From positions 1 through 64,000 of IMG/VR virus record IMGVR_UViG_3300037189_026208: 64,000 nucleotides of DNA; one strand, written 5' to 3'. Positions 1 through 64,000 of the stretch are shown one piece after another. Position numbers and translations under genes: made by a program. The notes beneath the pieces were generated by a model. It made no database searches. It saw only the letters and a list, made by a program, of their open reading frames with translations, and was not told the origin of the DNA. Each line of letters starts with the position of its first letter. Within the stretch, counting starts at the first letter, position 1. This stretch comes from a virus.

Positions 1-1037
1 CCTTCTTTTTCAGCAACTTTTTCAGCTGTTTTTGCACCTTCTTTTTCAAGAGCTTTTGCTCCTTCTTTTTCAGCAACTTTTTCAGCTTCCTTTTCGGCTG
101 CTTTCTCGGCTTCCTTTTCGGCTGCTTTTTCAGCAGTTTTTCCTTTATTCTTAAAATGGTCCCATAGCTCTCCTAAACCACCTAATATACCTGCTCCTGC
201 AAGAGCTGCAGCTGCGTTGTTATTATCTTTTTTATCTTCGGTAGGTTTTTTATTATTATCTGTTTTATTAAACCAATTTTTTAAAAGCTCTAAAATACTA
301 TGCGTGTCTTTTGCTTCTTGATCTTCGTCCTTTTCAAGCTGACTTTCTTTTGAAATAAAAGATGTCTCCCCGGGTTGTAGTGTTGTTGTAGTAGCAGGTG
401 CTCCCGGGGGATTACTATTGGTATCCTTTGGCTGTTGTAGAATTGATGATGCTTTTGGATCAATTACCGTAGCTACTTTAATTGTAAATTCATTTAATCT
501 GTTAATTAACTTATCAATTGATTCTTTAGATGCTTTTTCGAAGCCTACTTCATTTTTACGTTCAACAAAATCTTTAACTTTATTAGTAGCTTTTTCACCA
601 GCTTGTTTACCTAAACCGGTAATCTCTTTTCCAAAATCAATAATAGCATCTACACCGAAATGCTTTGCTAAGTTAAACTTTTCTCCGTCTTCTTTTTTAT
701 CGCCATGCTCTTTCTTATCAGTATCTTCTTTCTTTGCTTTATCTGAAACATCTGATTGTACTGATACAGGTACTGCAGGGGTTGGTGTAACTTCTTTTTT
801 AGTCGGTAAAACTAGTTGTACATTATCTAAACCTGTATTGTCTTTTTTTGCTAAGGAAGGCTGAGATGGAATAGCGTTTCTTTTTAAATCAAAAATCTTT
901 GAGATATTACCTACAAATTGTTCTAACAATCCTTGAGATTTTACAATAGGTTCCTTATAGGTCTCAACAGTAGGAGAACTCTTTAAATCAGGAGAAGACA
1001 GTACATCCTGTACAGGTTTTTCCGGAGTTTCAGCCAT
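1..1037 (-). CDS. Partial tail-region protein with Ala/Glu/Lys coiled-coil repeats
   Basis: This reading frame starts at the ATG at 1037 and stays open to the left edge, so at least 345 residues are present and the C-terminus is missing. I translated it by eye. The N-terminal part is Lys/Glu-rich and polar. A short Ala/Gly-rich segment follows near residue 270-285. From about residue 300 there are near-perfect repeats of the type AEKEAEKAAEKE and EGAKALEKEGAK, which predict a long charged helix or coiled coil. It is last in a tail-gene run on the same strand. A tape-measure or baseplate-associated role is possible, but I do not recognise the family. The upstream leader has an AAATAATAT stretch and no SD. 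Confidence 0.7.
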   Translation of the reverse strand, partial: MAETPEKPVQDVLSSPDLKSSPTVETYKEPIVKSQGLLEQFVGNISKIFDLKRNAIPSQPSLAKKDNTGLDNVQLVLPTKKEVTPTPAVPVSVQSDVSDKAKKEDTDKKEHGDKKEDGEKFNLAKHFGVDAIIDFGKEITGLGKQAGEKATNKVKDFVERKNEVGFEKASKESIDKLINRLNEFTIKVATVIDPKASSILQQPKDTNSNPPGAPATTTTLQPGETSFISKESQLEKDEDQEAKDTHSILELLKNWFNKTDNNKKPTEDKKDNNNAAAALAGAGILGGLGELWDHFKNKGKTAEKAAEKEAEKAAEKEAEKVAEKEGAKALEKEGAKTAEKVAEKE

Positions 1038-1056
1038 ATATATTATTTAAACTACA

Positions 1057-1788
1057 TTACGTAGTAAATAACCTTAGGTCATAATCGATTTTACTGTTTT
1101 CGTCTATCGTTAAAAGCTTAGTCTTTATCTGCTTAATGCTATCAATATATGAAATAACTCTATTTAAAATACTTACAGGTAATGTTGAGATTGTAGGTAT
1201 CCAGTTTTCTTTATTATTTTCCTGAGTATATGTATTAGCATCAACAACTATACTATCTATATACTTTGATAACTCAGCAACAAAAATAATATTTAAAATA
1301 CTCTTTAGAGCTTCAACGTCAGTAACTTCTTGATCCAAGGTATTACAGGAATAACTAATATAATTTTCTTCTGTTAAAAGATTCGGTACCTTACAAACTA
1401 CCTTAATACCTCCTTCTTCTATCTCTAAAAGATCTGGATGATTTAGTGCTTTTATTTCATCAATTTTTGAAGATATATCCTTATCGTTATAGGTAGATGA
1501 TATATCATTAATTCTTATTTTTAATGCAATACAAAGTTTGTCTAGTTCTGTTAAGGTATTAACATCAAAATTATCTGTGATTATATTTTTACGTATAGTG
1601 TTTGTTAGTTCTTGCTGAAAACCTAAATCAAAATACGAATTTTTTGCTACGGTATCTACAAAATCACTAAATTGTGCAATAATAAGAGGTTTAAATTTTA
1701 AATTTGACTTAATAGATGGAACATATACCTCATACGCCCTCGAAGCGTTTATTTCATTTAGTGTATCAATTAAATTATTTGTTTCCAT
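1057..1788 (-). CDS. Putative baseplate hub/assembly protein (gp26/gp51-like)
   Basis: The product is a 243-residue protein. Its N-terminus carries a YEVYVPSIKSNLKFKPL stretch that resembles the start of T4 gp26/gp51-type baseplate hub assembly proteins; I recognise this from memory only. The rest is helical and acidic with no catalytic motif. It follows the 290-residue gene at 1800-2672 by 11 nt in the same tail operon, and the two may be distant relatives. A role in hub assembly rests on weak sequence resemblance plus position. It could instead be an unrelated tail protein. Confidence 0.5.
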   Translation of the reverse strand: METNNLIDTLNEINASRAYEVYVPSIKSNLKFKPLIIAQFSDFVDTVAKNSYFDLGFQQELTNTIRKNIITDNFDVNTLTELDKLCIALKIRINDISSTYNDKDISSKIDEIKALNHPDLLEIEEGGIKVVCKVPNLLTEENYISYSCNTLDQEVTDVEALKSILNIIFVAELSKYIDSIVVDANTYTQENNKENWIPTISTLPVSILNRVISYIDSIKQIKTKLLTIDENSKIDYDLRLFTT

Positions 1789-1799
1789 GTTAATATATA

Positions 1800-2672
1800 T
1801 TATATTGTCGGGAAACTTGCAAATTGTTCGTCTCCGGTATCAGTTTGTTCTTCAGAGGGTGAACTCTCTTTTATACTAGCTTCAAGATTTTTAGCAAAAA
1901 TTTTAAATTCACCTGGTGTACAGTTTTCTAAATACTCTAAAGAAATATTAGCGTATTTTGCTAGATAAAACATATCACTATAAAATACACTTAAATCATC
2001 TCCGAATAGAAGTTGTATTAAAAAATACTGTTCATCTAATTTTATATCGTAAGGTATACAAAACTGCTCAACATTAGTCTTAAAAAAGAAAATATCTTTT
2101 AATATTTTAGCAATTTCTTTTTCGTAATTTCTAATATTTGTTAAAGCAGATGGTGTTAGTATTTTAACAATTTGTAAAATATCATCTGATGTGGTAAACA
2201 CATTATCGTTAATAGTAATTTTTTTAATAAAAAATGTGTAACTAGATGTATCTTCAATTATTTTTTTATAGTTCGGCAAACCAACAGTCAAAGCAATACC
2301 ACCGTCAAAAAATAATGTATCTTTATTTGTTAATAGCTTAGATAAGCTTTCTAATGTATTATATAAATTAACAGACAAGTTTGTTTTTTTATCGCTATCT
2401 TTATTAGACATAATAAGTGGTAGATAACCGCTTACATTGATAGCTCTTATATAGATTAAAAGAATAAAATACTCTACAAAATTTAAGTTATTAACTTCAT
2501 CTAAGGTAAGATTAGTAATCTTACTAATAACGTTATTTAAATTATTTAAAACTTCTAAATCAAATGTATCACTAAGTAATGCTTTAAGAATTACTTTATA
2601 AAGTCTAACAGGTAATTCATAGCAGTATATATCCTTTTCTATAAAAGGAACTTTACTGATATATTTTTCCAT
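1800..2672 (-). CDS. Putative baseplate protein, paralogue-like partner of the next gene
   Basis: This 290-residue protein is mostly helical and AT-codon-rich, with an acidic tail ending near GDEQFASFPTI. The N-terminal FIEKDIYCYELPVRLYK segment is similar in style to T4 baseplate hub assembly proteins of the gp26/gp51 type. No enzyme motifs are visible. It lies 16 nt downstream of the Pro/Thr-rich tube-fold gene at 2689-4344. An AATAAATA box (minus strand, 2677-2684) lies just upstream of the start but is unusually close to it. The functional call rests on tail-operon context. Confidence 0.5.
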   Translation of the reverse strand: MEKYISKVPFIEKDIYCYELPVRLYKVILKALLSDTFDLEVLNNLNNVISKITNLTLDEVNNLNFVEYFILLIYIRAINVSGYLPLIMSNKDSDKKTNLSVNLYNTLESLSKLLTNKDTLFFDGGIALTVGLPNYKKIIEDTSSYTFFIKKITINDNVFTTSDDILQIVKILTPSALTNIRNYEKEIAKILKDIFFFKTNVEQFCIPYDIKLDEQYFLIQLLFGDDLSVFYSDMFYLAKYANISLEYLENCTPGEFKIFAKNLEASIKESSPSEEQTDTGDEQFASFPTI

Positions 2673-2688
2673 TTTCTATTTATTAGAA

Positions 2689-4344
2689 CTACTTTGAAGA
2701 TGCTAGAAAAGCGTTCTTACTCGAATCAATTGTGTAGTAATAATATGTAAATGTAGCATTCTTTCTTATAGCTTGAGTATAAGGAGCGTATGTAAACTCG
2801 TGACCATCAACAGAAACAGGACAAGCACCGTAAAATGTTATTGTTTCTAAAATAGTAGGAGGGTTATCTTTTGTTGTGATACCTAATTTATAAAGAACCA
2901 TATTTGTTCTATACGTCTGTTCAGGTGGACGAGCAATTAACCCTAAATGGCTTGTCATTATTACCCAAGGTCTAATAACATTATCAACGAAATCGACATT
3001 TGTCTCAAGAAATGATACTGTTACTTGTTGAGGGTCATTTCTACCTAAACCAATGTAGCTACGTATTAAACCGTTTCTCTGTACACCTTCACCTTGAAGT
3101 GTCATACTTTCGTTAGGTAATAGTATACTCTGGGCAAACATACAACAAACTTTATTATAGTTATCACTAGCAACTGTATCAAATGCTTTATCTATCTGCC
3201 AGTTATTGCTATTGGGTTCGTATTTATTAACCTGTTTAATAACCGACGGAATACCGTTTATATAATATGAATTGGATTTACCGCTTGTATCGTCACTATT
3301 ACCACTCCACACAAGTACCCATTGAGCTCCCTTAGGCAACGTACCTGCTGGAGAAGTTAATACATTTTGAAAAAACGTTGGTACTAAACCTTTATATGCT
3401 TCACTTGTATTACTCGTGTTAATTTTTTTATCACTAACTTGAGGTGTGTTGTTATCGGTTAGTTGTAATTGGTTATTGGGTTTGGCTGAAGACGTCTTTT
3501 TTTCAGTAAAACTAATATCTTTATTTTGAGTAGCGTCTGTAGGTGGTACATTAGTACCAGTTAAAGATATTTGTGAAGTAGGTATACTTGCAGTTGGTAT
3601 TTCACCGTTAGTTACCGGTGTAATATCATTTAATTTATTAGGCGGTATACTTGCAGATGTAATACCAGGTGGTACCGTTTCGGTGGCCGAGGCTGTAGAG
3701 GGTACAACGTTACCATGTAAAGGTGTACTATTATTAACAGGTCGTTTAGCCTCTAAATAGGTACTGGACTGAAAGGATGTTGTTGAGGTTGTAGCTGGAG
3801 CTAATTGTAAAGACTTTGTTACAAAAGAATCAGGAGTAACAGCACTTCCTCCAATTACAGGTGGTTTAGTGTCTATTAATGTCTGCTGTGCATTTTGAAT
3901 AACTACCGGCGGAACAGGGGTAGTGGGTATATTACTTGTAAATAATATATCGTTAGGGGTTACCGGTATTAAATTTAACGCAATATTGTTTCTTGCGATT
4001 TCGTACGAATTAGGTAGCGGTAGGTTGGTAGTTTCTATTTTATCAGATAAATTACCTACCGGTGGTGTACCTACATACTGTAATGGTGTTTTTGAGTGCT
4101 GTACCCCTATTTCGTTAATAGCGGGGTTTAATATACTCGGCGGAGTAGACGTATAATACGCTGAAGATGTTCCCTGAATGTCAGGAGGGGTAACTTTCTG
4201 AACAGGTAGCGGTATACCGGTAATTAAAAGGTCTGGTACCACAACAGGTGGTACGTTAAACTCGTCTGTTACCGGTACGTCTTTCTTAGTCTGAGTACTA
4301 AGAAAGTTAGGATCAATAATATTGATTGACGGATCTACTGACAT
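2689..4344 (-). CDS. Tail/baseplate protein: Pro/Thr-rich arm plus tube-like C-terminal domain
   Basis: The 551-residue product has two parts. Residues 1 to about 310 are low-complexity, rich in Pro, Thr, Val and Ser with many PPV, TPP and TSIP steps, so probably an extended arm. Residues from about 320 onward form a folded domain with RNGLIRSYIGLGRNDPQQV and an aromatic YAPYTQAIRKNATFTYYYY end, reminiscent of T4 tube-fold proteins (gp19, gp48, gp54). Position just after gp19 suggests a tube initiator or baseplate role. A TATAAATA late-promoter box sits 13 nt upstream. The long disordered arm is not something I associate with T4 gp48 or gp54. Confidence 0.6.
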   Translation of the reverse strand: MSVDPSINIIDPNFLSTQTKKDVPVTDEFNVPPVVVPDLLITGIPLPVQKVTPPDIQGTSSAYYTSTPPSILNPAINEIGVQHSKTPLQYVGTPPVGNLSDKIETTNLPLPNSYEIARNNIALNLIPVTPNDILFTSNIPTTPVPPVVIQNAQQTLIDTKPPVIGGSAVTPDSFVTKSLQLAPATTSTTSFQSSTYLEAKRPVNNSTPLHGNVVPSTASATETVPPGITSASIPPNKLNDITPVTNGEIPTASIPTSQISLTGTNVPPTDATQNKDISFTEKKTSSAKPNNQLQLTDNNTPQVSDKKINTSNTSEAYKGLVPTFFQNVLTSPAGTLPKGAQWVLVWSGNSDDTSGKSNSYYINGIPSVIKQVNKYEPNSNNWQIDKAFDTVASDNYNKVCCMFAQSILLPNESMTLQGEGVQRNGLIRSYIGLGRNDPQQVTVSFLETNVDFVDNVIRPWVIMTSHLGLIARPPEQTYRTNMVLYKLGITTKDNPPTILETITFYGACPVSVDGHEFTYAPYTQAIRKNATFTYYYYTIDSSKNAFLASSK

Positions 4345-4356
4345 GATATGTAATAA

Positions 4357-4364
4357 TATTTATA
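4357..4364 (-). promoter_or_regulatory. T4-type late promoter box TATAAATA
   Basis: Perfect TATAAATA on the minus strand, followed by TTATT, 13 nt before the ATG of the 551-residue tail gene. It matches the T4 late -10 element recognised with gp55, and gp55 is encoded at 30650-31210. Confidence 0.7.
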
Positions 4365-4391
4365 TTACATATCCTATGTAATACCTATCAA

Positions 4392-4964
4392 TTAAACTAC
4401 TACACCACCGGGAAGACCGGGTGTTGTATTACCTGCAAGGGAAACAGGGCGTAGCTGCCAATACTGATATGCAAGGGTAGCTGTTACTGTTTGAATTGTA
4501 CCTGTGTCACCGATGTTGTAAGCCATTTCACCGATATTCTGTACATATGCACCTACAAGGTTGTAAACACGGATACCGTTATTTTGCTTATCAAGTAGCT
4601 CTAATGTAATGACGGAATCAGGTCCAGGGGTATTGTAGTTACCTGTGCTTGTACTTTCGTCAAACGTATTTAGAGTTACCTGCTCAAGTACACCACGAAT
4701 ATCGTAGTTAGCATCACTTCGGAATGTAACATTCCAAGCAGCAGAATTAGGGTATGAAGCAGTACCGGGTACGTTAAACTGAAGTCCCATGAAAGGAACC
4801 TGTACGTTGTTAATTGTACGGCCTGGTAGAGCAGCTGACTCAACATAAACGAGAGCGTTTTCGTTGAATTGTGTGTTAGCTAAGGTATGTACACGAAATT
4901 GGAATTTACGTGCAAAGTCTTTAGCTGTTGCTACTCTATAGAAATCGGAGATGTTTTGGCTCAT
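4392..4964 (-). CDS. 19: Tail tube protein gp19
   Basis: This 190-residue protein matches T4 gp19, the subunit stacked into the inner tube through which DNA leaves the capsid. Recognisable features are the N-terminal SDFYRVATAKDFARKFQFRV, the VESAALPGRTINNVQVPF loop, the WNVTFRSDANYDIRG stretch and the ATLAYQYWQLRPV strand near the C-terminus. Length agrees with the family (about 160-200). It lies directly downstream of the sheath gene, as in T4. A perfect late-promoter box lies 10 nt upstream. The start has no SD. Confidence 0.93.
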   Translation of the reverse strand: MSQNISDFYRVATAKDFARKFQFRVHTLANTQFNENALVYVESAALPGRTINNVQVPFMGLQFNVPGTASYPNSAAWNVTFRSDANYDIRGVLEQVTLNTFDESTSTGNYNTPGPDSVITLELLDKQNNGIRVYNLVGAYVQNIGEMAYNIGDTGTIQTVTATLAYQYWQLRPVSLAGNTTPGLPGGVVV

Positions 4965-4974
4965 ATGTTTAAAT

Positions 4975-4982
4975 TATTTATA
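4975..4982 (-). promoter_or_regulatory. T4-type late promoter box TATAAATA
   Basis: Perfect TATAAATA on the minus strand, 10 nt upstream of the gp19 start. It overlaps the last codon of the sheath gene, so the tube gene can be transcribed separately from the sheath. Confidence 0.7.
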
Positions 4983-7370
4983 TTAGATTAACTCAGAGAA
5001 GTTTTGACCTGTTCTAGTTGCGATAAAGTTAACTAAGATAAATTCTGCAGCCTTGACGGGCTTGAGGTAAATATCTACTGCTAACTCGTTACGATCGATA
5101 ACGTCAGGTGTATTGTTTCTGGTATCGCAAACAATTAGGTAATCATAAAGACCCTGTGTGTTCTTTGCTAAGTTAAAGATTGGCGAGATTGTATTTATAA
5201 CACGTGTACGTGTGTAATCTGTATTAGGTTCAAATACGAAGTACTTGATTGTATTTTGTACAGCACGTTCAAGTGTTAAGAATAGACGTCTTACGTTTAC
5301 ACGGTCAAACGCTGAGGGCTTAGCCTGCTGTGTCTTCTGACCGTATACAACATAACCTCCACTACTAAAGTAAGCGATTGGGTTAACAGAGATTAGATAG
5401 AGGTAATCTCTTTGCTTCTGGTTCGGATTAACAGCAATGTCTGTTACCCCTGTAAGTATACCGCGATTTAGACCAGCTGGCGCAAACCAAGGCTGTGTCG
5501 CAGCGTCACTTCTGGAGTAGATTGCACTTACGAACCCAGATGCTGGTAACCATGCGAAGGTATCAGAATAGGAATCGTAAGATTTTAACCAGTTACCGTA
5601 AACGGCGGAGTAATTACTATCAGCTCTGCTAATTGCAGCTTGTAGAGGGGTATATACATTCTGTGTAAATGTATTACCTTTGATAGATAATACCTTAGTG
5701 TCCTTACCTGTTACGAAGATCTGACGTAGAGGATCAGCAATAAACATACAATCCTTACGAGTCTGTTCACAGAAGTCGTTAAACAGTCCCCAGAGAGCTA
5801 ACCATCTTTGTGTATATTGATCCTCACCTGTGTACCCGAAGTCTGAAATGTACTTAGTGTCATCAAAGTCTTGTGCAGTATCAAATGTTGTAGTATGTTG
5901 ACCTGTTGCTGTATTAGCAAAAATGGTACTAAGACCAGCATCAGCAATAAGATCTACTTTAATATCTTCTGGTGAGTTAATTAAACGTAATGCGTTGTTT
6001 ACCTTAGTATAAACATTACCAATGTGCTTATTATCTTGATTTAGATAACTAGGTAGATACACACCAACAGGGTATACAGCGTTCGTATTTGCTTGTAATT
6101 GAACATTACCTTTTGTAATATCAGTTTGTGTACCCCATAGATTTGTACGTGCAAATGCTGGATTTACATGTAATGTGATATTTGCAGAGCTACCATCGAT
6201 AATATCTTGTAGATAGAAGGATCTTAGGTTACCGCCCTTGGAATCAGCTATCTTACGGTTTTGGTTGAAAGACCCTACATAGGTTTCAACAGGGGAGATA
6301 ACTAGCTGAGAAGGATCGTAGATAGAGCTACGTACCTTGAAAAGATTAATAGTTACGCAATCGTTGTAACCTGCTTGACTAAAGTCAAAGCTAAAAGCAC
6401 GCTCAATTTGCTGTGATACACTCTGCGAGCCAGGTGAAAGTTGACCTGCAGATAACTCAAAACCTAAAGAACCACCTTGACTCTTTGGTAATACAGGAGC
6501 AAAAGCATCTGCACCTGTTAGTGTATTAAAAGATGTAACAGCAACGAAATCGCTATTAGGACCAAACTGAGTATTATCTGTTACAGTTAGATAATAACCT
6601 TGGAACTGTTCGTCAATTGTAGTCTGGCTATTATTGAGAACGATGAACCCTGCATTAGCTACATTTGTTGTAGATGACCAACTTGCTGTTGCTGGAGCAA
6701 ATGTCTGAGTTGTTGATAAAGTTGTTGAAGTAACAGATTTATTGAATGTAAAGGTATATGTACCGCTTAATGCGCCTACGTTGAACACTTCTGTGAATGA
6801 TTCAGGAACAATATTTGCAGCTAATTGAACAGCAGTTATTGCTCCGATTGTGGACATCGCAGCTGATGTTGGAACTGTTACTGATGAAACAGAATAACCT
6901 GTTGTTGTAGTTACTGTTGTAACAGGTGCTTGACCGTTGTTAAATCCGCTCCAATTAACATTACCGTTAAGAATATCAGTATGTTCTTTTTCAGTTAATG
7001 TAACGTGTGTAGGTGTACCAATTGTAAAGGAACCGTTGGCAGAAGCTACAGGGAAGAATAAAGCACTATATGTTGAAGCAGCAAAACCGTAACCGCTACC
7101 AGAACCATAAGGAAGACGGGTTGTTAATAGGTTACCTGGTGAATTTAAAACTTGCTTACAGGAATAATAGAAATAACGCTCAGCAGGTGTAGTTGGGGTA
7201 CCGAAAATAGTATCTAAATCGGCAGCTGTTGTAACCTGAATGACTTCGTCAGTAGGTCCTTGAGGAGCAAAACCGGCTATAAATGTAGTTGTACCGTTTA
7301 CAATGTTTTGATAATTAGATAAATCTGTTTCAATTATCTGTACACCAGGTGAGTTAATAGTTAGTGCCAT
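4983..7370 (-). CDS. 18: Contractile tail sheath protein gp18
   Basis: The 795-residue product is the contractile sheath subunit. The N-terminal SPGVQIIETDLSNYQ with a following GFAPQGPTDE is the classic sheath start. The C-terminal portion holds NPIAYFSSGGYVVYGQKT, the FDRVNVRRLFLTLERAVQ helix and a final AEFILVNFIATRTGQNF, all typical of the gp18 C-terminal domain. T4 gp18 is 659 residues; the extra length sits in a Thr/Ser/Val-rich stretch around residues 100-300, probably extra surface domains. It lies between a tube-fold paralogue and gp19. A CATAAATA late box is upstream. Confidence 0.95.
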   Translation of the reverse strand: MALTINSPGVQIIETDLSNYQNIVNGTTTFIAGFAPQGPTDEVIQVTTAADLDTIFGTPTTPAERYFYYSCKQVLNSPGNLLTTRLPYGSGSGYGFAASTYSALFFPVASANGSFTIGTPTHVTLTEKEHTDILNGNVNWSGFNNGQAPVTTVTTTTGYSVSSVTVPTSAAMSTIGAITAVQLAANIVPESFTEVFNVGALSGTYTFTFNKSVTSTTLSTTQTFAPATASWSSTTNVANAGFIVLNNSQTTIDEQFQGYYLTVTDNTQFGPNSDFVAVTSFNTLTGADAFAPVLPKSQGGSLGFELSAGQLSPGSQSVSQQIERAFSFDFSQAGYNDCVTINLFKVRSSIYDPSQLVISPVETYVGSFNQNRKIADSKGGNLRSFYLQDIIDGSSANITLHVNPAFARTNLWGTQTDITKGNVQLQANTNAVYPVGVYLPSYLNQDNKHIGNVYTKVNNALRLINSPEDIKVDLIADAGLSTIFANTATGQHTTTFDTAQDFDDTKYISDFGYTGEDQYTQRWLALWGLFNDFCEQTRKDCMFIADPLRQIFVTGKDTKVLSIKGNTFTQNVYTPLQAAISRADSNYSAVYGNWLKSYDSYSDTFAWLPASGFVSAIYSRSDAATQPWFAPAGLNRGILTGVTDIAVNPNQKQRDYLYLISVNPIAYFSSGGYVVYGQKTQQAKPSAFDRVNVRRLFLTLERAVQNTIKYFVFEPNTDYTRTRVINTISPIFNLAKNTQGLYDYLIVCDTRNNTPDVIDRNELAVDIYLKPVKAAEFILVNFIATRTGQNFSELI

Positions 7371-7391
7371 AAAATTATATTGTTGTAATAA

Positions 7392-7399
7392 TATTTATG
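7392..7399 (-). promoter_or_regulatory. Late promoter box CATAAATA
   Basis: One-base variant of the T4 late box (CATAAATATTATT) on the minus strand, 21 nt before the sheath start. The same CATAAATA variant recurs upstream of the genes at 20258 and 43712. Confidence 0.55.
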
Positions 7400-7416
7400 C
7401 TAGACCTGGATATTTT

Positions 7417-8031
7417 TTACGGTTGGGCTATCTCAGGATTTAAAATATTTATTTCAAATTCACTGTATTGAAACGAAACAGATGAATTTAATAAGGTAGC
7501 GTCTTGATAACTATAGTTTATACTACCTAAAGTTGTAATAAAAGCATTGTGGTATATAAATTGTATCGCTTTTTGGTTGTATTCGTTTAAGCCGTAGATA
7601 GTTAGATTAGTCTGGTACTCAGTTAACGTACCGTTTTTAAGCGCATTAGCATTAATATTCGGCGGAATATCAAATAAATTACCTCCATAGATACTTTCAT
7701 CGAAAGTATTTAAAACATTTAACCATAACCACATTGTGTAATAGTTTGCGTATGCGTTATCTACAATAAAATTAACTGCGAGAGGTGCATATTGTGGTCG
7801 AGCATGACTCGAAACATTATAATTTTGGCCTGAGTATGGTATTGTTACAGCAGGTACATTAATATCCGGTACAACAGCTCCGAATACACTAATCTCCAGA
7901 GGTTCGATAGATAGATTTTTTGCTTTAAACTGTTTTTTTAAAATACTGGGTAGATCTAGTACTAGTAAAAATTTATCTTTACTAGATCTATTTAAAACAG
8001 ATTGCTGTGTTGGATTTGATGTATATTGCAT
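7417..8031 (-). CDS. Tail tube-fold structural protein between terminase and sheath
   Basis: A 204-residue protein with the look of the tail-tube fold. It has an N-terminal KDKFLLVLDLPSILKKQF strand-helix, a central YYTMWLWLNVLNTFDESIYGG segment and a final SVSFQYSEFEINIL strand comparable to the closing strands of gp19-like proteins. It starts 3 nt after terL ends and precedes gp18. T4 has no gene at this place, but tail-completion or tube-cap proteins share this fold. The role is inferred from fold resemblance and position; the exact T4 counterpart is uncertain. Confidence 0.65.
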   Translation of the reverse strand: MQYTSNPTQQSVLNRSSKDKFLLVLDLPSILKKQFKAKNLSIEPLEISVFGAVVPDINVPAVTIPYSGQNYNVSSHARPQYAPLAVNFIVDNAYANYYTMWLWLNVLNTFDESIYGGNLFDIPPNINANALKNGTLTEYQTNLTIYGLNEYNQKAIQFIYHNAFITTLGSINYSYQDATLLNSSVSFQYSEFEINILNPEIAQP

Positions 8032-8034
8032 TTA

Positions 8035-9768
8035 CTAAAAAGGCTTCCAACCATCTGCTAATAATGACTCAAAACTATGATCATCTAAATAGTATGAATC
8101 ATCATCAGAAATTAACGGTTTGTAGCCATTAGTATTTATATCAGATAATGATGCACTTAACCTTGATGTTATATCTCTTAAAATATAGAGATCAGGATCG
8201 GGATCATAGTATTGCCCGTAGCTTAATTCAGATGGTTTATTTTGTTCATCAAAATTATTAACTGTAAAATACTGCTGACAGATATCTGGTTCTAGAATAA
8301 AAAGAGCCCAAACAAGAGACATTACACGGTCATCAAAAAATTTATCACTTTGTTTTCTATACGTTCCGTTTGGATATCTAATAAACGTTTCTAGTTCTTT
8401 AATTGTATCGACATCGTTTATCTTTACAACCTGTAGAAAGTTTAACCAGTATCTCATATTTGATACTGCTGCAAATCTTAGATTATTATGACTTAGTACA
8501 CCGAGATGCCTAGTTGTACCAGCTGAGCCTGTATTTGAAAGCTTAGAGTAACTTACGATTTTTTCATATTGTAAGTTATTGTATAGTGCATCTATTACCT
8601 GAGCACCACAGTTATTACGTTCAATAAGGAGCGGTGGTCTTCCCCAAGAATCTGATAAGTTAAAAAGCTTATTAGCAAAATGATACGGCTCAACAATATT
8701 TGTACTGTAAACCGCAACCTGTTTTATGTTTGTAAGATCAGTAACATCCAGTATTTGTGCAACGGAAGCAGCACGACCTATACCCTCACCTACGTCAACA
8801 CCTACAACGTATAGCTTTGTTGGATCTGGTAGCTCAAATACTTTATACGCACCTGACTCGCAATCCCATATTACAGGTTTTTTTGTTTCTTTGTATTGTT
8901 CAATTACTGAAGCACCTACTGCAGAGTTTGCAGCGTCTAAGAATGTATTACCAAACTCTTGTTGAAAAGCTTCTTCAGAACCTAAAGCAGAAATCATCTG
9001 CTTCTTCCATTTCTCACCTCGACCTGGTACATCCCACCAGTCAATTCTTTCAGCATGCCAACCGTTTGTGCCTTTTTCAGCTTCAGAATAAATTTCATAA
9101 AACTTATTACCTGTACCGTTAGGGGTACTAACCATAAAGATCTTAGTTGTTTTACCTGATGAAATAATAGGTATAACAGACTTCCAAAACTCTTCCATGA
9201 AGTTTTGATCAATAAATGCAGCTTCGTCAATACAGAGAATGTTAGCAGTATCACCTCTTGCTGCTGTAGATGTTGTAGTACTGATACCGATACTCGAACC
9301 ATTATCAAATGTTACACCTGTCTTACCGTACTCTTTAACACCGGGTTTAAGATAGTTTGGTAATAACTCGTAAGCGAGACGTATTTTTTTAAAAATATTA
9401 ATTGCTGTTGACTCTTTGTTAGCAACAATCATTACTCTTTTATCAGGCTGAAAGCAAGTATTCCACAACGCGTAAATAGTAGTAATAGTTGTTTTACCAA
9501 CCTGTCTGGAAGCTAGTACACAAACAAAACGATTATCTGCGAGACTCTTAAGAGCTTTTTTCTGTGCTTTGTAAAGCTCAATTTTTTGTTTACCACGATC
9601 AGCTTCTACTATATAGAAATGATTTTCAGCAAAATGAATTATGTTTTCAGAGCACTTCTTAATCTCTCTGATCATTGTCGGTGTAAATTCAAACACCGCA
9701 TTTTCTTTTGGTATGTTTTTATCTCCGCGATAAAATTGACTTTCGTCTATTGGATCTCCTTCTGTCAT
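8035..9768 (-). CDS. terL: Terminase large subunit gp17 (packaging ATPase-nuclease)
   Basis: The 577-residue product pumps DNA into the prohead and cuts the concatemer. The ATPase domain has Walker A SRQVGKT (residues 87-93), an acidic Walker B ILCIDEAAF with DE at 181-182, and the coupling motif MVSTPNGTG near 212-220. The RNase H-like nuclease domain begins with VVGVDVGEG (Asp about 325) and continues through a late DDRVMSLVWAL containing further acidic residues. Length is close to T4 gp17 (610). A weak AAGG precedes the start. Order terL-tube-like-18-19 follows T4. Confidence 0.96.
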   Translation of the reverse strand: MTEGDPIDESQFYRGDKNIPKENAVFEFTPTMIREIKKCSENIIHFAENHFYIVEADRGKQKIELYKAQKKALKSLADNRFVCVLASRQVGKTTITTIYALWNTCFQPDKRVMIVANKESTAINIFKKIRLAYELLPNYLKPGVKEYGKTGVTFDNGSSIGISTTTSTAARGDTANILCIDEAAFIDQNFMEEFWKSVIPIISSGKTTKIFMVSTPNGTGNKFYEIYSEAEKGTNGWHAERIDWWDVPGRGEKWKKQMISALGSEEAFQQEFGNTFLDAANSAVGASVIEQYKETKKPVIWDCESGAYKVFELPDPTKLYVVGVDVGEGIGRAASVAQILDVTDLTNIKQVAVYSTNIVEPYHFANKLFNLSDSWGRPPLLIERNNCGAQVIDALYNNLQYEKIVSYSKLSNTGSAGTTRHLGVLSHNNLRFAAVSNMRYWLNFLQVVKINDVDTIKELETFIRYPNGTYRKQSDKFFDDRVMSLVWALFILEPDICQQYFTVNNFDEQNKPSELSYGQYYDPDPDLYILRDITSRLSASLSDINTNGYKPLISDDDSYYLDDHSFESLLADGWKPF

Positions 9769-9777
9769 AACCTTTAA

Positions 9778-10113
9778 TTAATCGTTGTTATTACTAACAA
9801 TATTAATTAAGGTAGTTCTTAAATGCTCAACTAATGCATCTCTATCATGCGGATTATTTGCATGAAATATATGAACTTTTTCACCGTTAAAATCATAACC
9901 TAAAATAATAAATGCTTTTAGATACTCAGTAGCAATATTATCTAAGTGCTCAAGATCTTGAAGCTTGTAAAGTTTGGACGATTCTGTTTCTCCAAACCTC
10001 GCGAAGGCTTCCTTTATAACATCTTGTATATTTACACCGCTAAGATTAGGTAGAGTAATCTCTTTTTTCTTAGCAGAAGATTTTCTTTTCTTGGGTTGAT
10101 CTTCTGCAGGCAT
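9778..10113 (-). CDS. Conserved small phage protein upstream of terminase
   Basis: A 111-residue protein with a Lys-rich N-terminus (KKRKSSAKKKE), a helical middle and a C-terminal LKAFIILGYDFNGEKVHIFH strand segment that I associate with small proteins of marine T4-like phages. It sits where T4 places the small terminase gene 16. I cannot show that it is a small terminase, since no DNA-binding motif is evident beyond the basic tail. It ends 9 nt before terL starts. Confidence 0.6.
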   Translation of the reverse strand: MPAEDQPKKRKSSAKKKEITLPNLSGVNIQDVIKEAFARFGETESSKLYKLQDLEHLDNIATEYLKAFIILGYDFNGEKVHIFHANNPHDRDALVEHLRTTLINIVSNNND

Positions 10114-10122
10114 TTTAAATAT

Positions 10123-10467
10123 TTAACTAACCTTTTCTATTTTACCAACTCTATCATGGTAGCCTGCAGCCTTGTTGTTAATGTTATACTTAACAAGTTG
10201 TTCAATTAGGATCTCGAAAGAGCTAGTCTTAATCTTAAGACGTCCAGGTATAAACTGACCTCCATCATACAGCTCAAAGTATGACTCACCAATAAAAGGA
10301 TCATTAATGTAGCAAGTACAAAATATAGATGCAACACCTGGGTCAATGACTATTGTCCAAGCACGAGGATCAGTATCTGCATAATCATTAAAAAGTTTAT
10401 GAGCATAATATCCGTTGTCACGAAATCTCTTTAATGTGTAACCTAGTGTGGTGAGTTTGTTTGACAT
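10123..10467 (-). CDS. Hypothetical protein between clamp and terminase genes
   Basis: A 114-residue protein of unknown function. It contains PGVASIFCTCYIND and a FELYDGGQFIPGRLKIKT strand pair, suggesting a small mixed alpha/beta domain. No signal peptide, membrane span or catalytic motif is visible. It is in the same minus-strand run as its neighbours, with gaps of 9 and 23 nt. I do not recognise the family. Confidence 0.6.
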   Translation of the reverse strand: MSNKLTTLGYTLKRFRDNGYYAHKLFNDYADTDPRAWTIVIDPGVASIFCTCYINDPFIGESYFELYDGGQFIPGRLKIKTSSFEILIEQLVKYNINNKAAGYHDRVGKIEKVS

Positions 10468-10490
10468 ATTGTAATTTATGGTATTGTTTA

Positions 10491-11231
10491 CTATTTTACC
10501 AGCGCAGAAATAATAAACTTAATAGAAGTATTTTCGTCTTCAATTTCAAAGAGTGAAATCTTTAACGTGTTGTTAACTTTAACAACAAAATGATCTGCTT
10601 TGATACCTGCTAGCATTCTAATACTTTCTAGATTGAACGGTAATGAGTTTTTAATAGGTTCACCTTCGAAGTCATTAGTTACAAAATATGTAATACTGTT
10701 GATATTTTGTCTCTCGTGATCATTAAGCTCTGCGTATACTTGATTATCTTTGCTATAAAAGTATACCTTTTCAGAATCTGTAGCAATAGAACTACCTTTT
10801 AGTATTTCATTAAATCTATTAACAGGTAATTTAAATGTAGAATCAAACTTAAGATTTTTAATCTTTTCAGGGTTAAGACTATTTTTTTGTATATAACTAT
10901 CCTCTAAAAGATAATACTTAAATCTGATATTATTAGTATCGTAAACAAGATGATTATCTTGTAAAGTTAATCTAATAATTTTATCCTCAATACAATCAAT
11001 AAGTCGTACAAATTTTTTAACATCAGGTAGATTGAGTCTTAAAATACCCTTTAAGAGGCTCGGTAGGCGTAGTTCAGCATAAAGCACTACACTACTACCA
11101 TCCTGAGAACTACACAACGCATATAACCCTTTTTCATTAGGATATATTGCTACCGTGTCAGCCAACTTACTAATTGGCTGTAAAAATTTTGTAACAAAGA
11201 CTTCTTTGTCGAGGATCAGGTCGTTGGCCAC
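10491..11231 (-). CDS. 45: Sliding clamp gp45
   Basis: A 246-residue clamp-like protein (T4 gp45 is 228). It would encircle DNA as the polymerase processivity factor and, in T4, also activates late transcription together with gp55 and gp33. Supporting features are the N-terminal DKEVFVTKFLQPISKLADTV, the central FKLPVNRFNEILKGSSIATD and the C-terminal KVNNTLKISLFEIEDENTSI, which follow the repeated clamp fold. The start is GTG, overlapping the upstream gene by 16 nt. The polymerase at 20467-23010 ends in a clamp-binding-like QTDLFDLL peptide. Confidence 0.85.
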   Translation of the reverse strand: MANDLILDKEVFVTKFLQPISKLADTVAIYPNEKGLYALCSSQDGSSVVLYAELRLPSLLKGILRLNLPDVKKFVRLIDCIEDKIIRLTLQDNHLVYDTNNIRFKYYLLEDSYIQKNSLNPEKIKNLKFDSTFKLPVNRFNEILKGSSIATDSEKVYFYSKDNQVYAELNDHERQNINSITYFVTNDFEGEPIKNSLPFNLESIRMLAGIKADHFVVKVNNTLKISLFEIEDENTSIKFIISALVK

Positions 11232-11710
11232 TTTTCTTCTAGAAGTTTGACAATTTCTCTTAAAGAGAGATCAATTGAGTTTAATACTTTATCTAGACCT
11301 GTATCAATTCTAGTAATTTTTTCACTATACTCTTCAAATGGTAAACTCATCTGAGGATCTGGAGGTATAGGCGGTAATACTTGTTGTACTGGTACGTAGT
11401 TTGGAATTTGTTGAGGTGTATTATTTACTTGAGCAGGTACTTGACCTGAAGAAAATATGTTTGAATGAGGCATTTCAATAGCCTGAGCTTCTCTCAAAGA
11501 GAGAGCTACTGCAGCTGCTACTTCCGGGGACGACGGTGTACCTACTACTGGTTTTGCAGAGTGCGACCCTCTAATAAAGCTTAGAGGGTCGATTTTATTC
11601 GCAGGTCCACCAGCTGGAAGAGATGTAGTATTTTCGTCTACTCTCTTAAGCTCAGAGCCAAATATCTTAGCAATAGTAGCTGTAGCTAATTGCTCGTCAA
11701 ATGTGCTCAT
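11216..11710 (-). CDS. Hypothetical Pro-rich protein coupled to the clamp gene
   Basis: A 164-residue protein. It has a helical N-terminus, a Pro/Gln/Val-rich flexible middle and a C-terminal amphipathic helix (DKVLNSIDLSLREIVKLLEE). The gene is sandwiched between folE2, with whose stop its start overlaps (TAATG), and gp45, whose start it overlaps by 16 nt, so the three are probably co-translated. T4 has clamp-interacting small proteins, but nothing here proves such a role. Function unknown. Confidence 0.6.
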   Translation of the reverse strand: MSTFDEQLATATIAKIFGSELKRVDENTTSLPAGGPANKIDPLSFIRGSHSAKPVVGTPSSPEVAAAVALSLREAQAIEMPHSNIFSSGQVPAQVNNTPQQIPNYVPVQQVLPPIPPDPQMSLPFEEYSEKITRIDTGLDKVLNSIDLSLREIVKLLEEKWPTT

Positions 11711-12543
11711 TACTTAAGTTCTCTTCCAGCGTTAATAACGGCTACTGCAACCGCAGTATGAATGGATTCGTAGTGATTAACAACTACTGAGTAGTCCTTA
11801 ATACGGTTATCAAGCTCCTTATCGAGTTCTACGGCTACCTTACGTACCATATCCTCAACAAACACCGGATTCTCATACATGAGCTCGGTCTGATAAGCCT
11901 CATCAACTCGCTTAAGGGCGTTAATAATAGGTGCTGAAGCACTCTTCTCAACAATATCAATAAGATCTTCAATCCACATGATACCCTTTGACTCGTCAAT
12001 CTCAACTGTAACATCAGCTACAGAACGTTGATTATGGGCGCCGTAATCAGAGATCTCCTTAGAGCAAGGACAGAGTGACGCGTACATTACATTAACAGTT
12101 AGGTACAGACGCTCCTTACCATCAATAAGACGACCTTCCATATTACCGCGGTAGTCCATATGAGATTCAATACCAGAGACAGGAGCCTTACGCTTAAGGA
12201 AGTAATCAAACTTAATCTTGACGTACGCATTATCTGACTTCAGACGAGACTTACACTCGTGAAGAAGATCCTTAATAACCTCGTGTACGTAATAACCGTC
12301 TTTCTGTAGTACCTCTTCAATAAGGATACGATAACGGGACATATTAGTACCTTTATTCTCTGAAGTAAGATCAGTATACATACTGAACTTACCTGAACCT
12401 TCATTAACAGTACCGTCCTTTCTAATAATCTTTACAGGCAACGTAGCGTCGCGTGTACCTACCTTAGGGATGTACTTGTTAGGGAACCCGTCCTTAGTAT
12501 TCTGGATGTCGGGGATATCAGCGTTAGTTTTGATTCTAGGCAT
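11710..12543 (-). CDS. folE2: GTP cyclohydrolase type IB (FolE2)
   Basis: A 277-residue enzyme that converts GTP to 7,8-dihydroneopterin triphosphate, the first step to 7-deazaguanines. The IB-type signature is clear: SLCPCSKEISDYGAHNQRS at about residues 156-174, with the cysteines at 158 and 160 and His 170, an upstream FDYFLKRKAPVSG, and a C-terminal HYESIHTAVAVAVI. Type IB enzymes are unrelated in sequence to the classical FolE. The gene has noticeably higher G+C third positions than its neighbours, as do gp32 and queF, suggesting high expression. QueD, QueE and QueF are elsewhere in the window. Confidence 0.95.
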   Translation of the reverse strand: MPRIKTNADIPDIQNTKDGFPNKYIPKVGTRDATLPVKIIRKDGTVNEGSGKFSMYTDLTSENKGTNMSRYRILIEEVLQKDGYYVHEVIKDLLHECKSRLKSDNAYVKIKFDYFLKRKAPVSGIESHMDYRGNMEGRLIDGKERLYLTVNVMYASLCPCSKEISDYGAHNQRSVADVTVEIDESKGIMWIEDLIDIVEKSASAPIINALKRVDEAYQTELMYENPVFVEDMVRKVAVELDKELDNRIKDYSVVVNHYESIHTAVAVAVINAGRELK

Positions 12544-12563
12544 ATGTGTATTATAGGTTAAAA

Positions 12564-13442
12564 TTAGAGACCGGCAAGCAATTCTTTGAGTTTCGCATCA
12601 GTATCATCTTCAACAGGAGCTGAAGCAGTTTCAACACCCTTGAAAATATCTTCAACGTCTGCTTTCTTCTTTTCAACAACCGGGACAATTGGCTCATCTG
12701 CGATGTCTTCAATATCCTCATCAGCAACATCCTGTACGCAGAAGAAGTGCTGCTCAAGCATACGTTGAAGTTCTGCTGATGACTTAGGCTTATTAAGCTT
12801 CTCAAGATCAAAGATGTTCTTGTGAATCTCTTCGAGTCTCTTAGACTCTACACCTTCTAGCTTTGAAGGTGAGGTAAATTTAGAAGAGGTATATGTAGTC
12901 ATCATACGATTACTACCTGTACCTGTACGGGATTCACACTTAATCTTGAAGGAACAACCTTCACCGACGTTAAAGATCTTAACACCGAACTCGTCAGCAT
13001 CATCACCGTCGATTGCACTATTGATGATCTTCGCAAGCTCCTTACCGTAACGGATGATCTTAACCTTGCCTTCATTATCAGGATTAGTAGGATCTGAGAT
13101 TACGTACGCGTTAACCATCCAATACTCCTTACGAGAAACGTCTCGAAGCTTATTCTTTTCTTCTTGTGTACCGGTATTGTATGTCTTGAGTACATAAGAG
13201 TCAATAGGGCAAGACTCACCGTAGGTAGAAGGACAAATGCCTGTAGTAAACTGGCCGTTGGCGTGACTCTTCCAAGAGTGATGATAGTAGTGATGAATTG
13301 TCTTCTTAGGTTCAAGAAGATTTGGTACAAGACGTACAACGTATGTCTTGCCTGCTTCGAACTTCATAATGTCCTTGTAGGGGTTATCCTTCTTGGAGAT
13401 AGAAGCTTTGATTTCGTTGAATATATTATTATTGAATGTCAT
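12564..13442 (-). CDS. 32: Single-stranded DNA-binding protein gp32
   Basis: A 292-residue gp32-type protein coating ssDNA during replication and recombination. The N-terminal part has FEAGKTYVVRLVPNL. A Cys/His cluster with HHYYHHSWKSH followed by GICPSTYGESCPIDSY matches the zinc-binding subdomain. The C-terminal 60 residues are strongly acidic (DVADEDIEDIADE), as in T4 gp32, where the tail recruits replication partners. It ends DAKLKELLAGL. Codon use is more G+C-rich than in neighbours, consistent with abundant product. Confidence 0.92.
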   Translation of the reverse strand: MTFNNNIFNEIKASISKKDNPYKDIMKFEAGKTYVVRLVPNLLEPKKTIHHYYHHSWKSHANGQFTTGICPSTYGESCPIDSYVLKTYNTGTQEEKNKLRDVSRKEYWMVNAYVISDPTNPDNEGKVKIIRYGKELAKIINSAIDGDDADEFGVKIFNVGEGCSFKIKCESRTGTGSNRMMTTYTSSKFTSPSKLEGVESKRLEEIHKNIFDLEKLNKPKSSAELQRMLEQHFFCVQDVADEDIEDIADEPIVPVVEKKKADVEDIFKGVETASAPVEDDTDAKLKELLAGL

Positions 13443-13450
13443 ATGGTGTA

Positions 13451-14119
13451 TTATACTAGTTGTTTTGTTTTGTTCAAGTTTTTATCTATAAAAAGTTTAA
13501 TTTTTATAAACGCTTCCTGAAGAAAAGGTCTTAATTTACTTGAGTTCAAGTACTTCGATTTATAGTCAAAGTATCTTAATGCGAAATCACCTAAAAGTAA
13601 TTCCTGTTCATCAGAAGGTATTTGATTTATTAAATCAGAAATGTTGGAAAATTCCATTAAAGAATACAAATTAATTTGTTTTTTCTTTATATGATACATC
13701 CATTCAGGCTCTATACCTTTTAAACAGAATGTAGGATACTCAGTTAAGTCAATACTATTATCAATACAGAACTTCGCTATAAATCTTAATGAGTCAGTTA
13801 CATCTTCAATTTGACTATCAGGGGATTTATGCAATAGTTCTTGTTTATAAATTGTATACGATTTTAAAGCTCTGGGAGATGCAAAATAGCCCAAATCAAA
13901 ATATTCTACATCCGGGTAAAGCTTATACGGAGCCATAAAATATGTATCAAGATCCAGATCTGGATATTTTGTAGCTAAAACAGCTATACGTTTTACAGAG
14001 ATATATTTTGAATCATCCTCAAAACCTGTAAAATTATTTTTTAGCTTAAAAGGTTTATTTCGTAAAGAACGAGATACCGCTAAATGTTTGTTGTAAATTC
14101 TTTTTTCTAGTTCAGTCAC
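13451..14119 (-). CDS. Hypothetical protein upstream of gp32; positional candidate for gp59
   Basis: A 222-residue, Lys/Tyr-rich, mostly helical protein. It lies directly upstream of gp32 and two genes downstream of gp41. T4 encodes the helicase loader gp59 (217 residues) next to gp32, so length and position agree with a loader. I see no diagnostic motif and the sequence does not obviously read like T4 gp59. Features include YPDLDLDTYFMAPYKLYPD near residue 50-70 and a basic C-terminus. It overlaps the preceding gene by 4 nt. Confidence 0.6.
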   Translation of the reverse strand: MTELEKRIYNKHLAVSRSLRNKPFKLKNNFTGFEDDSKYISVKRIAVLATKYPDLDLDTYFMAPYKLYPDVEYFDLGYFASPRALKSYTIYKQELLHKSPDSQIEDVTDSLRFIAKFCIDNSIDLTEYPTFCLKGIEPEWMYHIKKKQINLYSLMEFSNISDLINQIPSDEQELLLGDFALRYFDYKSKYLNSSKLRPFLQEAFIKIKLFIDKNLNKTKQLV

Positions 14120-14424
14120 TTTTTAATCGATTTTTTAAATAGTTTTTTTGTATTCTTCGATTTTATAAGCGCCGGGTAAAGTTGCAAGAGTCCTAATAGA
14201 GCTTCTTTAGTATTTTCTGAGCCTGTAACTTCTATAAAAAGTTCTCTTAATTCTAAATTCTCTAAAATTGAATTAAAAAATGTTGATGGGTTTATTCTTT
14301 TATTATGTAAAATAGAAAGATAAGAACCGAACACCAATACACCTCTAATGTATTCCTGAGAACATATCTGTTCAAGAGAGTTATTTTGAAATACAAAGTT
14401 CTCTAGGGTTTGTTCTGTTAACAT
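14116..14424 (-). CDS. Hypothetical small helical protein upstream of the gp59-position gene
   Basis: A 102-residue helical protein with a basic C-terminus (KSKNTKKLFKKSIKK). T4 has the late-transcription coactivator gp33 in the same neighbourhood (33-59-32), and this is the positional counterpart, but I see no residue-level match. Its stop overlaps the start of the next gene by 4 nt (ATGA type), so translation is probably coupled. Confidence 0.55.
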   Translation of the reverse strand: MLTEQTLENFVFQNNSLEQICSQEYIRGVLVFGSYLSILHNKRINPSTFFNSILENLELRELFIEVTGSENTKEALLGLLQLYPALIKSKNTKKLFKKSIKK

Positions 14425-14467
14425 ATAATAACAACTATTTACATCAAAGTTGTTACTAAATCCATTT

Positions 14468-15814
14468 TTATGTTAATTGCTCTTCTAGCTTTTGTAATGC
14501 ATTTTGAGCTTCAGATACTGCTAATTGAGGATTGTCTGTGCTAAAGAAATCAGGGTTAGTTTCAGTAAGAGTTAAGGTTTCATATTTAACCTTAAACGCA
14601 CAATGACCGTAATTAGCGCCGAATCTGTTTTTAGTCATACCGAGCTTAATAACACCTAATTCTTTATCTTCATCTTCTTGCCAAAGCGAGCAAATAACAT
14701 CACAGGTTGCAGCAAGACCAATACTCTCAGAAATGCCTTCCATACCTGGAGAAGATGTATTAAAAGCACCTCGATTAAGCTGCGATGCAGTAACAAACGG
14801 TATATTATATTTGAATGCTAGTGCACGTAATTGCTCTGCAATCTCTTTTACAGTTTCGTACGAGTTTTGGTTCTTTGTAGTTGGTTTAAGCAAGTTGATA
14901 TAATCAATTACAACTACATCGGGTTTAAAATTATGATGTTGTAGTTTTGTCATATAACCGTCAATTTGACGCACGGTTACAGTTTTAGGAGGAAACTCCT
15001 TAATAACAAGCTTACTATCTAGCTGTGCTTTAATATTACGTACCTGATCTTTAAGTTCATCAGTATACATTTTTAATTCGTTGTGCGGTATCTGAGTAAT
15101 CTGAGCACTAACCCTCTTAGCATACATATGCTCAGACATTTCAAGAGATATAAGAAGTACGTTCTTGTTTCTAAGAACATAATTAGCTGCTATATTACCT
15201 AAGAAAATACTCTTACCAATATTAACTTGACCTACTAAACAGTAGAGAGATTTAGGAAATAACCCACCTTCTATTTTCTCATCAAGAAACTTCCAACCTG
15301 TAGGAATAGGGTTATATATGGTGGTTAGCTCTTTAATATGTTCATCAATATCGTCAAAATACCAATGACCTAAATTCTCTGTTAAACTTATATTATAAGC
15401 TTTTTCAAATTGTTGTAAGATTTCTGCAGTGTCAGCTTTACCTTGTGCAAACTTATCTGCAGTATCAACAATAGTGTTATACAGACAACGCTCTTTTAAG
15501 AAATGCTCTGTATTAGCAAGCAATTCGTCTCGATTAAACTTATTATCGATACGCTTTAACTTATCTGCTACCTCGTTAAACGCTCTCTTCTCTTCATCAG
15601 AAGTTAAGCGAGTTTTAATTTCAGTGTGATTAGGTACTGCACCTCTTTCGGTAAAGAAAGAGGTTACTACCTTAAAAATAGTAGCGATATTTTTATCACT
15701 AAAATACGTAGGATCTACGTATTCTATAATAGTAGAGAGATATTCCTGACTTACTAACGAATTATATAGAATGATATTTTCGTAATAGTCAAGGTCGAGT
15801 TTGCTATTAGACAT
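14468..15814 (-). CDS. 41: Replicative DNA helicase gp41 (DnaB family)
   Basis: A 448-residue hexameric 5'-3' helicase. The N-terminal domain (to about residue 150) has the DnaB-like VDPTYFSDKNIATIFKVV. The RecA-like motor has PTGWKFLDEKIEGGL, Walker A GQVNIGKS (residues 195-202), the LLISLEMSEHMYAKR segment, Walker B VVVIDYINLL and a final switch-like KNRFG. Length is close to T4 gp41 (475). The start overlaps the uvsX stop by one base (TAATG), which couples recombination and helicase translation. Confidence 0.95.
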   Translation of the reverse strand: MSNSKLDLDYYENIILYNSLVSQEYLSTIIEYVDPTYFSDKNIATIFKVVTSFFTERGAVPNHTEIKTRLTSDEEKRAFNEVADKLKRIDNKFNRDELLANTEHFLKERCLYNTIVDTADKFAQGKADTAEILQQFEKAYNISLTENLGHWYFDDIDEHIKELTTIYNPIPTGWKFLDEKIEGGLFPKSLYCLVGQVNIGKSIFLGNIAANYVLRNKNVLLISLEMSEHMYAKRVSAQITQIPHNELKMYTDELKDQVRNIKAQLDSKLVIKEFPPKTVTVRQIDGYMTKLQHHNFKPDVVVIDYINLLKPTTKNQNSYETVKEIAEQLRALAFKYNIPFVTASQLNRGAFNTSSPGMEGISESIGLAATCDVICSLWQEDEDKELGVIKLGMTKNRFGANYGHCAFKVKYETLTLTETNPDFFSTDNPQLAVSEAQNALQKLEEQLT

Positions 15815-16920
15815 TAGCTATCGATATTATCGACTTCCTCTTCGAGATCTACTGTAGAACTCGTACCGTAACAAAGTTTTTCTTGAAGAGCCTTTTCAAT
15901 GTCTGGCATAATCTTTTCCCAGAATTTAGCATCCTTTTCAAGATCTTTACGGTAACCAAGGCTTTCACCTTTATACAAAACAGTACGACCTGGCTTCTCA
16001 ATAACTCCAAAAGCTTCTGCAATCTCAAAAAGACCAGCATGCTTATCAAGACCTGTCTTAAAGTTGAGATACAACTCAGTTTTAAGGTAAGAAGGCACAA
16101 AGCGGTTTTTTACTGTTAATGCACCTAGTGTAACACCTGAGATGTTGTGAGCAATAGCTACAGACTCTTCATTTGGATTATCACTCGCTTTTTCATTACG
16201 GGTGCTAAGTTGTACAAGCACAGAAGCAAGATAGATCGGGCCTTTACCACCGCTCTGTGTTTTAACAAGTGTCGGAAACATTTCCATGCCTTCATAGATA
16301 TGGTTACTAAAGAGAATAGGTACTTTAGCTTTAGCAGCTTTATACGTAAGAATACGCATCATTGATTTAATAGCTTTTGCTCTTTGTCCTACATCTGCTG
16401 CATCCTTACCGGCTGCGGAATCTTTAATTTCTTTAGCACTAGCTAGATTACCTAGTGAATCAATAGCTACAATAAATTTTAAATCGGGGTTATTAGCCTT
16501 GATAACGTTATCAAGGAATGCGCACATTTGATTACGACAATCTTCAATTGTCTCAACAGGGTAATACTTAACTCGGGAAGTATCCATACCAGCGCCTTCA
16601 GCACTTTTCTTATCTACGGCAACCTCAGAGTCCCAAATAACAGGGATATAACCTTTCTTCTGAGCGTTAGCCATAATCTTATTCATAATAAGGGTTTTGC
16701 CAGCCATCGAGGGACCAGCAAAACCCGTAATACGTCCTCCAGGTATACCTTTATACATGGAGCCTGAAATAATAGCATTTAAGGCAAAAGACCCTGTATC
16801 GATCCAATCTTCTGCAGTTGATAGAGTTGCAGCATCGAGTACTGCAGCGTCTGGATTTAAATCATCAACAGATTTAAAAATATCTTTTAAATTCGAGAGG
16901 TCGTTTTTGTCTTTTGCCAT
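15814..16920 (-). CDS. uvsX: RecA-like recombinase UvsX
   Basis: A 368-residue strand-exchange protein. Walker A is GPSMAGKT (residues 69-76). It is followed by VIWDSEVAVDKKSAEGAG, typical of UvsX, and a Walker B-like FIVAIDSLGNLAS. The C-terminal region is acidic (VDLEEEVDNIDS). Length fits T4 UvsX (391). It works with UvsY (32695-33144) and gp32 in recombination-dependent replication and repair. It lies immediately upstream of gp41. Confidence 0.95.
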   Translation of the reverse strand: MAKDKNDLSNLKDIFKSVDDLNPDAAVLDAATLSTAEDWIDTGSFALNAIISGSMYKGIPGGRITGFAGPSMAGKTLIMNKIMANAQKKGYIPVIWDSEVAVDKKSAEGAGMDTSRVKYYPVETIEDCRNQMCAFLDNVIKANNPDLKFIVAIDSLGNLASAKEIKDSAAGKDAADVGQRAKAIKSMMRILTYKAAKAKVPILFSNHIYEGMEMFPTLVKTQSGGKGPIYLASVLVQLSTRNEKASDNPNEESVAIAHNISGVTLGALTVKNRFVPSYLKTELYLNFKTGLDKHAGLFEIAEAFGVIEKPGRTVLYKGESLGYRKDLEKDAKFWEKIMPDIEKALQEKLCYGTSSTVDLEEEVDNIDS

Positions 16921-16961
16921 AATGCGATATAATAGTATATCTTTAGATTAAGTCAATACTA

Positions 16962-17330
16962 TTAATCCTCGAATAGCTTTACTACCTGAGGTTCACCCTG
17001 AGCAGGCTGAGGTGCTGCAGGAAGAGCAGCAAAGATCTGCTTATACTGAGCATCAAGCTTAAAGTCAAAGGCAATATCCTCAGACTCCGTAATAAGATTA
17101 CGCTGATACTTCCAGTATGTAGCTTCTGTCTTATCAGCCTGAAACTCTCTAAAGAAGAGAGGCAGAATCTGAAGAGCCAGCTGACCGGTTTGCTGATTAG
17201 GCATTACCTGTACTACTGCGGGATTCTTGACTGTAAGAACAGCATCGGTTGTTCTCTCATCAACGCGCTCTGCAATAACAGTGCGGCCAATTGTGTCAAG
17301 GAATGTGATTAGTTTTGTTGTTTCGCTCAT
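16962..17330 (-). CDS. Conserved hypothetical protein of marine T4-like phages
   Basis: A 122-residue protein with LITFLDTIGRTVIAE, then VLTVKNPAVVQVMPNQQTGQ and LQILPLFFREF, and an Ala/Pro-rich acidic tail. I associate this pattern with a small protein frequent in marine T4-like phages, from memory and without a known function. A compact beta-rich domain is likely. Its G+C-richer codons resemble those of gp32 and queF, so it may be abundant. It lies between queF and uvsX. Confidence 0.6.
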   Translation of the reverse strand: MSETTKLITFLDTIGRTVIAERVDERTTDAVLTVKNPAVVQVMPNQQTGQLALQILPLFFREFQADKTEATYWKYQRNLITESEDIAFDFKLDAQYKQIFAALPAAPQPAQGEPQVVKLFED

Positions 17331-17365
17331 ATCGTTAATATATTATATTGGTTTGTTGTGTAATT

Positions 17366-18295
17366 CTACTGCCCCATTGCTTTATTTGTGTATTTGTTCA
17401 CGTTGAACAAAGCTTCGGGTAGTAGATCGGCTCTAGAAGCTCTTGCAGGATTAATATCCAGTGAACCTCTACGGGAGTAAAGAAGAGTAACACAGCAATC
17501 AGTTACTTCAGGATGCTTCATAATAGTTGTAAATAGTTTCTCAGCACAAAACTCATGAAATTCATTAACTTCACGGAGAGATACAATCTGCTTAAAAAGA
17601 GACTCCGGATCAACTGCCATGCCGTCTTTTGTCTTAATAAGAATATATGCTGCACCTGTATCCTTCTGTTTAGTATGACGGCAACGTGAACGAAGAGCAT
17701 TAGTAAACCAGCGACTTGTTACGGGCTGATTGTCTTCTGGATGCAACTTATAAAACTTAAGATGATCTACCTGAGAGGAATAGTCAGTTATTTCAATAGA
17801 ATCTGCTTTACCGTAGAGTTCCCAATAAAGATCGAGATATTCATCTTCGAACGCATTATACGAATTTACATCTGAACCTGACGGAAAGAAGCAAACATGT
17901 ACAGGTGTCTGTAGAGCAGCTTCAAGATCTTTCTTAACTTGCTCTTCGTAGTTAACGATAGCTTCCTTAATAGAACTACCCATCTTACACATATCAAAAG
18001 AATTGAGATAGAGTTTAGCAGACTTTGACTCTACCATAAACTTTGACTCAGCAGGGTATGTATACTTTAACGTACCTGCTACAGGGTAGCCGTTATCGAG
18101 GAGAAATGTTGCTTCGTGGCAATGCCATGTATCAAAACCGACAAATTCATTGCCGGTAATACCGTGATCAGCTCTCGCTAATTCTCTTGGCATTGGATTA
18201 AGCAATGATGGATCAAATTGCTCGGTATAAATTGCGTACGAAGCTGAAGATCCAAGTGTCTTCGACGCAATATCAGTTAGGTTTGTTGTACTCAT
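17366..18295 (-). CDS. queF: preQ0 reductase QueF (long, two-domain type)
   Basis: A 309-residue NADPH-dependent nitrile reductase that turns 7-cyano-7-deazaguanine (preQ0) into 7-aminomethyl-7-deazaguanine (preQ1). It matches the long QueF of E. coli (282 residues). The N-terminal half holds the substrate motif ESKSAKLYLNSF (89-100). The C-terminal half holds the catalytic Cys (205, in LRSRCRHTKQKDTG), an Asp at 212, REVNEFHEFC with the key His/Glu at 247-248, and SRRGSLDINPARAS. All expected catalytic residues are present. Its start overlaps the upstream NTPase gene by 4 nt, so it is the last gene of a four-gene coupled block. Confidence 0.95.
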   Translation of the reverse strand: MSTTNLTDIASKTLGSSASYAIYTEQFDPSLLNPMPRELARADHGITGNEFVGFDTWHCHEATFLLDNGYPVAGTLKYTYPAESKFMVESKSAKLYLNSFDMCKMGSSIKEAIVNYEEQVKKDLEAALQTPVHVCFFPSGSDVNSYNAFEDEYLDLYWELYGKADSIEITDYSSQVDHLKFYKLHPEDNQPVTSRWFTNALRSRCRHTKQKDTGAAYILIKTKDGMAVDPESLFKQIVSLREVNEFHEFCAEKLFTTIMKHPEVTDCCVTLLYSRRGSLDINPARASRADLLPEALFNVNKYTNKAMGQ

Positions 18296-18852
18296 AATTC
18301 GTAAGGGTTGTTATATTCGTATTTTTGTGTTTCCCAGCGTTCAATAGAATTAAGCACTTGCATAACTCTATTTTCAACTGAACCTGAAATTCTAATAACA
18401 GGAACTTTATACGATTGTATAATAGCTTGAAACGATTGCACTACACATTCAAAGAAATCTCTATTAACAGTTCGTTGACCGTCTTCTACTAACGGCAATT
18501 CCGGTTCAACATAAAAAATAATATCATATCTATCAATCATTGCATAAAACAATTCTCTAATAGCACTCAGCACTTTTAAGTCTTTAACCAAAGACATTGA
18601 GTATGCATAACCATCTAAAGCACAACGATCGTAAATAATATTACCGTCTTCATTAAGACGCTGAAGATGTTTAGTCATAATAGCTAATTGAGTTACCTCA
18701 TCACCATCCTCATTTATATTATAACCTGCCTCCTGCATACCTCTTGTTAAAGAAGTTTTAAAAGAAAAATCATCTAATAAACCGCTATCTTGTAACGCAT
18801 TTACAAGAGTAGTTTTACCTTGACTATGAGCTCCTGAAATAGCTACCTTCAT
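18292..18852 (-). CDS. P-loop NTPase/kinase-like protein coupled to QueF and formyltransferase
   Basis: A 186-residue P-loop protein of the AAA_28/NadR kinase-like type. The Walker A motif GAHSQGKT is at residues 7-14 and a DRCALDGYAYSM motif lies near 100-112. It is flanked by 4-nt overlaps with both neighbours. A related protein, with GTHCNGKT and DRCVLDNLVYSL, is coupled to QueE at 39976-40605. Nucleotide kinase activity on a modified (d)NMP or a role in base modification is a reasonable guess from context. Neither substrate nor reaction can be read from the sequence. Confidence 0.75.
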   Translation of the reverse strand: MKVAISGAHSQGKTTLVNALQDSGLLDDFSFKTSLTRGMQEAGYNINEDGDEVTQLAIMTKHLQRLNEDGNIIYDRCALDGYAYSMSLVKDLKVLSAIRELFYAMIDRYDIIFYVEPELPLVEDGQRTVNRDFFECVVQSFQAIIQSYKVPVIRISGSVENRVMQVLNSIERWETQKYEYNNPYEL

Positions 18853-19388
18853 GCTGAATATAATAACCTCTTATTCAAAAATGTAAACCATAAATTTGTA
18901 GCATCCTTATGAAGTTTTTCTAAAACTTCAAACTCAAGTACCCCTTCTATAAGAATTGTACTATACTCTTCTATTTTACCGCCATCAAGTTCGGCAGTAC
19001 AGCGATGAATTGTATTACCTGACCATTTCTGAAGTTCTTGTACAGCTCTTTTTTGAGGGTCCTTGCCTTTAAGATGAGGATGAAGCAAGAGATTAGCAGG
19101 ATGTAGATTATATATTTCATACTCTTCACATATTTCACCCGGTATAATCCTCAACCATCCGTGTAACGTAACGAATGCGTTTTTAGGTATATGATGTTTA
19201 TACTCTTCTATAGAAGGCGATTTACTAATTTGAAAAATTCTAGCTCCAAACTCGTTAATAAGTTTTTGATTAACGCCGTTTAAATCCTGTCTATTGGTTA
19301 TAATAAGATCAGGTGTACGGTTAAGTTTCTTTGAAAGATTGTAAATCTCACTACCTGTTTGACTAAAAAAAGTTACCCAAGGTCTCAT
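18849..19388 (-). CDS. Formyltransferase-like enzyme adjoining DpdA
   Basis: A 179-residue protein with the formyl-tetrahydrofolate transferase core: EIYNLHPANLL (Asn 94, His 96), the following HLKGKDPQKRAVQE, GNTIHRC and ELDGGKI (Asp 135). These are the Asn-His-Asp residues of the PurN/Fmt family. Its overlap with dpdA and its place between dpdA and the NTPase-queF pair suggest that it formylates the aminomethyl group of a 7-deazaguanine. I recall reports of formylaminomethyl-deazaguanine in phage DNA and a phage formyltransferase for it, but cannot check this here. The alternative is a role in purine synthesis. Confidence 0.8.
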   Translation of the reverse strand: MRPWVTFFSQTGSEIYNLSKKLNRTPDLIITNRQDLNGVNQKLINEFGARIFQISKSPSIEEYKHHIPKNAFVTLHGWLRIIPGEICEEYEIYNLHPANLLLHPHLKGKDPQKRAVQELQKWSGNTIHRCTAELDGGKIEEYSTILIEGVLEFEVLEKLHKDATNLWFTFLNKRLLYSA

Positions 19389-20239
19389 GATACGAACGTA
19401 CAGAGCTTTTTAAATACGTGTGTGTTGTACAAAACATCAGTAATTTGTTCAGATGTTAATGTAGAGCTAATAAAATCAACAAGCTTTACTGACCATTTTT
19501 CATCTAATCCTCTAAGAAGACCGTAACGCTTACCTAAGATAGCTGCAACAATTGGGTTCGATGTGTCAATTGTTTCAATACATTTAAGATTTTGAAATCC
19601 AAACTCCCAGGGTACACTACATCCTAGTAGATGATGAGGTTTATCATGATTAATAATGCCGTCTCTATACAACCTTTCAATAAGACATATACGACCTAAA
19701 GCATAATTTGACCATTTATTAAATTTAAAATCTTTTAAAACGTCAGGTATCATATCTCCCCAGTCAAGTTCCTTTTGAACGCTCGCAAGATCAGGCCATT
19801 CGTTAAGATAAAAACTATAATCGAATGAAATAGCGATCTTATCTGCTATACTCGACATAAAACGATAACATTTTACAATCTCCTCATATGTCTTACCTTG
19901 AACAACACCTATTGTCTTACCTGGTAGTACAGAATATTTCTCAGTAAATTTTGCGTAGCTTTCGATTGTTTCTTCAGTATTTTCAAGTACATCTGGTACA
20001 ATGTATTCAGTTGGTTTAAGACGAGATACCCAATAAGCGAATTCGTCAGAATCATATGCTGTACCTAACTCAAAAATTGAGTTGTCAAGAAGAACATGTC
20101 TGCCTTCTTTAACTGAATCTTCAAAGAACTTATAATATTCAGGATGCTCTTTAAATAGATGTACAAGCGCATAATCATAATCATTATAAGATTTTGATAC
20201 ATCTAGGAAAGATATAGGTGTCTCGTGGCTAATTAACAT
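19385..20239 (-). CDS. dpdA: DpdA-type DNA deazaguanine transglycosylase
   Basis: A 284-residue TIM-barrel protein of the tRNA-guanine transglycosylase superfamily, of the short phage DpdA type. It would exchange guanine in DNA for a 7-deazaguanine. Motifs are VLLDNSIFELG (Asp 52), YIVPDVLENTEETIE (Asp 83), GVVQGKTYEE (111-120), ISFDYSF (about 137-143) and HLLGCSVPWEFG (203-214). It lacks the C-terminal zinc-site region of tRNA TGTs. It heads a block with 4-nt overlaps: dpdA, formyltransferase, NTPase, queF. Confidence 0.85.
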   Translation of the reverse strand: MLISHETPISFLDVSKSYNDYDYALVHLFKEHPEYYKFFEDSVKEGRHVLLDNSIFELGTAYDSDEFAYWVSRLKPTEYIVPDVLENTEETIESYAKFTEKYSVLPGKTIGVVQGKTYEEIVKCYRFMSSIADKIAISFDYSFYLNEWPDLASVQKELDWGDMIPDVLKDFKFNKWSNYALGRICLIERLYRDGIINHDKPHHLLGCSVPWEFGFQNLKCIETIDTSNPIVAAILGKRYGLLRGLDEKWSVKLVDFISSTLTSEQITDVLYNTHVFKKLCTFVS

Positions 20240-20244
20240 AAATA
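20237..20244 (+). promoter_or_regulatory. Late promoter box CATAAATA for the small plus-strand gene
   Basis: CATAAATA followed by TTG on the plus strand, 13 nt upstream of the ATG at 20258. It overlaps the divergent dpdA start codon. The spacing equals that seen at other late boxes here. Confidence 0.45.
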
Positions 20245-20257
20245 TTGATCAATAATA

Positions 20258-20497
20258 ATGTCTAACGAAGAAGATATCCAGTATATAATTGTAAAAAAAT
20301 TAGTCTACGTGATAAAAGTAGGGCCTATTTATTTTTGGGATACAGCTGCTACAAATAAAGCTGAATGTCTTAGAAAAGGTTTACAGTTTTTTAAAGTAGA
20401 AAGTGAACATCTTTTAAAAATTAAAGGTGCTGAATTAATACGTTTATTTACAAAAGAAATTATAGCTCAAGATAATAAATCAAATAAGTCTGTTTGA
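20258..20497 (+). CDS. Small hypothetical protein on the opposite strand
   Basis: A 79-residue protein of unknown function, the only convincing plus-strand gene in the first 33 kb. It is predicted alpha/beta, with IIVKKLVYVIKVGPIYFWD near the N-terminus. Its own late-promoter-like box and a good ATG support it. Its last 31 nt overlap the 3' end of the polymerase gene tail-to-tail. A head-to-head position with dpdA means its transcription would run against the polymerase message. Confidence 0.55.
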   Translation: MSNEEDIQYIIVKKLVYVIKVGPIYFWDTAATNKAECLRKGLQFFKVESEHLLKIKGAELIRLFTKEIIAQDNKSNKSV

Positions 20498-23010
20498 ACC
20501 TCTTTACCTATTTGTGGTAGTCTCCAACCGATAGCTTCATAAACACTTTCAATAGGTGGTACTACAATCTTACTAAACATCTTATCGTAATCAATTTTAA
20601 TTGAATTAAATTCCTCTGGATATTCACTTGTAAATGCTATTGCATCTAACCCATACTTATTTTTAGAAGCGTAGAAGTATTTTATCTTTTGTCCTGATTT
20701 AATAGTCTCGTATTTGGTTTCGAGCTCTAACTCATTTAAAAGTAAATTATACGCAATAGATGCTTTTACGTGACAAGGAGTTGCTTTGTTAAATTTTGAT
20801 AGAGATGCACCTTGTGAATACTTTTCGTATTCTTTTACAGATTTTCTAAAAGCAGCTTCTGCAACACTGAGTGTCTTAAACGTATCGTAAGCTTCTCTAA
20901 AAACTTCATTTGTCTTCTTAACATCTCTAGACAGGAAGGCTGTATTTACGGTTTTCTTAATTACCTCTTTTACTTTTTGAGGTGTTGTTGAGCGTGCAAG
21001 CTCAACACCTACATATTTAAATTTACTAACAGGTACCCCTTCATCATCAAGAATATGTAAGATATATCGTTTCTTTTGTAAGAAAGCTCCTACGTCAGCA
21101 ATGGCTTCTCTCTTGAATACAAATCTCGGATCTGCTGAATTTAATTCTTCTCTAGCCCAGTCAAGAATTTTTGTACCTAAATGCTTATCAATTGCGTTGA
21201 TAATTGTATGAGATTGCTCAGTAACAATATTATTGTCAGCAAGTTTGATATTAAGTTTATCAAGAATTGGCTGAATTGTAATGTATAACGAGTCAGTATC
21301 ACCACTTAAGATTAATGAATTATCTGTTTTAAAAGTTTCTTTTGCAAATTCGTTAATAATATGTCCACCTGCTTTAGCTACAGCTTGACCTGTAAGTGTA
21401 ATAGAGGATGCATTATCAATATCCATGAAAGCAGAATGCTTATTTGCAAACGTACCATAGATAGAATTTAGAAGAATTTTTAACGTATACTGTAGGGTAT
21501 CGAAGTATTGTATAGAGGATGTTGTTTCTTTATCTTGCTTCTTTGTTTTCTTAAGCTCAAGCATTCTCTTACGAGCATAAACTCGCTCATCATAAATACT
21601 ATTAATCAAATTAGGACAAACACCTTTAAACTTTTGAGAATATAGTACACCAGCTTTTGAAAGTGATACGTTTTCTGCTTTTAAGAATTGCTTGAGTTTA
21701 TCAACAGTGATAGTAAATGTACCACCGTTGACAAGTTTAATTTGAACTTCTTTATCTACTTCAACATCTCCTGTTACTATTTTACCTAATTTAGTTTCAG
21801 GTGAAATGTTTAAAGTAATAATAGTGTTAGGGTATAGGGAGTTAACGTCAAAACTTACAATAGCTTCTTTGAGACCTCGTTCGGGATCTCTTACATAACC
21901 TCCTTCAAGAGCCTCTCTTTCAATTTCGTTTTTAAATGTAGGTATAATGTATCCTTGTTTTTGGGCTTGTAAAGTCATTGCACCTGTAACAATAGATACT
22001 TTACCGAGTGCGCGTTCAAAGTTTGTACATCCTTTGTATGCTAGTAGACGAATGATCTTAAGATAGTTAAGCTTATCTTCCATTTTACGTAGAAGATCGA
22101 CGTCCTGAATATTGTAATCAACGAAGTTTTCCCAATCTGTTTCAGCTAATGTTGAAAGGTTTGTAGCGTTAATTGCAAGCTTACCTTCACCTAACTCGTA
22201 TTCGGCAATATAATTCAACGAAAACGACTCTCTATCTCCTTTAGAGTAAGTCTTATAAATTTCCATGTAGTCTAAACAGCTAATACCTGTAATGTACCAG
22301 CGACCTACATCTTTACCGAACTTAGCAAAATTAGAACGGTAATTAAGTTCTCTTACTGGTGATAATTGTTTAATAAACTCTTCACCTAAGAGGTTTTTTG
22401 CTCTATTAATAATATACGGCACGTCAAACTGCTCGGTATTCCATCCTGTTAGAATATCTGGTGGATCCTTTTTCCAAAAATTAACAAACCGTTCAAATAG
22501 TTCTTCCTCGTTACTACACTTATAATATGTAACGTTATCTAGTTTAGGTGTATAGTCGTTCTTTAACCCCCAAGTGTGTATTTTACCTGTAATTGTATCA
22601 AGAATAGTAATGAGGGTAACAGGGTCTTTTGCTCGTTCGGGTATAGGAAATTCATTCGGTGAATACGTTTCAATATCGATAAAATAAACCTTAAGAGGAA
22701 ACTTACTGAATTCCTCTTTATGTACATCCTCTTTGAAGGTTTCGATAAGAAACTGCTGATCTACAGGTAAATTACCAAAGAGTCTTGGGTTACCTGTATC
22801 TTGAACGAACTTATTACGTTCAAAAGAATTTCTAAATGAATGTCTTTTTAAAGGGGTTTTAAAAATAGAAACACCATCCTGAGCGCCTTCTTTTTCTGTA
22901 TATAAGAACGGTATAAACGGTACTTCAGTATCTATACGCTGACCGTCTTCTGTCCAAGTTCTAAGATATACTAAACCGTCTTTAGGGTTATAAGATGCGT
23001 TTCTATACAC
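20467..23010 (-). CDS. 43: Family B DNA polymerase gp43
   Basis: An 847-residue replicative polymerase with proofreading. The 3'-5' exonuclease has YFIDIETYSPNE (Asp 112, Glu 114) and TGWNTEQFDVPYI. The polymerase domain has motif A SFDVNSLYPNTI, motif B-like LLNSIYGTFANK and motif C LSGDTDSLYIT. The C-terminal peptide QTDLFDLLS looks like a clamp-binding box for gp45. Length is slightly below T4 gp43 (898). The start is 30 nt downstream of the glycosyltransferase stop at 23041. Confidence 0.97.
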   Translation of the reverse strand: MYRNASYNPKDGLVYLRTWTEDGQRIDTEVPFIPFLYTEKEGAQDGVSIFKTPLKRHSFRNSFERNKFVQDTGNPRLFGNLPVDQQFLIETFKEDVHKEEFSKFPLKVYFIDIETYSPNEFPIPERAKDPVTLITILDTITGKIHTWGLKNDYTPKLDNVTYYKCSNEEELFERFVNFWKKDPPDILTGWNTEQFDVPYIINRAKNLLGEEFIKQLSPVRELNYRSNFAKFGKDVGRWYITGISCLDYMEIYKTYSKGDRESFSLNYIAEYELGEGKLAINATNLSTLAETDWENFVDYNIQDVDLLRKMEDKLNYLKIIRLLAYKGCTNFERALGKVSIVTGAMTLQAQKQGYIIPTFKNEIEREALEGGYVRDPERGLKEAIVSFDVNSLYPNTIITLNISPETKLGKIVTGDVEVDKEVQIKLVNGGTFTITVDKLKQFLKAENVSLSKAGVLYSQKFKGVCPNLINSIYDERVYARKRMLELKKTKKQDKETTSSIQYFDTLQYTLKILLNSIYGTFANKHSAFMDIDNASSITLTGQAVAKAGGHIINEFAKETFKTDNSLILSGDTDSLYITIQPILDKLNIKLADNNIVTEQSHTIINAIDKHLGTKILDWAREELNSADPRFVFKREAIADVGAFLQKKRYILHILDDEGVPVSKFKYVGVELARSTTPQKVKEVIKKTVNTAFLSRDVKKTNEVFREAYDTFKTLSVAEAAFRKSVKEYEKYSQGASLSKFNKATPCHVKASIAYNLLLNELELETKYETIKSGQKIKYFYASKNKYGLDAIAFTSEYPEEFNSIKIDYDKMFSKIVVPPIESVYEAIGWRLPQIGKEVQTDLFDLLS

Positions 23011-23040
23011 ACGCTAATAATAGACCGGTTTTAATTTGTT

Positions 23041-24294
23041 TCAAGATAATTTTGGATTTGTCTCAAGAAGATATGTTCTTTCATTAGAACCAAACGGCGT
23101 AAAATATGCTTCGTGATGTTTTCCGAGATTCTTTTCATCTTCAAGCCAGTAGTTATCAGTAAACGCACGTGACTTCTTACAAAGATCAGCATAACGAGTT
23201 TGATCTTTAAGAGCATATTTAATTTGATCAATAAACTCATCACCTGTCTTATACTTTAAGAGAGCATCCTTATATGTTACCATATCTGGACAAACACAAG
23301 GTAGACCCATTGCTCCTGCTTCTAATAATTTAATATTAGATTTAGCACGATTAAAATTATTATCTTGTAGGGCAGCGAATGTTAGCTGTGTACCTGACTC
23401 TGCCATAGAAGCCGGGAAGTCTGGTAACTGTACCCACTCCTTGTAAATAATTTCACCTGAATCAACAAACGGTTTTAACGGTAGGGGGTAGCAACCGTAA
23501 AACTGCCATTGATAATCCTTACGGGTCTTCATTACAGCATTAACTACATGTGCAAAATCGTCTGCTTGATTAACACGGTTAACTACGTCTACGTGTGTAC
23601 CTGAAGCAAAAATTGAAATAACGGGTTTCTTTTTATTCTTTTCGTATCCTTTGATAAGCTTATCGAGGTTGTAATAGCGATCAAACCACCATTTCAATAG
23701 ATAGTTCGGTATTACAGTCGTAGCTTTATTACCTGTTTTCTCAATAAAATAATCTCTCATGAAATCACATGTAACAGTAACCTCATCACACATGTTCATA
23801 ATATCGAGAATAGATCCTCGAATCTCATCGCTCGTAAATGCATCTTTATTACGGTTGTAATCTGGAATATCTTCTCTAAAGACAATATCGTCGATTTCGT
23901 AAATAAGCTTAAAGCCGTTTTGCTTGGAAAGCTCTTTAAGAACTTTAACAAACTCTTTTTGAATTGGTGTTGCCTGGCGTTGAATTTTAACTGCCTGAAT
24001 GCCCTGATAAAATCTAGGATCCAGAACCATCGTTGTTAATTCTAACACAACAGCTTTATTATAGAGATTAAGCATGGAGTTAGGAGCCATACAACGATAA
24101 AAACTACAGCCACCGTAATCAGCTAAATAATTTACAGCTCTTGGTAGATTTGCCCCAGGTATTTCAGGTGGAGGTAATTCAAAAGAACCTCTTGTAGGTA
24201 CAGCACAAAATGTTGAAGGCATACCTAAAGGTAGGCCAACAGGTGCACCTATTGTTGTGTCTAAGCTAGTTCGTACGAGATTATAGTTGCTCAT
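23041..24294 (-). CDS. GT-B type glycosyltransferase
   Basis: A 417-residue protein resembling GT4-type glycosyltransferases. It contains KLIYEIDDIVFREDIPDYN, a central VISIFASGTHVDVVNR that opens the second Rossmann-like domain, and a donor-site-like IKLLEAGAMGLPCVCPD. The N-terminal 50 residues are an extra Pro/Gly-rich stretch. It overlaps gp46 by 14 nt. Acceptor unknown; phage DNA, virion protein or host surface polymer are possible. It is separated from the other four sugar-transfer genes by gp46. Confidence 0.8.
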   Translation of the reverse strand: MSNYNLVRTSLDTTIGAPVGLPLGMPSTFCAVPTRGSFELPPPEIPGANLPRAVNYLADYGGCSFYRCMAPNSMLNLYNKAVVLELTTMVLDPRFYQGIQAVKIQRQATPIQKEFVKVLKELSKQNGFKLIYEIDDIVFREDIPDYNRNKDAFTSDEIRGSILDIMNMCDEVTVTCDFMRDYFIEKTGNKATTVIPNYLLKWWFDRYYNLDKLIKGYEKNKKKPVISIFASGTHVDVVNRVNQADDFAHVVNAVMKTRKDYQWQFYGCYPLPLKPFVDSGEIIYKEWVQLPDFPASMAESGTQLTFAALQDNNFNRAKSNIKLLEAGAMGLPCVCPDMVTYKDALLKYKTGDEFIDQIKYALKDQTRYADLCKKSRAFTDNYWLEDEKNLGKHHEAYFTPFGSNERTYLLETNPKLS

Positions 24295-26092
24295 TGTTGT
24301 TTAATATATATGTAAAACCGTTTCTTTTTTCAAGCTGAATAATACTATCAACTTTACTGTTAATAGCGTTACTACGATGTGTTATAATATAACATCCTTC
24401 ATTATATTTTTCAAGACGTTCACGTAATACTTTCATTACTAATTCAACACCTTTGTCGTCTAAAGAGGAATCGAGTAGTTCATCATAAAAAATAGTACTA
24501 AAATTAATATCGCCCTGTAAGCGTCTAATGTCTAGAAAAGCAAATAAACAGGCGAGGTCAATTCTTTTACGTTCACCACCAGAGAAGTTAAAATAAGATT
24601 TAACTTCGTTATTTTCATCGATAATTTGCTCATCAAAAAACTCGTTAAACTGACATAAGCAATTTGCATGTAGTGCATTTAAGTAGTGAGCTAATCTAGC
24701 ATTCAATAGCTTTAATATTTTTTTTACAATATAAGCTTTAACTCCTTCCTCTGAAACAACAAATTTAACACTATCCAATACGTTTAAATTTAAATCTAAC
24801 GCATCTATTTGTTGGATGTAGTTATTTTGCTCTATTGTTAAATTTTTAACGTTTTCTTCTAAAGAAGTGTTAGTTTCTTGTTTAACAGATTCGATATCTC
24901 TTAGAATCTCGTTATTACTTTCTTCAATAATATTAAGCTTATTTGTACAGATAATATTTTTATTTTTAAGATCTTTAATCTTATCTTTTTTATCTTGTAG
25001 TTCTCTAAATTGCTGTTTAATATACTTAATGTTTTCTTTAACATTATCGTATTGCTCTTGCCACTTGCTTACGTTTTTAGTGTACTGTACTTCTTTTTCT
25101 TTTAACTTATTAATAGCATCAGTTCTATGTGTCGTATCTTCTTCAGAGTATGGTCGTTGACACAGCTTACACGATGAACCTACCTTTTCAATCTCTTTAA
25201 TATTGTTAATATTTGTTTCTAATTCGAACTTAGCAGTAGTTAACTGCTGTAATGTATTTGTATGCTCAGTATCTGCTGCAACTTGAAGCTCGTTTAGTTC
25301 TGTTTCTTTATTTGAAATAAGCTCTTCAATATTTACTGGTACATCAATTATACTATTTTTAAGTAGGGTATAATTGCTGTTATTGTTTTCAATTTTAACC
25401 TCAAGATCTTTTATTTTGTTTTGTTTATTAACATTGAACTGATTAAGTTGTACTAGATTAAATTCAAGAGTTTTATCAATTGTTGTTTTTTTAGCAAAAA
25501 CTACATCATACTCTCTCTTCAACTCATTGTATTGCTCTCTAGCTTTTAAAAGCATCTCTGAAAACACTTCTAGATTAAGCGTGCTTTCGATAAATTTTCG
25601 TTTATCAACTTTAGACTGTGCCATAAAAGGTACAGTATTATTAATCGTCATTACAACAGTATTTTGAAATATTTTGCTAGTAGAGTTTACTAACTGTTGT
25701 ATATACTCGTTTGTTTTAGGTAAAGTTGAACGCGTGACATCAACACCATCTTTTAAGATGGAACATTTTGTAGGTCCTAAGGACCGTGTTACGGTATAAT
25801 TGTTTGTTATACCGTTTACGCTTATTTGTAATTCGAGTTTAACTTCGCAATGTTTTTTATTATAAGAGTTAACAATAAGATCTTTACTTAGTTCTCTAAT
25901 CGTTGAACCGAATAACGCAAAATGCAATGCATCGACGACTGTCGATTTACCTACACCGTTTTTAGAATCTTCCTTATCGTAGTTAATGCCTGTAATGACA
26001 TTAATACCTGATTGAAAGTTAATAACTATCGGTTCACTACCTACCGATAGAAAATTACGAACTGTAAGTGTTTTAAAGCTTATTACCCGCAC
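24281..26092 (-). CDS. 46: Recombination nuclease subunit gp46 (SbcC/Rad50-like)
   Basis: A 603-residue SMC-type ATPase that works with gp47 in end resection for recombination-dependent replication. The N-terminal Walker A is GVGKSTVVDALHFALFG (about 46-62). Long coiled coils flank a zinc-hook motif CKLCQRPY near residue 310. The C-terminal half has the signature YFNFSGGERKRIDLA and Walker B TIFYDELLDSSLD. Length is close to T4 gp46 (560). Here it is split from gp47 by five inserted genes, whereas in T4 the two are close neighbours. Confidence 0.95.
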   Translation of the reverse strand: MRVISFKTLTVRNFLSVGSEPIVINFQSGINVITGINYDKEDSKNGVGKSTVVDALHFALFGSTIRELSKDLIVNSYNKKHCEVKLELQISVNGITNNYTVTRSLGPTKCSILKDGVDVTRSTLPKTNEYIQQLVNSTSKIFQNTVVMTINNTVPFMAQSKVDKRKFIESTLNLEVFSEMLLKAREQYNELKREYDVVFAKKTTIDKTLEFNLVQLNQFNVNKQNKIKDLEVKIENNNSNYTLLKNSIIDVPVNIEELISNKETELNELQVAADTEHTNTLQQLTTAKFELETNINNIKEIEKVGSSCKLCQRPYSEEDTTHRTDAINKLKEKEVQYTKNVSKWQEQYDNVKENIKYIKQQFRELQDKKDKIKDLKNKNIICTNKLNIIEESNNEILRDIESVKQETNTSLEENVKNLTIEQNNYIQQIDALDLNLNVLDSVKFVVSEEGVKAYIVKKILKLLNARLAHYLNALHANCLCQFNEFFDEQIIDENNEVKSYFNFSGGERKRIDLACLFAFLDIRRLQGDINFSTIFYDELLDSSLDDKGVELVMKVLRERLEKYNEGCYIITHRSNAINSKVDSIIQLEKRNGFTYILNNNEQL

Positions 26093-26128
26093 ATGAATAT
26101 TGTATATGATACATTAATCATTGCTACT

Positions 26129-26737
26129 TTATTTTTTTACAATGTATGATGTAATACTTTGTCCGTTGTTTGTTGAATATACTTCACAAAATTCTATTTG
26201 GTTTTTTAAATTCAAAATTTGTTCTTCGGTTACATAAAAATTTTTATAATCTGAACAGTTAATGTTTTTAATATCTTTTAAAAGGCTTAAAGTTGTGCTT
26301 TCTGTTTTAGTTTCTAATAGACTTGTGTGTAAATCTTCTAATATGTAAATTCCTCCGCTTTTAAGTCTGTTAAAAATATTAACTATTGATACTTGCTGCT
26401 GAAGCATCGTATGACCTCCATCATCTATTATAAGGTCAAATTCTACTCCGTTAAAAACACTCTGTAAAAAATTAATATCTGTTTGATCGCCCTGTTCAAT
26501 TACAATACGATCCTCTTGTAGGTATTTTCGATCTTCTATATCGAAACCGTATATTGTTGCTTTTGGAAAGTATTCTTTCCACATACGTAACGATTGGCCT
26601 AAGAAAACACCTATTTCTAAAATAGAAGTGTAAGTATTTCTAAAATTTGAAAGTTTTTCATTATATATTTGTGTAAAGTGATGGTTTACAGCTTTATCTG
26701 TACTACATTTTAGTCCTATTTCAGTTAATATGTCCAT
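26129..26737 (-). CDS. SAM-dependent methyltransferase-like protein
   Basis: A 202-residue protein of the class I methyltransferase fold, most like the family associated with macrocin O-methyltransferase or cephalosporin hydroxylase. It shows SILEIGVFLGQSLRMWKEYF (SAM loop), ATIYGFDIEDR and EFDLIIDDGGHTMLQQQ. These occur often in polysaccharide gene clusters. It is at the downstream end of a block of four glycosyltransferases, so it may cap or modify the same glycan. Substrate unknown. Confidence 0.75.
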   Translation of the reverse strand: MDILTEIGLKCSTDKAVNHHFTQIYNEKLSNFRNTYTSILEIGVFLGQSLRMWKEYFPKATIYGFDIEDRKYLQEDRIVIEQGDQTDINFLQSVFNGVEFDLIIDDGGHTMLQQQVSIVNIFNRLKSGGIYILEDLHTSLLETKTESTTLSLLKDIKNINCSDYKNFYVTEEQILNLKNQIEFCEVYSTNNGQSITSYIVKK

Positions 26738-26740
26738 AAA

Positions 26741-27448
26741 TTATACTATTTTTGTAAATCCTTCGGTGTTCCATTTTCTATAAAATACTTCTTGAGCATC
26801 AAGAAGTTTCTTTCTTACCTGATCTGATGTCTCTTCAGATTCGGGTTTATTTAGCCCGTGTTCAATTTGGGATGCTGTATTTAAAGCATGCGGTAATTTG
26901 TTTGCCTGTAGACAGCGTTCATAATCGTTATCTTGAAAATAAAAATCAAAACGCTCATCAAATTTACCAATAATATCAAAAACCTGTTTACGCATAAACA
27001 AACAAAAACCTAATAAAAATTTTGTTGTTTCATAACCAAAATATAAAGTATTATCTTCTGGGAAATCATTATATGTATTTCTATGCCAGGAACGATCTAC
27101 CGGGCTTGCAGACATGAGAGTGTTAATTTTATTAAACGCAAATACCATGTTCTCAAGGCATTTTGGTTTTGTTATAACATCGTTATTTGAAATACAAATA
27201 AACTCTGATGTACAGTATGTCAAAGCTATATTAAGAAATTTGTTGTAATTGAAATCGTAAGGCGGTACAACACTAATAATTTTATTAGAAATATTTTTCC
27301 AAATAGAGTTATCAAAGTCTTTATTACTCTCAACCAGAATAATATTATTAATATACTGTTCTTCTTTAAGGTAAGACGTAATACATCTTAATACCATTTC
27401 ATAATACTCACTATTTTTTGTATATGTAAGTATAATAATATCGATCAT
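26741..27448 (-). CDS. Family 2-like glycosyltransferase
   Basis: A 235-residue GT-A fold protein. It starts IDIIILTYTKNSEYYEMVLR, then NIILVESNKDF, a CISNNDVITKP variant of the DXD region, and FDERFDFYFQDNDYERCLQA with the acceptor-side acidic motif. It overlaps the next gene's start by 4 nt. It belongs to a block of four adjacent sugar-transferase genes. Sugar and acceptor are unknown. Confidence 0.8.
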   Translation of the reverse strand: MIDIIILTYTKNSEYYEMVLRCITSYLKEEQYINNIILVESNKDFDNSIWKNISNKIISVVPPYDFNYNKFLNIALTYCTSEFICISNNDVITKPKCLENMVFAFNKINTLMSASPVDRSWHRNTYNDFPEDNTLYFGYETTKFLLGFCLFMRKQVFDIIGKFDERFDFYFQDNDYERCLQANKLPHALNTASQIEHGLNKPESEETSDQVRKKLLDAQEVFYRKWNTEGFTKIV

Positions 27449-28164
27449 AGAGTTATACCTTCGAGGTGTTTTGTTTCTTGTGCGTATATACGCTGTACGT
27501 GCTGACCATGCATTAATATACCGACATTATTATGTGTTGCAGTACTACTTACGTCTATATCTTCATCCTTTTCGCCGTATTTACTAACATGCCAGGACAT
27601 ACCTTCGTAGTGTTTATATAGTACTCCGCTACCGTTATAGTTACCAATTTTTAATTTATGTTTTCTAATATCTTCGAAAAACGAAGAACCGATATCGTAT
27701 CTCTTTTCTCCTCTACTCTTTTGTCTTTCAATATCAAAGAAATTAATATTATGATCTTTTACATGCTTAACGTTTATAAAACAATGCCAAGGATGTACTC
27801 TATTATATAGTTTTTTACCTGCACGGTCTCCTACTATTTCTCCCATTAGTGTTAAATCCATCTCTTTAAATTGTCTAAAGATTTCATCATGATTTGATAG
27901 AAAAATAACATCCGTATCTACTAGTAAAGCATAATCTGTTTTTACGTTTTTAAGTAAAATATCAACCGAAGGTCCGTGTATACCTCCTTTATTTTCAACA
28001 AATGGTATATTTGCTCTTTTGAGAATATCTTTTGTAAGATTATCTATAGAATTTTCACATATTAATATATTACATTCTGGGTGAAACGCTCTAAATGTTT
28101 TTAACATATTAGACGTAACAACAGGAGTGTTATATGAGCAAGATATAAGAGTTAAATTATCCAT
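27445..28164 (-). CDS. GT-A type glycosyltransferase
   Basis: A 239-residue protein with a GT-A core: LTLISCSYNTPVVTSNML, NILICENS, and YALLVDTDVIFLSNHDEIF, where DTD is the metal-binding DXD motif. A C-terminal Tyr/His-rich section (YKHYEGMSWHVSKYG) probably forms the acceptor pocket. It overlaps both neighbours (4 and 8 nt), so the cluster is translated as one unit. Confidence 0.8.
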   Translation of the reverse strand: MDNLTLISCSYNTPVVTSNMLKTFRAFHPECNILICENSIDNLTKDILKRANIPFVENKGGIHGPSVDILLKNVKTDYALLVDTDVIFLSNHDEIFRQFKEMDLTLMGEIVGDRAGKKLYNRVHPWHCFINVKHVKDHNINFFDIERQKSRGEKRYDIGSSFFEDIRKHKLKIGNYNGSGVLYKHYEGMSWHVSKYGEKDEDIDVSSTATHNNVGILMHGQHVQRIYAQETKHLEGITL

Positions 28165-28966
28165 TTTGCTTATAAATTTCTTTTAAGGATTTTTTTACTA
28201 AATCAAGCGGGGTATCAGGTATGCCACCAGGTACGGTGCCATGCTTTTTAACAAAAATTTCATCAGCTGCTCTAACTATAGTTTGATGATCGCTTCTTGA
28301 ACTAATTGTACTTGTTTGAAGAGTCCAAGGAATATCCTCTAGGTATTGATTTGAGTTTGCAATATCTGCAAAATACCAGAATGGCGGATGCATTCCTTTT
28401 TGTATAATTCTATAAGTGTGTTCTACGTGTTCACACGCGTTAAAAAATAACTCATCAATTAACCCTACTTCTTCAAGACACTTACGCGTATAAAAAGAAA
28501 ACGCACCCACACAATGTGGATATAATGCAATTGAAAGATCCTCTGAATAGCTTATAACAGTTCTAGGGTTAGGGGTTTCGGATCTAAACATTTTATTCAT
28601 AAGTCCGTGCTGACTATAATTAAAATGCTGTATACCTGTGCCTTTTGAAGCATCTATATATCTCTGAAAAACACTTTCATCCTTAATAAGGATATCATCT
28701 TCTATTAAGAAAATGTAATCGCAACCTTTTTCTAATAAAAGCTTTGTAGCATCATTTTTACTAATACCAACACCCTTATTGGTTTTATGCTGTATTAATG
28801 TAAAATTATCTTTATTCGGGTATAGATCATCACTGTAAGGCGTACCGTCATTTACAACTACAACATGTTGTATCTTATCAACAGGTATAGTTTTAAAACT
28901 CTTTTTAAAGTAATTCTCTCTATTGTATGTTACAATACCTATACCTATTTTATTATTTGTTTCCAT
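28157..28966 (-). CDS. Family 2 glycosyltransferase
   Basis: A 269-residue GT2-type enzyme. The nucleotide-sugar fold is seen in IGIGIVTYNRENYFKKSF, HVVVVNDGTPYSDDLY and CDYIFLIEDDILIKDESVF, whose EDD acts as the DXD motif. Further on, GAFSFYTRKCLEEVGLIDELF is typical of the acceptor half. Overlaps of 8 and 14 nt with neighbours indicate translational coupling. Confidence 0.85.
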   Translation of the reverse strand: METNNKIGIGIVTYNRENYFKKSFKTIPVDKIQHVVVVNDGTPYSDDLYPNKDNFTLIQHKTNKGVGISKNDATKLLLEKGCDYIFLIEDDILIKDESVFQRYIDASKGTGIQHFNYSQHGLMNKMFRSETPNPRTVISYSEDLSIALYPHCVGAFSFYTRKCLEEVGLIDELFFNACEHVEHTYRIIQKGMHPPFWYFADIANSNQYLEDIPWTLQTSTISSRSDHQTIVRAADEIFVKKHGTVPGGIPDTPLDLVKKSLKEIYKQNG

Positions 28967-29612
28967 TTTTAATTTCTTTTAGTTGTGGTTTAAGATCGTC
29001 AATACTAGGTATTAGCTGATCCCAGGGTAGTACATTATATTTGTATTTGTACCAGCCACTAGAGTACATCTCTAGAGTTTGTTTAGCAACTTTATCGTCC
29101 TTTTGAACGATATCAAATAACCAGGGTGTAGTCTTATCAATACTTGAAGGGTATAAGTTTGTACTTCCTAATCTAATTGCATAATCCATTGAGCATAATG
29201 AATCGTTAAGTCTTACATCTAAATAACCAATTTTATCTATTGCTTGTCTTGTAAAAACCTCTAAAACAACTTTTTGCTCGCTACCGTTGCTTACATTTAT
29301 CTTAACACTACCATAATCTATAACAGTACCTGTTTTAAGAGGCCCTGTGAGGTAGTTGATACCAGTTGAAATAATAGTATTTACGTACTGTTCAGCTACA
29401 ATTCTCAATGAATTAACAGATAAGGGAGGTAGTTCATTGTTTGTGTTGTATATAACAAAATACTGATACTGTTCGTTATCAATAAAGCGTCGTAGAAAGC
29501 TATTTTTAGTAGCGGTAACATTTTTACCTATAGAGGAAAAAAATATACCTGGTTCTTCTTCATTTTGAAGAGATGGCTTTGTAATAATACCAATTGCTAT
29601 TTGATTATTCAT
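28953..29612 (-). CDS. Divergent glycosyltransferase-like protein
   Basis: A 219-residue protein that starts like the neighbouring GT-A enzymes (NNQIAIGIITKPS) and has EVFTRQAIDKIGYLDVRLN, comparable to the acceptor half of GT2 enzymes. The usual DXD motif is not evident, so it may be catalytically altered or a partner subunit. It overlaps the gp47 stop region by 8 nt and the next glycosyltransferase by 14 nt. Confidence 0.6.
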   Translation of the reverse strand: MNNQIAIGIITKPSLQNEEEPGIFFSSIGKNVTATKNSFLRRFIDNEQYQYFVIYNTNNELPPLSVNSLRIVAEQYVNTIISTGINYLTGPLKTGTVIDYGSVKINVSNGSEQKVVLEVFTRQAIDKIGYLDVRLNDSLCSMDYAIRLGSTNLYPSSIDKTTPWLFDIVQKDDKVAKQTLEMYSSGWYKYKYNVLPWDQLIPSIDDLKPQLKEIKNGNK

Positions 29613-30660
29613 TTGTTTGTTGTGATATTTTATATAGTTCTAAGCATTTATCTAGTATACTTCTTTTATCTACATCAGTTGTTAATAAATTAACAAATTC
29701 TTGTAACGCTGTTTCAATGTCGAAACTTAAATTTTCTAATTCTTCTCCTTCAACTTGTTTTTCTTCTAAGAGATTAAATTCAGTTCTTAAAGAGAGAGGT
29801 TTATACTGCGATATTTTTGTAATAATAGAATCAATATGTTGAGCGGTTAATTTGTTATCAACATAAAGACTAACTATATTGTTTCTTACTATCTCCTCAA
29901 CATTCTTTATAGAACCGTCAAATATTTTTGCAGTATTAATTCTCTTATGCTTAGGTGAAAATGTATTTTCAATAAATTCAACATCTAGCGTATCTACATC
30001 TAATATCGAAACACCTTTTTGTTGATCTCTGTCTCCAAAATCTAACTCATGAGGTGAACCTAGATATAATATACTTTTACCACCAGGGTAGAACCTATGC
30101 TCTCTAAAATGAAAATGACCTGATATAACTAAATCAGCCTTATCATGTAAAAAGGTATTTTCAAAACCATGCTCACATACTTTATGTTGGTTCATTCTAA
30201 AATTAATAATATCAAAATGTCCAACTATAACATCACACTTAGGTATACTCTTAGCTTCAGTACCCCAAGGGCAAAATGTAAATGATTTATCTCTAATTTT
30301 AAAATTACGTAACTCTTCAAAAACTGTTACGTTCTTATTATTAAGAATAGAAATCGAATTAACGTCAGATTTATCTTTATAGAAGCAATCATGATTACCA
30401 GTTATTGCTACAATATTAAAATCTTCTAATATATTAAAAAATCTATTCGCAGCATGTATTGTGTTAACACCAATTAAATGTCTATCATGAAAGATATCTC
30501 CTGCAATAATAATATCTTTAATATTGCGTTCAAGTAATGTCGATTTTAACCAATAAGCAAATTTGATAGCTATATCATGCCAGGTCTGCGAGTTTTGATG
30601 TACACCTAAGTGTATATCACTTATACAGGCTATTTTTGGACCTGTGATATTATTCATCAT
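29605..30660 (-). CDS. 47: Recombination nuclease subunit gp47 (SbcD/Mre11-like)
   Basis: A 351-residue metallophosphoesterase nuclease that pairs with gp46. Signature motifs in order: ACISDIHLGVHQ, IIAGDIFHDRH, AITGNHDCFYK, DVIVGHFD and LVISGHFHFREH. Length matches T4 gp47 (339). It overlaps the gp55 gene by 11 nt upstream and the glycosyltransferase-like gene by 8 nt downstream, so the sugar-transfer genes read on from the gp47 message. Confidence 0.95.
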   Translation of the reverse strand: MMNNITGPKIACISDIHLGVHQNSQTWHDIAIKFAYWLKSTLLERNIKDIIIAGDIFHDRHLIGVNTIHAANRFFNILEDFNIVAITGNHDCFYKDKSDVNSISILNNKNVTVFEELRNFKIRDKSFTFCPWGTEAKSIPKCDVIVGHFDIINFRMNQHKVCEHGFENTFLHDKADLVISGHFHFREHRFYPGGKSILYLGSPHELDFGDRDQQKGVSILDVDTLDVEFIENTFSPKHKRINTAKIFDGSIKNVEEIVRNNIVSLYVDNKLTAQHIDSIITKISQYKPLSLRTEFNLLEEKQVEGEELENLSFDIETALQEFVNLLTTDVDKRSILDKCLELYKISQQTNE

Positions 30661-31210
30661 TTGTTGCTAGTGAATCGTCATAGTGATCACTACCGTCATC
30701 TTCTCTGTGAGCATTTTTCTGATAGGGTATCTGACCACTCTCTGCTAGTAGTTCATAAACTTCATTTTGATATCTATGAATAGTTTCATGTTCTTTCTTT
30801 TCTTTTTTAATTCTATTTTGAAATGCTCTATAAGCTACTTTTGTAAAGTAAGAAAAAGGATTATACCCGCTATCACACTTAAATCTCTTTCTAGTTAAAG
30901 CAGTCATCATCTTAATGATCGCGTCCCCAATCATTTCTTCCTTATATGAATAGTTAATAAAGTTCTGTGCGTACCCTAGACGTGTACCGATCTTTTGAAT
31001 CATGTCGGCTAGTTCATTCTTAAGATCGTTAGTTTTGTAGTACTCCTTTATAAGATTTTCCATCTCAATCGGGTCAACGTAATTTGGCTTAAGCTCTTCT
31101 TTAGTACGTCTGACTCTCTTCTTACCTTTTGTAATAGCTTTATCGTCTAGTATTTCATCTAGATCTGGCTCTTCGAATCCGACGAACGCATCTTTTTGTT
31201 TTTTAATCAT
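30650..31210 (-). CDS. 55: Late-transcription sigma factor gp55
   Basis: A 186-residue sigma-like protein that redirects host RNA polymerase to TATAAATA late promoters, in T4 together with gp33 and the gp45 clamp. The basic N-terminus leads into the region-2-like GDAIIKMMTALTRKRFKCDS and NPFSYFTKVAYRAFQNRIKK, the most conserved part of gp55 proteins. Length equals T4 gp55 (185). Boxes of the expected type are seen upstream of several genes in this window. Confidence 0.9.
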   Translation of the reverse strand: MIKKQKDAFVGFEEPDLDEILDDKAITKGKKRVRRTKEELKPNYVDPIEMENLIKEYYKTNDLKNELADMIQKIGTRLGYAQNFINYSYKEEMIGDAIIKMMTALTRKRFKCDSGYNPFSYFTKVAYRAFQNRIKKEKKEHETIHRYQNEVYELLAESGQIPYQKNAHREDDGSDHYDDSLATNDE

Positions 31211-31246
31211 AAAATTTAATCAATAATATACGATTGATATGTTTAA

Positions 31247-32695
31247 TCAACTCTCCAGTAGCTCTTTTACAGTAAAATCTATACTTTCATTTGTGTATAG
31301 TTCTATTCTTTCCTGTAAATGAGAATTACCGTAACGTAGATTATCTCCTATATCAAAAATTGTAGCACGTTTTTTATTAGCGTGTAGACGAAGACTTCTA
31401 CCTATGGATTGAATAATTTTTATCCTAGCTTTTCCAATAGCTGCAAACACAACATAGTGTAAGTTTTTAATATTAATACCGGTACTAAAAATTTTAGATA
31501 TAGCAATACATACGATATTGTCGCTTGTCTCCATAAGTTCGCGTATTTTTTCTCTTTCATCTACCTCTACACCTCCATGTACAAAATAAACCATTTTATT
31601 AGTATTATTATAAAGTACGTTGTGTAGTTCTTCACCATGTGCGATACGATCAACCATAATGAGAATATTGTTTGATACACCATTAACGAGTTTAGTTATT
31701 ACCTCATTACGAAATTTATTAGTTTGTAAAAATTGTATTTCTTCCTCATACCCTGCGGTAGGGTTAGACATAGACGGTGTTGTGAATGCAGGTAGATTTC
31801 TATAGTGTAACTTAAGTACAGCAACAGTAACGTCGGTTATATATTTTTGTTCTCTTAAATCTATCGACTTCTTTGTGTATATAATCTTACCTATCTTACC
31901 AAAAATATTCCATTGGTCCATTTTATTGTCGGGTAATGTACCTGTTAAACCGTAGCGAAACTTAGCAGGTATCTTGTCGATAACTTTATTTACTTTATTA
32001 CCATGTTTAATCTTATGTACCTCATCAACAATAAGAAGGTCTATATCTTTAAGAGCTGATAAATCTTGTTTTTCAGATTGTAATATCTGAGCATTTGAAA
32101 TAATAATTGAAGCGTTTGGATCTGGTTCATTACTACCTGTCCATTTTGTTACACTACTTTCTGGTATTCCGTACTCAATAAAATCACTAGATGTCTGAGT
32201 AGCTAACTGTAGATCAGGTACTAAAATTAATGTTTTACATTTATTAACTTGCTCCTGTATTGTACTAACAAGAGTAGCCATAACAAGAGTTTTACCTGCT
32301 GACGTAGGTAGAATTATAACACCACCTCTATTTTTTATAGCTGCTTTAATAGTTTCTTCCTGATAATCTCTTAATGGTAGATTAAGTTTTGCAATTTTAT
32401 CCTCAAATAAAAAAGGCGGTTCGTACGCTTTCTTAAAAGCGTCACTTATTGTGATATCAAATTTAATTTCTAAACTTTGTAGATATTCAATTATTGTTGG
32501 TGCTAATCTAATCTCAAATCTACCTTGAGGTGTAATTACGTATTGTCTTGTTGAGGGACGATAACCTACTGCAAAACGTCTCTTAAAAGCTTGGTTTTTA
32601 TCTTCAACAGAAAAATATTCTCTTATGTTAGGTAGATAATCAGTTGTAATTACACCCTTCTTTCTACCAAAATCATAATCAAATAAAACCTTCAT
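31247..32695 (-). CDS. uvsW: Recombination DNA helicase UvsW
   Basis: A 482-residue superfamily 2 helicase that in T4 unwinds R-loops and branched recombination intermediates. The N-terminal small domain is followed by LRDYQEETIKAAIKNRGG, Walker A LPTSAGKTLVM, motif II LLIVDEVHKIKHG, motif III GLTGTLPD, and C-terminal motifs FSTGINIKNLHYV and IQSIGRSLRLHANK. Length is close to T4 UvsW. It overlaps the uvsY stop by one base (TAATG). Confidence 0.95.
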   Translation of the reverse strand: MKVLFDYDFGRKKGVITTDYLPNIREYFSVEDKNQAFKRRFAVGYRPSTRQYVITPQGRFEIRLAPTIIEYLQSLEIKFDITISDAFKKAYEPPFLFEDKIAKLNLPLRDYQEETIKAAIKNRGGVIILPTSAGKTLVMATLVSTIQEQVNKCKTLILVPDLQLATQTSSDFIEYGIPESSVTKWTGSNEPDPNASIIISNAQILQSEKQDLSALKDIDLLIVDEVHKIKHGNKVNKVIDKIPAKFRYGLTGTLPDNKMDQWNIFGKIGKIIYTKKSIDLREQKYITDVTVAVLKLHYRNLPAFTTPSMSNPTAGYEEEIQFLQTNKFRNEVITKLVNGVSNNILIMVDRIAHGEELHNVLYNNTNKMVYFVHGGVEVDEREKIRELMETSDNIVCIAISKIFSTGINIKNLHYVVFAAIGKARIKIIQSIGRSLRLHANKKRATIFDIGDNLRYGNSHLQERIELYTNESIDFTVKELLES

Positions 32696-33144
32696 TATGT
32701 TGTTTCAAGCTTAATAATTTCTATTAAGTTTTTTATATCGTAACTAACACTTCTAAAATTTGTTTCAACTTTACCTAGATACTCGACAAGTAATTCATTT
32801 TCTGCTATCTGATGATCTATTTTTGTAATAATTTCGTGATTGCTAGCTGCAATTTCCGCAGTCTTAGCAGTTATACCGACGGGTGATTCAGCTTTCATTT
32901 TTTCGCTAATTTTAGCGAGAGCTTGTTGGCGTAACTTGTTTAGCTTTATAACTTCCTGTTTATGGAACATAAGCCTACCAACCCAGTAATGTCTCGTAGC
33001 AGGTAGGTCTAACTGAACTTGCTTCATATTAAATTCATCAAGAGCGATCGATTTTTTAATCGCTTCCTCGTATGTCTGTAAAAGAGAGATAGTACTTTCC
33101 TGTTCCATCTCATTAATAATATGTGCTTTTAACCTTTTTACCAC
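32695..33144 (-). CDS. uvsY: Recombination mediator UvsY
   Basis: A 149-residue helical protein matching T4 UvsY (137 residues), which loads UvsX onto gp32-coated ssDNA. The region LDLPATRHYWVGRLMFHKQE is the recognisable core. The C-terminal half is coiled-coil-like. The uvsY-uvsW order with a one-base overlap follows T4. It is divergent from the plus-strand genes that begin at 33157, with only 12 bp between them. Confidence 0.85.
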   Translation of the reverse strand: MVKRLKAHIINEMEQESTISLLQTYEEAIKKSIALDEFNMKQVQLDLPATRHYWVGRLMFHKQEVIKLNKLRQQALAKISEKMKAESPVGITAKTAEIAASNHEIITKIDHQIAENELLVEYLGKVETNFRSVSYDIKNLIEIIKLETT

Positions 33145-33156
33145 TAAATATTATAT

Positions 33157-33423
33157 ATGTCTTTGTTTGACAACATTGTTAATTCTATTTTAAAAGAAAG
33201 TGCTAATATATCTGGTGGTATTGGTAGTGCGTTTGGTCCGGGTGTAGGAGCGGAGGGAGCAACACAATTTTCAGCTGATACCTACGCAAGAGGAGATGCA
33301 CGTATAGTTAAACCTTTAAGTAAAGGTGTAATCACTCGTAATGGAGTCGTAAAAACTGTATTTTCAACAGGTAAAAAAAGTAAAAAGAAACATTCCAGGC
33401 GCCGTAAACATAAAAGAAAGTAA
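33157..33423 (+). CDS. Small basic protein with capsid-targeting-like N-terminus
   Basis: An 88-residue protein. The N-terminus MSLFDNIVNSILKESAN is an amphipathic helix with a LKE-S site of the T4 gp21 protease type, (L/I)xE followed by A, S or G. A Gly/Ala-rich middle follows, and the C-terminus is strongly basic (KKSKKKHSRRRKHKRK), suited to DNA binding. By analogy with T4 internal head proteins it may be packaged with the DNA; that is inference. A CTAAATATTATAT leader resembles the late box. Its stop overlaps the next start (TAATG). Confidence 0.65.
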   Translation: MSLFDNIVNSILKESANISGGIGSAFGPGVGAEGATQFSADTYARGDARIVKPLSKGVITRNGVVKTVFSTGKKSKKKHSRRRKHKRK

Positions 33424-33839
33424 TGGAATACGGACATTGGATTGTAAGAGAAGGTGTTAGTATATCTGAGGGTACTTTTGGGTTTATATATGAAATTACC
33501 AATACTGTTTTAAATAAAAAGTATATAGGTAAGAAGCAGTGTACAAGTCGTATTAAACGTAAACCTCTTAAGGGTAAAACACGTAATAGAATAGAACATA
33601 AGGAATCTGATTGGAAGTTATACACAAGCTCCTCAAATGAACTAAATGAAGATATAGCAAAGTACGGAAAAGATAAGTTTTGTTTTGAAATTATAAAAGA
33701 ATGTAATTCGAAGTGGGAATTAGCATATTATGAAATTAAAGAGCAACTCGATAAACAGGTTCTTTTAAGGGAAGACTACTATAACGGTATAATAAATGTA
33801 AGAATAGGTAGACCTCCTAAAAGTGCTAAGATTAAATAA
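33423..33839 (+). CDS. GIY-YIG-type endonuclease
   Basis: A 138-residue protein with a GIY-YIG-like start: FGFIYEITNTVLNKKYIGKK, in which GFIYEI and KYIG replace the canonical GIY and YIG. The following WKLYTSSSNELNEDIAKYGK and FCFEIIKECNSKWELAYYE agree with Seg-like phage endonucleases, where the late Glu is catalytic. No intron or split gene is visible beside it, so it may be a free-standing mobile endonuclease or a domesticated repair nuclease. The start overlaps the upstream stop by one base. Confidence 0.75.
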   Translation: MEYGHWIVREGVSISEGTFGFIYEITNTVLNKKYIGKKQCTSRIKRKPLKGKTRNRIEHKESDWKLYTSSSNELNEDIAKYGKDKFCFEIIKECNSKWELAYYEIKEQLDKQVLLREDYYNGIINVRIGRPPKSAKIK

Positions 33840-33844
33840 AAGAC

Positions 33845-34429
33845 ATGAAGCAGGTTAATAGATGTATGTATTGTCAGAGTACGAGTTACGGTAGAGGTTG
33901 TAACTACGGTCCTCACGGTATACACTTTCATCCTGATGACACCAAGCTTTGTTCATATTGCGGTTCAACCAACTACGGTAATGGCTGCTTAACAAACCCT
34001 TTTGGTAAAGTACATATTCACGGAATAATGTATAATAATATGTTAAAAGAATCACTAGTTAACGGGTTTTATATGCACGAAATGTTTAAAGATCTTAAGG
34101 AATACCGAGCATACAAGTTAGGTATTATTGACGAGAGCGGAAATAAAATTAAAGAACCTATAACGGAAGAGGAGCGTGCTGCTTTCTCCCCTATAACCAA
34201 AAACTTTATTAAAATAAAGCGTTATTTGGGATCTAAGTTAGATCTTATTAACCGTGCAACAATCCTCGAAAAAGAAACAAAATTAAACTATAATAAGGAA
34301 GATCATAAAAAGCTGTTAAAGCATACAGATGAGTTTGAAAATGTTTTTGAACAGTTACATAGAGCAGTAGATGCAGCTCTAGAGGATGGTTTAACCCACG
34401 AGCAAATTGAAAGCTTGTTGCAGAAATAA
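33845..34429 (+). CDS. Tandem zinc-finger protein
   Basis: A 194-residue protein whose first 60 residues contain two copies of a metal-binding module: CMYCQSTSYGRGCNYGPHG with HFH, and CSYCGSTNYGNGCLTNPFG with HIH. Each is C-x2-C-x7-8-C followed by H-x-H. The remainder is helical and charged. The module looks like a nucleic-acid or protein-binding zinc ribbon. A MLKES stretch after the second finger resembles the LxE-S protease-site pattern seen at other N-termini here. Function unknown. Confidence 0.7.
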   Translation: MKQVNRCMYCQSTSYGRGCNYGPHGIHFHPDDTKLCSYCGSTNYGNGCLTNPFGKVHIHGIMYNNMLKESLVNGFYMHEMFKDLKEYRAYKLGIIDESGNKIKEPITEEERAAFSPITKNFIKIKRYLGSKLDLINRATILEKETKLNYNKEDHKKLLKHTDEFENVFEQLHRAVDAALEDGLTHEQIESLLQK

Positions 34430-34443
34430 ATTTACATTATAAT

Positions 34444-34947
34444 ATGGGTATGAAAATAAAAGAATACCCTGATAAGAGGATTTGTACTATAGATTTCTAT
34501 CCTCTATTAGAACAAGCTACTAAAGAAGTATTAACGGCTTGTAAGCGTTATAACATACCTCTTAATACTACCGGAAGGGGTTCAACAGATGTGTCCCGCT
34601 TTTTTTATCATTTTTGTTTAGAAAAGTTTCTAGAAGGGTACAAGAGCTGTAATTCAAAGTACCCTAAAGTACTGGTTTTTTACCCTATTACTAATGGTGT
34701 ATTGAAGAATTTTGTTGACAAGGGACTTGATAAGGTCCTTAAGATATTACCCGTGCCTTGGTGTAAGGTAAAGAAGTTTGATTCACCGGATACGTCAACA
34801 GCTGCGCTAGGTGCAATTGAAAAGAATCGTAACGTAGCACAGAACTTAGACAAGTTTGCTAGATCGAATGAACTGTTTTCCTTCCTGAAGAAAAAATATA
34901 AAGTTTTTTTAAATGGTACAGTTGATTTAACTGAAGACCCCCAATAA
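34444..34947 (+). CDS. Hypothetical protein
   Basis: A 167-residue protein of unknown function. It looks like a mixed alpha/beta domain with KYPKVLVFYPITNGVLKNFV and LKILPVPWCKVKKFDSPDTS. No membrane span or recognised motif. An alternative start is the second ATG, two codons in. It is followed by a 66-nt gap without a clear terminator and then a late-promoter-like box for the next gene. Confidence 0.6.
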   Translation: MGMKIKEYPDKRICTIDFYPLLEQATKEVLTACKRYNIPLNTTGRGSTDVSRFFYHFCLEKFLEGYKSCNSKYPKVLVFYPITNGVLKNFVDKGLDKVLKILPVPWCKVKKFDSPDTSTAALGAIEKNRNVAQNLDKFARSNELFSFLKKKYKVFLNGTVDLTEDPQ

Positions 34948-34999
34948 GTGAATTAAAGACCCTTTAAGCCCCCTGAACAATTGTTTTTATGGAACTTTC

Positions 35000-35007
35000 A
35001 ATAAATA
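35000..35007 (+). promoter_or_regulatory. Late promoter-like box AATAAATA
   Basis: AATAAATA followed by TATTAT on the plus strand, 6 nt before the ATG at 35014. A weaker version of the T4 late box. Confidence 0.4.
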
Positions 35008-35013
35008 TATTAT

Positions 35014-35355
35014 ATGTCTAAATTCGCATCTGCTCTAAAATCTGTTTTTGAAGATATGGCTCTAGGAACACCTGCTCCTCAGGCCGGAAACTCTGCTGCA
35101 ACCGCAAGTGCTCCTACTGCTACTGGTCCTGTTGCTACTTCTAATCCTCCTAATCAAACTTTAACTCCTAGTCCTTCTACTGGAGCACAGCCTAACCCTC
35201 TTAAAGCTGCAGCTGCTGTTACTGGTGCTAAGCCTAATTTACAAGCTAACGATCCTAACCTTTTAGCTTTTGCTAAATCTCAAAATTTAAATCCTCAAGA
35301 TGTTTATAAAGCTTTAACATCTTCTGCTACTACCCATCAGCCTAACGTTCCTTAA
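35014..35355 (+). CDS. Low-complexity Ala/Pro/Thr-rich protein
   Basis: A 113-residue protein. The N-terminus MSKFASALKSVFEDMALG is a short helix resembling the capsid-targeting-like leaders of this phage, although the Glu is followed by Asp. The next 70 residues are Ala, Pro, Thr and Ser-rich and probably disordered. The last 30 residues (LAFAKSQNLNPQDVYKALTS) could form a small helical pair. The stop overlaps the next ATG (TAATG). A virion-associated role is possible but unproven. Confidence 0.6.
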   Translation: MSKFASALKSVFEDMALGTPAPQAGNSAATASAPTATGPVATSNPPNQTLTPSPSTGAQPNPLKAAAAVTGAKPNLQANDPNLLAFAKSQNLNPQDVYKALTSSATTHQPNVP

Positions 35356-35723
35356 TGCACGAGGCTGTAATCAATCTGCTTAAGCTTCAGAACCAATTAC
35401 GTATTTGTCATTGGCAAACGGATTCTTTTTCTGAGCACAAAGCTCTTGATAAAGCTTATAACGGCTTAAATGGTGTTATTGATGATCTTGTAGAAGTTTA
35501 TCAAGGTAAGCACGGAAAGCTAAAGTTTAACGATACTATTGATTTAACTTTAGTTAACTATGAAGAGATATCTCTTCAGGATATCCTTCAAGATGTTTAC
35601 GAGTATCTTCAAACAACATTTGTTGATGATATGGATCCAGAAATGGATACCGATCTTTTGAATATAAAAGACGAAGGTTTAGCTGTTATCAATCGTTTAC
35701 GTTATCTTCTTACGCTTAAGTAA
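35355..35723 (+). CDS. Conserved phage ferritin-like small protein (DUF5856-like)
   Basis: A 122-residue helical protein. The motif LRICHWQTDSFSEHKALDKA, then VIDDLVEVYQGKHGKL, is one I associate with a conserved phage family (DUF5856), whose His/Glu spacing recalls Dps and ferritin-like helices. It would form a helical bundle. Whether metal is bound is unknown. It is coupled to the upstream gene by a one-base overlap. Confidence 0.7.
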   Translation: MHEAVINLLKLQNQLRICHWQTDSFSEHKALDKAYNGLNGVIDDLVEVYQGKHGKLKFNDTIDLTLVNYEEISLQDILQDVYEYLQTTFVDDMDPEMDTDLLNIKDEGLAVINRLRYLLTLK

Positions 35724-35733
35724 TAGATAACAT

Positions 35734-36696
35734 ATGCTTTCTGAATCTTTTTTAAGTTTTTATAAAAACGGTTCGTATATTACCGAGGGAGGTAATGTAT
35801 TCGGTACTACTCATCCTATTAAGAAAGAATATATTGATTCTACTTTAAAAGAATTTTATAAACAACTTATCGGTATTTTTCCTGAGGCTGATATTCATTT
35901 TAAAAGTATTCGTACTTTAGGTTCTGTTGGCAAGAAGCCTGAATCTGGAGATATTGATCTTGCTTTATCAGAAGATTCATTTAAAAATATTGATGATTGG
36001 GGTCTGAATAGATCTGAAGTAAAACATCTTTTTGATTCTTTTAAAAAGAAATCTAGAACCGCAACTGATGAACTTCTTCTAAAGAGAGCAGTTATTGTAG
36101 CAATTGCTGAAAAAATAAACGAAAGCGAATGTGATATAGTTACTGATATTAAGGGTTCCTCTGCAGGATCTCTTTTTTGTCAATTTCCACAATTTGATGA
36201 TCAAGGTAACAAACTAGAAACATTTGTTCAAATTGATATTAATGTAGGAAATCTAGATTGGTTATCCTTTGCTTATCATTCTGCTACATATTCTGGTAAT
36301 GTTAAAGGTTTACATCGTACCCAGCTTCTTGTTTCCCTCTTTTCACATAAAGGTTATACATTTTCACACAATTACGGTGTAAAAGATAGAGAAACTCAAG
36401 AAATTGCAGCCTCTACTCCTCAAGAAGCCATCGAACTTTTAAATAAACTATACAATATTGAGTTAACTCCTGATATTGCTGGAGATTACTTCAAATTAAT
36501 GAATTATCTAAAGTATGAACTCTCACCTGAAGATCTTCATGCTGTATACGACACTTACTTACGAATTTTAGATAGTACAAGAGCTGATATACCTGAAGAT
36601 TTACAGGAATATTGGAAAGAACATCAACAACGCTTAGGTCTTAAGGGTAAATTCTTACCTAATGAATCAAACCTAGCAAAATATAAAACAACATAA
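35734..36696 (+). CDS. Pol-beta superfamily nucleotidyltransferase
   Basis: A 320-residue protein with a nucleotidyltransferase core: SIRTLGSVGKKPESGDIDLA, in which GS precedes DID at residues 73-75, and a third acidic position in FVQIDINVG. The N-terminus MLSESFLSFYKNGSYITEGG contains an ITE-G site resembling the phage protease pattern. The next gene encodes a second nucleotidyltransferase, so the two may be relatives working together. Target (tRNA end, protein or nucleotide) unknown. Confidence 0.75.
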   Translation: MLSESFLSFYKNGSYITEGGNVFGTTHPIKKEYIDSTLKEFYKQLIGIFPEADIHFKSIRTLGSVGKKPESGDIDLALSEDSFKNIDDWGLNRSEVKHLFDSFKKKSRTATDELLLKRAVIVAIAEKINESECDIVTDIKGSSAGSLFCQFPQFDDQGNKLETFVQIDINVGNLDWLSFAYHSATYSGNVKGLHRTQLLVSLFSHKGYTFSHNYGVKDRETQEIAASTPQEAIELLNKLYNIELTPDIAGDYFKLMNYLKYELSPEDLHAVYDTYLRILDSTRADIPEDLQEYWKEHQQRLGLKGKFLPNESNLAKYKTT

Positions 36697-36697
36697 T

Positions 36698-38113
36698 ATG
36701 TCTGGAGTAGCAGGAGGTAATAGAATCAAAAGACAAGACGTATCTGATACGTTCAATGACTATGTTAGAAGGGTTTTGACAAGAATTCCTTCTTTTGTTA
36801 ATGCTTCCTTATCAGGTAGTGTAAAAGTAGGTGCAAAAGATGATTACGGTGATCTAGACCTTATTGTTTTGTTTAAAGGTAAGGATAAAAAAGTGGTAAA
36901 ACAGCAAATTATTGATGTTGTTCAATCTTTACCAGATGCCGTTATTGTACCTTTCAAAAATCCTCGCTATCAGGGTAGAAAATACTATAATGCTGGGGAA
37001 TTAATATCCGTATTATTCCCTATTACAGGCCGTCCCGGAGAATTTATACAGGTTGATAATAATGTAGCTTTATCAGTTGAAGAGCACACATTTAAAAACA
37101 ATTTTTTAGATTTACCTGCTGAAATTCAAGGACTTCTTATCGGTCTTACAAAAGTAGTAACACTCGAAGAAAAGCCTTCTGAGATTTTTAAAAAATTAGG
37201 TATTACAAATTTACCAAAATTAGCTAGTAATCAAGAATTTGAGTTTAATTTAAGCTCGGTCAATCTTTCTCTTAGAAAAGTTACTCTAGATGGATACAAA
37301 GAGTTATCCAGGGAAGTAGTTTGGAGTTCATCTGATTGGGAAAAAGTAAAATTACTTCTTAGTAAGTTCAATATCAATCTACCTTTTGAAGAGTTACTGA
37401 ATAGTATTGCCAGACGCTTAACAAATCCAAGATCCAAAGCAAGAATTGCAGGAATCTTTAAGAGTATGGTGAGTGTTAAGTCAGGGGAGGTAGGTACCGC
37501 TAAGGGAGCAGGTAAAGAAAAAGCACTTCTTGCTGTAGCTCAAAAGCTTGCTGAATCTGTTGAAGAAAGTCAACAGGTTGTATCAATTTATGCCGGGGGG
37601 TTTAAACCACCTCATAAAGCACATTTTAGAAACGCACAAATTCTTGCAAACAAATCAAACAAATTAATAATTTTCATTGGACCGAAAATACGGGAAGGGT
37701 TAACAATAACACCTGAGCAATCTAAATCTATTTGGGAGGTATACACCAAGTATATTGATGTACCTACCGAGGTAAGTATTAGTAGTATCACACCAATTAG
37801 AGATACATACGAATGGATTGACTTAAATCAGTCAACTGTCAAACAGATCATTACCGGTACAACAAAAGAAGAGATGGGTAAGTTCTCAAGTATAGCTAAA
37901 AACGCTGAAAAATACCCTAAAGTTACCGTAGTTGAGTTACCGGTAATAACATACGGTGAAGATGAAAAATTCTCTGCAGGAGATATTAGAAAATCAGAAG
38001 ATTATATCAAATCCGGTAGCTGGATACCTGCTGAGCTTAGTGAAGAGGATAAGAAAAAAGTTATTAATATAGCTCTACCGAAACAAGCGTTTAGAGAATA
38101 TTTTAAGAAATAA
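36698..38113 (+). CDS. Two-domain fusion: nucleotidyltransferase plus NMNAT/cytidylyltransferase-like domain
   Basis: A 471-residue fusion. The N-terminal half is a pol-beta type nucleotidyltransferase (SLSGSVKVGAKDDYGDLDLI, with DLD at 52-54). The C-terminal half, from about residue 290, is a HIGH-superfamily nucleotidyltransferase: YAGGFKPPHKAHF (299-310), ISSITPIRDTYEW and SAGDIRKS (426-433), as in nicotinamide-nucleotide adenylyltransferases. Between them a polar linker carries a LAE-S site (284-287) of the phage protease type. Roles in NAD metabolism or protein or RNA nucleotidylation are possible; the substrate is not evident. Confidence 0.8.
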   Translation: MSGVAGGNRIKRQDVSDTFNDYVRRVLTRIPSFVNASLSGSVKVGAKDDYGDLDLIVLFKGKDKKVVKQQIIDVVQSLPDAVIVPFKNPRYQGRKYYNAGELISVLFPITGRPGEFIQVDNNVALSVEEHTFKNNFLDLPAEIQGLLIGLTKVVTLEEKPSEIFKKLGITNLPKLASNQEFEFNLSSVNLSLRKVTLDGYKELSREVVWSSSDWEKVKLLLSKFNINLPFEELLNSIARRLTNPRSKARIAGIFKSMVSVKSGEVGTAKGAGKEKALLAVAQKLAESVEESQQVVSIYAGGFKPPHKAHFRNAQILANKSNKLIIFIGPKIREGLTITPEQSKSIWEVYTKYIDVPTEVSISSITPIRDTYEWIDLNQSTVKQIITGTTKEEMGKFSSIAKNAEKYPKVTVVELPVITYGEDEKFSAGDIRKSEDYIKSGSWIPAELSEEDKKKVINIALPKQAFREYFKK

Positions 38114-38155
38114 CTATAGTTGATAAAGAAATACGAGGTTATATAATAACCCGTA

Positions 38156-38437
38156 ATGAACACCGCAGAAACGTTTTCTTTTACAAAAGATGAACTAAAT
38201 CTTATTACTGAATCTCTCTTATTTTCATCATCTGTTAATATCTGTGCAGATTGGGATGAAAATTCAATTACTAGTATGCTAGAGCTCGCTAAGAAGATTA
38301 AGAAGCATACAAAAACTGATACTGATCTTAAAAATATTTACTTCTTAGAAGAAGAGAATTACGAAGAAAAGTGGACCGGTGATATTATTAAAAACTTTAA
38401 GGGAAAAATTAGAGTACTGGATTTAAGTAAAGCATAA
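38156..38437 (+). CDS. Hypothetical acidic protein upstream of queD
   Basis: A 93-residue acidic, mainly helical protein of unknown function, with LITESLLFSSSVNICADWDE and a C-terminal FKGKIRVLDLSKA. It follows the fusion gene after 42 nt and is 1 nt from queD, probably one operon. No recognised motif. Confidence 0.6.
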   Translation: MNTAETFSFTKDELNLITESLLFSSSVNICADWDENSITSMLELAKKIKKHTKTDTDLKNIYFLEEENYEEKWTGDIIKNFKGKIRVLDLSKA

Positions 38438-38438
38438 T

Positions 38439-38957
38439 ATGTCTCAATACACATCTACTAAATTAATCGAGCTAGGCTCTTGTGCTTTTCGTCAATGGCG
38501 TGCTACCCACAGTCATTGCCAATATATTCACGGATATCGCTTAATGGCTAAGTTTTGGTTTGGTTGTGATTCTCTTGATGAGAAGAACTGGGCAGTTGAC
38601 TTTGGAGGTCTTAAGGAGCTTAAGAAGATTCTTAACAATCAGTTTGACCACACCCTTTGTGTTGCTCAGGATGACCCTCTCCTAGAGGAGTTTAAGAAGC
38701 TAGATGATATTGGAGGTGTTCAACTCCGTATTATGGAATCAGTCGGTGTTGAAAAAACAGCCGAATGGTGCTTTAAAACAGCTAATGAGTTTGTAAAAAA
38801 CCTAACACAGAATCGTTGCTGGGTAGAGAGTGTTGAAGTGTTCGAACACGAACAGAATTCTGCTATCTATTCTAAAGAAGATTTAACACTTAAAATAACA
38901 CCTTCAGTAACTTCAACATCAAATACATTTTATGCCTCAGACCGACCAGGAGTCTAA
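38439..38957 (+). CDS. queD: 6-carboxytetrahydropterin synthase-like QueD
   Basis: A 172-residue QueD homologue, which converts dihydroneopterin triphosphate to 6-carboxytetrahydropterin. The catalytic Cys (27, in THSHCQYIHGY), AVDFGGLKELKKIL, the FDHTL Asp-His pair (70-71) and a Glu in VEVFEHE are present. One expected zinc ligand is changed: the usual HGH is HGY (Tyr 33). His 24 or His 26 may take part instead. A C-terminal extension of about 30 residues goes beyond the usual length (about 120-140). It precedes queE, with one small membrane gene between. Confidence 0.88.
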   Translation: MSQYTSTKLIELGSCAFRQWRATHSHCQYIHGYRLMAKFWFGCDSLDEKNWAVDFGGLKELKKILNNQFDHTLCVAQDDPLLEEFKKLDDIGGVQLRIMESVGVEKTAEWCFKTANEFVKNLTQNRCWVESVEVFEHEQNSAIYSKEDLTLKITPSVTSTSNTFYASDRPGV

Positions 38958-39147
38958 ACCTCTACTACTTAAACCTTACGCACCTGTAACAGGGGATGTA
39001 TTTACAGAAGGTGAGTTCGGGTTTACTAAACTCGTAGCTTTACTTAGTGTACTTGTATATGCACTCATTTATAATATTATTTGTACACCTTTAGGGTGGA
39101 TTGGTATTGTAATATCTGCAATTGGGTATAAACTGATATCAAAATAA
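38932..39147 (+). CDS. Small membrane protein between queD and queE
   Basis: A 71-residue protein with one or two membrane segments (LVALLSVLVYALIYNIICTP and LGWIGIVISAIGYKLI). It overlaps the queD 3' end by 26 nt and ends 1 nt before queE, so it is part of the same transcript. No lysis or transport motif is visible. Function unknown. Confidence 0.6.
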   Translation: MPQTDQESKPLLLKPYAPVTGDVFTEGEFGFTKLVALLSVLVYALIYNIICTPLGWIGIVISAIGYKLISK

Positions 39148-39148
39148 T

Positions 39149-39979
39149 ATGGAAAATAATACATTAGAAATTTCAGAGCACTTCTACTCCGTACAATGTG
39201 AAGGTATCTCCACAGGTGTACCGGCGTATTTTATTCGTTTGAAAGGTTGTAATCTATCCTGTGGTTTTTCAGGTAAAGCTATTGTAGATCTTAAGCGTAA
39301 TCTTGAAGAAGTTGAAGGTTATGTAGTAGGTGGTAATATAACTGGTGATTTACACAGTGAAGGTAAGGCAACATGGACATGTGATTCAGCACCTGTCTGG
39401 CTCAGAGGTGCTCATACTACATACGAGCAGCTAGTACAATCTTGGGTTGATCAAGGTATCCTAGATTGGATTCTAGATGGTACAATTCATCTTATCTGGA
39501 CAGGAGGTGAACCTACAATACCTAAGCATCAAAAAGCAATTGTCGGTTTCTTGAAGTGGTTTGCTGACAAATATAAAACAGAAAAAGTTTATAGTGAGAT
39601 TGAAACTAACGGTTCAATTGTTATTGAAGATAGTCTTCTTACTTGGCTAGATCAGATTAATTGCTCGGTTAAGCTTCATAATTCAGGCATGGATAAAGAT
39701 AAGCGTATTAATGAACAGGCACTTCGCCGTATTAAGCTTCATCGCAATTATTCATTTAAGTTTGTAATCTCTGACGAGGAAGATTTAGTAGAAATTATTA
39801 GAGATTTTGTAGTACCTTTTGAAATACCTACTAACAGAATCTGTATGATGCCCGGACTAGATAGTCAAGAACATTACCATGAAAGGACACGTTTTGTTTT
39901 AGAGATGGCTAAGAAGTATGGTTTTAGAGGTTTATCACGTTTACATATTAGTGCTTGGGATCAAGCAACAGGTGTATGA
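39149..39979 (+). CDS. queE: 7-carboxy-7-deazaguanine synthase QueE (radical SAM)
   Basis: A 276-residue radical SAM enzyme making 7-carboxy-7-deazaguanine. The N-terminal EHFYSVQCEGISTGVPAYFI corresponds to the usual Y-S-x-Q-G-E-G region, and RLKGCNLSC starts the cluster motif. Cys 34 and Cys 38 are followed by the third Cys only at 78 (TWTCDS), so 39 residues are inserted where the common form has two. IHLIWTGGEPTIPKHQ is the glycine-rich SAM motif, and IETNGS follows. The 3' end overlaps the next gene by 4 nt (ATGA). Confidence 0.92.
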   Translation: MENNTLEISEHFYSVQCEGISTGVPAYFIRLKGCNLSCGFSGKAIVDLKRNLEEVEGYVVGGNITGDLHSEGKATWTCDSAPVWLRGAHTTYEQLVQSWVDQGILDWILDGTIHLIWTGGEPTIPKHQKAIVGFLKWFADKYKTEKVYSEIETNGSIVIEDSLLTWLDQINCSVKLHNSGMDKDKRINEQALRRIKLHRNYSFKFVISDEEDLVEIIRDFVVPFEIPTNRICMMPGLDSQEHYHERTRFVLEMAKKYGFRGLSRLHISAWDQATGV

Positions 39980-40605
39980 AAATTGCTATAATAGGTACAC
40001 ATTGTAACGGTAAGACAACTCTTATTGAGGAATTTCTAAAGCGCTGGCCAATGTATAAGAAGCCAGCGAAGACGTATAGAGATTTCTTAAATGATAAGAA
40101 AATAAAAATTAATCAAAAAGGCACTAAAGAGAGCCAGAGAGCGATACTTGATGCACTTATTGATGAAGTACAAACGGCTTGCGGATCAGGAGATGAGTTT
40201 CTTATCTTTGATCGTTGTGTATTAGACAATCTTGTTTATTCACTTTGGCTTAATGCAAAAGGTAAAGTTGATGATAACTTTATTATGGATTGTAAGTTTC
40301 TAGTATCTGAAACAATTAAGCTTTTTGATATTATCTTTTACATACCTTTAAGAGAAGAAATTAAATTAGAGAAGAGAAAACATAGAGATATTGACCCTGT
40401 TTATCGAGAGGAAATTGATAATATATTCTCAGCGGTTATTGGTACATATCTTACTGGGTCAGGTATTTTCTTTCCGTTAAGTGATTGCCCGGCTGTTATT
40501 GAAATTGAAGGTCCGCCGGATCTAAGATGCGATCAAATACAGCTCTATATTAAAGATACAGGAAAAACGTATACAGAGGAAGATCCATCGTTAATTTATA
40601 CATAA
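39976..40605 (+). CDS. P-loop NTPase/kinase-like protein coupled to QueE
   Basis: About 209 residues from the ATG at 39976; an upstream in-frame TTG at 39955 is less likely because the ATGA overlap with queE is typical here. It has Walker A GTHCNGKT (7-14), then DRCVLDNLVYSLWL and FDIIFYIPLREEIKLEKRK. It is related to the NTPase at 18292-18852, which is coupled to the dpdA-queF block. The repeated pairing suggests a step in deazaguanine DNA modification, perhaps nucleotide phosphorylation; the substrate is unknown. Confidence 0.78.
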   Translation: MKIAIIGTHCNGKTTLIEEFLKRWPMYKKPAKTYRDFLNDKKIKINQKGTKESQRAILDALIDEVQTACGSGDEFLIFDRCVLDNLVYSLWLNAKGKVDDNFIMDCKFLVSETIKLFDIIFYIPLREEIKLEKRKHRDIDPVYREEIDNIFSAVIGTYLTGSGIFFPLSDCPAVIEIEGPPDLRCDQIQLYIKDTGKTYTEEDPSLIYT

Positions 40606-40623
40606 TCATATTAAATATATGAT

Positions 40624-41625
40624 ATGTTGGATTTTAGGTCAATAGTACATGAAAAGCTCTTTTTAGAAGAAGAAGAGATAGCTTCGCCTCCTACCAGTAC
40701 TGCAAGTGATGCTGAGATAACTTTTTTTAAGAAAATTAACACAGCTAATAGTTCAATTCCTCAAAAACAAGAAGATGTTAGGAAATTTGTACAAACACTT
40801 TTAAGTAAACAAAGCGATTATCAGGCTGTAAAGGATTTTATTCCTTATGAGGATTATCTACCTATAATAGACATTATCTATACCAGTCTAGGTAGTAAAG
40901 CAGGTTTTTTAGCAAGTAAAAGCCCAGATGGTACCTTAGATAAACTTTGGAATAACGTTAATGCTGCGCTAGATGCAAATCCTACTATTTTAAATAAACT
41001 TAAAAATAAAAATATTGATACGTACGTATATCAGGATACTGTTATAGAAGGAATGGCCAAGAATATTCTAGATTTTAAAAATAAGAGCTTAATAGCAGCA
41101 GCAGCTTATCAAACAATAGGTCCAATGTTTATTGTACCGGCCTTAGAATCAATTTTCGAAAAAAGACTTAGCGTCGAAACACAGTTAAAAATTTCAGGTA
41201 ATAAAACAGGCTATGTAACACCGGATATTTACAGAAGCTTTATACAGGATATTTTTACACACTACACTGAATACAGTACAGGCGGAAAAAAAGTAGATGA
41301 TAAAATACTTTCAGGTTTAACAGAAGCAGGTATAAACTATCAAGCTTTAATTTATATAGCAATTTCTACTATAAAATTTTATAATAACCTATTAGTAGAT
41401 TTATTAACTAAATCGTTTGCAGAAGATGATCCTAAGCAAGATATAATCGGTAAATATCTAGAAAAGGAATTAGTAGATAACACTAATGCAAAAAAATATG
41501 CATTTCAGTTAGCGTTAACAGGTAAATTTAACTCTGATTTTGGAGTCAAAACCTCTGATATTGAAAAATCACCTGCTGGTAAACAACAATTTCCAGCATC
41601 ACCAACACCAACACCAACTGCGTAA
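40624..41625 (+). CDS. Hypothetical protein with acidic N-terminal leader
   Basis: A 333-residue protein of unknown function. The N-terminus MLDFRSIVHEKLFLEEEEIA is an amphipathic leader rich in Glu with a FLE-E site like those at the array genes (55-60 kb). The body is helical, with AAAAYQTIGPMFIVPALES in the middle. The tail is a Pro/Thr linker (ASPTPTPTA). A TTAAATATATG leader resembles a weak late box. A virion-internal role is a guess based only on the leader. Confidence 0.6.
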   Translation: MLDFRSIVHEKLFLEEEEIASPPTSTASDAEITFFKKINTANSSIPQKQEDVRKFVQTLLSKQSDYQAVKDFIPYEDYLPIIDIIYTSLGSKAGFLASKSPDGTLDKLWNNVNAALDANPTILNKLKNKNIDTYVYQDTVIEGMAKNILDFKNKSLIAAAAYQTIGPMFIVPALESIFEKRLSVETQLKISGNKTGYVTPDIYRSFIQDIFTHYTEYSTGGKKVDDKILSGLTEAGINYQALIYIAISTIKFYNNLLVDLLTKSFAEDDPKQDIIGKYLEKELVDNTNAKKYAFQLALTGKFNSDFGVKTSDIEKSPAGKQQFPASPTPTPTA

Positions 41626-41633
41626 ACATATAT

Positions 41634-41972
41634 ATGAGTAATTTATTTGATAAAATTATAAGCGAAATTTTGTTAGAAGGTAACGGTTATAATCGCGCCG
41701 CGCGAGGTGCCGGAGGCGGTAATCGCTCTAAGCAAAAAAGATACGGTGTAAAAAAATTCACACCGCCTGCTCCTGAGACTCCAACAGCACCTGTACAGGA
41801 AATTATCGATTATTCTAAAAATTTATACACACTTAACTTTATTGAAAGCTTAAAAGATACTGATGGTAATGTAATTATTACTAAGTTTAAAGAAATATGT
41901 TCTGGTGTTCAAGCTAAACCTGAAACACCAGGATTTGATTTTGGCATTTTCGGTAAAGGTTTAAACTTCTAA
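41634..41972 (+). CDS. Small protein with capsid-targeting-like N-terminus
   Basis: A 112-residue protein. The N-terminus MSNLFDKIISEILLEGNGY is an amphipathic helix ending in LLE-G, matching the (L/I)xE site of the T4 prohead protease. A basic Gly/Arg-rich patch (ARGAGGGNRSKQKRYG) follows, then a Pro-rich linker and a small C-terminal domain with LYTLNFIESLKDTDG. It may be packaged in the capsid; this is inferred from the leader only. It lies 1 nt from the next gene. Confidence 0.6.
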   Translation: MSNLFDKIISEILLEGNGYNRAARGAGGGNRSKQKRYGVKKFTPPAPETPTAPVQEIIDYSKNLYTLNFIESLKDTDGNVIITKFKEICSGVQAKPETPGFDFGIFGKGLNF

Positions 41973-41973
41973 T

Positions 41974-42213
41974 ATGAGCAAAAAATTTAATACATTAGTA
42001 GAAAGCTTTTTCCCTACAACACTTAAGTTGGTAACAAGGGTTCGCTACCCGAAACAAATACAATTTAGTCAGGAGTTTCATGAAGCTTTAAAGAAAGAGT
42101 ATCAGAGACTTCAAACAATTGAAGAAAAAGAAACCGAGCAGCAAATCGCTCCTATTAGAAATTACAGAGATAAATTTCTTAAAGCAGTAAATTTTTGTAT
42201 TAGAGCTCTTTAA
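41974..42213 (+). CDS. Small hypothetical basic protein
   Basis: A 79-residue basic helical protein. The leader MSKKFNTLVESFFP contains LVE-S, again the protease-site pattern. The remainder (FHEALKKEYQRLQTIEEKET) is a charged helix. It is the last gene of the 33-42 kb plus-strand run and overlaps the convergent primase gene by 4 nt. Function unknown. Confidence 0.55.
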   Translation: MSKKFNTLVESFFPTTLKLVTRVRYPKQIQFSQEFHEALKKEYQRLQTIEEKETEQQIAPIRNYRDKFLKAVNFCIRAL

Positions 42214-43211
42214 CGTTTAAGCTTTAACTTAGCCTCGATACCTGAGTAAGCGTTATCAACGATATATTTGTACGGAAATTCGTTAAGTTGTAAACTCGTA
42301 CATACTTCATTTATATCTTTAAATTTACTAAACTCTTTCGGCCAAATAAAGATCTTCTTACCAGAGTCAACAACTGATAATATCTTCTTATCTACTTCTT
42401 TATTATCTTTATCGTTATCGTAGACGTATATAAGCTCATGACCAAAGCAAGTATTGAGAAATTGTTCCTGCTTTTCTGTCGTTGATGTACCACCCATTGC
42501 TACTGCATTTCTAACAAACATAGCATCAATAGGTCCCTCAAAAATAAAGATATACGGTATATCTGAATCAATATTATTTTCGCCGTACAAACATTTTTCA
42601 CCATACTTAGTTAGGTATTTTGGAAATGCATCACCGCACAATACTCTACTCTGATAGCTTTCTATTTTATTATTTTTAGAGTAAAAAGGTATAATAAGTC
42701 TATTCTTATGTACCTTGTCATCAAATGACATATAAAGAGCCTTAGGTCTATTTACTGCAGTTGTTAATCTTCTCTCTTGACAGTACGTTAACGCACTTTC
42801 AATTAACGGCCACTGACTCGTATCTTTAAAGAAATTACATTGATAGTCTTCAAACAAATTTATACTATCCTCCGGTATTGAAGGAACAGATTTAGTATAT
42901 GTATTACTATTTTTTGAACTTACCGGGTCGGTAATTGTGTCATATGTTTTAGATTCTCTTAGAATCTCACTATAGCTTTTTTTACTTACCTCTTGAATCC
43001 AAGAAGACTCTTGCCAAGATCTACTACAGTTAAAGCAGTAAAAATACCTATCATTAGTAAAATAAAACAAACGCCGCTTACTGCCAGCCGAAGAGCCTTC
43101 ATTACATATACAACATTCTGCATTGTAGCACCCCTGGTGTTTTTTGTAAGTAGGTCGCTTGCAGTAGGTATAGATGTTTTGTACAACATAACTTTGAGGT
43201 AGTAACTCCAC
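42210..43211 (-). CDS. 61: DNA primase gp61 (DnaG type)
   Basis: A 333-residue primase (T4 gp61 342) that makes RNA primers with the gp41 helicase. The N-terminal zinc-binding part has CYNAECCICNEG and YFYCFNCSRSWQ. The TOPRIM domain has FIFEGPIDAMFVRN (EGPIDA) and the metal site LIYVYDNDKDNKE. The start is GTG. It lies alone on the minus strand between plus-strand accessory genes and the small gene at 43239-43712. Confidence 0.92.
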   Translation of the reverse strand: MELLPQSYVVQNIYTYCKRPTYKKHQGCYNAECCICNEGSSAGSKRRLFYFTNDRYFYCFNCSRSWQESSWIQEVSKKSYSEILRESKTYDTITDPVSSKNSNTYTKSVPSIPEDSINLFEDYQCNFFKDTSQWPLIESALTYCQERRLTTAVNRPKALYMSFDDKVHKNRLIIPFYSKNNKIESYQSRVLCGDAFPKYLTKYGEKCLYGENNIDSDIPYIFIFEGPIDAMFVRNAVAMGGTSTTEKQEQFLNTCFGHELIYVYDNDKDNKEVDKKILSVVDSGKKIFIWPKEFSKFKDINEVCTSLQLNEFPYKYIVDNAYSGIEAKLKLKR

Positions 43212-43238
43212 CTCAATAGTATACTATATTTTTATAAC

Positions 43239-43712
43239 TTATCTACGGGGAGCAGGCTGATTACCAGCTCCAGAAGCTAGATCACGAGAGCGCTTTGAGG
43301 AATTAATAAGATAACCATTTAAAACCTCTATAAGACTACGAACTTGTTCTGCAATCTTGATAATATCTGTGGATGTGTCTCTAGAGATACCAGCAAAAAG
43401 GCTACCAGCAACATCAATATCATTTACAAATTTCTGTAATGAATCACCTTTAGGGTTGTTTAAAGCATCAGCAAATTGTTCGAGCTTCTCAATCTGGGAG
43501 GAAAGATTACCAGCGTGCTCACCTGTACCGGTAGCAACAGGAGCAGGTTCTACACCATAGTTATCAGGAACAGGTTCATTTGTTGTTGAATCGTCTCCCT
43601 CTGAAGGTACCTGACCGTCGGTAGGAGGAGGTACATCTGTAGGAGCTGGAGCAGGAGGAGCAACTGTTTCATCTGCTTCAATTAATAGTGTATAAAGCTT
43701 CTTAAAGTCCAT
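43239..43712 (-). CDS. Pro-rich protein with capsid-targeting-like leader
   Basis: A 157-residue protein. The leader MDFKKLYTLLIEADE holds LIE-A, a textbook match to the T4 gp21 cleavage pattern. A disordered Pro/Thr/Glu-rich segment follows to about residue 65, then a helical C-terminal domain (SSQIEKLEQFADALNNPKG, IAEQVRSLIEVLNGYLI) with a basic end. A CATAAATA late box is 12 nt upstream. It is a candidate internal head protein by analogy. Confidence 0.65.
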   Translation of the reverse strand: MDFKKLYTLLIEADETVAPPAPAPTDVPPPTDGQVPSEGDDSTTNEPVPDNYGVEPAPVATGTGEHAGNLSSQIEKLEQFADALNNPKGDSLQKFVNDIDVAGSLFAGISRDTSTDIIKIAEQVRSLIEVLNGYLINSSKRSRDLASGAGNQPAPRR

Positions 43713-43723
43713 AAATTATATAA

Positions 43724-43731
43724 TATTTATG
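43724..43731 (-). promoter_or_regulatory. Late promoter box CATAAATA
   Basis: CATAAATATTATATAA on the minus strand, 12 nt before the start of the Pro-rich leader protein. It overlaps the start codon of the divergent membrane-protein gene. Confidence 0.55.
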
Positions 43732-44079
43732 TTATTATTTATTAATCTTGTTTGTATTGTAGTGAGTATTTTGTTTATTTGGAACAAGACAGATGCTTTT
43801 ATAAGTTATTGTGAGTTATTAGGATGGTTTAAAACTACCATAAACAACTATAATTTAACATCTAATTTAAGTTTTCCACAGTTTTTATACGTTACCTATA
43901 AGCATAGTATGAAAAACAAATTGACGCTGTTCTCCCTAAAGCTAATAACTTGTCCTATATGTCTAGGTCTGTGGTTAAGCAGTATACTATGCTTACTTAC
44001 AGGTGTATTTGCATACACGTTAATAGTTTTTATATTATCCGTAATACTATATTCTATTTTAGAACGCCTGTACTCTTAA
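43729..44079 (+). CDS. Small membrane protein with CPxC motif
   Basis: A 116-residue membrane protein with an N-terminal span (LLFINLVCIVVSILFIW), a soluble loop, and a C-terminal hydrophobic region after ITCPICLGLWLSSI. The CPICLG motif recalls a family of small phage and bacterial membrane proteins (DUF1360-like) of unknown function. It overlaps the convergent nuclease gene by 26 nt at its 3' end. The start is divergent from the gene at 43239-43712, with a gap of 16 nt. Confidence 0.65.
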   Translation: MLLFINLVCIVVSILFIWNKTDAFISYCELLGWFKTTINNYNLTSNLSFPQFLYVTYKHSMKNKLTLFSLKLITCPICLGLWLSSILCLLTGVFAYTLIVFILSVILYSILERLYS

Positions 44080-44854
44080 TATGTGTTAAAATATTCTCGA
44101 TACGTTCCTGCATCGGGTTTAACTTAATGAGCTTATATTCAGTATTAATTACGTTAAACCAAATTACATAGGTATTTTTAATTTCTATTTTAGAATACTT
44201 TTCTATGAAATTTTTATACGCTGCAAGCTGCAAACTATAGGTATTAAATTCACAAACTTGTAGATCCGAAATAGGGTCATGATAAATTTCGTCAAATTTA
44301 TTTGTAAAACGAATATCTTTATTTGTTTTATAGTCGTATATTTCAAAACCATTTACCTTTGGATTATACACTAATAAATCCATCATACCGCAAATACCTG
44401 TATCGTTAATATCACCGACAACTAATTCGTTTTTAATTGGCAGTAGATAGTTGTAGTCGTCGTAAAATTTATGAAACTGTTTAACCAGCTCTAATACTTC
44501 TTTGTTAAGATTTTCATGAACCTCTTCACCAATTTCTTTTATTACAGCGTCTCTATTATAAGGTATAACCTTATTATTGTAATAATTTTCAATATAGTTA
44601 TGAAGAATTGTACCTTTCCATGTGGAGTACAAATTATTAATTCTCCACGTTTCTAAAATCTCTTCAGGTGTAACGCCGAGCTGTTGCGCTTTAATATTTG
44701 ACCATTTTACTTTATCGAACTTAGGCTTATACTTTTCTAGTAATCCTGTTACAGATAAAGAAGGCGCAGGTCTTCCTTTAATTAGATATCTATGATTGTG
44801 ATGTAAAAATGTAATTGCATCAAATACACGCAAGCTTTGTAGTTCTTCAAACAT
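44054..44854 (-). CDS. PD-(D/E)XK nuclease-like protein (RecB/Cas4 type)
   Basis: A 266-residue protein with a RecB-like nuclease core. A His in GTILHNYIENYY, an Asp in GDINDTGICGMMDLLVY, a catalytic EIYDYKTNKD and a final YSLQLAAYKNFIEKY are in the order expected for PD-(D/E)XK exonucleases. The N-terminal part resembles a small substrate-binding domain. It is co-transcribed with the Lys-rich gene upstream (one-base overlap). A role in DNA processing is likely; the exact substrate is unknown. Confidence 0.8.
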   Translation of the reverse strand: MFEELQSLRVFDAITFLHHNHRYLIKGRPAPSLSVTGLLEKYKPKFDKVKWSNIKAQQLGVTPEEILETWRINNLYSTWKGTILHNYIENYYNNKVIPYNRDAVIKEIGEEVHENLNKEVLELVKQFHKFYDDYNYLLPIKNELVVGDINDTGICGMMDLLVYNPKVNGFEIYDYKTNKDIRFTNKFDEIYHDPISDLQVCEFNTYSLQLAAYKNFIEKYSKIEIKNTYVIWFNVINTEYKLIKLNPMQERIENILTHIKSTGVLK

Positions 44855-45465
44855 TATTTTAATCTCTTAATAGGGCAGCAACAATGCTTGTATATATTAC
44901 AACCACCGCAATGACGACCGTTATCAAGGTAGATATGAGGTCTTGCGCATGCAAAATGAGTAATTGACTTTACATCATCCGGGTTTGTCATATCCAAAAA
45001 CTTAGGATCACCTTTAGGTTTTAGGATATATTTCGAGGGATTAGGATCATTAATAAAATCGTTCAAAGCTTTTCTTTGAGCTCTCCTCTTAGCTCGCTCT
45101 CTATTTTTAATCTTAGGAGCATAACATTTCAAATACTTAAGAGGTAGCTCGGTATTATCCCTGTATTTGTATTTGTTACGAATTTCAATATCTGTGAATC
45201 CGTCTTTAAGCATCTTTCTTGCATCCTTACAAACGTAGTATTGTACATACTCAGACGAAGAAGGAAACTTAAGCTTAATAGCCTGCTTCTCAAGCATTGC
45301 TTTACTAATTTTAAATTCCTGACCAGTAAGAATACAAATAACAACTGGCTTACGAGGACGCTTGAGCACTCTCTCTTTTTTAACCTTAACTGGTTTTGTT
45401 TTAACAGGCTTAGGCTTAACAGTCTTAACCTTCGTAGGTTTAACTTTCTTTTTCTTTTTAATCAT
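44854..45465 (-). CDS. Lys-rich protein with C-terminal Cys/His cluster
   Basis: A 203-residue protein. The first 40 residues are repeats of Lys, Val, Pro and Thr (KTKPVKVKK type), similar in style to histone H1 tails. A middle domain has VCKDARKMLKDGFTDIEIRN. The end has a dense Cys/His group, CGGCNIYKHCCCPIKRL, probably binding metal. DNA or RNA binding is likely from charge. It is divergent from the small gene at 45477 with only 11 bp between. Overlap with the nuclease gene suggests joint function. Confidence 0.6.
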   Translation of the reverse strand: MIKKKKKVKPTKVKTVKPKPVKTKPVKVKKERVLKRPRKPVVICILTGQEFKISKAMLEKQAIKLKFPSSSEYVQYYVCKDARKMLKDGFTDIEIRNKYKYRDNTELPLKYLKCYAPKIKNRERAKRRAQRKALNDFINDPNPSKYILKPKGDPKFLDMTNPDDVKSITHFACARPHIYLDNGRHCGGCNIYKHCCCPIKRLK

Positions 45466-45476
45466 AAATAAAATAT

Positions 45477-45662
45477 ATGCCCATCATTAAAGGAAATAAA
45501 GCAAAAAGTAAAAAATCAATTGCTAAAAATATTAAAACCGAGCTAAAAGCAGGTAAGCCTAAAAAACAAGCAGTAGCCATTGCTTTAAGTTTAGCGGGTA
45601 AAAAGAAGAAAACTGTCAAGGAATCTTTTGACAGTGTAGTTGCTTCTATACTTGGTGAATAA
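45477..45662 (+). CDS. Small basic protein (DUF6496-like)
   Basis: A 61-residue basic protein. The core SKKSIAKNIKTELKAGKPKK with AVAIALSLAG matches a small phage and bacterial family (DUF6496-type) of unknown function. The last residues, VKESFDSVVASILGE, resemble the amphipathic leaders at the N-termini of other genes in this phage, but here at the C-terminus. A strong bidirectional hairpin terminator begins 5 nt after the stop. Confidence 0.7.
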   Translation: MPIIKGNKAKSKKSIAKNIKTELKAGKPKKQAVAIALSLAGKKKKTVKESFDSVVASILGE

Positions 45663-45666
45663 AAGA

Positions 45667-45697
45667 AAAACGGCCGGATTTCTCCGGCCGTTTCTTA
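45667..45697. terminator. Bidirectional Rho-independent terminator
   Basis: A perfect hairpin with stem AAACGGCCGG/CCGGCCGTTT and loop ATTTCT, followed on the plus strand by T-rich sequence and preceded by an A-rich tract. It lies between convergent genes ending at 45662 and 45710 and can stop both. Confidence 0.85.
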
Positions 45698-45709
45698 AGT
45701 TAAGAACAA

Positions 45710-45940
45710 TTAGCGATTACCCTTAACGCGTGCCCAACGACCCTTGTTGTCACGTACGTTGTAGTAGCGTGCACGGAGGAGGGCAGTATTGGTACGATCA
45801 ACGAAACCAAGGAACTCGTACTTGGAAGGGTTGATGTAGTTCTCCACGATGCTCTCCCTCATGGTACGAGGCATTGCGGAATCGACGTCAAAGTTAGCAA
45901 TCTCGCTAACATTCTTTGTTGTGATGGTGTTGTTTGTCAT
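45710..45940 (-). CDS. Small hypothetical, probably abundant protein
   Basis: A 76-residue protein of unknown function, ending in a basic stretch (NVRDNKGRWARVKGNR). Codon use is clearly more G+C-rich than the surroundings, as in gp32 and folE2, which suggests strong expression. It includes SKYEFLGFVDRTNTALLRAR, which may be a small beta domain. It has its own hairpin terminator directly downstream. No late box is evident. Confidence 0.65.
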   Translation of the reverse strand: MTNNTITTKNVSEIANFDVDSAMPRTMRESIVENYINPSKYEFLGFVDRTNTALLRARYYNVRDNKGRWARVKGNR

Positions 45941-45970
45941 AACGATTTTTATAATAGAAGCTGCTTTCTA

Positions 45971-47137
45971 TTATTCAACTGAAAAACCAATAATTCTTTT
46001 TTCACTCTTAACGTCACCATGTACGTTTTCTACTTCGGCATTGTAAATTTCAGCCAAAGACATAGGCTCTGTAACTTTAACTTTAAGCTTCATCTTCTTA
46101 ACAAGCTTTTGTGCTGTTTTTACAGAAAGTTTATCAAATTGATATTCTTTCTTAAGTCTTCCCTTACGTAAGAGAGCTTGATCGAGTTCATGTCTCGGGT
46201 TATTGTAAGTTGCAATAATTGAGATATTAAAAATATCCCCCATCATACCGTCTGTAAGGTTTAGAATAGTAGAAACTAGGGACGATTGATCACCACCCTC
46301 TCTTTGAAGAAGTGCTTTCTCAGCATCTTCAATAATTAGAATACTAGATTTTTTATCAAGAAGTGCAGGTAGAAAGGACGGATCAACAATTGCATCAATA
46401 AAGTTTGTCGGTACGTAAATCATATTACGCTTAACAACTGATGAAAGGTATTTGATATAAGTTGTCTTACCTGTACCAGGGTCGCCATGAAACAAATACA
46501 AACCGCTTTTGTTCTTGTTTAACTCTTCAACGATCTCATCATGCACTTTTTCTAATTCTGGCTCATAATGAGTTGTAATATCATATGTTTCAGGTAAAAC
46601 AACTTCAAAAGGTTCAAAATTAAAACCACTAGCTGTTTTTATAATTGTATGAATTACAGCTTTATAATTTGGTTTATAGATAAATTCTTCAAAGTCTTCT
46701 AAAGGCGGACGAACACCTGGAGGATGATAAAAACGTAGAACATAATACTGTTCTTTAGTGTTATTAACACTTCTTTGTTCAGCCATTTCAATTTCAATAA
46801 CAATATTTTCTTTGTATAGATATGTACCTCTGTATTGTGCATCCCCATCTTCTTCCCACGTTAAACCTCCGTCATCTACATAACCTGAAGCTCCTTTACT
46901 AAGTTCATTAGGTACAAAAATCCAATCAGAAATTAGCTTACCTTTTTCTTTAATTATTTCTACTGCATTAAAACTATATTGAAATGAAGAGTTGTACACA
47001 CAAGGACAGCATTTAAATCTTTCCATAAAGAAAGATCCAACAGGCAATATATGGGTTGTGTGACTTTTTGTAAAAAAATCATGAGACTTATCAAAGATTA
47101 AAGGATCGCCGTCTCCTGAGATGGTAATTTTTTTCAT
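45971..47137 (-). CDS. Bcs1-like AAA+ ATPase
   Basis: A 388-residue protein. The C-terminal 190 residues are an AAA+ domain with Walker A FHGDPGTGKTTYIKYL, Walker B ILIIEDAEKALL, sensor-1-like IIATYNNP and an arginine finger-like ALLRKGRLKK. It is closest to the Bcs1 type. The N-terminal 200 residues are a separate beta-rich domain. The start overlaps the IMPDH/GMP reductase stop by 4 nt. Client unknown; an unfoldase or remodelling role is suggested by fold. Confidence 0.85.
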   Translation of the reverse strand: MKKITISGDGDPLIFDKSHDFFTKSHTTHILPVGSFFMERFKCCPCVYNSSFQYSFNAVEIIKEKGKLISDWIFVPNELSKGASGYVDDGGLTWEEDGDAQYRGTYLYKENIVIEIEMAEQRSVNNTKEQYYVLRFYHPPGVRPPLEDFEEFIYKPNYKAVIHTIIKTASGFNFEPFEVVLPETYDITTHYEPELEKVHDEIVEELNKNKSGLYLFHGDPGTGKTTYIKYLSSVVKRNMIYVPTNFIDAIVDPSFLPALLDKKSSILIIEDAEKALLQREGGDQSSLVSTILNLTDGMMGDIFNISIIATYNNPRHELDQALLRKGRLKKEYQFDKLSVKTAQKLVKKMKLKVKVTEPMSLAEIYNAEVENVHGDVKSEKRIIGFSVE

Positions 47138-48075
47138 TTTAATGTAACGTAGTTGATATACTTTAAGGACGATAAATCATTACCGCCAGCGTAACTTATA
47201 GAAGACTGTAGTGACTGTTTAATTTCTGCTAAACGTTGCTCAAGGGTAACTCCCTGCTCAAGCTCTAACAGCGTACCTTCAATATGTTTATTTTCTTTCT
47301 TTGCTGAAAAACTTGCAGAACCAAAATACACTTTACGTCCATTTACAGTAGGAGCAGGAGAATCAGCACATGATGCAAATAATGAACCTGCCATGGTTAT
47401 TGTAGCACCAGCGGAAATAGCTTTAGCAATATCACCGTAATATCTAATACCTCCATCTGCAATAATAGGAATACATGCTTCCTTGGCACAATTTTGTACA
47501 GCCGTGAACATCGGTATATGAAAACCGGTTTGCAGTCTTGTGGTACATGCTCTACCAGGCCCGATCCCTACTTTCAAGGCATTAGCTCCCCAATTAGTTA
47601 AATCAGTTACTGCTTCAGGAGTAGTAATATTACCTGCTATAATAAAAGTATTCGGAAAAAATAGTTTGATATAATCAATCATCCTACGAACTTTTTCGTG
47701 ATGACCGTGAGCTACATCAATAGTAATATAATCGACCCTTAATCTATCATCGTAAATTCTATTTAACTCATCGTAACTATCCTGATTAACACCAGTACTG
47801 ATACTAATAATATGATGACCTAAATCATTAAATTTTAAAACAAACGGGTAGGTAATCTTGTTAAAACGATGCATTACATAAAAGTAATTGTTTAAACTCA
47901 TCCATCCTGCCCAGTCCTCACTTATTACCGTTTCCATATTTGACGGTACAATAGGAAGTTTGAAATTGTAGTTTCCTAATCTTACAGATGTATCAGCTAG
48001 AGATCTACTCTCAAGTTGAGAGTATTGAGGTACGAGGTAAACATCGTCGTAACAGAGAGCTGGCTTAACATTCAT
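47134..48075 (-). CDS. IMP dehydrogenase/GMP reductase family enzyme
   Basis: A 313-residue TIM-barrel enzyme lacking CBS domains. Motifs include VPSNMETV, YITIDVAHGHHEKV (Asp 120), AGNITTPEAVTDL, KVGIGPGRACTTR (catalytic Cys 177), IIADGGIRYYGDIAKAISAG and MAGSLFASC. The lack of CBS domains and size near GMP reductases (about 325-350) favour GMP reductase (GMP to IMP). The usual Ser in GPGS is Arg here. Either activity would alter the guanine nucleotide supply that feeds FolE2. It is coupled to the AAA+ gene. Confidence 0.88.
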   Translation of the reverse strand: MNVKPALCYDDVYLVPQYSQLESRSLADTSVRLGNYNFKLPIVPSNMETVISEDWAGWMSLNNYFYVMHRFNKITYPFVLKFNDLGHHIISISTGVNQDSYDELNRIYDDRLRVDYITIDVAHGHHEKVRRMIDYIKLFFPNTFIIAGNITTPEAVTDLTNWGANALKVGIGPGRACTTRLQTGFHIPMFTAVQNCAKEACIPIIADGGIRYYGDIAKAISAGATITMAGSLFASCADSPAPTVNGRKVYFGSASFSAKKENKHIEGTLLELEQGVTLEQRLAEIKQSLQSSISYAGGNDLSSLKYINYVTLK

Positions 48076-48095
48076 AAGTGTGTAAAATTACACCT

Positions 48096-48290
48096 ATGAT
48101 TTTACGTACAATAATCATATTATCAACCTGTTTATTAACAGGCTGTCTTTCACTACAAAAAGATGATTACGGTAACACTTGCTTAGGAAATAAAATACTT
48201 ACACTTAAGGGAGTAGTCAATACAGAAGATTACAGAATAACCCCTCAAAAACCTCCAGGTCTAGATAACACAGTTACAATATTTTTTTAA
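48096..48290 (+). CDS. Small lipoprotein
   Basis: About 64 residues from the ATG at 48096; an upstream in-frame GTG at 48078 is possible. It has a lipoprotein signal: hydrophobic LRTIIILSTCLLTGC with lipobox LLTG-C. The mature part is about 48 residues, polar, with LTLKGVVNTEDYRITPQKPP. It could be an outer-membrane spanin-like subunit or a superinfection protein, but no partner is visible. A terminator follows at once. Confidence 0.7.
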   Translation: MILRTIIILSTCLLTGCLSLQKDDYGNTCLGNKILTLKGVVNTEDYRITPQKPPGLDNTVTIFF

Positions 48291-48325
48291 GAAAAAAAAA
48301 AAGGGCCCGTAAGGGCCCTTTTTTA
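48290..48325. terminator. Bidirectional Rho-independent terminator
   Basis: Hairpin AAGGGCCC-GTAA-GGGCCCTT flanked by an A-run on the left and a T-run on the right, between the convergent genes ending at 48290 and 48338. It serves both strands. Confidence 0.9.
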
Positions 48326-48337
48326 GGTTATATGTTC

Positions 48338-49420
48338 TTAGGCTCCTACGGGAGTAAGAAACGGGTTAGGCGCCATTGAAGCAAGATCCGGTCCAGAGAA
48401 GAACAGATCGGATGCAAGACGGTTGATCTCCATACGTGTAGCAATCTCCTCATCCGTAAGCTTATGAGTAGCCGTATGGGTGAGCTGATTGAACAGATCG
48501 TAACTGTTAATGTTTGAGTTAGCAGATGCCAACCAGCGATTGTTTTGCTTCTTAACATCCACCCCGATTGAAGCATAACGAGTCTTGATAACTTCGTCGT
48601 TAAAGACTTCTGCAGCGAGTTCCTTATCGTAGTTTGCAACAACAGCCTTAGCAGCATAAAACTCCCTCAAAGAGGCGTTATTGCTACGAAGACGGTTACA
48701 ACCCTGTTGAATCTCTTCCTTGTACCCTTCACCGCCTAGGTAACGTCCAATCTGACGATCGAAAGTCTTCTGTGTGAGTTCAGTGCTTGAAACAAAACGC
48801 TGAGCCATACGATGAACAGCTTGCATGCCGTTCGAGCAAACAAGTCGCAGAAAGTAAGGATAGGATTGAAGTTTATTGAGTGACATACTCAAGCCAAATC
48901 CGCCTTTCCAGAGATCTTGACCGTCACCGAAGACGTCGATATCAGCGTTAGGGTTCTTAAAGTCAATATTAATTGAAATATTAACAGGGTCAAAGTTCAT
49001 ACTACGAAGTTCTAGATCTACGTTTGTACCTCGAAGATACTCCTCAGTAAAGCGAAGACCGTTAGTAAGATCTACCGGTTTCTCTTCGGTAGACTCATGA
49101 TTTAGGATGCGAGTAATATATTGATCTTTATGATTTACTACTGCAGTTACAACTTTATTCTCTTTAATATTTGAGAGAGCGTCATGCAAAGGAGCCCACT
49201 GAGAGGCATCATCTTTAATTTCATTAACCAAATCGTCCTTAATTCCAAGGACACCAAGAAGGTTACTTAGAGAAGTCTCTCCGAGCCTGTTTCCATTAGC
49301 GGAAAAAGAGTTTCCACTCTTTTCGATGTCTTTGACGGCGAGAGGCACCAACGAATAACCGTTCAATGTCTCTTGAATGCTGCTACGATGAGCTACGTAT
49401 TTTTCTAGTGTTGTTGTCAT
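48338..49420 (-). CDS. DUF932-like phage protein
   Basis: A 360-residue protein resembling the DUF932 family of phages and plasmids, with PYFLRLVCSNGMQAVHRM in the middle (the CSNGM signature). The N-terminal half carries ISINIDFKNPNADIDVFG. Codons are G+C-richer than neighbours, so it is probably abundant. It is flanked downstream by a strong terminator, so it is expressed as its own unit. Molecular role unknown. Confidence 0.75.
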   Translation of the reverse strand: MTTTLEKYVAHRSSIQETLNGYSLVPLAVKDIEKSGNSFSANGNRLGETSLSNLLGVLGIKDDLVNEIKDDASQWAPLHDALSNIKENKVVTAVVNHKDQYITRILNHESTEEKPVDLTNGLRFTEEYLRGTNVDLELRSMNFDPVNISINIDFKNPNADIDVFGDGQDLWKGGFGLSMSLNKLQSYPYFLRLVCSNGMQAVHRMAQRFVSSTELTQKTFDRQIGRYLGGEGYKEEIQQGCNRLRSNNASLREFYAAKAVVANYDKELAAEVFNDEVIKTRYASIGVDVKKQNNRWLASANSNINSYDLFNQLTHTATHKLTDEEIATRMEINRLASDLFFSGPDLASMAPNPFLTPVGA

Positions 49421-49465
49421 ACCCCTACATTATACGGGATATAATTTTGAACTCCAGCAATTTTT

Positions 49466-49747
49466 TTAATCTTCCGGAAATTCTTTTTGCTTCCTAAAAA
49501 CTTCTACAGTTTTAAGTAATTCTGCTTTATCGTTTGTGTTGAGAAGTCGATGTAGCATATCACTCTCTTCAATTAGTGTTTTTATTTTACCGGCAAGTAA
49601 GTCAGGAGCTTGAACACCTGCAATATGTTGACAGGAACGTAAAGATGTATAAGCCTGTCTGTATTTTTCGTTTTCTTCAACGAGTTTTTGTATGTCACTA
49701 TTAAACTGTATCGTAACGCCCTGTTTAAGTCTAGTGTGCGGTGTCAT
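49466..49747 (-). CDS. Small coiled-coil protein
   Basis: A 93-residue helical protein with heptad-like charge (IQKLVEENEKYRQAYTSLRS) and one CQHIAG. It has a perfect TATAAATA box 9 nt upstream, so it is late. Unknown function; possibly a structural or chaperone protein. Confidence 0.6.
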   Translation of the reverse strand: MTPHTRLKQGVTIQFNSDIQKLVEENEKYRQAYTSLRSCQHIAGVQAPDLLAGKIKTLIEESDMLHRLLNTNDKAELLKTVEVFRKQKEFPED

Positions 49748-49755
49748 AGCTAAAA

Positions 49756-49763
49756 TATTTATA
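49756..49763 (-). promoter_or_regulatory. T4-type late promoter box TATAAATA
   Basis: Perfect TATAAATA on the minus strand, 9 nt before the start of the coiled-coil gene. It is paired back-to-back with a plus-strand box at 49786. Confidence 0.65.
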
Positions 49764-49785
49764 CTTGATAAGGTACTTTTACAAA

Positions 49786-49793
49786 AATAAATA
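49786..49793 (+). promoter_or_regulatory. Late promoter-like box AATAAATA
   Basis: AATAAATA 8 nt before the ATG of the histone-like gene on the plus strand. Weaker than the TATAAATA boxes. Confidence 0.4.
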
Positions 49794-49801
49794 AACCGAT
49801 T

Positions 49802-49990
49802 ATGCCAAATACATCAAACACAATAATTGAACTTGTAAATACTTTTGCTGCTGAAGCAGGTAAATTTTACGAGGGTAACAATGCCGCCGGCGCAAGAGCC
49901 CGGAAAGCTCTTCAGGAAATAATCAAGTACGGTCGTGACGAACGCAAGAGAATTCAGGAAGAGAAAAACGCACGTAAAGCTGCAAAGTAA
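49802..49990 (+). CDS. Histone H1-like small basic protein
   Basis: A 62-residue basic helical protein. The NNAAGARARKALQEI block matches the conserved core of the small histone H1-like proteins common in Bacteroidota and found in some T4-like phages. Basic ends (RDERKRIQEEKNARKAAK) suit DNA binding. It may organise phage or host DNA. It is followed by thyX after 2 nt and so shares its transcript. Confidence 0.75.
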   Translation: MPNTSNTIIELVNTFAAEAGKFYEGNNAAGARARKALQEIIKYGRDERKRIQEEKNARKAAK

Positions 49991-49992
49991 AA

Positions 49993-50631
49993 GTGTCAGT
50001 TAAACTCGTATCGGTTACAAAACCGGTTATTGAGGGAATCACGAGCGCAGAGGATTTAATTTCTTACTGCGCTCGTGTCAGTAACCCTACTAATCAGTTT
50101 AATACAGAAACAGCTCCTAAGCTTCTTGCTTATCTTATAAAGCATAAGCATTGGTCACCATTTGAAATGGTATCTATGACCGTGGAGATTAAAACTTCTA
50201 GAGCTATTGCTGCTCAAATTCTTCGTCATCGTAGTTTTTCTTTTCAAGAGTTTTCTCAAAGATACTCTACAGCGACAGAACTCGAAGATATTGAATGGAG
50301 ACTACAAGGTAAGACTAACCGTCAAGTAGGAGATGAAAAAGTCGATCTTAGTATAGGTGCATTAACAAAATTACATTTTTTACAAACAAAGTCTAAAGAA
50401 TTGTATGATGAACTAATTAATTCAGGTATTGCAAAAGAATGCGCTAGAATGGTATTACCACTCAATACATCAACTACTTTATATATGAGCGGTACAATTC
50501 GTTCATGGATACATTATCTACAAATACGTAGCGACGAAACAACTCAAAAAGAGCATAGAGTTATTGCTATTAAAATTAGAGAGCTGTTTAACCAACAATT
50601 CCCAGTTGTTTCAGAAGCATTAAATTGGTAA
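49993..50631 (+). CDS. thyX: Flavin-dependent thymidylate synthase ThyX
   Basis: A 212-residue FAD-dependent thymidylate synthase making dTMP from dUMP. The ThyX signature RHRSFSFQEFSQRY is at residues 78-91. The N-terminal ISYCARVSNPTNQFNT and HWSPFEMVSMTVEI, and the late MVLPLNTSTTLYMSGTIRSW, complete the family pattern. The start is GTG 2 nt after the histone-like gene. The tRNA cluster on the opposite strand begins directly after its stop. Confidence 0.95.
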   Translation: MSVKLVSVTKPVIEGITSAEDLISYCARVSNPTNQFNTETAPKLLAYLIKHKHWSPFEMVSMTVEIKTSRAIAAQILRHRSFSFQEFSQRYSTATELEDIEWRLQGKTNRQVGDEKVDLSIGALTKLHFLQTKSKELYDELINSGIAKECARMVLPLNTSTTLYMSGTIRSWIHYLQIRSDETTQKEHRVIAIKIRELFNQQFPVVSEALNW

Positions 50632-50632
50632 G

Positions 50633-50704
50633 TGGAATCGATGGGACTCGAACCCATAACCAATAGATTAAAAGTCTACTGCTCTACCATTGAGCTACGA
50701 TTCC
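50633..50704 (-). tRNA. tRNA-Lys(UUU)
   Basis: A cloverleaf on the minus strand, 72 nt, with acceptor stem GGAATCG/CGATTCC, anticodon loop CTTTTAA (anticodon UUU) and T-loop GGTTCGAGTCC. The 3' CCA is not encoded. It reads the AT-rich codon AAA. Confidence 0.93.
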
Positions 50705-50708
50705 AAAA

Positions 50709-50783
50709 TGGTGCACGATGAGGGGATCGAACCCCCGACCTTGTCCGTGTAAAGGACCTGCTCTACCGCTAAGCTAATCGTGC
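50709..50783 (-). tRNA. tRNA-Val(UAC)
   Basis: A 72-nt cloverleaf plus encoded CCA. Acceptor GCACGAT pairs with ATCGTGC, and the anticodon loop is TTTACAC (UAC). Confidence 0.93.
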
Positions 50784-50789
50784 TAAAAG

Positions 50790-50869
50790 TGCTCATGGAG
50801 GGACTTGAACCCCCACCCTTACGGACTAGATCCTAAGTCTAGCGCGGCTGCCAATTACGCCACATGAGC
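50790..50869 (-). tRNA. tRNA-Leu(UAG)
   Basis: An 80-nt cloverleaf with acceptor GCTCATG/CATGAGC, anticodon loop CTTAGGA (UAG) and an 11-nt variable region, the short class II form expected for Leu. CCA not encoded. Confidence 0.9.
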
Positions 50870-50876
50870 TTTAAAA

Positions 50877-50952
50877 TGGTACATCGGGCAGGGATCGAAC
50901 CTGCGACCAAGGGTTTAGAAAACCCCTGCTCTATCCACTGAGCTACCGATGC
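50877..50952 (-). tRNA. tRNA-Arg(UCU)
   Basis: Cloverleaf with encoded CCA. The acceptor begins GCATCGG with a G-U first pair, and the anticodon loop TTTCTAA gives UCU, reading AGA. Confidence 0.92.
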
Positions 50953-50956
50953 ATAT

Positions 50957-51127
50957 TTAAGGAAGTTCCTCCTTTGGAGGGTCAATAATATCTTTAATCT
51001 CTGCCTGAATACGTTTGATTTCTTCGTTAAAAGCTTTTGCAGACTGCTTCTTACGATTTTTCATATCGTCAAGATCCTGTACTAGTTGAAATACTCTTGC
51101 TTCTTTTGTTGTGTTTGTTTCTTCCAT
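50957..51127 (-). CDS. Tiny coiled-coil protein inside the tRNA cluster
   Basis: A 56-residue protein read by eye between two tRNAs. It is highly charged and helical (FQLVQDLDDMKNRKKQSAKA, then FNEEIKRIQAEIKDII) with a PPKEELP end. It fills the whole inter-tRNA gap from just after the Met tRNA to 4 nt before the Arg tRNA. No known function. Base use and helical periodicity support coding. Confidence 0.6.
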   Translation of the reverse strand: MEETNTTKEARVFQLVQDLDDMKNRKKQSAKAFNEEIKRIQAEIKDIIDPPKEELP

Positions 51128-51137
51128 AATTTTAAAG

Positions 51138-51213
51138 TGGTGCGCCCGGAGGGATTTGAACCCCCAACCAATCAGTTATGAGCCGACTGCTCTGACCATT
51201 GAGCTACAAGCGC
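51138..51213 (-). tRNA. tRNA-Met(CAU)
   Basis: Cloverleaf with encoded CCA, acceptor GCGCTTG and anticodon loop CTCATAA (CAU). The paired G1-C72 argues against an initiator tRNA. Elongator Met, or Ile if the first anticodon base is modified to lysidine, are both possible. Confidence 0.88.
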
Positions 51214-51223
51214 GTTGTTAAAA

Positions 51224-51299
51224 TGGTACTCCAGGTCGGATTCGAACCGACACTTGAGGGATTTTAAGTCCCTTGTCTCTGCCGTTGGACTACTGGAGC
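51224..51299 (-). tRNA. tRNA with anticodon UAA (Leu codon) but short variable loop
   Basis: Cloverleaf with encoded CCA, acceptor GCTCCAG, anticodon loop CTTAAAA (UAA, reading UUA) and T-arm GTCGGTTCGAATCCGAC. The variable loop is only CAAGT (5 nt), a class I shape, whereas bacterial tRNA-Leu normally has a long variable arm. Confidence 0.82.
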
Positions 51300-51313
51300 G
51301 CATAAAAGACATA

Positions 51314-51436
51314 TTAATTACAAAGCCAAAGGCATTCAAGAAGAAAAATAATAAAACTCAAAATAACTACAATAGTAATAGTCTTTTCGTGATTCCAAAA
51401 ATTTTGAAACGCAATATAGAGCTGATTATTTTTCAT
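51314..51436 (-). CDS. Tiny single-span membrane protein inside the tRNA cluster
   Basis: A 40-residue protein read by eye between two tRNA genes. A hydrophilic start (MKNNQLYIAFQNFWNHEKT) leads into one membrane span (ITIVVILSFIIFLLECLWLC). It exactly occupies the gap. Unknown function. Confidence 0.5.
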   Translation of the reverse strand: MKNNQLYIAFQNFWNHEKTITIVVILSFIIFLLECLWLCN

Positions 51437-51444
51437 ATCAAAAA

Positions 51445-51539
51445 TGGTACTGGGTGTGGGAATCGAACCCACGCTCGGCCCTCATCTAGGGCGCCACGAT
51501 TATAAGTCGTGCGGTGCTCTCCAATTACACTAACCCAGT
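51445..51539 (-). tRNA. Class II-shaped tRNA with anticodon UAU
   Basis: A 95-nt cloverleaf with encoded CCA. Acceptor ACTGGGT/ACCCAGT, anticodon stem CACGA/TCGTG with loop CTTATAA (UAU, reading Ile AUA), a 22-nt variable region with its own GCCC/GGGC stem, and T-arm GTGGGTTCGATTCCCAC. A long variable arm is usual for Leu, Ser and Tyr, not Ile. Confidence 0.8.
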
Positions 51540-51545
51540 ATAGAA

Positions 51546-51761
51546 TTATTTGTTCTTGTTATACTCGTTTTGAGCTTTGATTTGCTTACTCTTACGAACT
51601 TTGATTTTTTCTTTAGCTTTCTTTTTTTGGTTAGGTGTGAGAAAATTACGGTGTAACCTTACTTCATCAAGAATACCTTCTCGGTCAATCTTTGTCTTAA
51701 GCTTCTTAAGTGCGCGTTCTAGGCCATTCGGCTCTCTGTTGTTTACGTATACTTGTACCAT
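51546..51761 (-). CDS. rpsU: Ribosomal protein bS21
   Basis: A 71-residue homologue of the small-subunit protein bS21. The N-terminal MVQVYVNNREPNGLERALKK and the ILDEVRLHRNFLTPNQKKK block are characteristic, followed by the basic tail. Length matches host bS21 (about 65-71). In the ribosome bS21 sits at the mRNA exit near the anti-Shine-Dalgarno sequence, so a phage copy could change which mRNAs start efficiently. It is first in the minus-strand run that continues into the tRNA cluster. Confidence 0.93.
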   Translation of the reverse strand: MVQVYVNNREPNGLERALKKLKTKIDREGILDEVRLHRNFLTPNQKKKAKEKIKVRKSKQIKAQNEYNKNK

Positions 51762-51803
51762 ATTTAGAATTATACCTTTTTAAGTTAAAATAGCAAATGA
51801 AAA

Positions 51804-51811
51804 AATAAATA
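51804..51811 (+). promoter_or_regulatory. Late promoter-like box AATAAATA
   Basis: AATAAATATTATT on the plus strand, 5 nt before the ATG at 51817, with the same TTATT extension seen at the sheath and 551-residue gene boxes. Confidence 0.4.
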
Positions 51812-51816
51812 TTATT

Positions 51817-52128
51817 ATGAAAGACTTTAAGAGATTTAATAGAGAAGAACCTTGGTATACAAAAGTATATGTAAAGTTAATAATATATATTGTTATATCT
51901 TGTATTACTTCTCTTATAGCAGATCTTTCACACTATACATGTCACGATTCAGGGTTTGGAGATATAACCCCTGTGCATTGGATTGTAATAGGTTTAAATT
52001 TTATATTACAAGGGGTAATAGCTTGGAGAGCATTTATTGACGAATCTTCTGCTAAATACAGAGAGTATTTAGAAAATTACGAAGATAAAGAAGAAGAAAA
52101 AATTGAGAAAGTAGCAGCTATTAGGTAA
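51817..52128 (+). CDS. Small two-span membrane protein
   Basis: A 103-residue protein with two hydrophobic segments (KLIIYIVISCITSLIADL and WIVIGLNFILQGVIAWRAF) and a charged C-terminal helix rich in Glu and Lys. The topology and size are compatible with a holin, but no specific signature is present. A late-type box lies upstream. It overlaps the convergent gene's end by 8 nt. Confidence 0.65.
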   Translation: MKDFKRFNREEPWYTKVYVKLIIYIVISCITSLIADLSHYTCHDSGFGDITPVHWIVIGLNFILQGVIAWRAFIDESSAKYREYLENYEDKEEEKIEKVAAIR

Positions 52129-52435
52129 TTTCCCATTCGTCATCCCAATTGTCTAATGTAACATCATTGGATTTATTTTGCTGCCATTGATCATCAGATA
52201 CAACTTTCTTATCAAGAATATATTCAATTGTACTCTGTAGCTCTTTCTGATTAAAGACTTCGTAACTAAAAGTGTTACCTCTGGTATCGTTATGAATAAC
52301 TTCAGCAGATTCATCATCAATGCTAAGCTCAACGAGTACTTCACCTTTATTCTTATCTACGGTTGAGTAGGTATAAAACCTTTCGTCAATAACTCCGTCG
52401 AACTTAAAGAATGTATTATCTAGGTATTTTTTCAT
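52121..52435 (-). CDS. Hypothetical acidic protein
   Basis: A 104-residue acidic protein of unknown function, with FYTYSTVDKNKGEVLVELSI and a C-terminus ending DNWDDEWEIT. It follows the two-span gene at 52437 by 1 nt, probably in one transcript with the small genes up to 52964. Confidence 0.6.
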   Translation of the reverse strand: MKKYLDNTFFKFDGVIDERFYTYSTVDKNKGEVLVELSIDDESAEVIHNDTRGNTFSYEVFNQKELQSTIEYILDKKVVSDDQWQQNKSNDVTLDNWDDEWEIT

Positions 52436-52436
52436 A

Positions 52437-52646
52437 TTATGGATGGATGTATGTTAGTAGTGTAATGTATATAAAAAGGAGCATTAGAGCATCTAGATTA
52501 ATAAAACCTAAACAATTAAGCACGCAAGCAGTAAATAGAGCTGCTACACCGGTAAACCCTGTTTCAGACTTAGTCTTATTAAACCAAATATAGGTAAAAA
52601 TAAACAAAAACAATAACGCTATCATACTAGTATACAGGATCACCAA
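52437..52646 (-). CDS. Small membrane protein
   Basis: Up to 69 residues with two membrane spans (MIALLFLFIFTYIWF and a second from FINLDALMLLFIYITLL). A start at the second Met, a few codons in, would avoid most of the overlap with the upstream gene and is plausible. Function unknown; holin-like size. Confidence 0.55.
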   Translation of the reverse strand: MVILYTSMIALLFLFIFTYIWFNKTKSETGFTGVAALFTACVLNCLGFINLDALMLLFIYITLLTYIHP

Positions 52647-52809
52647 GACCGTACTCTTCTTTTTCTAGAGCAATAATAATCTGCCCGTAATTGTAAAACT
52701 TACCATCTATCTCTACATCATTTGATGTAACTTTTTCCGCTGTAAAATGTACGTTTTCTTTTATAAACTCCCTTGTTACAGGGTTATTAATATCGAAGCT
52801 GAATTTCAT
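52627..52809 (-). CDS. Hypothetical protein
   Basis: A 60-residue protein, MKFSFDINNPVTREFIKENV at the start and YGLGDPVY at the end. It is a small alpha/beta fold of unknown function in the same run as its neighbours. Confidence 0.55.
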   Translation of the reverse strand: MKFSFDINNPVTREFIKENVHFTAEKVTSNDVEIDGKFYNYGQIIIALEKEEYGLGDPVY

Positions 52810-52814
52810 AACTA

Positions 52815-52964
52815 CTACACAGAAGCCTCTGTCTGTTCAGTACTGTCAATAATATCTACTACAGTAGCGCTCTTTTCAGTATGCTGACCTCCGGGTAGAC
52901 CAATATCATTATTGGTAGAGGTAGGATCAATATAGGCGTTTACTGGTAGTTCCGTATTTGTCAT
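52815..52964 (-). CDS. Very small acidic protein
   Basis: A 49-residue protein read by eye. It is polar and probably disordered (DPTSTNNDIGLPGG, then VVDIIDSTEQTEASV). The start has no SD and is 5 nt upstream of the next gene. Coding is supported by the tight packing only. Confidence 0.45.
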   Translation of the reverse strand: MTNTELPVNAYIDPTSTNNDIGLPGGQHTEKSATVVDIIDSTEQTEASV

Positions 52965-53003
52965 ACCTGAATATTATAATATTAGAAATTATAATCCAGC
53001 TTT

Positions 53004-53399
53004 TTATATACCTTTTGCAGCAGCGTGGTAACGAGCTCTCTTAGCAACGTCACAAATAGCACTAGAAGCTACAGCAATCTTTTGTAACATCCAGGGCTCA
53101 ATACTCTCACCAGAAGAGAGAATATCATGAAGCTCTTTAGCGTTTGTAAAGAGATCAAAAAGGTTTGTCTTGGCCATTTCTAATTCCTCGCTTTCATGCT
53201 CTTCCGGAGACTCTTCACATTCACAACCTTCTTCTTCAGGTTCTTCACCTAAATCCATAACAATTACACCAGCATCCTTGCCTTCATCATCCGTTACTTC
53301 AACAGGTGTTGTATCATGCTCAATATCTGTAGGTTCATTATGATCTTTTTGTCTTGAGGAAATATAAGCCTCAGCAATTAAGCGAAATTCCTTGTCCAT
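53004..53399 (-). CDS. Acidic protein with capsid-targeting-like leader
   Basis: A 131-residue protein. The leader MDKEFRLIAEAYISSRQ contains IAE-A, a direct match to the T4 prohead protease pattern. The middle is very acidic (EEPEEEGCECEESPEEHESE). The C-terminal 50 residues form a helical domain (IEPWMLQKIAVASSAICDV) that I associate with small virion-related proteins of T4-like phages. It is one of five consecutive genes with such leaders. Confidence 0.7.
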   Translation of the reverse strand: MDKEFRLIAEAYISSRQKDHNEPTDIEHDTTPVEVTDDEGKDAGVIVMDLGEEPEEEGCECEESPEEHESEELEMAKTNLFDLFTNAKELHDILSSGESIEPWMLQKIAVASSAICDVAKRARYHAAAKGI

Positions 53400-53400
53400 A

Positions 53401-53766
53401 TTAAGCTACGCTTCCGTCCTCTGGACAATTTCCTGTCTCGTGATCTCCGCCACAAGTCGTACAGACCTTAGCGGTTACTTTATCATCTTCGCCGGCTGTA
53501 CCAGCAACTTCTTCTTTTTCTTTCTTTGTAAGAAGAGCGTCAAGATCAGCGATGGTCTTACCGTGGTCGTTAACAATCTTAACAATATCTTCTTTTTCGT
53601 CCTTAAGCTTTAGATAGTCCTTAGAACCGTGCTCAGCTTTAAGTAAGGAACGAACTACTTTGTAGTAACGTCTTGCAAGCTTTTTGTTAACAACTTTATC
53701 AGTAGCTGTACCTTCGAGGATGCGCTGATAAGCTTCCGCTAATAATACTTCATCTTTATTGATCAT
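53401..53766 (-). CDS. Protein with capsid-targeting-like leader and Cys pair
   Basis: A 121-residue protein. The leader MINKDEVLLAEAYQRILEG holds LAE-A. The body is Lys/Glu-rich and helical, and the end carries VCTTCGGDHETGNCPE, a possible metal site with three Cys and one His. It is a candidate internal head protein by leader analogy. Confidence 0.7.
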   Translation of the reverse strand: MINKDEVLLAEAYQRILEGTATDKVVNKKLARRYYKVVRSLLKAEHGSKDYLKLKDEKEDIVKIVNDHGKTIADLDALLTKKEKEEVAGTAGEDDKVTAKVCTTCGGDHETGNCPEDGSVA

Positions 53767-53775
53767 ATATTATAT

Positions 53776-53997
53776 TTAATCTTTCCTATGGGACTTCTTC
53801 CACCATTTGCACCAGGCACTAGGCTTAATGTCCCCGCTAACAGCAGAACATTTATTTGGTGATCTCCACATTGTACATTGATCACATCGCTGTCCCTTAA
53901 CAGTGTGAGCTACATAACCCGCTTCTGCTTTAGAGTGTTTTGCTTTAGCTTCACTTAACATCTCTAAAGCTAATTTTATAACTTTATCGAAGCTCAT
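53776..53997 (-). CDS. HiPIP-like iron-sulfur protein with capsid-targeting-like leader
   Basis: A 73-residue protein. The leader MSFDKVIKLALEMLSEAKAK has LSE-A (14-17). The remainder is QRCDQCTMWRSPNKCS followed by DIKPSAWCKWW, with cysteines at 38, 41, 50 and 63 (C-x2-C-x8-C-x12-C). This spacing with an aromatic before the last Cys is that of high-potential iron-sulfur proteins. Cleavage after Glu 16 would leave a 57-residue domain. Redox function is inferred, not shown. Confidence 0.72.
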   Translation of the reverse strand: MSFDKVIKLALEMLSEAKAKHSKAEAGYVAHTVKGQRCDQCTMWRSPNKCSAVSGDIKPSAWCKWWKKSHRKD

Positions 53998-54428
53998 CCG
54001 CCTTGCTGTGCTGCCTTCATATATGAATGAAGTTGTTCGATATCCTTAGGTATAGCTTTTTTAATAACTTCAGGAATTGGTTTACTTAATAACAATAATG
54101 ATTGTGCGTAATCTTTAGCTGTATCTCTATCTTTTGAAATAGCTATAATTTCGTGTGTAGTAAGTTGAGCACCATTTATATATTTACGATACGCTCTTTC
54201 AGCGTCATAACGTGTATTATCTTCTTTTGGTGTGTGAGGTTTGGCAACTTCTTCTGTTTCACCTGGACCTCTAGGGTTAGGCTCTTCAGGGTTTCCAGCA
54301 GGTCTAGCTTTAGCAGGATGTGCTAAACCTAATGAAGCAGCCATGGCTGCAGTTGCCATAGCTTTTGAAAAAGGTCCTTCTTGAACCAATTCATATGCTT
54401 CTGTTATTTTTTGTATATCTTTACTCAT
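53994..54428 (-). CDS. Protein with capsid-targeting-like leader and Pro-rich linker
   Basis: A 144-residue protein. The leader MSKDIQKITEAYELVQEGPF has ITE-A. An Ala-rich segment (MATAAMAASLGLAHPAKARP) could be a short hydrophobic helix, then a Pro/Glu linker, then a helical C-terminal region. It overlaps the HiPIP-like gene by 4 nt. Role unknown. Confidence 0.65.
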   Translation of the reverse strand: MSKDIQKITEAYELVQEGPFSKAMATAAMAASLGLAHPAKARPAGNPEEPNPRGPGETEEVAKPHTPKEDNTRYDAERAYRKYINGAQLTTHEIIAISKDRDTAKDYAQSLLLLSKPIPEVIKKAIPKDIEQLHSYMKAAQQGG

Positions 54429-54429
54429 A

Positions 54430-54684
54430 TTAATCTTTATTTACTACGCTGTCAAAACCTGCACTCCAGAGATCAGCAGCTTTTTTATTACCGCCTTTAT
54501 GAGGATTTTCAGGCATAACACCATCTCTGAGATATCTTCTTCCAGCTAAAGCGCCATGGGCAAAATGATCAGATGCATCTGAGGCTGCGTGATAATCAGT
54601 AGGAGTTCTTGACATAAGTTTTTCGTATTCTTGTCTACTAATAGTATCGTATGCTTCGTTTAAAGCGGTTTCGAATTTCGACAT
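54430..54684 (-). CDS. Small protein with capsid-targeting-like leader
   Basis: An 84-residue protein. The leader MSKFETALNEAYDTISRQ has LNE-A. The rest (SDHFAHGALAGRRYLRDG, then ADLWSAGFDSVVNKD) is a small helical domain of unknown function. It is the first-transcribed of five consecutive leader-bearing genes (54684 down to 53004). Upstream lies a strong terminator for the preceding gene. Confidence 0.65.
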   Translation of the reverse strand: MSKFETALNEAYDTISRQEYEKLMSRTPTDYHAASDASDHFAHGALAGRRYLRDGVMPENPHKGGNKKAADLWSAGFDSVVNKD

Positions 54685-54706
54685 ATAATATATTTAAGGT
54701 TTAATA

Positions 54707-54757
54707 TAAAAAAAGAGACGGTAGATCAAGAGGCGACCAAGCCCTCAACCTACCGTC
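54707..54757 (-). terminator. Rho-independent terminator
   Basis: On the minus strand, stem GACGGTAG/CTACCGTC encloses an inner GAGG/CCTC stem and is followed by TCTTTTTTTA. It ends the transcript of the array that finishes at 54804 and separates it from the genes starting at 54684. Confidence 0.85.
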
Positions 54758-54803
54758 ATTTTGCTCTTGTTTAACGTCGTAGCGCTAGCCAACTCAGACG
54801 GGT

Positions 54804-55025
54804 CTAAGTACGCTCTATGTTTTTGTAACGTACCCCTCTGCGTTTCCTTAGTAAAGGCTCCGGACTTGAGACCGGCTTAGTAGCATTAATACGATGTTTT
54901 AATCTACACATGAATCTATATACAGTATCCGGATCAGGCAAGCAAAGAAATAAAAATATTATTAATGGAAACCCCATAAAAACCGCTATACCTTCCAGAT
55001 ACTGTAAAATAGCACTCACTAGCAA
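54804..55025 (-). CDS. Small membrane protein at the end of the array
   Basis: A 73-residue protein with one membrane span (FMGFPLIIFLFLCLP) and a basic cytoplasmic tail (LRKRRGVRYKNIERT). It follows the last array gene by 9 nt and is followed by a strong terminator, so it probably ends the array transcript. Function unknown. Confidence 0.55.
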   Translation of the reverse strand: MLVSAILQYLEGIAVFMGFPLIIFLFLCLPDPDTVYRFMCRLKHRINATKPVSSPEPLLRKRRGVRYKNIERT

Positions 55026-55034
55026 ATAACGATT

Positions 55035-56000
55035 TTACGTTATAGCATCAATTAATCCACCGAAATTTTCTTCGGTCTCCGGATCAATTATACCTTTTAG
55101 TAAATCAGATTCTATTGGATAAAGATCATTATACTCGACTACATATTTTTCACTTTTATCTTTAGCAAAATCAGGCTCAACAAGAGCTTGTCGTACGCGA
55201 TGTCTTGCCCAAGGACTCATTTCCACAGCTGGTTTAATGTATGTAGCAAGTTCACCTTTCCATAAATTATCTCTATCACTTCTTAAACAAACTCTATCTC
55301 CCTCTTTAAGGTTGTTTCTCCATGTTTCTAAATCAAAATCCTTACTCTCTGTAACACTTAGTAAATCACTAAATGAATCTTTAGTATCTTTTGTTAATGA
55401 CTTTCTTAATTCCCAATCAATAGGAAATAATTTACTTAGATTGTATCTAGTATAGCCTTGAGAGCCATCTATATTGTGACCTTCTTTAACAAGTAAAGCA
55501 ATATCTCTAAAACTATCAACTACTTCTAAATATGTAGCTTTAAATCCACGGACAGTAAAAGGTCTAACTTCTACCTTATCGCCTTTCTTTAAGTTACTTC
55601 GCCAAGTTCTAAGATATTCGTAATCCTCTTGAGTCTCTTCTGATACTATATCGATTAAATCGCTAAATGAATTTTCTGTATCCTTAGATAGAGAGTTCTT
55701 TAATTCATATTTTTTTAAAGCTTTTTGTACTTTATCGGTTACAACCTTTCTAACTGTATAGTAACTATCAGGTACATGTAAGCTTCTATACCATTCATCA
55801 AAATCTTTCATATGAACAAACCAACCATTACCTGATTTAGCATCTCTAGTCCATATAGCAGGTTTTCCGTCTATAATAATATCCCAACAAGGATTCCACA
55901 TCTGACCTCCCATTAAGGTTTCAAAAGGACCCTTAACAATCTCTACTTTAAGATCATTAGCTCTTCTTAATTCCTCTAATATAAGATCATTAAATCTCAC
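55035..56000 (-). CDS. Triple-module array protein (fused cassette)
   Basis: A 321-residue protein with a GTG start. The leader MRFNDLILEELRRAND is of the array type (ILE-E). Module 1 ends near residue 115 with LSKDTENSFSDLIDIV, module 2 ends with LTKDTKDSFSDLLSV, and module 3 ends the protein with DPETEENFGGLIDAIT. Modules 2 and 3 share a paralogous start, RTWRSNLKKGDKVEVR and ETWRNNLKEGDRVCLR. It looks like a head-to-tail fusion of units that elsewhere are separate genes. Function unknown. The GTG overlaps an upstream in-frame stop by 4 nt. Confidence 0.75.
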   Translation of the reverse strand: MRFNDLILEELRRANDLKVEIVKGPFETLMGGQMWNPCWDIIIDGKPAIWTRDAKSGNGWFVHMKDFDEWYRSLHVPDSYYTVRKVVTDKVQKALKKYELKNSLSKDTENSFSDLIDIVSEETQEDYEYLRTWRSNLKKGDKVEVRPFTVRGFKATYLEVVDSFRDIALLVKEGHNIDGSQGYTRYNLSKLFPIDWELRKSLTKDTKDSFSDLLSVTESKDFDLETWRNNLKEGDRVCLRSDRDNLWKGELATYIKPAVEMSPWARHRVRQALVEPDFAKDKSEKYVVEYNDLYPIESDLLKGIIDPETEENFGGLIDAIT

Positions 56001-56150
56001 GGTTTATTATTTATCAATATCTGCTCTAGCGCGGCGAGGTTTCTCCTAATTTCCCCGCTTAGTGCATCCGTCTCGGCCCCAAAGTTTTTGAAAATATTTT
56101 ATACTCTAAATTGAATTCCGATTATTAATTCTAGGGAAATTAAAGAATAT
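55997..56150 (-). pseudogene. Possible decayed array cassette
   Basis: After the stop of the 56140 gene the expected start codon is ATA, not ATG (GATATTCTTTAA). The frame reads FFNFPRINNRNSI and then stops. A second frame open from about 56090 to the TGA at 55997 reads NFGAETDALSGEIRRNLAAL with no normal start. Together these look like a broken member of the array. Confidence 0.3.
56008..56015 (-). promoter_or_regulatory. Possible late box GATAAATA upstream of the fused cassette gene
   Basis: GATAAATA on the minus strand, 7 nt upstream of the GTG at 56000. A variant of the late box; it may restart transcription after the decayed cassette. Weak. Confidence 0.3.
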
Positions 56151-56424
56151 CTAATAGATCTCCGAACGTCTCGCCTGTCTCCTTGGACAGATGCCGCTTT
56201 ATATTATGATCTTCTATAGCTTTGGCAATAGCGTTCTTTACTCCTTGCTTCTTATAGAGTTCAAGTCCCCAAACAGTGAGGTATTGGTTAGTCTCCAAAT
56301 ATCTAAAACCATCTGGCTCCTCGCCTATTGTTAACTTCTGGCCATCTACCTCCACGTCATAGCCTATATAGCCTTCGTCCTTAAGGTCGTAAGGACCTCT
56401 TAAGAATTTTACTTTATAAGACAT
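56140..56424 (-). CDS. Array protein 10 (type B variable domain)
   Basis: A 94-residue member of the tandem family. It lacks the cleavable-type leader and begins directly with MSYKVKFLRGPYDLKDEGYI. The variable domain is the type seen in several members (VKFLRGP ... VEVDGQKLTI). The conserved end is AIEDHNIKRHLSKETGETFG followed by DLLDIL. The start lies in the 11-nt overlap with the preceding gene. Its own 3' junction carries ATA where other members provide the next ATG. Function unknown. Confidence 0.65.
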   Translation of the reverse strand: MSYKVKFLRGPYDLKDEGYIGYDVEVDGQKLTIGEEPDGFRYLETNQYLTVWGLELYKKQGVKNAIAKAIEDHNIKRHLSKETGETFGDLLDIL

Positions 56425-56767
56425 CTAAGAACCCTCCGAATGAATCTCTTGTTTCTGGAGACATAGCTTGAAGTGTCTCCCAATTCTTAATAGCTTTAGC
56501 TACCGGACCGTTTTCAGTATCTTTTCCATCCCAAAGGTAAATCTCTGGCATATAAAGAACATAAGGGTATTCACCACGTTCTGGAGTATAAATGACAAAA
56601 CTATTTCGATCTTCCGTATCCTCTTTAATATGCATTAACCAGGCACCTTCTATATCTTCGGGAAGTGTATAGCCTCGCTTTAGATACTCATTGATCTCTT
56701 CATCGGTAGCCCTTCTTAGGACTTTATAGAAGTTACCAGACTCTAGAAAGAACTTGTTAAAGGACAT
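56414..56767 (-). CDS. Array protein 9 (type A variable domain)
   Basis: A 117-residue array member. The leader MSFNKFFLESGN has FLE-S. The type A variable domain starts FYKVLRRATDEEINEYLKRG and continues DIEGAWLMHIKEDTED, close to members at 59480 and 57527. The conserved end is KNWETLQAMSPETRDSFGGF. An 11-nt overlap joins both neighbours. A capsid-packaged role is inferred from the leader. Confidence 0.7.
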   Translation of the reverse strand: MSFNKFFLESGNFYKVLRRATDEEINEYLKRGYTLPEDIEGAWLMHIKEDTEDRNSFVIYTPERGEYPYVLYMPEIYLWDGKDTENGPVAKAIKNWETLQAMSPETRDSFGGFLDVL

Positions 56768-57131
56768 CTAATAAACCTCCAAATGAATCTTTAGTTTCTT
56801 TGTCTACACTATTTAAAAGATTATAATCTTCTATAGCCTTGTCTATTTGTTCTCTAAACGGATCATCATAGACGTCGGTATGATTGGGGATAATCTTAGG
56901 ATAGGGAGGTAGCCAATGCCCTCTATAATGACCTGGTGGCCAGCAGTAATAGCATATGCACTCCTTGTCCTTATACTTCATTTGTAGCTTATAGACATTC
57001 TCTTCCCAATCTTTTATATCCAGCTCATTACGAAAGAGATGGGTCATTGGTCCCTCAAGTATCTTTACTTCAATTCCTCTATTATCACCGTAATTGATAA
57101 GAGCTTCTTTTATTAATCGATCAAAGTACAT
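56757..57131 (-). CDS. Array protein 8 (type B variable domain)
   Basis: A 124-residue array member. The leader MYFDRLIKEALINYGD has IKE-A. The variable domain begins GIEVKILEGPMTHLF and contains the Cys/Tyr pair CICYYCW and many aromatics. The conserved end is IEDYNLLNSVDKETKDSFGG. Overlaps of 11 nt on both sides. Confidence 0.7.
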   Translation of the reverse strand: MYFDRLIKEALINYGDNRGIEVKILEGPMTHLFRNELDIKDWEENVYKLQMKYKDKECICYYCWPPGHYRGHWLPPYPKIIPNHTDVYDDPFREQIDKAIEDYNLLNSVDKETKDSFGGLLDVL

Positions 57132-57537
57132 CTAATAATCCTCCAAATGAATCTCTTGTATCTTTACTTAATCCTTGCTTAAAATTCCATTGATCTATAA
57201 GAGCTGGAACTGTTTCACGTAACATCTTATTAAGGAATTGAGCTCTCGGGGCTGACTTGTGTTGTCTACCGACCATACGTTTAAACCAAGTAGGTGTTTG
57301 AATAACAGTATAATAAGCTGTTGTCTTCTGAAGCTCTCTATCTTTATCCTCTATCTTCTTAACCCACCAAGTACCTCCTTTACTATCCTTTAAACAAAAG
57401 ACCTCTTTATAGTCTTTATGTGGAGGTTGTTCAAGATGAAGCTCACCAGTAAGACTATCCATAAAGCCGGTACCTACAACCTTAAATGTTGTATTCATCC
57501 AGTCCAGTTCTTCTAATACTAATTGATTAAAGTACAT
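57121..57537 (-). CDS. Array protein 7 (type B variable domain)
   Basis: A 138-residue array member. The leader MYFNQLVLEELDWMN has VLE-E. The variable domain begins TTFKVVGTGFMDSLTGE and holds a basic stretch (WFKRMVGRQHKSAPRAQFL). The conserved end is IDQWNFKQGLSKDTRDSFGG. Its stop is TGA within the 11-nt overlap. Confidence 0.7.
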   Translation of the reverse strand: MYFNQLVLEELDWMNTTFKVVGTGFMDSLTGELHLEQPPHKDYKEVFCLKDSKGGTWWVKKIEDKDRELQKTTAYYTVIQTPTWFKRMVGRQHKSAPRAQFLNKMLRETVPALIDQWNFKQGLSKDTRDSFGGLLDVL

Positions 57538-57889
57538 CTAATAATCCTCCGAATGTTTTCTTTGTATCATTACTTAATAGCTTTCTAAACTCCCAATCAT
57601 TAATAGCATCAGGAACTAACCCGGAGAACCCCATAAAGGTTACATCTCCGCTATCATGAATGTTGTAGCTAGTATATCCTTCCTTCTCGTTATCTTTAAA
57701 CCGTACAACAAGACGCGGCCAATACCCAGGTCTATTACCATCATCGTCTACCACCCAGGCACCTTTTATATACTCTTCCCTTACCCAGCGATAGCCATAA
57801 CCGTATATCCTCTGAAGATCTTCTTCTGTAGCGTCCCGAACGACGTGATACTTCTCTAAAGCTTCTAATACTATTTGATTAAAGTACAT
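57527..57889 (-). CDS. Array protein 6 (type A variable domain)
   Basis: A 120-residue array member. The leader MYFNQIVLEALEKYH has VLE-A. The variable domain starts YHVVRDATEEDLQRIYGYGY and continues with KGAWVVDDDGNRPG, aligning by eye with members at 56414 and 59480. The conserved end is INDWEFRKLLSNDTKKTFGG. It has 11-nt overlaps on both sides. Confidence 0.7.
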   Translation of the reverse strand: MYFNQIVLEALEKYHVVRDATEEDLQRIYGYGYRWVREEYIKGAWVVDDDGNRPGYWPRLVVRFKDNEKEGYTSYNIHDSGDVTFMGFSGLVPDAINDWEFRKLLSNDTKKTFGGLLDVL

Positions 57890-58220
57890 CTAATAATCCT
57901 CCGAAAGTTTCTCTTGTATCCTTTGATAAGGATTGTTTTAATTCCCAATCTTTCATAGCTTTAATAATAAGGCTATCAAGTGTATCAATATCAATACCGA
58001 ATAGCTTTTTACATTGATCTCGTTCATATACAGCATTATCCGGATCAATTCCTGAAGTATTTAAACCATCGAGATAAAGCATACATTGATCATCTTTGAC
58101 ATAACGAAAGAAACACTTCTTACCATTTACAGTTATATTATAATGAAGGTCTCCGATAGCCCAATCTGGAAGATCTTTGTCTTCTATAACATTAATAATC
58201 TTAATAGAAGGTTGTTTCAT
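57879..58220 (-). CDS. Array protein 5 (no leader, type B)
   Basis: A 113-residue array member that lacks the leader and starts MKQPSIKIINVIEDKDLPDW. It begins 8 nt after the previous stop, without the usual overlap or a GGAGG site. The variable domain has ITVNGKKCFFRYVKDDQ. The conserved end is MKDWELKQSLSKDTRETFGG. Its 3' junction to the next gene is intact. Confidence 0.65.
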   Translation of the reverse strand: MKQPSIKIINVIEDKDLPDWAIGDLHYNITVNGKKCFFRYVKDDQCMLYLDGLNTSGIDPDNAVYERDQCKKLFGIDIDTLDSLIIKAMKDWELKQSLSKDTRETFGGLLDVL

Positions 58221-58228
58221 ATAGGCTA

Positions 58229-58765
58229 TTAGAGGGCGTCTAGGAAGTCCTTAAATGATCCTTGAGTCTTAGTATCGGTTTGTCCTAGAGCTAAGAAGTT
58301 CTTTTCTTTATGTTTTATCCACCAGTTTACTAGCTTATCTAGCTTCTCGGCAAATGCGTAATGATAACCTTTCTGCCTCCATACTGGATCCTCTGTATTA
58401 TTATCATAATGAACGAAGTAACTTATATATGGATATAAAACATTCGGTACCCAAGAGGCAGCTGCAGCAATATGGGTAGGTCCTGTTTCATCTTCAAGTC
58501 TTCTAGTATCATCAATACAAGTCATATAATATGTCTTTGTATCTGTCCATGTAGCAAGCTCCCTAGTCTTATGTAATATACCATTAGGTTCAGCCTCCTT
58601 CGGTAGTCCTTCTTTAATGTCATATATCTCAAAGTTATGAAAGGGCATTGAATCAACCTCATCCGTTGACCAGACCGATCGTTCAAAGCCTTGCTTTCTA
58701 TCGGGGTTTCTTGATCGAGGTACATTAGCTACTAGAGCCTCTTTGAAGTAATCTTTAAATGACAT
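58229..58765 (-). CDS. Array protein 4 (long, divergent end)
   Basis: A 178-residue array member, the longest single-module one. The leader MSFKDYFKEALVANV has FKE-A. The body has aromatic-rich segments (HIAAAASWVPNVLYPYISYF, WRQKGYHYAFAEKLDKL). The end is diverged: TDTKTQGSFKDFLDAL. The junction to the next gene has lost both the GGAGG site and the overlapping ATG. Confidence 0.65.
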   Translation of the reverse strand: MSFKDYFKEALVANVPRSRNPDRKQGFERSVWSTDEVDSMPFHNFEIYDIKEGLPKEAEPNGILHKTRELATWTDTKTYYMTCIDDTRRLEDETGPTHIAAAASWVPNVLYPYISYFVHYDNNTEDPVWRQKGYHYAFAEKLDKLVNWWIKHKEKNFLALGQTDTKTQGSFKDFLDAL

Positions 58766-59102
58766 CGATTAAACCTCCAAATGATTGTTCAGTATCCTTT
58801 GATAGATTGTTTTTTAATTCCCAAGATATAAGCTGTTTGTATATAGGAAAGTCCGGATAGATATACCCTTCAAAGCCATAATTAGGTAAGCTATACACCA
58901 TTAAGTTTTCATTGTTAAGATCTTCAAATAAGTCCTTACAACGTATGACTAGAACATCAGATACATCGGTATAGTTTCTAATTACCCATCCTCTAGTTAA
59001 TTTTAAATCCTCATCATATTGAGAAGATAAACCATCGAGTATTTTCTGAGGAGCTAATTCTATCTTCTCCTTCTTTGATTCGTAGAATAACTTAAATGAC
59101 AT
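58755..59102 (-). CDS. Array protein 3
   Basis: A 115-residue array member. The leader MSFKLFYESKKEKIEL has FYE-S and its first ten residues are identical to those of the next-upstream member. The variable domain contains LTRGWVIRNYTDVSDVLVIR. The conserved end is ISWELKNNLSKDTEQSFGGL. Overlaps of 11 nt on both sides. Nearly identical leaders with different bodies suggest cassette shuffling. Confidence 0.7.
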   Translation of the reverse strand: MSFKLFYESKKEKIELAPQKILDGLSSQYDEDLKLTRGWVIRNYTDVSDVLVIRCKDLFEDLNNENLMVYSLPNYGFEGYIYPDFPIYKQLISWELKNNLSKDTEQSFGGLIDVI

Positions 59103-59490
59103 CTAGTAGCCCTCCGAAAGTATCTCTTGTCTTATCTGGTAGATGCCTCCTTTGTTCAAAGTCATCTATAGCCTTAACTACTCTCCTACCTTCTTCTCTA
59201 TAGGCTGGTATATCCCGCTCGGTAAAGGCACCACATCTATCCATACCTTCTAAAGTATAAACATCATAACCTTTTACATACGTAATAGATCTTATAGCAA
59301 TATATCTAGCAATATATCTATCAGTTCCTGATTCCTTCTTTATAGTAAGAAGATAGAGAGGGTCATCTTTTCTCCAAGGATACTTCCTACGAAAGACCCC
59401 CTCATACCCCTCAGGCACTGCTTCTACAGTTATATTATCTCTTTGAAGCTTATAAGGCTCTTTAGATTCGTAGAATAACTTAAATGACAT
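59092..59490 (-). CDS. Array protein 2
   Basis: A 132-residue array member. The leader MSFKLFYESKEPYKL has FYE-S. The variable domain is basic (GVFRRKYPWRKDD) with RYIARYIAIRSITYVKGYDV. The conserved end is IDDFEQRRHLPDKTRDTFGG. Overlaps of 11 nt on both sides. Confidence 0.7.
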   Translation of the reverse strand: MSFKLFYESKEPYKLQRDNITVEAVPEGYEGVFRRKYPWRKDDPLYLLTIKKESGTDRYIARYIAIRSITYVKGYDVYTLEGMDRCGAFTERDIPAYREEGRRVVKAIDDFEQRRHLPDKTRDTFGGLLDVI

Positions 59491-59833
59491 CTAATAGACC
59501 TCCAAATGAATCTTTAGTATCGTCTGATAGATTATTTTTAAACTCCCATTTCTTAATAGCTTTAGCAAGAGGTGAGTTTATATCCTCATGACTAATAAGG
59601 TCAATAGTGTTAGGGTCTAATGTGTAAATTGAATATGTCTTCCAGTCAGGAATATATGCTACAATAACCTGTCCTTCATCATAGTCATCGTTCATATAAA
59701 CGATCCATGCCTGTTCAATATCTCCCTTCTCCGTATCAAGATCTCTTGTAAGATCTTTAAGTTCTTTCTTTGTAAATCTTCTAAGAACTTTGTATGAGTC
59801 GTTTGACTCTGTAAAAAATTGTTTAAATGACAT
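59480..59833 (-). CDS. Array protein 1 (first of the array)
   Basis: A 117-residue protein, first in the coupled series. The leader MSFKQFFTESNDSYKV has FTE-S. The type A variable domain starts YKVLRRFTKKELKDLTRDLD and DIEQAWIVYMNDDYDE. The conserved end is IKKWEFKNNLSDDTKDSFGG. Its start is preceded by AAGGAG 8 nt upstream in non-coding DNA, a real SD in a genome that mostly lacks them. Confidence 0.7.
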   Translation of the reverse strand: MSFKQFFTESNDSYKVLRRFTKKELKDLTRDLDTEKGDIEQAWIVYMNDDYDEGQVIVAYIPDWKTYSIYTLDPNTIDLISHEDINSPLAKAIKKWEFKNNLSDDTKDSFGGLLDVI

Positions 59834-59853
59834 CTATCTATCTCCTTGATAGA

Positions 59854-60048
59854 TTATTTAAGAGTCTTTATTTCATTCCCTATCTCTACTATATACTCAC
59901 CTATCTTAGACATGCCGAGCTCCTTGGTTAGGCTCTGCTTCTCCCTTAGTATTCTAACGATAGTCTCTAGCTTACCTAGATAGTCTTCTAATGTAAGCCC
60001 GGATAGATCTTCCTTTAGATAGCCTGATACAATTTCATTAAACTTCAT
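59854..60048 (-). CDS. Small leader-bearing protein upstream of the array
   Basis: A 64-residue protein. The leader MKFNEIVSGYLKEDLSGL has LKE-D. The remainder is a charged helix (YLGKLETIVRILREKQSLTK). It lacks the conserved array end and precedes the array by 20 nt. Unknown function. Confidence 0.6.
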   Translation of the reverse strand: MKFNEIVSGYLKEDLSGLTLEDYLGKLETIVRILREKQSLTKELGMSKIGEYIVEIGNEIKTLK

Positions 60049-60084
60049 AGTCTATTATTTAGTCTATGAACAGGTTTAATAGTA

Positions 60085-60636
60085 TTAGGATTCCCTCTTT
60101 ATAATAGTTAATCCGTTGTTGTTAGTGTAGGTACAAACCTCTTTCCATTCCTTATGATTAGAAAGGAAGAGCTTAATAGCTGGTACCAAACCAATCCTTC
60201 CCTCTACAGTTGATCCATCCTCATTAACCGTTCCGAAAGTAATAGTATCATGGAACAGTATATACTTCTTAACCTTACTATGATGTCTCTCAAGTTCTCC
60301 TAATACCTGATCGTATGTATGCAGAGTATCTATAAAGAGCATATCTACTTCCTCTAGATCATACTCCAAGGTACTAGCTTGATCAAAGCGCATATTAACA
60401 TTCTCTCTCTTACATTCTTCCTTAAAGATATCGATATTGTAATTCGTATTAATATCTACGCATATAAGCTTCTTAGGATTAGCCTTAGCTAGGGCATAAG
60501 AGCTAACTACATTACGTACACCAAACTCAGCTATTGTTTCACACTCCCTAGCGTATGTGTAAAGGGTCTCCAGATGTTCATTAATATCTGAAGGTGTATA
60601 TCTTCTTTCGTTGTACCTTGAATCTATAATACTCAT
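60085..60636 (-). CDS. Class I methyltransferase-like protein
   Basis: A 183-residue protein with a Rossmann-like SAM-binding core: TIAEFGVRNVVSSYALAKA, KKLICVDINTN and EVDMLFIDTLHTYDQVLGEL, plus KKYILFHDTITFG. It resembles the sugar- or antibiotic-modifying methyltransferases that occur with glycosyltransferases. It stands alone upstream of the array. Substrate unknown. Confidence 0.7.
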   Translation of the reverse strand: MSIIDSRYNERRYTPSDINEHLETLYTYARECETIAEFGVRNVVSSYALAKANPKKLICVDINTNYNIDIFKEECKRENVNMRFDQASTLEYDLEEVDMLFIDTLHTYDQVLGELERHHSKVKKYILFHDTITFGTVNEDGSTVEGRIGLVPAIKLFLSNHKEWKEVCTYTNNNGLTIIKRES

Positions 60637-60692
60637 TTAATAGAATTTATACTAGTCTTTTATATAGTGCTAGTATCTATTAAATGTTTATA

Positions 60693-60881
60693 TTACTTTT
60701 CTTTATCTTGCTTTACAGTTACTACTAAGTTAACCGGCTGGCTATTCTCTTTATCAAATACTATACCACCATGGGTATGATTAAGTCCTGCTACAATTGC
60801 TCCTGTTATATCAAAGAATGTATAAGCTATACAGAAGTAAATTAGGAAGTTCTTTAGCGTTAATTCTCTTAGAAAGTTCAT
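60693..60881 (-). CDS. Small single-span membrane protein
   Basis: A 62-residue protein with one N-terminal membrane segment (FLIYFCIAYTFFDITGAIVA) and a charged C-terminus (VVTVKQDKEK). Unknown function. No SD or late box. Confidence 0.5.
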   Translation of the reverse strand: MNFLRELTLKNFLIYFCIAYTFFDITGAIVAGLNHTHGGIVFDKENSQPVNLVVTVKQDKEK

Positions 60882-60934
60882 ATAGAACTATTTAAGGTAT
60901 TTGAAAGGATTTTATTCCGGATTTTGTTCCTTCC

Positions 60935-61066
60935 TCATCGATAGTCAGGCATGGAGCCTCTTCTACCGACCAGCTCGTGCTTAATCAATACATCAGGATC
61001 AAAGCTTACCATAGGTCTTTGGCTCCCCTGAACTAGATAGAGTCTATAAGCATCACCAACGAGCAA
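60935..61066 (-). CDS. Possible 43-residue protein with TTG start
   Basis: Read by eye: TTG at 61066 preceded by GGGAGGT at good spacing, giving MLVGDAYRLYLVQGSQRPMV and ending GSMPDYR. The stretch 61067-61268 upstream of it has no ORF I can support. It contains a short inverted repeat (AGAGCTACC / GGTTGCTCT on the minus strand) that may be an RNA structure. Both the gene and the structure are tentative. Confidence 0.35.
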   Translation of the reverse strand: MLVGDAYRLYLVQGSQRPMVSFDPDVLIKHELVGRRGSMPDYR

Positions 61067-61268
61067 TTCGACTCTACCTCCCTCTAGGATTATACCTACA
61101 ACTAGAGGGTATTAATTTGTTTGACCGGGGTGGTTAATCCATCCTGATGCACCGGTTGATAAAGGCCTTTTAGAGCAACCTAGTCACGCGCACGTACGGT
61201 AGCTCTTTCGATCGAGCCTGCGAACGGTCAAAATGTTTTAAAGGCCTAAGCCATCATAGTCCTCCATA

Positions 61269-61472
61269 TTAATATCGTCCATGTCTCTTATCATAGGTAG
61301 CAAAAGGATCAGAGTCTACAATGGTTACCAGGACCCAGGCCGCTATACAATTCCAAAAGGTATAATGAATATTGGTATGGAATAGATAATTGATTGCCCA
61401 GATACCGAGCCAGATGTCTAGAACTCGATAGATGATATAGTAGATGCCTCGTACTAGTTCGTTCCGTTCCAT
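61269..61472 (-). CDS. Small membrane protein
   Basis: About 67 residues from the ATG at 61472 (MERNELVRGIYYIIYRVLDI). A longer form from 61511 would overlap the basic gene upstream and is less likely. AGGAAG lies 5 nt before this ATG. Two hydrophobic stretches (IWLGIWAINYLF, FWNCIAAWVLVTIV) are likely membrane-associated. Unknown function. Confidence 0.55.
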   Translation of the reverse strand: MERNELVRGIYYIIYRVLDIWLGIWAINYLFHTNIHYTFWNCIAAWVLVTIVDSDPFATYDKRHGRY

Positions 61473-61473
61473 A

Positions 61474-61632
61474 TTACTTCCTCTTCTTACCTGCGTCCGA
61501 TCGTTGGGCACGATAGGCTCCTACCTTAGATCCCTTTGGTACTCCGGCCGATAGTTGAGTACGAAGATACTTGGCCGTATTATAACGAACCAATGATCCA
61601 CCTTTACAGATTTTGTTCTTTGTTGTTGCCAT
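61474..61632 (-). CDS. Small basic protein
   Basis: A 52-residue basic protein read by eye (MATTKNKICKGGSLVRYNTA, ending SDAGKKRK). It is 1 nt from the next gene start and 5 nt from the preceding stop, so it fits a tight operon. Probably nucleic-acid binding by charge; no family recognised. Confidence 0.55.
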   Translation of the reverse strand: MATTKNKICKGGSLVRYNTAKYLRTQLSAGVPKGSKVGAYRAQRSDAGKKRK

Positions 61633-61637
61633 ACAGA

Positions 61638-61835
61638 TTAGATATTATAGGCGTTATCGATAACGGCAAGGTAATAACCATCTAGATCTACCTCCCACCT
61701 ATCTACCTTTGTATTCTTTACTAGGTTATGAACCTTATACCTATCATCATTAGAGTAGATATTGACAATGACCTCCTTGTCTAGCTCCTCCTCTGGTACC
61801 TCTGAGAGCTTATTCTTTAGATCCCTATAGGTCAT
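61638..61835 (-). CDS. Small acidic protein, paralogue of the gene at 63237
   Basis: A 65-residue acidic protein, starting MTYRDLKNKLSEVPEEELDK and ending YYLAVIDNAYNI. It aligns by eye with the protein at 63237-63428 (MTYKQLLNELKKLPKERLED ... FYLVLTSYGI). This type is common among small proteins of T4-like phages. Function unknown. Confidence 0.6.
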   Translation of the reverse strand: MTYRDLKNKLSEVPEEELDKEVIVNIYSNDDRYKVHNLVKNTKVDRWEVDLDGYYLAVIDNAYNI

Positions 61836-62039
61836 TTAATTAGTAAAGTAGGTAGGGTTGGCTCGGAAGGCTGGAGTAGGTTTAGTAAGCTGGGAATGCT
61901 TTACTGAATCCTTTCCGAGATAATAGACACCAATGATGGCGTAGAGGACAATGTTACAGGTAACATAAGTTATACAGAATAGCTTATAGGTATCCCAGAT
62001 AGCTTCCTTGAGACGATTAGAGGTTATAGTAGAGCTCAT
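61836..62039 (-). CDS. Small single-span membrane protein
   Basis: A 67-residue protein with one central span (FCITYVTCNIVLYAIIGVYY) and a polar C-terminus. It directly abuts the next gene. Unknown function; similar in design to the membrane proteins at 60693 and 61269. Confidence 0.5.
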   Translation of the reverse strand: MSSTITSNRLKEAIWDTYKLFCITYVTCNIVLYAIIGVYYLGKDSVKHSQLTKPTPAFRANPTYFTN

Positions 62040-62262
62040 ACTTGTAGTTATTAATGTTGTTGTTGTTTGACATACGCCTCAGCCATCCATCCTGGGTAGT
62101 TGATTGTATGTGGTTTAGAAGAAGAGAAGGCTTCCTCTCTACGGAGTACCCGAAGATATTAAAGAAAGCTTCTAGAGGGTTCTTAATGAATGTCTTGATC
62201 TTATTCTTCATACGAGTATTATGAATGCTTTGGTTGGAACCGGCAACTACTTTATCGATCAA
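62017..62262 (-). CDS. Hypothetical small protein
   Basis: Up to 81 residues. The internal Met at codon 18 (MKNKIKTFIKNPLEAFFNIF) is a likely alternative start and avoids overlap with the upstream gene. The end is Asn/Tyr-rich (NNNNINNYKYELYYNL). It overlaps the next gene by 23 nt. Function unknown. Confidence 0.45.
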   Translation of the reverse strand: MIDKVVAGSNQSIHNTRMKNKIKTFIKNPLEAFFNIFGYSVERKPSLLLNHIQSTTQDGWLRRMSNNNNINNYKYELYYNL

Positions 62263-62380
62263 ACGATTTAAATGATTGGCGGTTATAGTTCTTCTTATTC
62301 TTAAAGGCCTTCTGACCCGGGGCCCAATGCCGCCGGGTCTTAATCTCCTTTAGAGAGATGGTAAATGCTTTCGTCTTCAT
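62252..62380 (-). CDS. Very small basic protein
   Basis: A 42-residue basic protein read by eye: MKTKAFTISLKEIKTRRHWA, then KAFKNKKNYNRQSFKSFDR. The strong positive charge suggests nucleic-acid binding. It overlaps the long form of the next gene by 11 nt, but not the shorter form starting at the internal Met. Confidence 0.5.
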   Translation of the reverse strand: MKTKAFTISLKEIKTRRHWAPGQKAFKNKKNYNRQSFKSFDR

Positions 62381-62421
62381 ACTACTAATAGTAGAAGCTT
62401 ATAGAGGCACCTGCAAGTATC

Positions 62422-62586
62422 TTATAGAGCCTCTACCGCTCTCTTCATACTATCTATCTCCATGACGACGTCGGAGTAGGCTACTACTAGCTCTTGGATC
62501 TGCATATCCTTCTGATAGATTTGATCCTTGAGGACGGCTATGAGCTTCTCCATCTCTTCGATCTTGTTTTGTAGGTCTGTTGTCAT
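62422..62586 (-). CDS. Small coiled-coil protein
   Basis: A 54-residue helical protein read by eye (MTTDLQNKIEEMEKLIAVLK, DMQIQELVVAYSDVVMEI) with clear heptad spacing. Its ATG overlaps the upstream stop by 4 nt (ATGA). A different frame of this stretch is open for 66 codons but is Arg/Pro-rich and unlikely. Confidence 0.6.
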   Translation of the reverse strand: MTTDLQNKIEEMEKLIAVLKDQIYQKDMQIQELVVAYSDVVMEIDSMKRAVEAL

Positions 62587-62873
62587 TTTGTTGTAGGTGG
62601 TTCTTGGCCGGGATTACCATCCGTCCTCCAGGTACTATAGATGCCTTCATTGAGGGCGTCGATATTGGCGTAGTTGTGGATCAGATCGTAGTCATGCTTG
62701 AACTGTAGCGTACCCCAAACCAGAACCAGAGCTACCCAGAGGGCTAGGATCAATGGCCAGATACGAAGGTAGAGCCTATCTACAAACCTTCTTAGACGCC
62801 TCAGTTGTACTTCGATCTCAACTGAGATAGGATACCAATATGTCCATTTGAGCTGTTGGGTCTTGGAGAACAT
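62583..62873 (-). CDS. Small membrane protein
   Basis: A 96-residue protein with one membrane span (LILALWVALVLVWGTLQF) after a basic N-terminal segment (RRLRRFVDRLYLR). AAGGA lies close upstream. It is coupled to the coiled-coil gene by a 4-nt overlap. Function unknown. Confidence 0.6.
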   Translation of the reverse strand: MFSKTQQLKWTYWYPISVEIEVQLRRLRRFVDRLYLRIWPLILALWVALVLVWGTLQFKHDYDLIHNYANIDALNEGIYSTWRTDGNPGQEPPTTK

Positions 62874-62880
62874 AATCCTT

Positions 62881-63030
62881 TTAATTCATCATTGTGTTCT
62901 GGGTAATGCATACCCTATAAAGCTTCTCCATGGCGGCCAGGTACTCCTCATCGACTCCCATGAGCCTGGCCGCCATTTGTCGCATGCTATTCATCTCTTC
63001 TTCAGAGATGGAGTCTAAAGCGTTCTCCAT
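62881..63030 (-). CDS. Small hypothetical protein
   Basis: A 49-residue acidic helical protein read by eye (MENALDSISEEEMNSMRQMA, VDEEYLAAMEKLYR). It sits in a gap of its own between genes 4 nt and 7 nt away. Function unknown. Confidence 0.5.
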   Translation of the reverse strand: MENALDSISEEEMNSMRQMAARLMGVDEEYLAAMEKLYRVCITQNTMMN

Positions 63031-63034
63031 TATC

Positions 63035-63232
63035 TTATTCGGTTACAATCTCGTAGGTAAGGGACTGGATAGCAAACCCATAGGCGTCGGCGATGGCGTC
63101 GGCCAGATCCTCTTCGAGGTTGCAGCTATCAGGGAACTCAAACTCCAGATCGACTGGAAGGTCACAAAGGTCCTCTTCATTATCGACGACCCAATAGATG
63201 TCGGTTACTTTGATCTTGTTCAGTAGTTCCAT
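63035..63232 (-). CDS. Small acidic protein
   Basis: A 65-residue acidic protein (MELLNKIKVTDIYWVVDNEE, then LEEDLADAIADAYGFAI). Alpha/beta by pattern. Of unknown function; the style is common among small phage proteins that may antagonise host factors, but nothing specific is visible. Confidence 0.55.
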   Translation of the reverse strand: MELLNKIKVTDIYWVVDNEEDLCDLPVDLEFEFPDSCNLEEDLADAIADAYGFAIQSLTYEIVTE

Positions 63233-63236
63233 AGTC

Positions 63237-63428
63237 TTAGATTCCGTAGGAGGTTAATACGAGGTAGAAATGATCGGGGTCGAGAACGTCATTGGCGTCA
63301 TCGGTAGATACTTCGGCGTGATTGATTGAGCAGAAGTCATCACGATCAGGATCATAGACGGTGACTGTGTCTTCAAGACGCTCTTTAGGAAGCTTCTTAA
63401 GCTCGTTGAGGAGTTGTTTGTAGGTCAT
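63237..63428 (-). CDS. Small acidic protein, paralogue of the gene at 61638
   Basis: A 63-residue protein starting MTYKQLLNELKKLPKERLED and ending FYLVLTSYGI. It is a paralogue of 61638-61835 by start and end motifs. Function unknown. Confidence 0.6.
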   Translation of the reverse strand: MTYKQLLNELKKLPKERLEDTVTVYDPDRDDFCSINHAEVSTDDANDVLDPDHFYLVLTSYGI

Positions 63429-63433
63429 AAGGG

Positions 63434-63682
63434 TTAGGCGGTTACTTGTTTGTTCTTTAGTTGTTCGATCTCGGCTTTAGAGCTGCTATACCCATCATTG
63501 ATAGCCTCCTGAAGGGTACGTCCGTAGTTGAAGTATCCGCTGCGATCCATCTCCAGGTATGTTTGAATGGATCCGAGGGTGAAGGCGTATCTGTATTCCT
63601 TATTACCTCTGAGTGTCTCAAGCTCCAGAATCAGATCTACGAGCTCCTTGACGGTTCTATCTACTGTGTTCTTATTTTTCAT
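63434..63682 (-). CDS. Small hypothetical protein
   Basis: An 82-residue protein (VKELVDLILELETLRGNKEY, then YGRTLQEAINDGYSSS). Predicted helical. It follows the gene at 63699 by 16 nt. No family recognised. Confidence 0.55.
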   Translation of the reverse strand: MKNKNTVDRTVKELVDLILELETLRGNKEYRYAFTLGSIQTYLEMDRSGYFNYGRTLQEAINDGYSSSKAEIEQLKNKQVTA

Positions 63683-63698
63683 ACGATCAGTATAAGGG

Positions 63699-63899
63699 CT
63701 AGAGGTCGGAACTACAAGCTTCTTCTGCTGGCAACCCTAGAACAATCTCGTTATACTTGCTATGGAATACCTCCTGGATCTGATCTACTAGATTGAACAT
63801 AATATAGGCCTTATCATTAGCCCCGCTACTATATTCATTCTCAAGATCTTTGAGGTAGTCGGAGATGAATGCGATGAATTCTTCGTTCTTATCTTTCAT
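63699..63899 (-). CDS. Small hypothetical protein
   Basis: A 66-residue acidic helical protein (FIAFISDYLKDLENEYSSGA, ending LPAEEACSSDL). It is a member of the tight row of small genes at the right end. Function unknown. Confidence 0.55.
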   Translation of the reverse strand: MKDKNEEFIAFISDYLKDLENEYSSGANDKAYIMFNLVDQIQEVFHSKYNEIVLGLPAEEACSSDL

Positions 63900-63930
63900 A
63901 TAATGATTATGATCGGGTTGGAAGGAAACC

Positions 63931-64000
63931 TCAAGCCAAGAATTTGCCGAATGTCTCCATGCTCAGGTAGTATCGCCTCTGAACGGCCTCAGGCACCCTC
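63931..64000 (-). CDS. C-terminal fragment of a gene entering from the right edge
   Basis: An open frame from the right edge to a TGA at 63931, reading RVPEAVQRRYYLSMETFGKF then LA. It is probably the 3' end of a gene that starts beyond the window. Too short to identify. Confidence 0.4.
   Translation of the reverse strand, partial: RVPEAVQRRYYLSMETFGKFLA

Follow-up and report, generated by a model that had tools for sequence, protein, structure and literature searches.

The window, a stretch of 64,000 nucleotides (positions 1–64,000 of IMG/VR record IMGVR_UViG_3300037189_026208), belongs to a T4-like phage of the T4 superfamily, for which the same-virus record comprises 218,400 b (218 kb). 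Between positions 55035 and 59833 lie eleven minus-strand open reading frames (ORFs) of 94–321 aa, every one of which ends in a C-terminal tag with the approximate consensus KAIxxWExKxxLSxDTxxSFGGLLDVL. The number, lengths and shared C-terminal block of these genes had been noted in a preliminary description and are confirmed here; the genes are consecutive, with gaps of 139 nt between 56140 and 55035 and of 8 nt between 58229 and 57879, and the other eight of the ten neighboring pairs overlap by 11 nt.

Gene 1 (59480–59833, 117 aa) starts with the leader MSFKQFFTES and has a middle of type A, whereas gene 2 (59092–59490, 132 aa) and gene 3 (58755–59102, 115 aa) both start with MSFKLFYES and have middles without clear similarity to each other. 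Gene 4 (58229–58765, 178 aa, leader MSFKDYFKEA) ends in a tag variant, SFKDFLDAL, that lacks GG, and is followed without overlap by gene 5 (57879–58220, 113 aa), which has no leader. Gene 6 (57527–57889, 120 aa, leader MYFNQIVLEA) has a type A-like middle; gene 7 (57121–57537, 138 aa) has the leader-like start MYFNQLVLEE; gene 8 (56757–57131, 124 aa) starts with the leader MYFDRLIKEA; gene 9 (56414–56767, 117 aa, leader MSFNKFFLES) again has a type A middle; and gene 10 (56140–56424, 94 aa) is leaderless, its tag reading TFGDLLDIL. Gene 11 (55035–56000, 321 aa) begins with GTG and the leader-like MRFNDLILEE and joins three domain-plus-tag units in one chain, a feature that the preliminary description did not mention; its two internal tags (55644–55751, SFSDLIDIV, and 55350–55457, SFSDLLSVT) lack GG, and its terminal copy lies at 55041–55148. 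Just upstream of the array, also on the minus strand, is an ORF of 64 aa (59854–60048) with the leader-like start MKFNEIVSGYLKED, the twelfth ORF in the range and the only one without a tag.

A profile built from 19 tags, all of them among those it later recovered, detected 26 tags, spread over 24 genes, in the 218,400-b record (27 profile rows, one being a shortened duplicate of one gene), with domain E-values in the first pass of 3.5e-19 to 0.0013; thirteen of these genes lie outside the window. None of the other ORFs among the 598 searched (at least 50 aa) passed E 0.1, the next best match among the other genes of the phage being E 0.42, so the sequence suggests no partner for the tag. Apart from the two internal copies in 55035, the tag is always at the gene end. 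Tag proteins are mostly small, with very different middles and a net charge that is negative in 21 of 24 and positive in 3, and they include a 322-aa protein with an NT5C (HAD-like) domain and a 662-aa leucine-rich-repeat (LRR)-like protein.

The overlapping junctions

In the eight overlapping pairs of the array, the Shine-Dalgarno sequence (SD) and start codon of the next gene lie inside the preceding coding sequence. Each of these junctions, all on the minus strand, consists of GGAGG, 8 nt and an ATG: that of gene 2 at junction 1 (59488–59503, with GGAGG in the FGG codons), gene 3 at junction 2 (59100–59115), gene 4 at junction 3 (58763–58778), gene 6 at junction 5 (57887–57902), gene 7 at junction 6 (57535–57550), gene 8 at junction 7 (57129–57144), gene 9 at junction 8 (56765–56780) and gene 10 at junction 9 (56422–56437). 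The GG codons of the tag hold the Shine-Dalgarno-like sequence of the next gene, and its D-V codons contain the next ATG. By eye, GGAGG is present in 12 of the 13 tags with an overlapping start and in none of the 13 others (Fisher p 3e-6, uncorrected for relatedness), and FGG in 12 of 13 vs. 1 of 13 (p 3e-5, likewise uncorrected). The first Gly codon is GGA in those 12 tags; GGA makes up 22% of Gly codons in a crude gene set. Across the tags, codons for the same residue are identical in 60% of comparisons vs. 42% expected.

Mean pairwise DNA identity among ten junctions with an 11-nt overlap is 0.70–0.82 from −30 to +14 of the ATG, 0.43–0.50 in the shoulders and 0.26–0.31 outside. The overlapping junction is a DNA module of ~105 nt that comprises the tag, a Shine-Dalgarno-like GGAGG, the next start codon and the beginning of the protein that follows, and the tag is in part DNA-driven, its GG and D-V positions being set by the signals of the next gene. 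The earlier account of the C-terminal block was therefore correct as to its existence and incomplete as to its nature. The earlier observation of constant ends and changing middles extends to the DNA level: the junction modules are alike, and the bodies between them mostly are not.

Leaders, middles and relatives

A strict leader pattern (M-x-F, followed by hydrophobic-x-E before A or S), written after the sequences had been seen, fits 12 of the 24 tag proteins vs. a mean of 0.66 and a maximum of 4 in 2000 shuffles; it is also raised among genes without a tag (14 vs. 4.0 in shuffles). By eye, three more tag proteins have a leader-like start and nine have none, so the leader is not the principle common to the family. 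Within the window, where most members had been said to carry a short leader, seven of eleven fit strictly, 57121 and 55035 fit with E-E (by eye), and 57879 and 56140 have no leader. The LRR-like tag protein starts with MSFKEYIEEA, close to the T4 internal-protein leaders with which it was compared (MKTYQEFIAEA in ipII and ipIII, MKTFKEF in ipI); of the three, only ipI fits the strict pattern. The phage encodes a gp21-type prohead protease and a gp23-type capsid protein (PF07068, E 1.2e-90; PF03420, E 5.6e-30), and the gene between them is gp22-like, its match to phrog_237, a scaffold family, reaching only E 0.0039. In T4, a 10-residue leader suffices for packaging, gp21 cleaves after L/I-x-E, and the internal proteins are described as basic (PMC9026906); Ip1–3, which have nothing but the leader in common, are inhibitors of type IV restriction enzymes (PMC12373910). 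The earlier suggestion that the array proteins are co-packaged gains support from the leader, which resembles T4 capsid-targeting sequences and is followed by a hydrophobic-x-E site like that of the prohead protease, and from the gp21-type, gp22-like and gp23-type proteins.

The middles had been sorted into two types. When the 26 middles were compared with phmmer, so that E-values refer to this tiny set, type A was upheld for three genes (59480/56414, E 8e-10; 56414/57527, E 2e-4), and type B was reduced to a similarity between 57121 and the first unit of 55035 (E 1e-3); the middles of 56140, 56757 and 57879 matched nothing in the set below E 0.05. Leader and middle combine as in a mosaic: 59092 and 58755 have 28 of 30 leader nucleotides in common and 57527 and 57121 have 27 of 30, with middles lacking clear similarity (z 2.3 and 1.0), whereas 59480 and 56414 have related middles (z 12.4) and only 22 of 30 leader nucleotides in common. 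AlphaFold2 models of a type A protein (56414, pLDDT 79.5) and a supposed type B protein (56140, pLDDT 65.4), both resting on alignments of 11–12 rows, show a four-stranded sheet region, then a helix, then the tag helix; confidence at the very end of the tag is among the lowest in either model (residues 113–117 and 86–94, below pLDDT 50). Foldseek found no match to the type A model at E 0.001 or better in PDB and BFVD, and the best VIA-align Z was 4.5, which does not establish a new fold.

Relatives of the tag were found in this virus only. The tag was present in none of 62 related virus records, which are mostly fragments; the tag pattern in IMG/VR led only to this virus (10 stretches matched the peptide pattern, 2 were confirmed), as did all 10 matches to the junction DNA pattern and the searches with the LRR-like protein and 55035. 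Four of the eleven tag proteins in the window were compared with 50,697 phage records: 55035, 56414 and 58229 had no match at an E limit of 1, and 57879, at a limit of 10, had 197 records at E 2 or worse among the matches listed. The LRR part of the LRR-like protein matches Lak, Vibrio and uncultured phage records. Among family collections, PHROGs gave no match below E 0.001 for the 20 of 24 tag proteins searched (including the eleven in the window), PADLOC none below 0.01 for 15 of 24, and Pfam, for 8 of 24, only NT5C above the cut-off. Weaker matches were phrog_9662 (E 0.0021), phrog_2840 (minor tail, 0.0076), phrog_25019 (0.012), PADLOC PDC-M27B (0.017) and HTH_IX (0.028). A literature search covering few subscription journals showed no paper on such an array among the results listed.

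Two candidate identities of the tag were rejected. The consensus contains no L/I-x-E by eye and is not a prohead-protease site. A copy of the N-terminus of the scaffold gp22 was dismissed as chance after a window control: T4 gp22 was the best match to the tag of 30 T4 proteins chosen from two stretches (i-E 0.014), a gp22 N-terminal profile placed 5 tag proteins among the 20 best rows of the phage's own proteome (E 0.12 to 3), and the hhalign P-values were 0.0037 (local) and 0.034 (global); in a ranking of 2023 windows taken from 87 gene families of the same phage group, gp22 included, the gp22 N-terminal window came 135th, the best other gp22 window 47, and the first rows were tail genes.

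Interpretation and comparison with known systems

Since the tail of a gene in these rows also carries the start signal for the gene behind it, the set has the appearance of a kit whose parts can be interchanged. We propose, with a probability of about 0.5, that the array consists of translationally coupled, recombining cassettes of cargo resembling the T4 internal proteins, with a C-terminal docking tag not described before. The GGAGG would be used and would couple translation of neighboring genes; the N-terminal leader would work like the capsid-targeting sequence of T4 internal proteins and would be removed by the gp21-type protease after hydrophobic-x-E; and the tag, probably the end of a helix plus a short C-terminal amphipathic helix, would attach leader-bearing and leaderless proteins alike to a single partner of the phage, which most likely sits in the prohead core. 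Bodies could be exchanged or added by recombination at the similar junctions, and may enter the host together with the DNA to act on its defenses or in its takeover. Counting against this reading are the nine tag proteins without a leader-like start, the mostly negative net charges, the scarcity of family matches and the failure of the sequence search to suggest a partner.

That the shared ends serve only as DNA signals, supplying the following gene with its ribosome-binding site and start codon and having no protein role, is suggested by the coincidence of GGAGG and ATG with the FGG and LLDV codons. This holds for the GG and D-V positions; for the whole block it is largely refuted, and we regard it as a very improbable account of the array, since T and F are kept in all 13 of the 26 tags that no overlapping start follows (by eye), two tags are internal to one protein, and in 22 of 26 the profile match begins no later than position 5 of 36, which places its start some 20 codons or more ahead of the SD. 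The remainder of the tag persists where nothing follows and so is conserved at the protein level. No more credence is due to exchange by PeSLs, promoter-terminator cassettes between genes, through which T4-like phages are reported to shuffle genes (Arbiol, 2010; Comeau, 2014; cited in PMC4503421): a consensus scan of 53500–61000 gave 12 promoter-like sites vs. 25.9 in shuffles (the phage may use other promoters) and 2 terminator-like sites vs. 3.0, none of either kind lay on the minus strand inside an overlap junction, and eight of the ten junctions have no intergenic space.

A stronger competitor, though still on the unlikely side, is ordinary tandem duplication of a single small fold whose copies diverged fast, the tag being a C-terminal helix pair kept for packing or for the next start signal; neither cassette exchange nor packaging would be needed, and the products would be cytoplasmic early accessory proteins. 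The alike models of type A and supposed type B, the relatedness of several middles, the fused units of 55035 and the nine leaderless proteins fit such an origin, which accounts poorly for the tag at the ends of the 662-aa LRR-like and 322-aa NT5C-domain proteins, for middle similarity that is not tracked by similarity of leader and tag, and for tag ends whose low confidence (in models from alignments of 11–12 rows) is unlike that of a packed core helix. Alternatively, the tag may be a subunit-subunit docking helix in a multi-part complex, with leaderless members carried by leader-bearing ones or all assembling on one non-head phage or host protein. The tags without a leader (9 of 24), the three units in one chain and the low-confidence tag ends in both models are compatible with this improbable arrangement; the sequence search, in contrast, found no partner.

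The cassette reading has a bolder form, which we consider a rather doubtful possibility: the tag would be a new kind of packaging or docking signal through which a single phage receptor, probably located in the prohead core, gathers some two dozen unrelated cargo proteins whether or not they have a leader, and the coding junction (tag, SD, ATG and leader) would be a recombination module that reshuffles an injected arsenal. If the cassette reading holds, a gene border would be a reusable part that codes for tag, ribosome-binding site, start codon and packaging leader together; this would account for the ability of T4-like phages to assemble and alter large sets of injected proteins, would mean that phage heads can be loaded by a second signal, at the C-terminus of the cargo, and would offer a sequence handle for finding new anti-defense proteins. 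On a more modest reading, the array is a clear case of the translation signal of the next gene shaping protein ends, with the internal copies as a built-in control.

The preliminary description knew of no system with this layout, a view that is not supported, given the existing descriptions of T4 internal proteins, whose leaders are conserved and whose bodies are diverse, and of the shuffling of gene cassettes in T4. The set of tag genes resembles T4 IPI, IPII and IPIII (Ip1–3) in the short N-terminal leader, with hydrophobic-x-E before A/S, that half of the tag proteins carry, in its small and diverse bodies, in the presence of gp21- and gp23-type head genes and in lying close to a tRNA cluster, as T4 ipI does. 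It differs in having a second shared block at the C-terminus, in comprising 24 genes, in its 11-nt overlaps with embedded SD and ATG, and in that the tag proteins are mostly acidic and 9 of 24 lack the leader. Like the PeSL mobile regulatory cassettes of T4-type phages, it has short DNA repeats where genes meet, through which accessory genes could be exchanged; unlike in them, the repeat is itself coding (tag, SD, start and leader), and the scan showed no pairing of promoter and terminator. In T4 Alt, both termini undergo processing (PMC9026906), so that there too the head depends on the two ends of a packaged protein; the tag consensus, by eye, has no L/I-x-E site. In parts of nine related records, the only C-terminal family of at least three members was found in a TerL-related phage (IMGVR_UViG_3300043464_001630), where 19 small proteins have a near-C-terminal block, DxKxFFLAxIKYGF, that may be a plain paralogous domain. 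As in the array, an 11-nt overlap joins one neighboring pair there, its ATG falling within the YGF-stop codons; unlike the tag, that block is unrelated in sequence and is not always at the very end.

Virus and extent of the tag family

The 74,422-b IMG/VR record that contains the window is identical to G001 (218,400-b record IMGVR_UViG_3300032285_004054, the same virus) across the 13,176 b compared and also in TerL; the window starts at G001 position 139,176. The virus is placed in the T4 superfamily because of its gene content, which includes tail sheath, tail tube, TerL, UvsX, a gp32-like SSB, a DnaB-type helicase, polymerase and primase, with further matches to the head genes gp23, gp21 and, weakly, gp22. 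Among the matches listed (20 of 2526 records), its TerL is 31–36% identical to phage TerLs, and the lineage is therefore deep. FolE-like (window 17366–18295, minus strand), QueD-like (38439–38957, plus) and QueE-like (39149–39979, plus) genes represent a 7-deazaguanine pathway, possibly for DNA modification, and this would fit a contest with restriction enzymes. A glycosyltransferase match lies at 23041–24294 (minus), and a series of glycosyltransferase-like ORFs was seen by eye at 26741–28966 (minus).

All eleven ORFs named in the preliminary description are present (minus strand, 55035–59833; named here by lower coordinate), and one common C-terminal block, the tag, does close each of them. 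The tag consensus pairs the end of a helix (KAIxxWExK) with a downstream LSx(D/E)TxxSFxxLLDxL; for four of the proteins the match is confined to the last 19–21 residues. An iterated profile built from 19 tags detected 24 tag genes in G001, with 26 tags among them and none elsewhere, and a separately run six-frame search again returned 26. These genes comprise the eleven in the window, six, spread over both strands, at 68.2–71.5 kb in the 74-kb record, another five that form a second array (G001 7,368–9,572), and two that encode larger proteins. One is a 662-aa LRR-like protein starting MSFKEYIEEA (G001 37,945–39,933), which resembles LRR-like phage proteins by tblastn and has no match in Pfam; the other, of 322 aa, contains an NT5C domain (G001 49,178–50,146; Pfam E 9e-7). 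In the latter (L082:9178–10146, L082 being a stretch of G001), a leader-like stretch, FNSIVGSILVEN, lies mid-chain ahead of the tagged part, an arrangement that looks like the fusion of a leader-bearing gene to an NT5C protein. The tag ends at the last or last-but-one residue in 24/24 genes, and the 321-aa protein carries two extra internal tags, one closing each unit. At E 0.01 the tag was found in 0/62 other virus records obtained by TerL similarity (mostly fragments; 26 from one search and 47 from another, 11 common to both, with G001 as positive control in the search of the 47), and nothing comparable turned up in the libraries and collections that were searched.

Overlap junctions and mosaic structure

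Of the ten adjacent gene pairs in the window, eight share an 11-nt overlap, each with GGAGG 8 nt upstream of the next ATG; the two Gly codons of FGG contain the GGAGG, and the D-V codons contain the ATG. MSF or MSY starts accompany DVI-stop or DVL-stop ends and MYF starts accompany DVL-stop, since two reading frames share these bases. Across all 26 tags, FGG occurs in 12/13 with an overlapping start behind (11, 4 or 1 nt) vs. 1/13 without, and GGAGG in 12/13 vs. 0/13 (Fisher test, with p-values optimistic since tag members are related); both internal tags have FSD instead. The GG and part of the DV are therefore translation signals, whereas the T, F and hydrophobic residues are retained even where no overlapping start follows.

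When ten junctions with 11-nt overlaps (eight in the window, two in the second array) were aligned ungapped on the ATG, mean DNA identity was 0.45–0.50 over −75 to −31, 0.73, 0.82, and 0.70 over −30 to +14, 0.43 to +29, and 0.26–0.31 outside; codons for the same residue were identical above the codon-usage expectation (0.60 vs. 0.42). In IMG/VR this junction pattern was found in this virus only. The proposed constant ends and changing middles were borne out by the neighbors 59092/58755 and 57527/57121, which share ends without clear body similarity; the best-matching bodies, 59480/56414, are eight genes apart, with leaders less alike. Exchange at junctions or gene conversion of ends would each be expected to leave such a mosaic, and one genome cannot separate them.

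N-terminal leaders

A leader pattern composed after the sequences were read (M, F at positions 2–7, then hydrophobic-x-E-(A/S/G/T/N)) occurs in 12/24 tag proteins, against a mean of 0.66 and a maximum of 4 across 2000 shuffles, and in 14/276 ORFs without the tag from a crude gene set, for which 500 shuffles gave a mean of 4.0 and a maximum of 10. In overlapping tag genes the first residues, M-S/Y-F, are fixed by the junction; the leader is also present in tag genes that overlap no upstream tag gene, and is therefore no by-product of the junction. In the T4 record, ipII and ipIII start MKTYQEFIAEA and ipI starts MKTFKEF; the strict pattern fits ipI only, and a looser one fits all three. Passages of one source state that ten residues of IPIII are enough for packaging and that gp21 cleaves after L/I-x-E (PMC9026906); parts of others describe internal proteins as a diverse defense-protein set conserved only in the leader (PMC3012670), and IPIII (PMC9391042) and Ip1–3 (PMC12373910) as acting against host defenses.

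Small tagless genes with leader-like N-termini, at window 33157–33423, 41634–41972 and 41974–42213 (plus) and 43239–43712, 53004–53399 and 54430–54684 (minus), are candidates for head-internal proteins. A 61-aa basic protein (45477–45662, plus) has a leader-like motif, FDSVVASILGE, at its C-terminus. In Vibrio phage VB_VaC_SRILMA (6079–8033), adjacent small genes with MKFK/MNFK leaders (MKFKQFLAES, MKFKEYLNEL, MNFKEYIQLG) lie beside an LRR-like gene and TerL, and LRR-like proteins are also present; this is likely an internal-protein-like set in a named phage. IMGVR_UViG_3300043464_001630 (G025, loci L141–L152), a distant TerL relative, has a near-C-terminal block, DxKxFFLAxIKYGF, in 19 small proteins (57–105 aa). 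Some adjacent block genes overlap, as in the pair 18404–18595/18585–18815 (11 nt, with the following ATG contained in the codons of YGF-stop). This family may be another example, unrelated to the tag genes, of small genes that share a coding end.

Readings of the tag family and comparison with T4

The tag genes are most likely cargo cassettes that are coupled and share one docking tag, a reading whose comparison base is a single viral lineage. The main rival is one small fold, plainly diverged. AlphaFold2 modeled 56414 (pLDDT 79.5, pTM 0.71) as strand-helix-four strands-helix-tag helix and 56140 (pLDDT 65.4, pTM 0.54) as four strands-helix-helix-tag helix. The final residues of both, and the leader (residues 1–10) of 56414, have pLDDT <50, which is consistent with flexibility of the leader and exposure of the C-terminal motif; the two predicted models also fit a common small fold, and therefore not every body need be 'swapped.' Among the classes of middles proposed in the preliminary description, type A forms a genuine subgroup; support for type B is poor. 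No partner for the tag and no functional match for the tag proteins were found. A link between tag and scaffold failed its test and was counted against the cargo-cassette reading.

About half of the family would behave like T4 internal proteins. Membership among them is not claimed, because the tag proteins are mostly acidic (negative net charge in 21/24), nine are without the leader, and packaging is a prediction. T4 ipI adjoins the T4 tRNA cluster, and the tag array likewise lies a few kb from seven clustered tRNA genes (window 50632–51539, minus).
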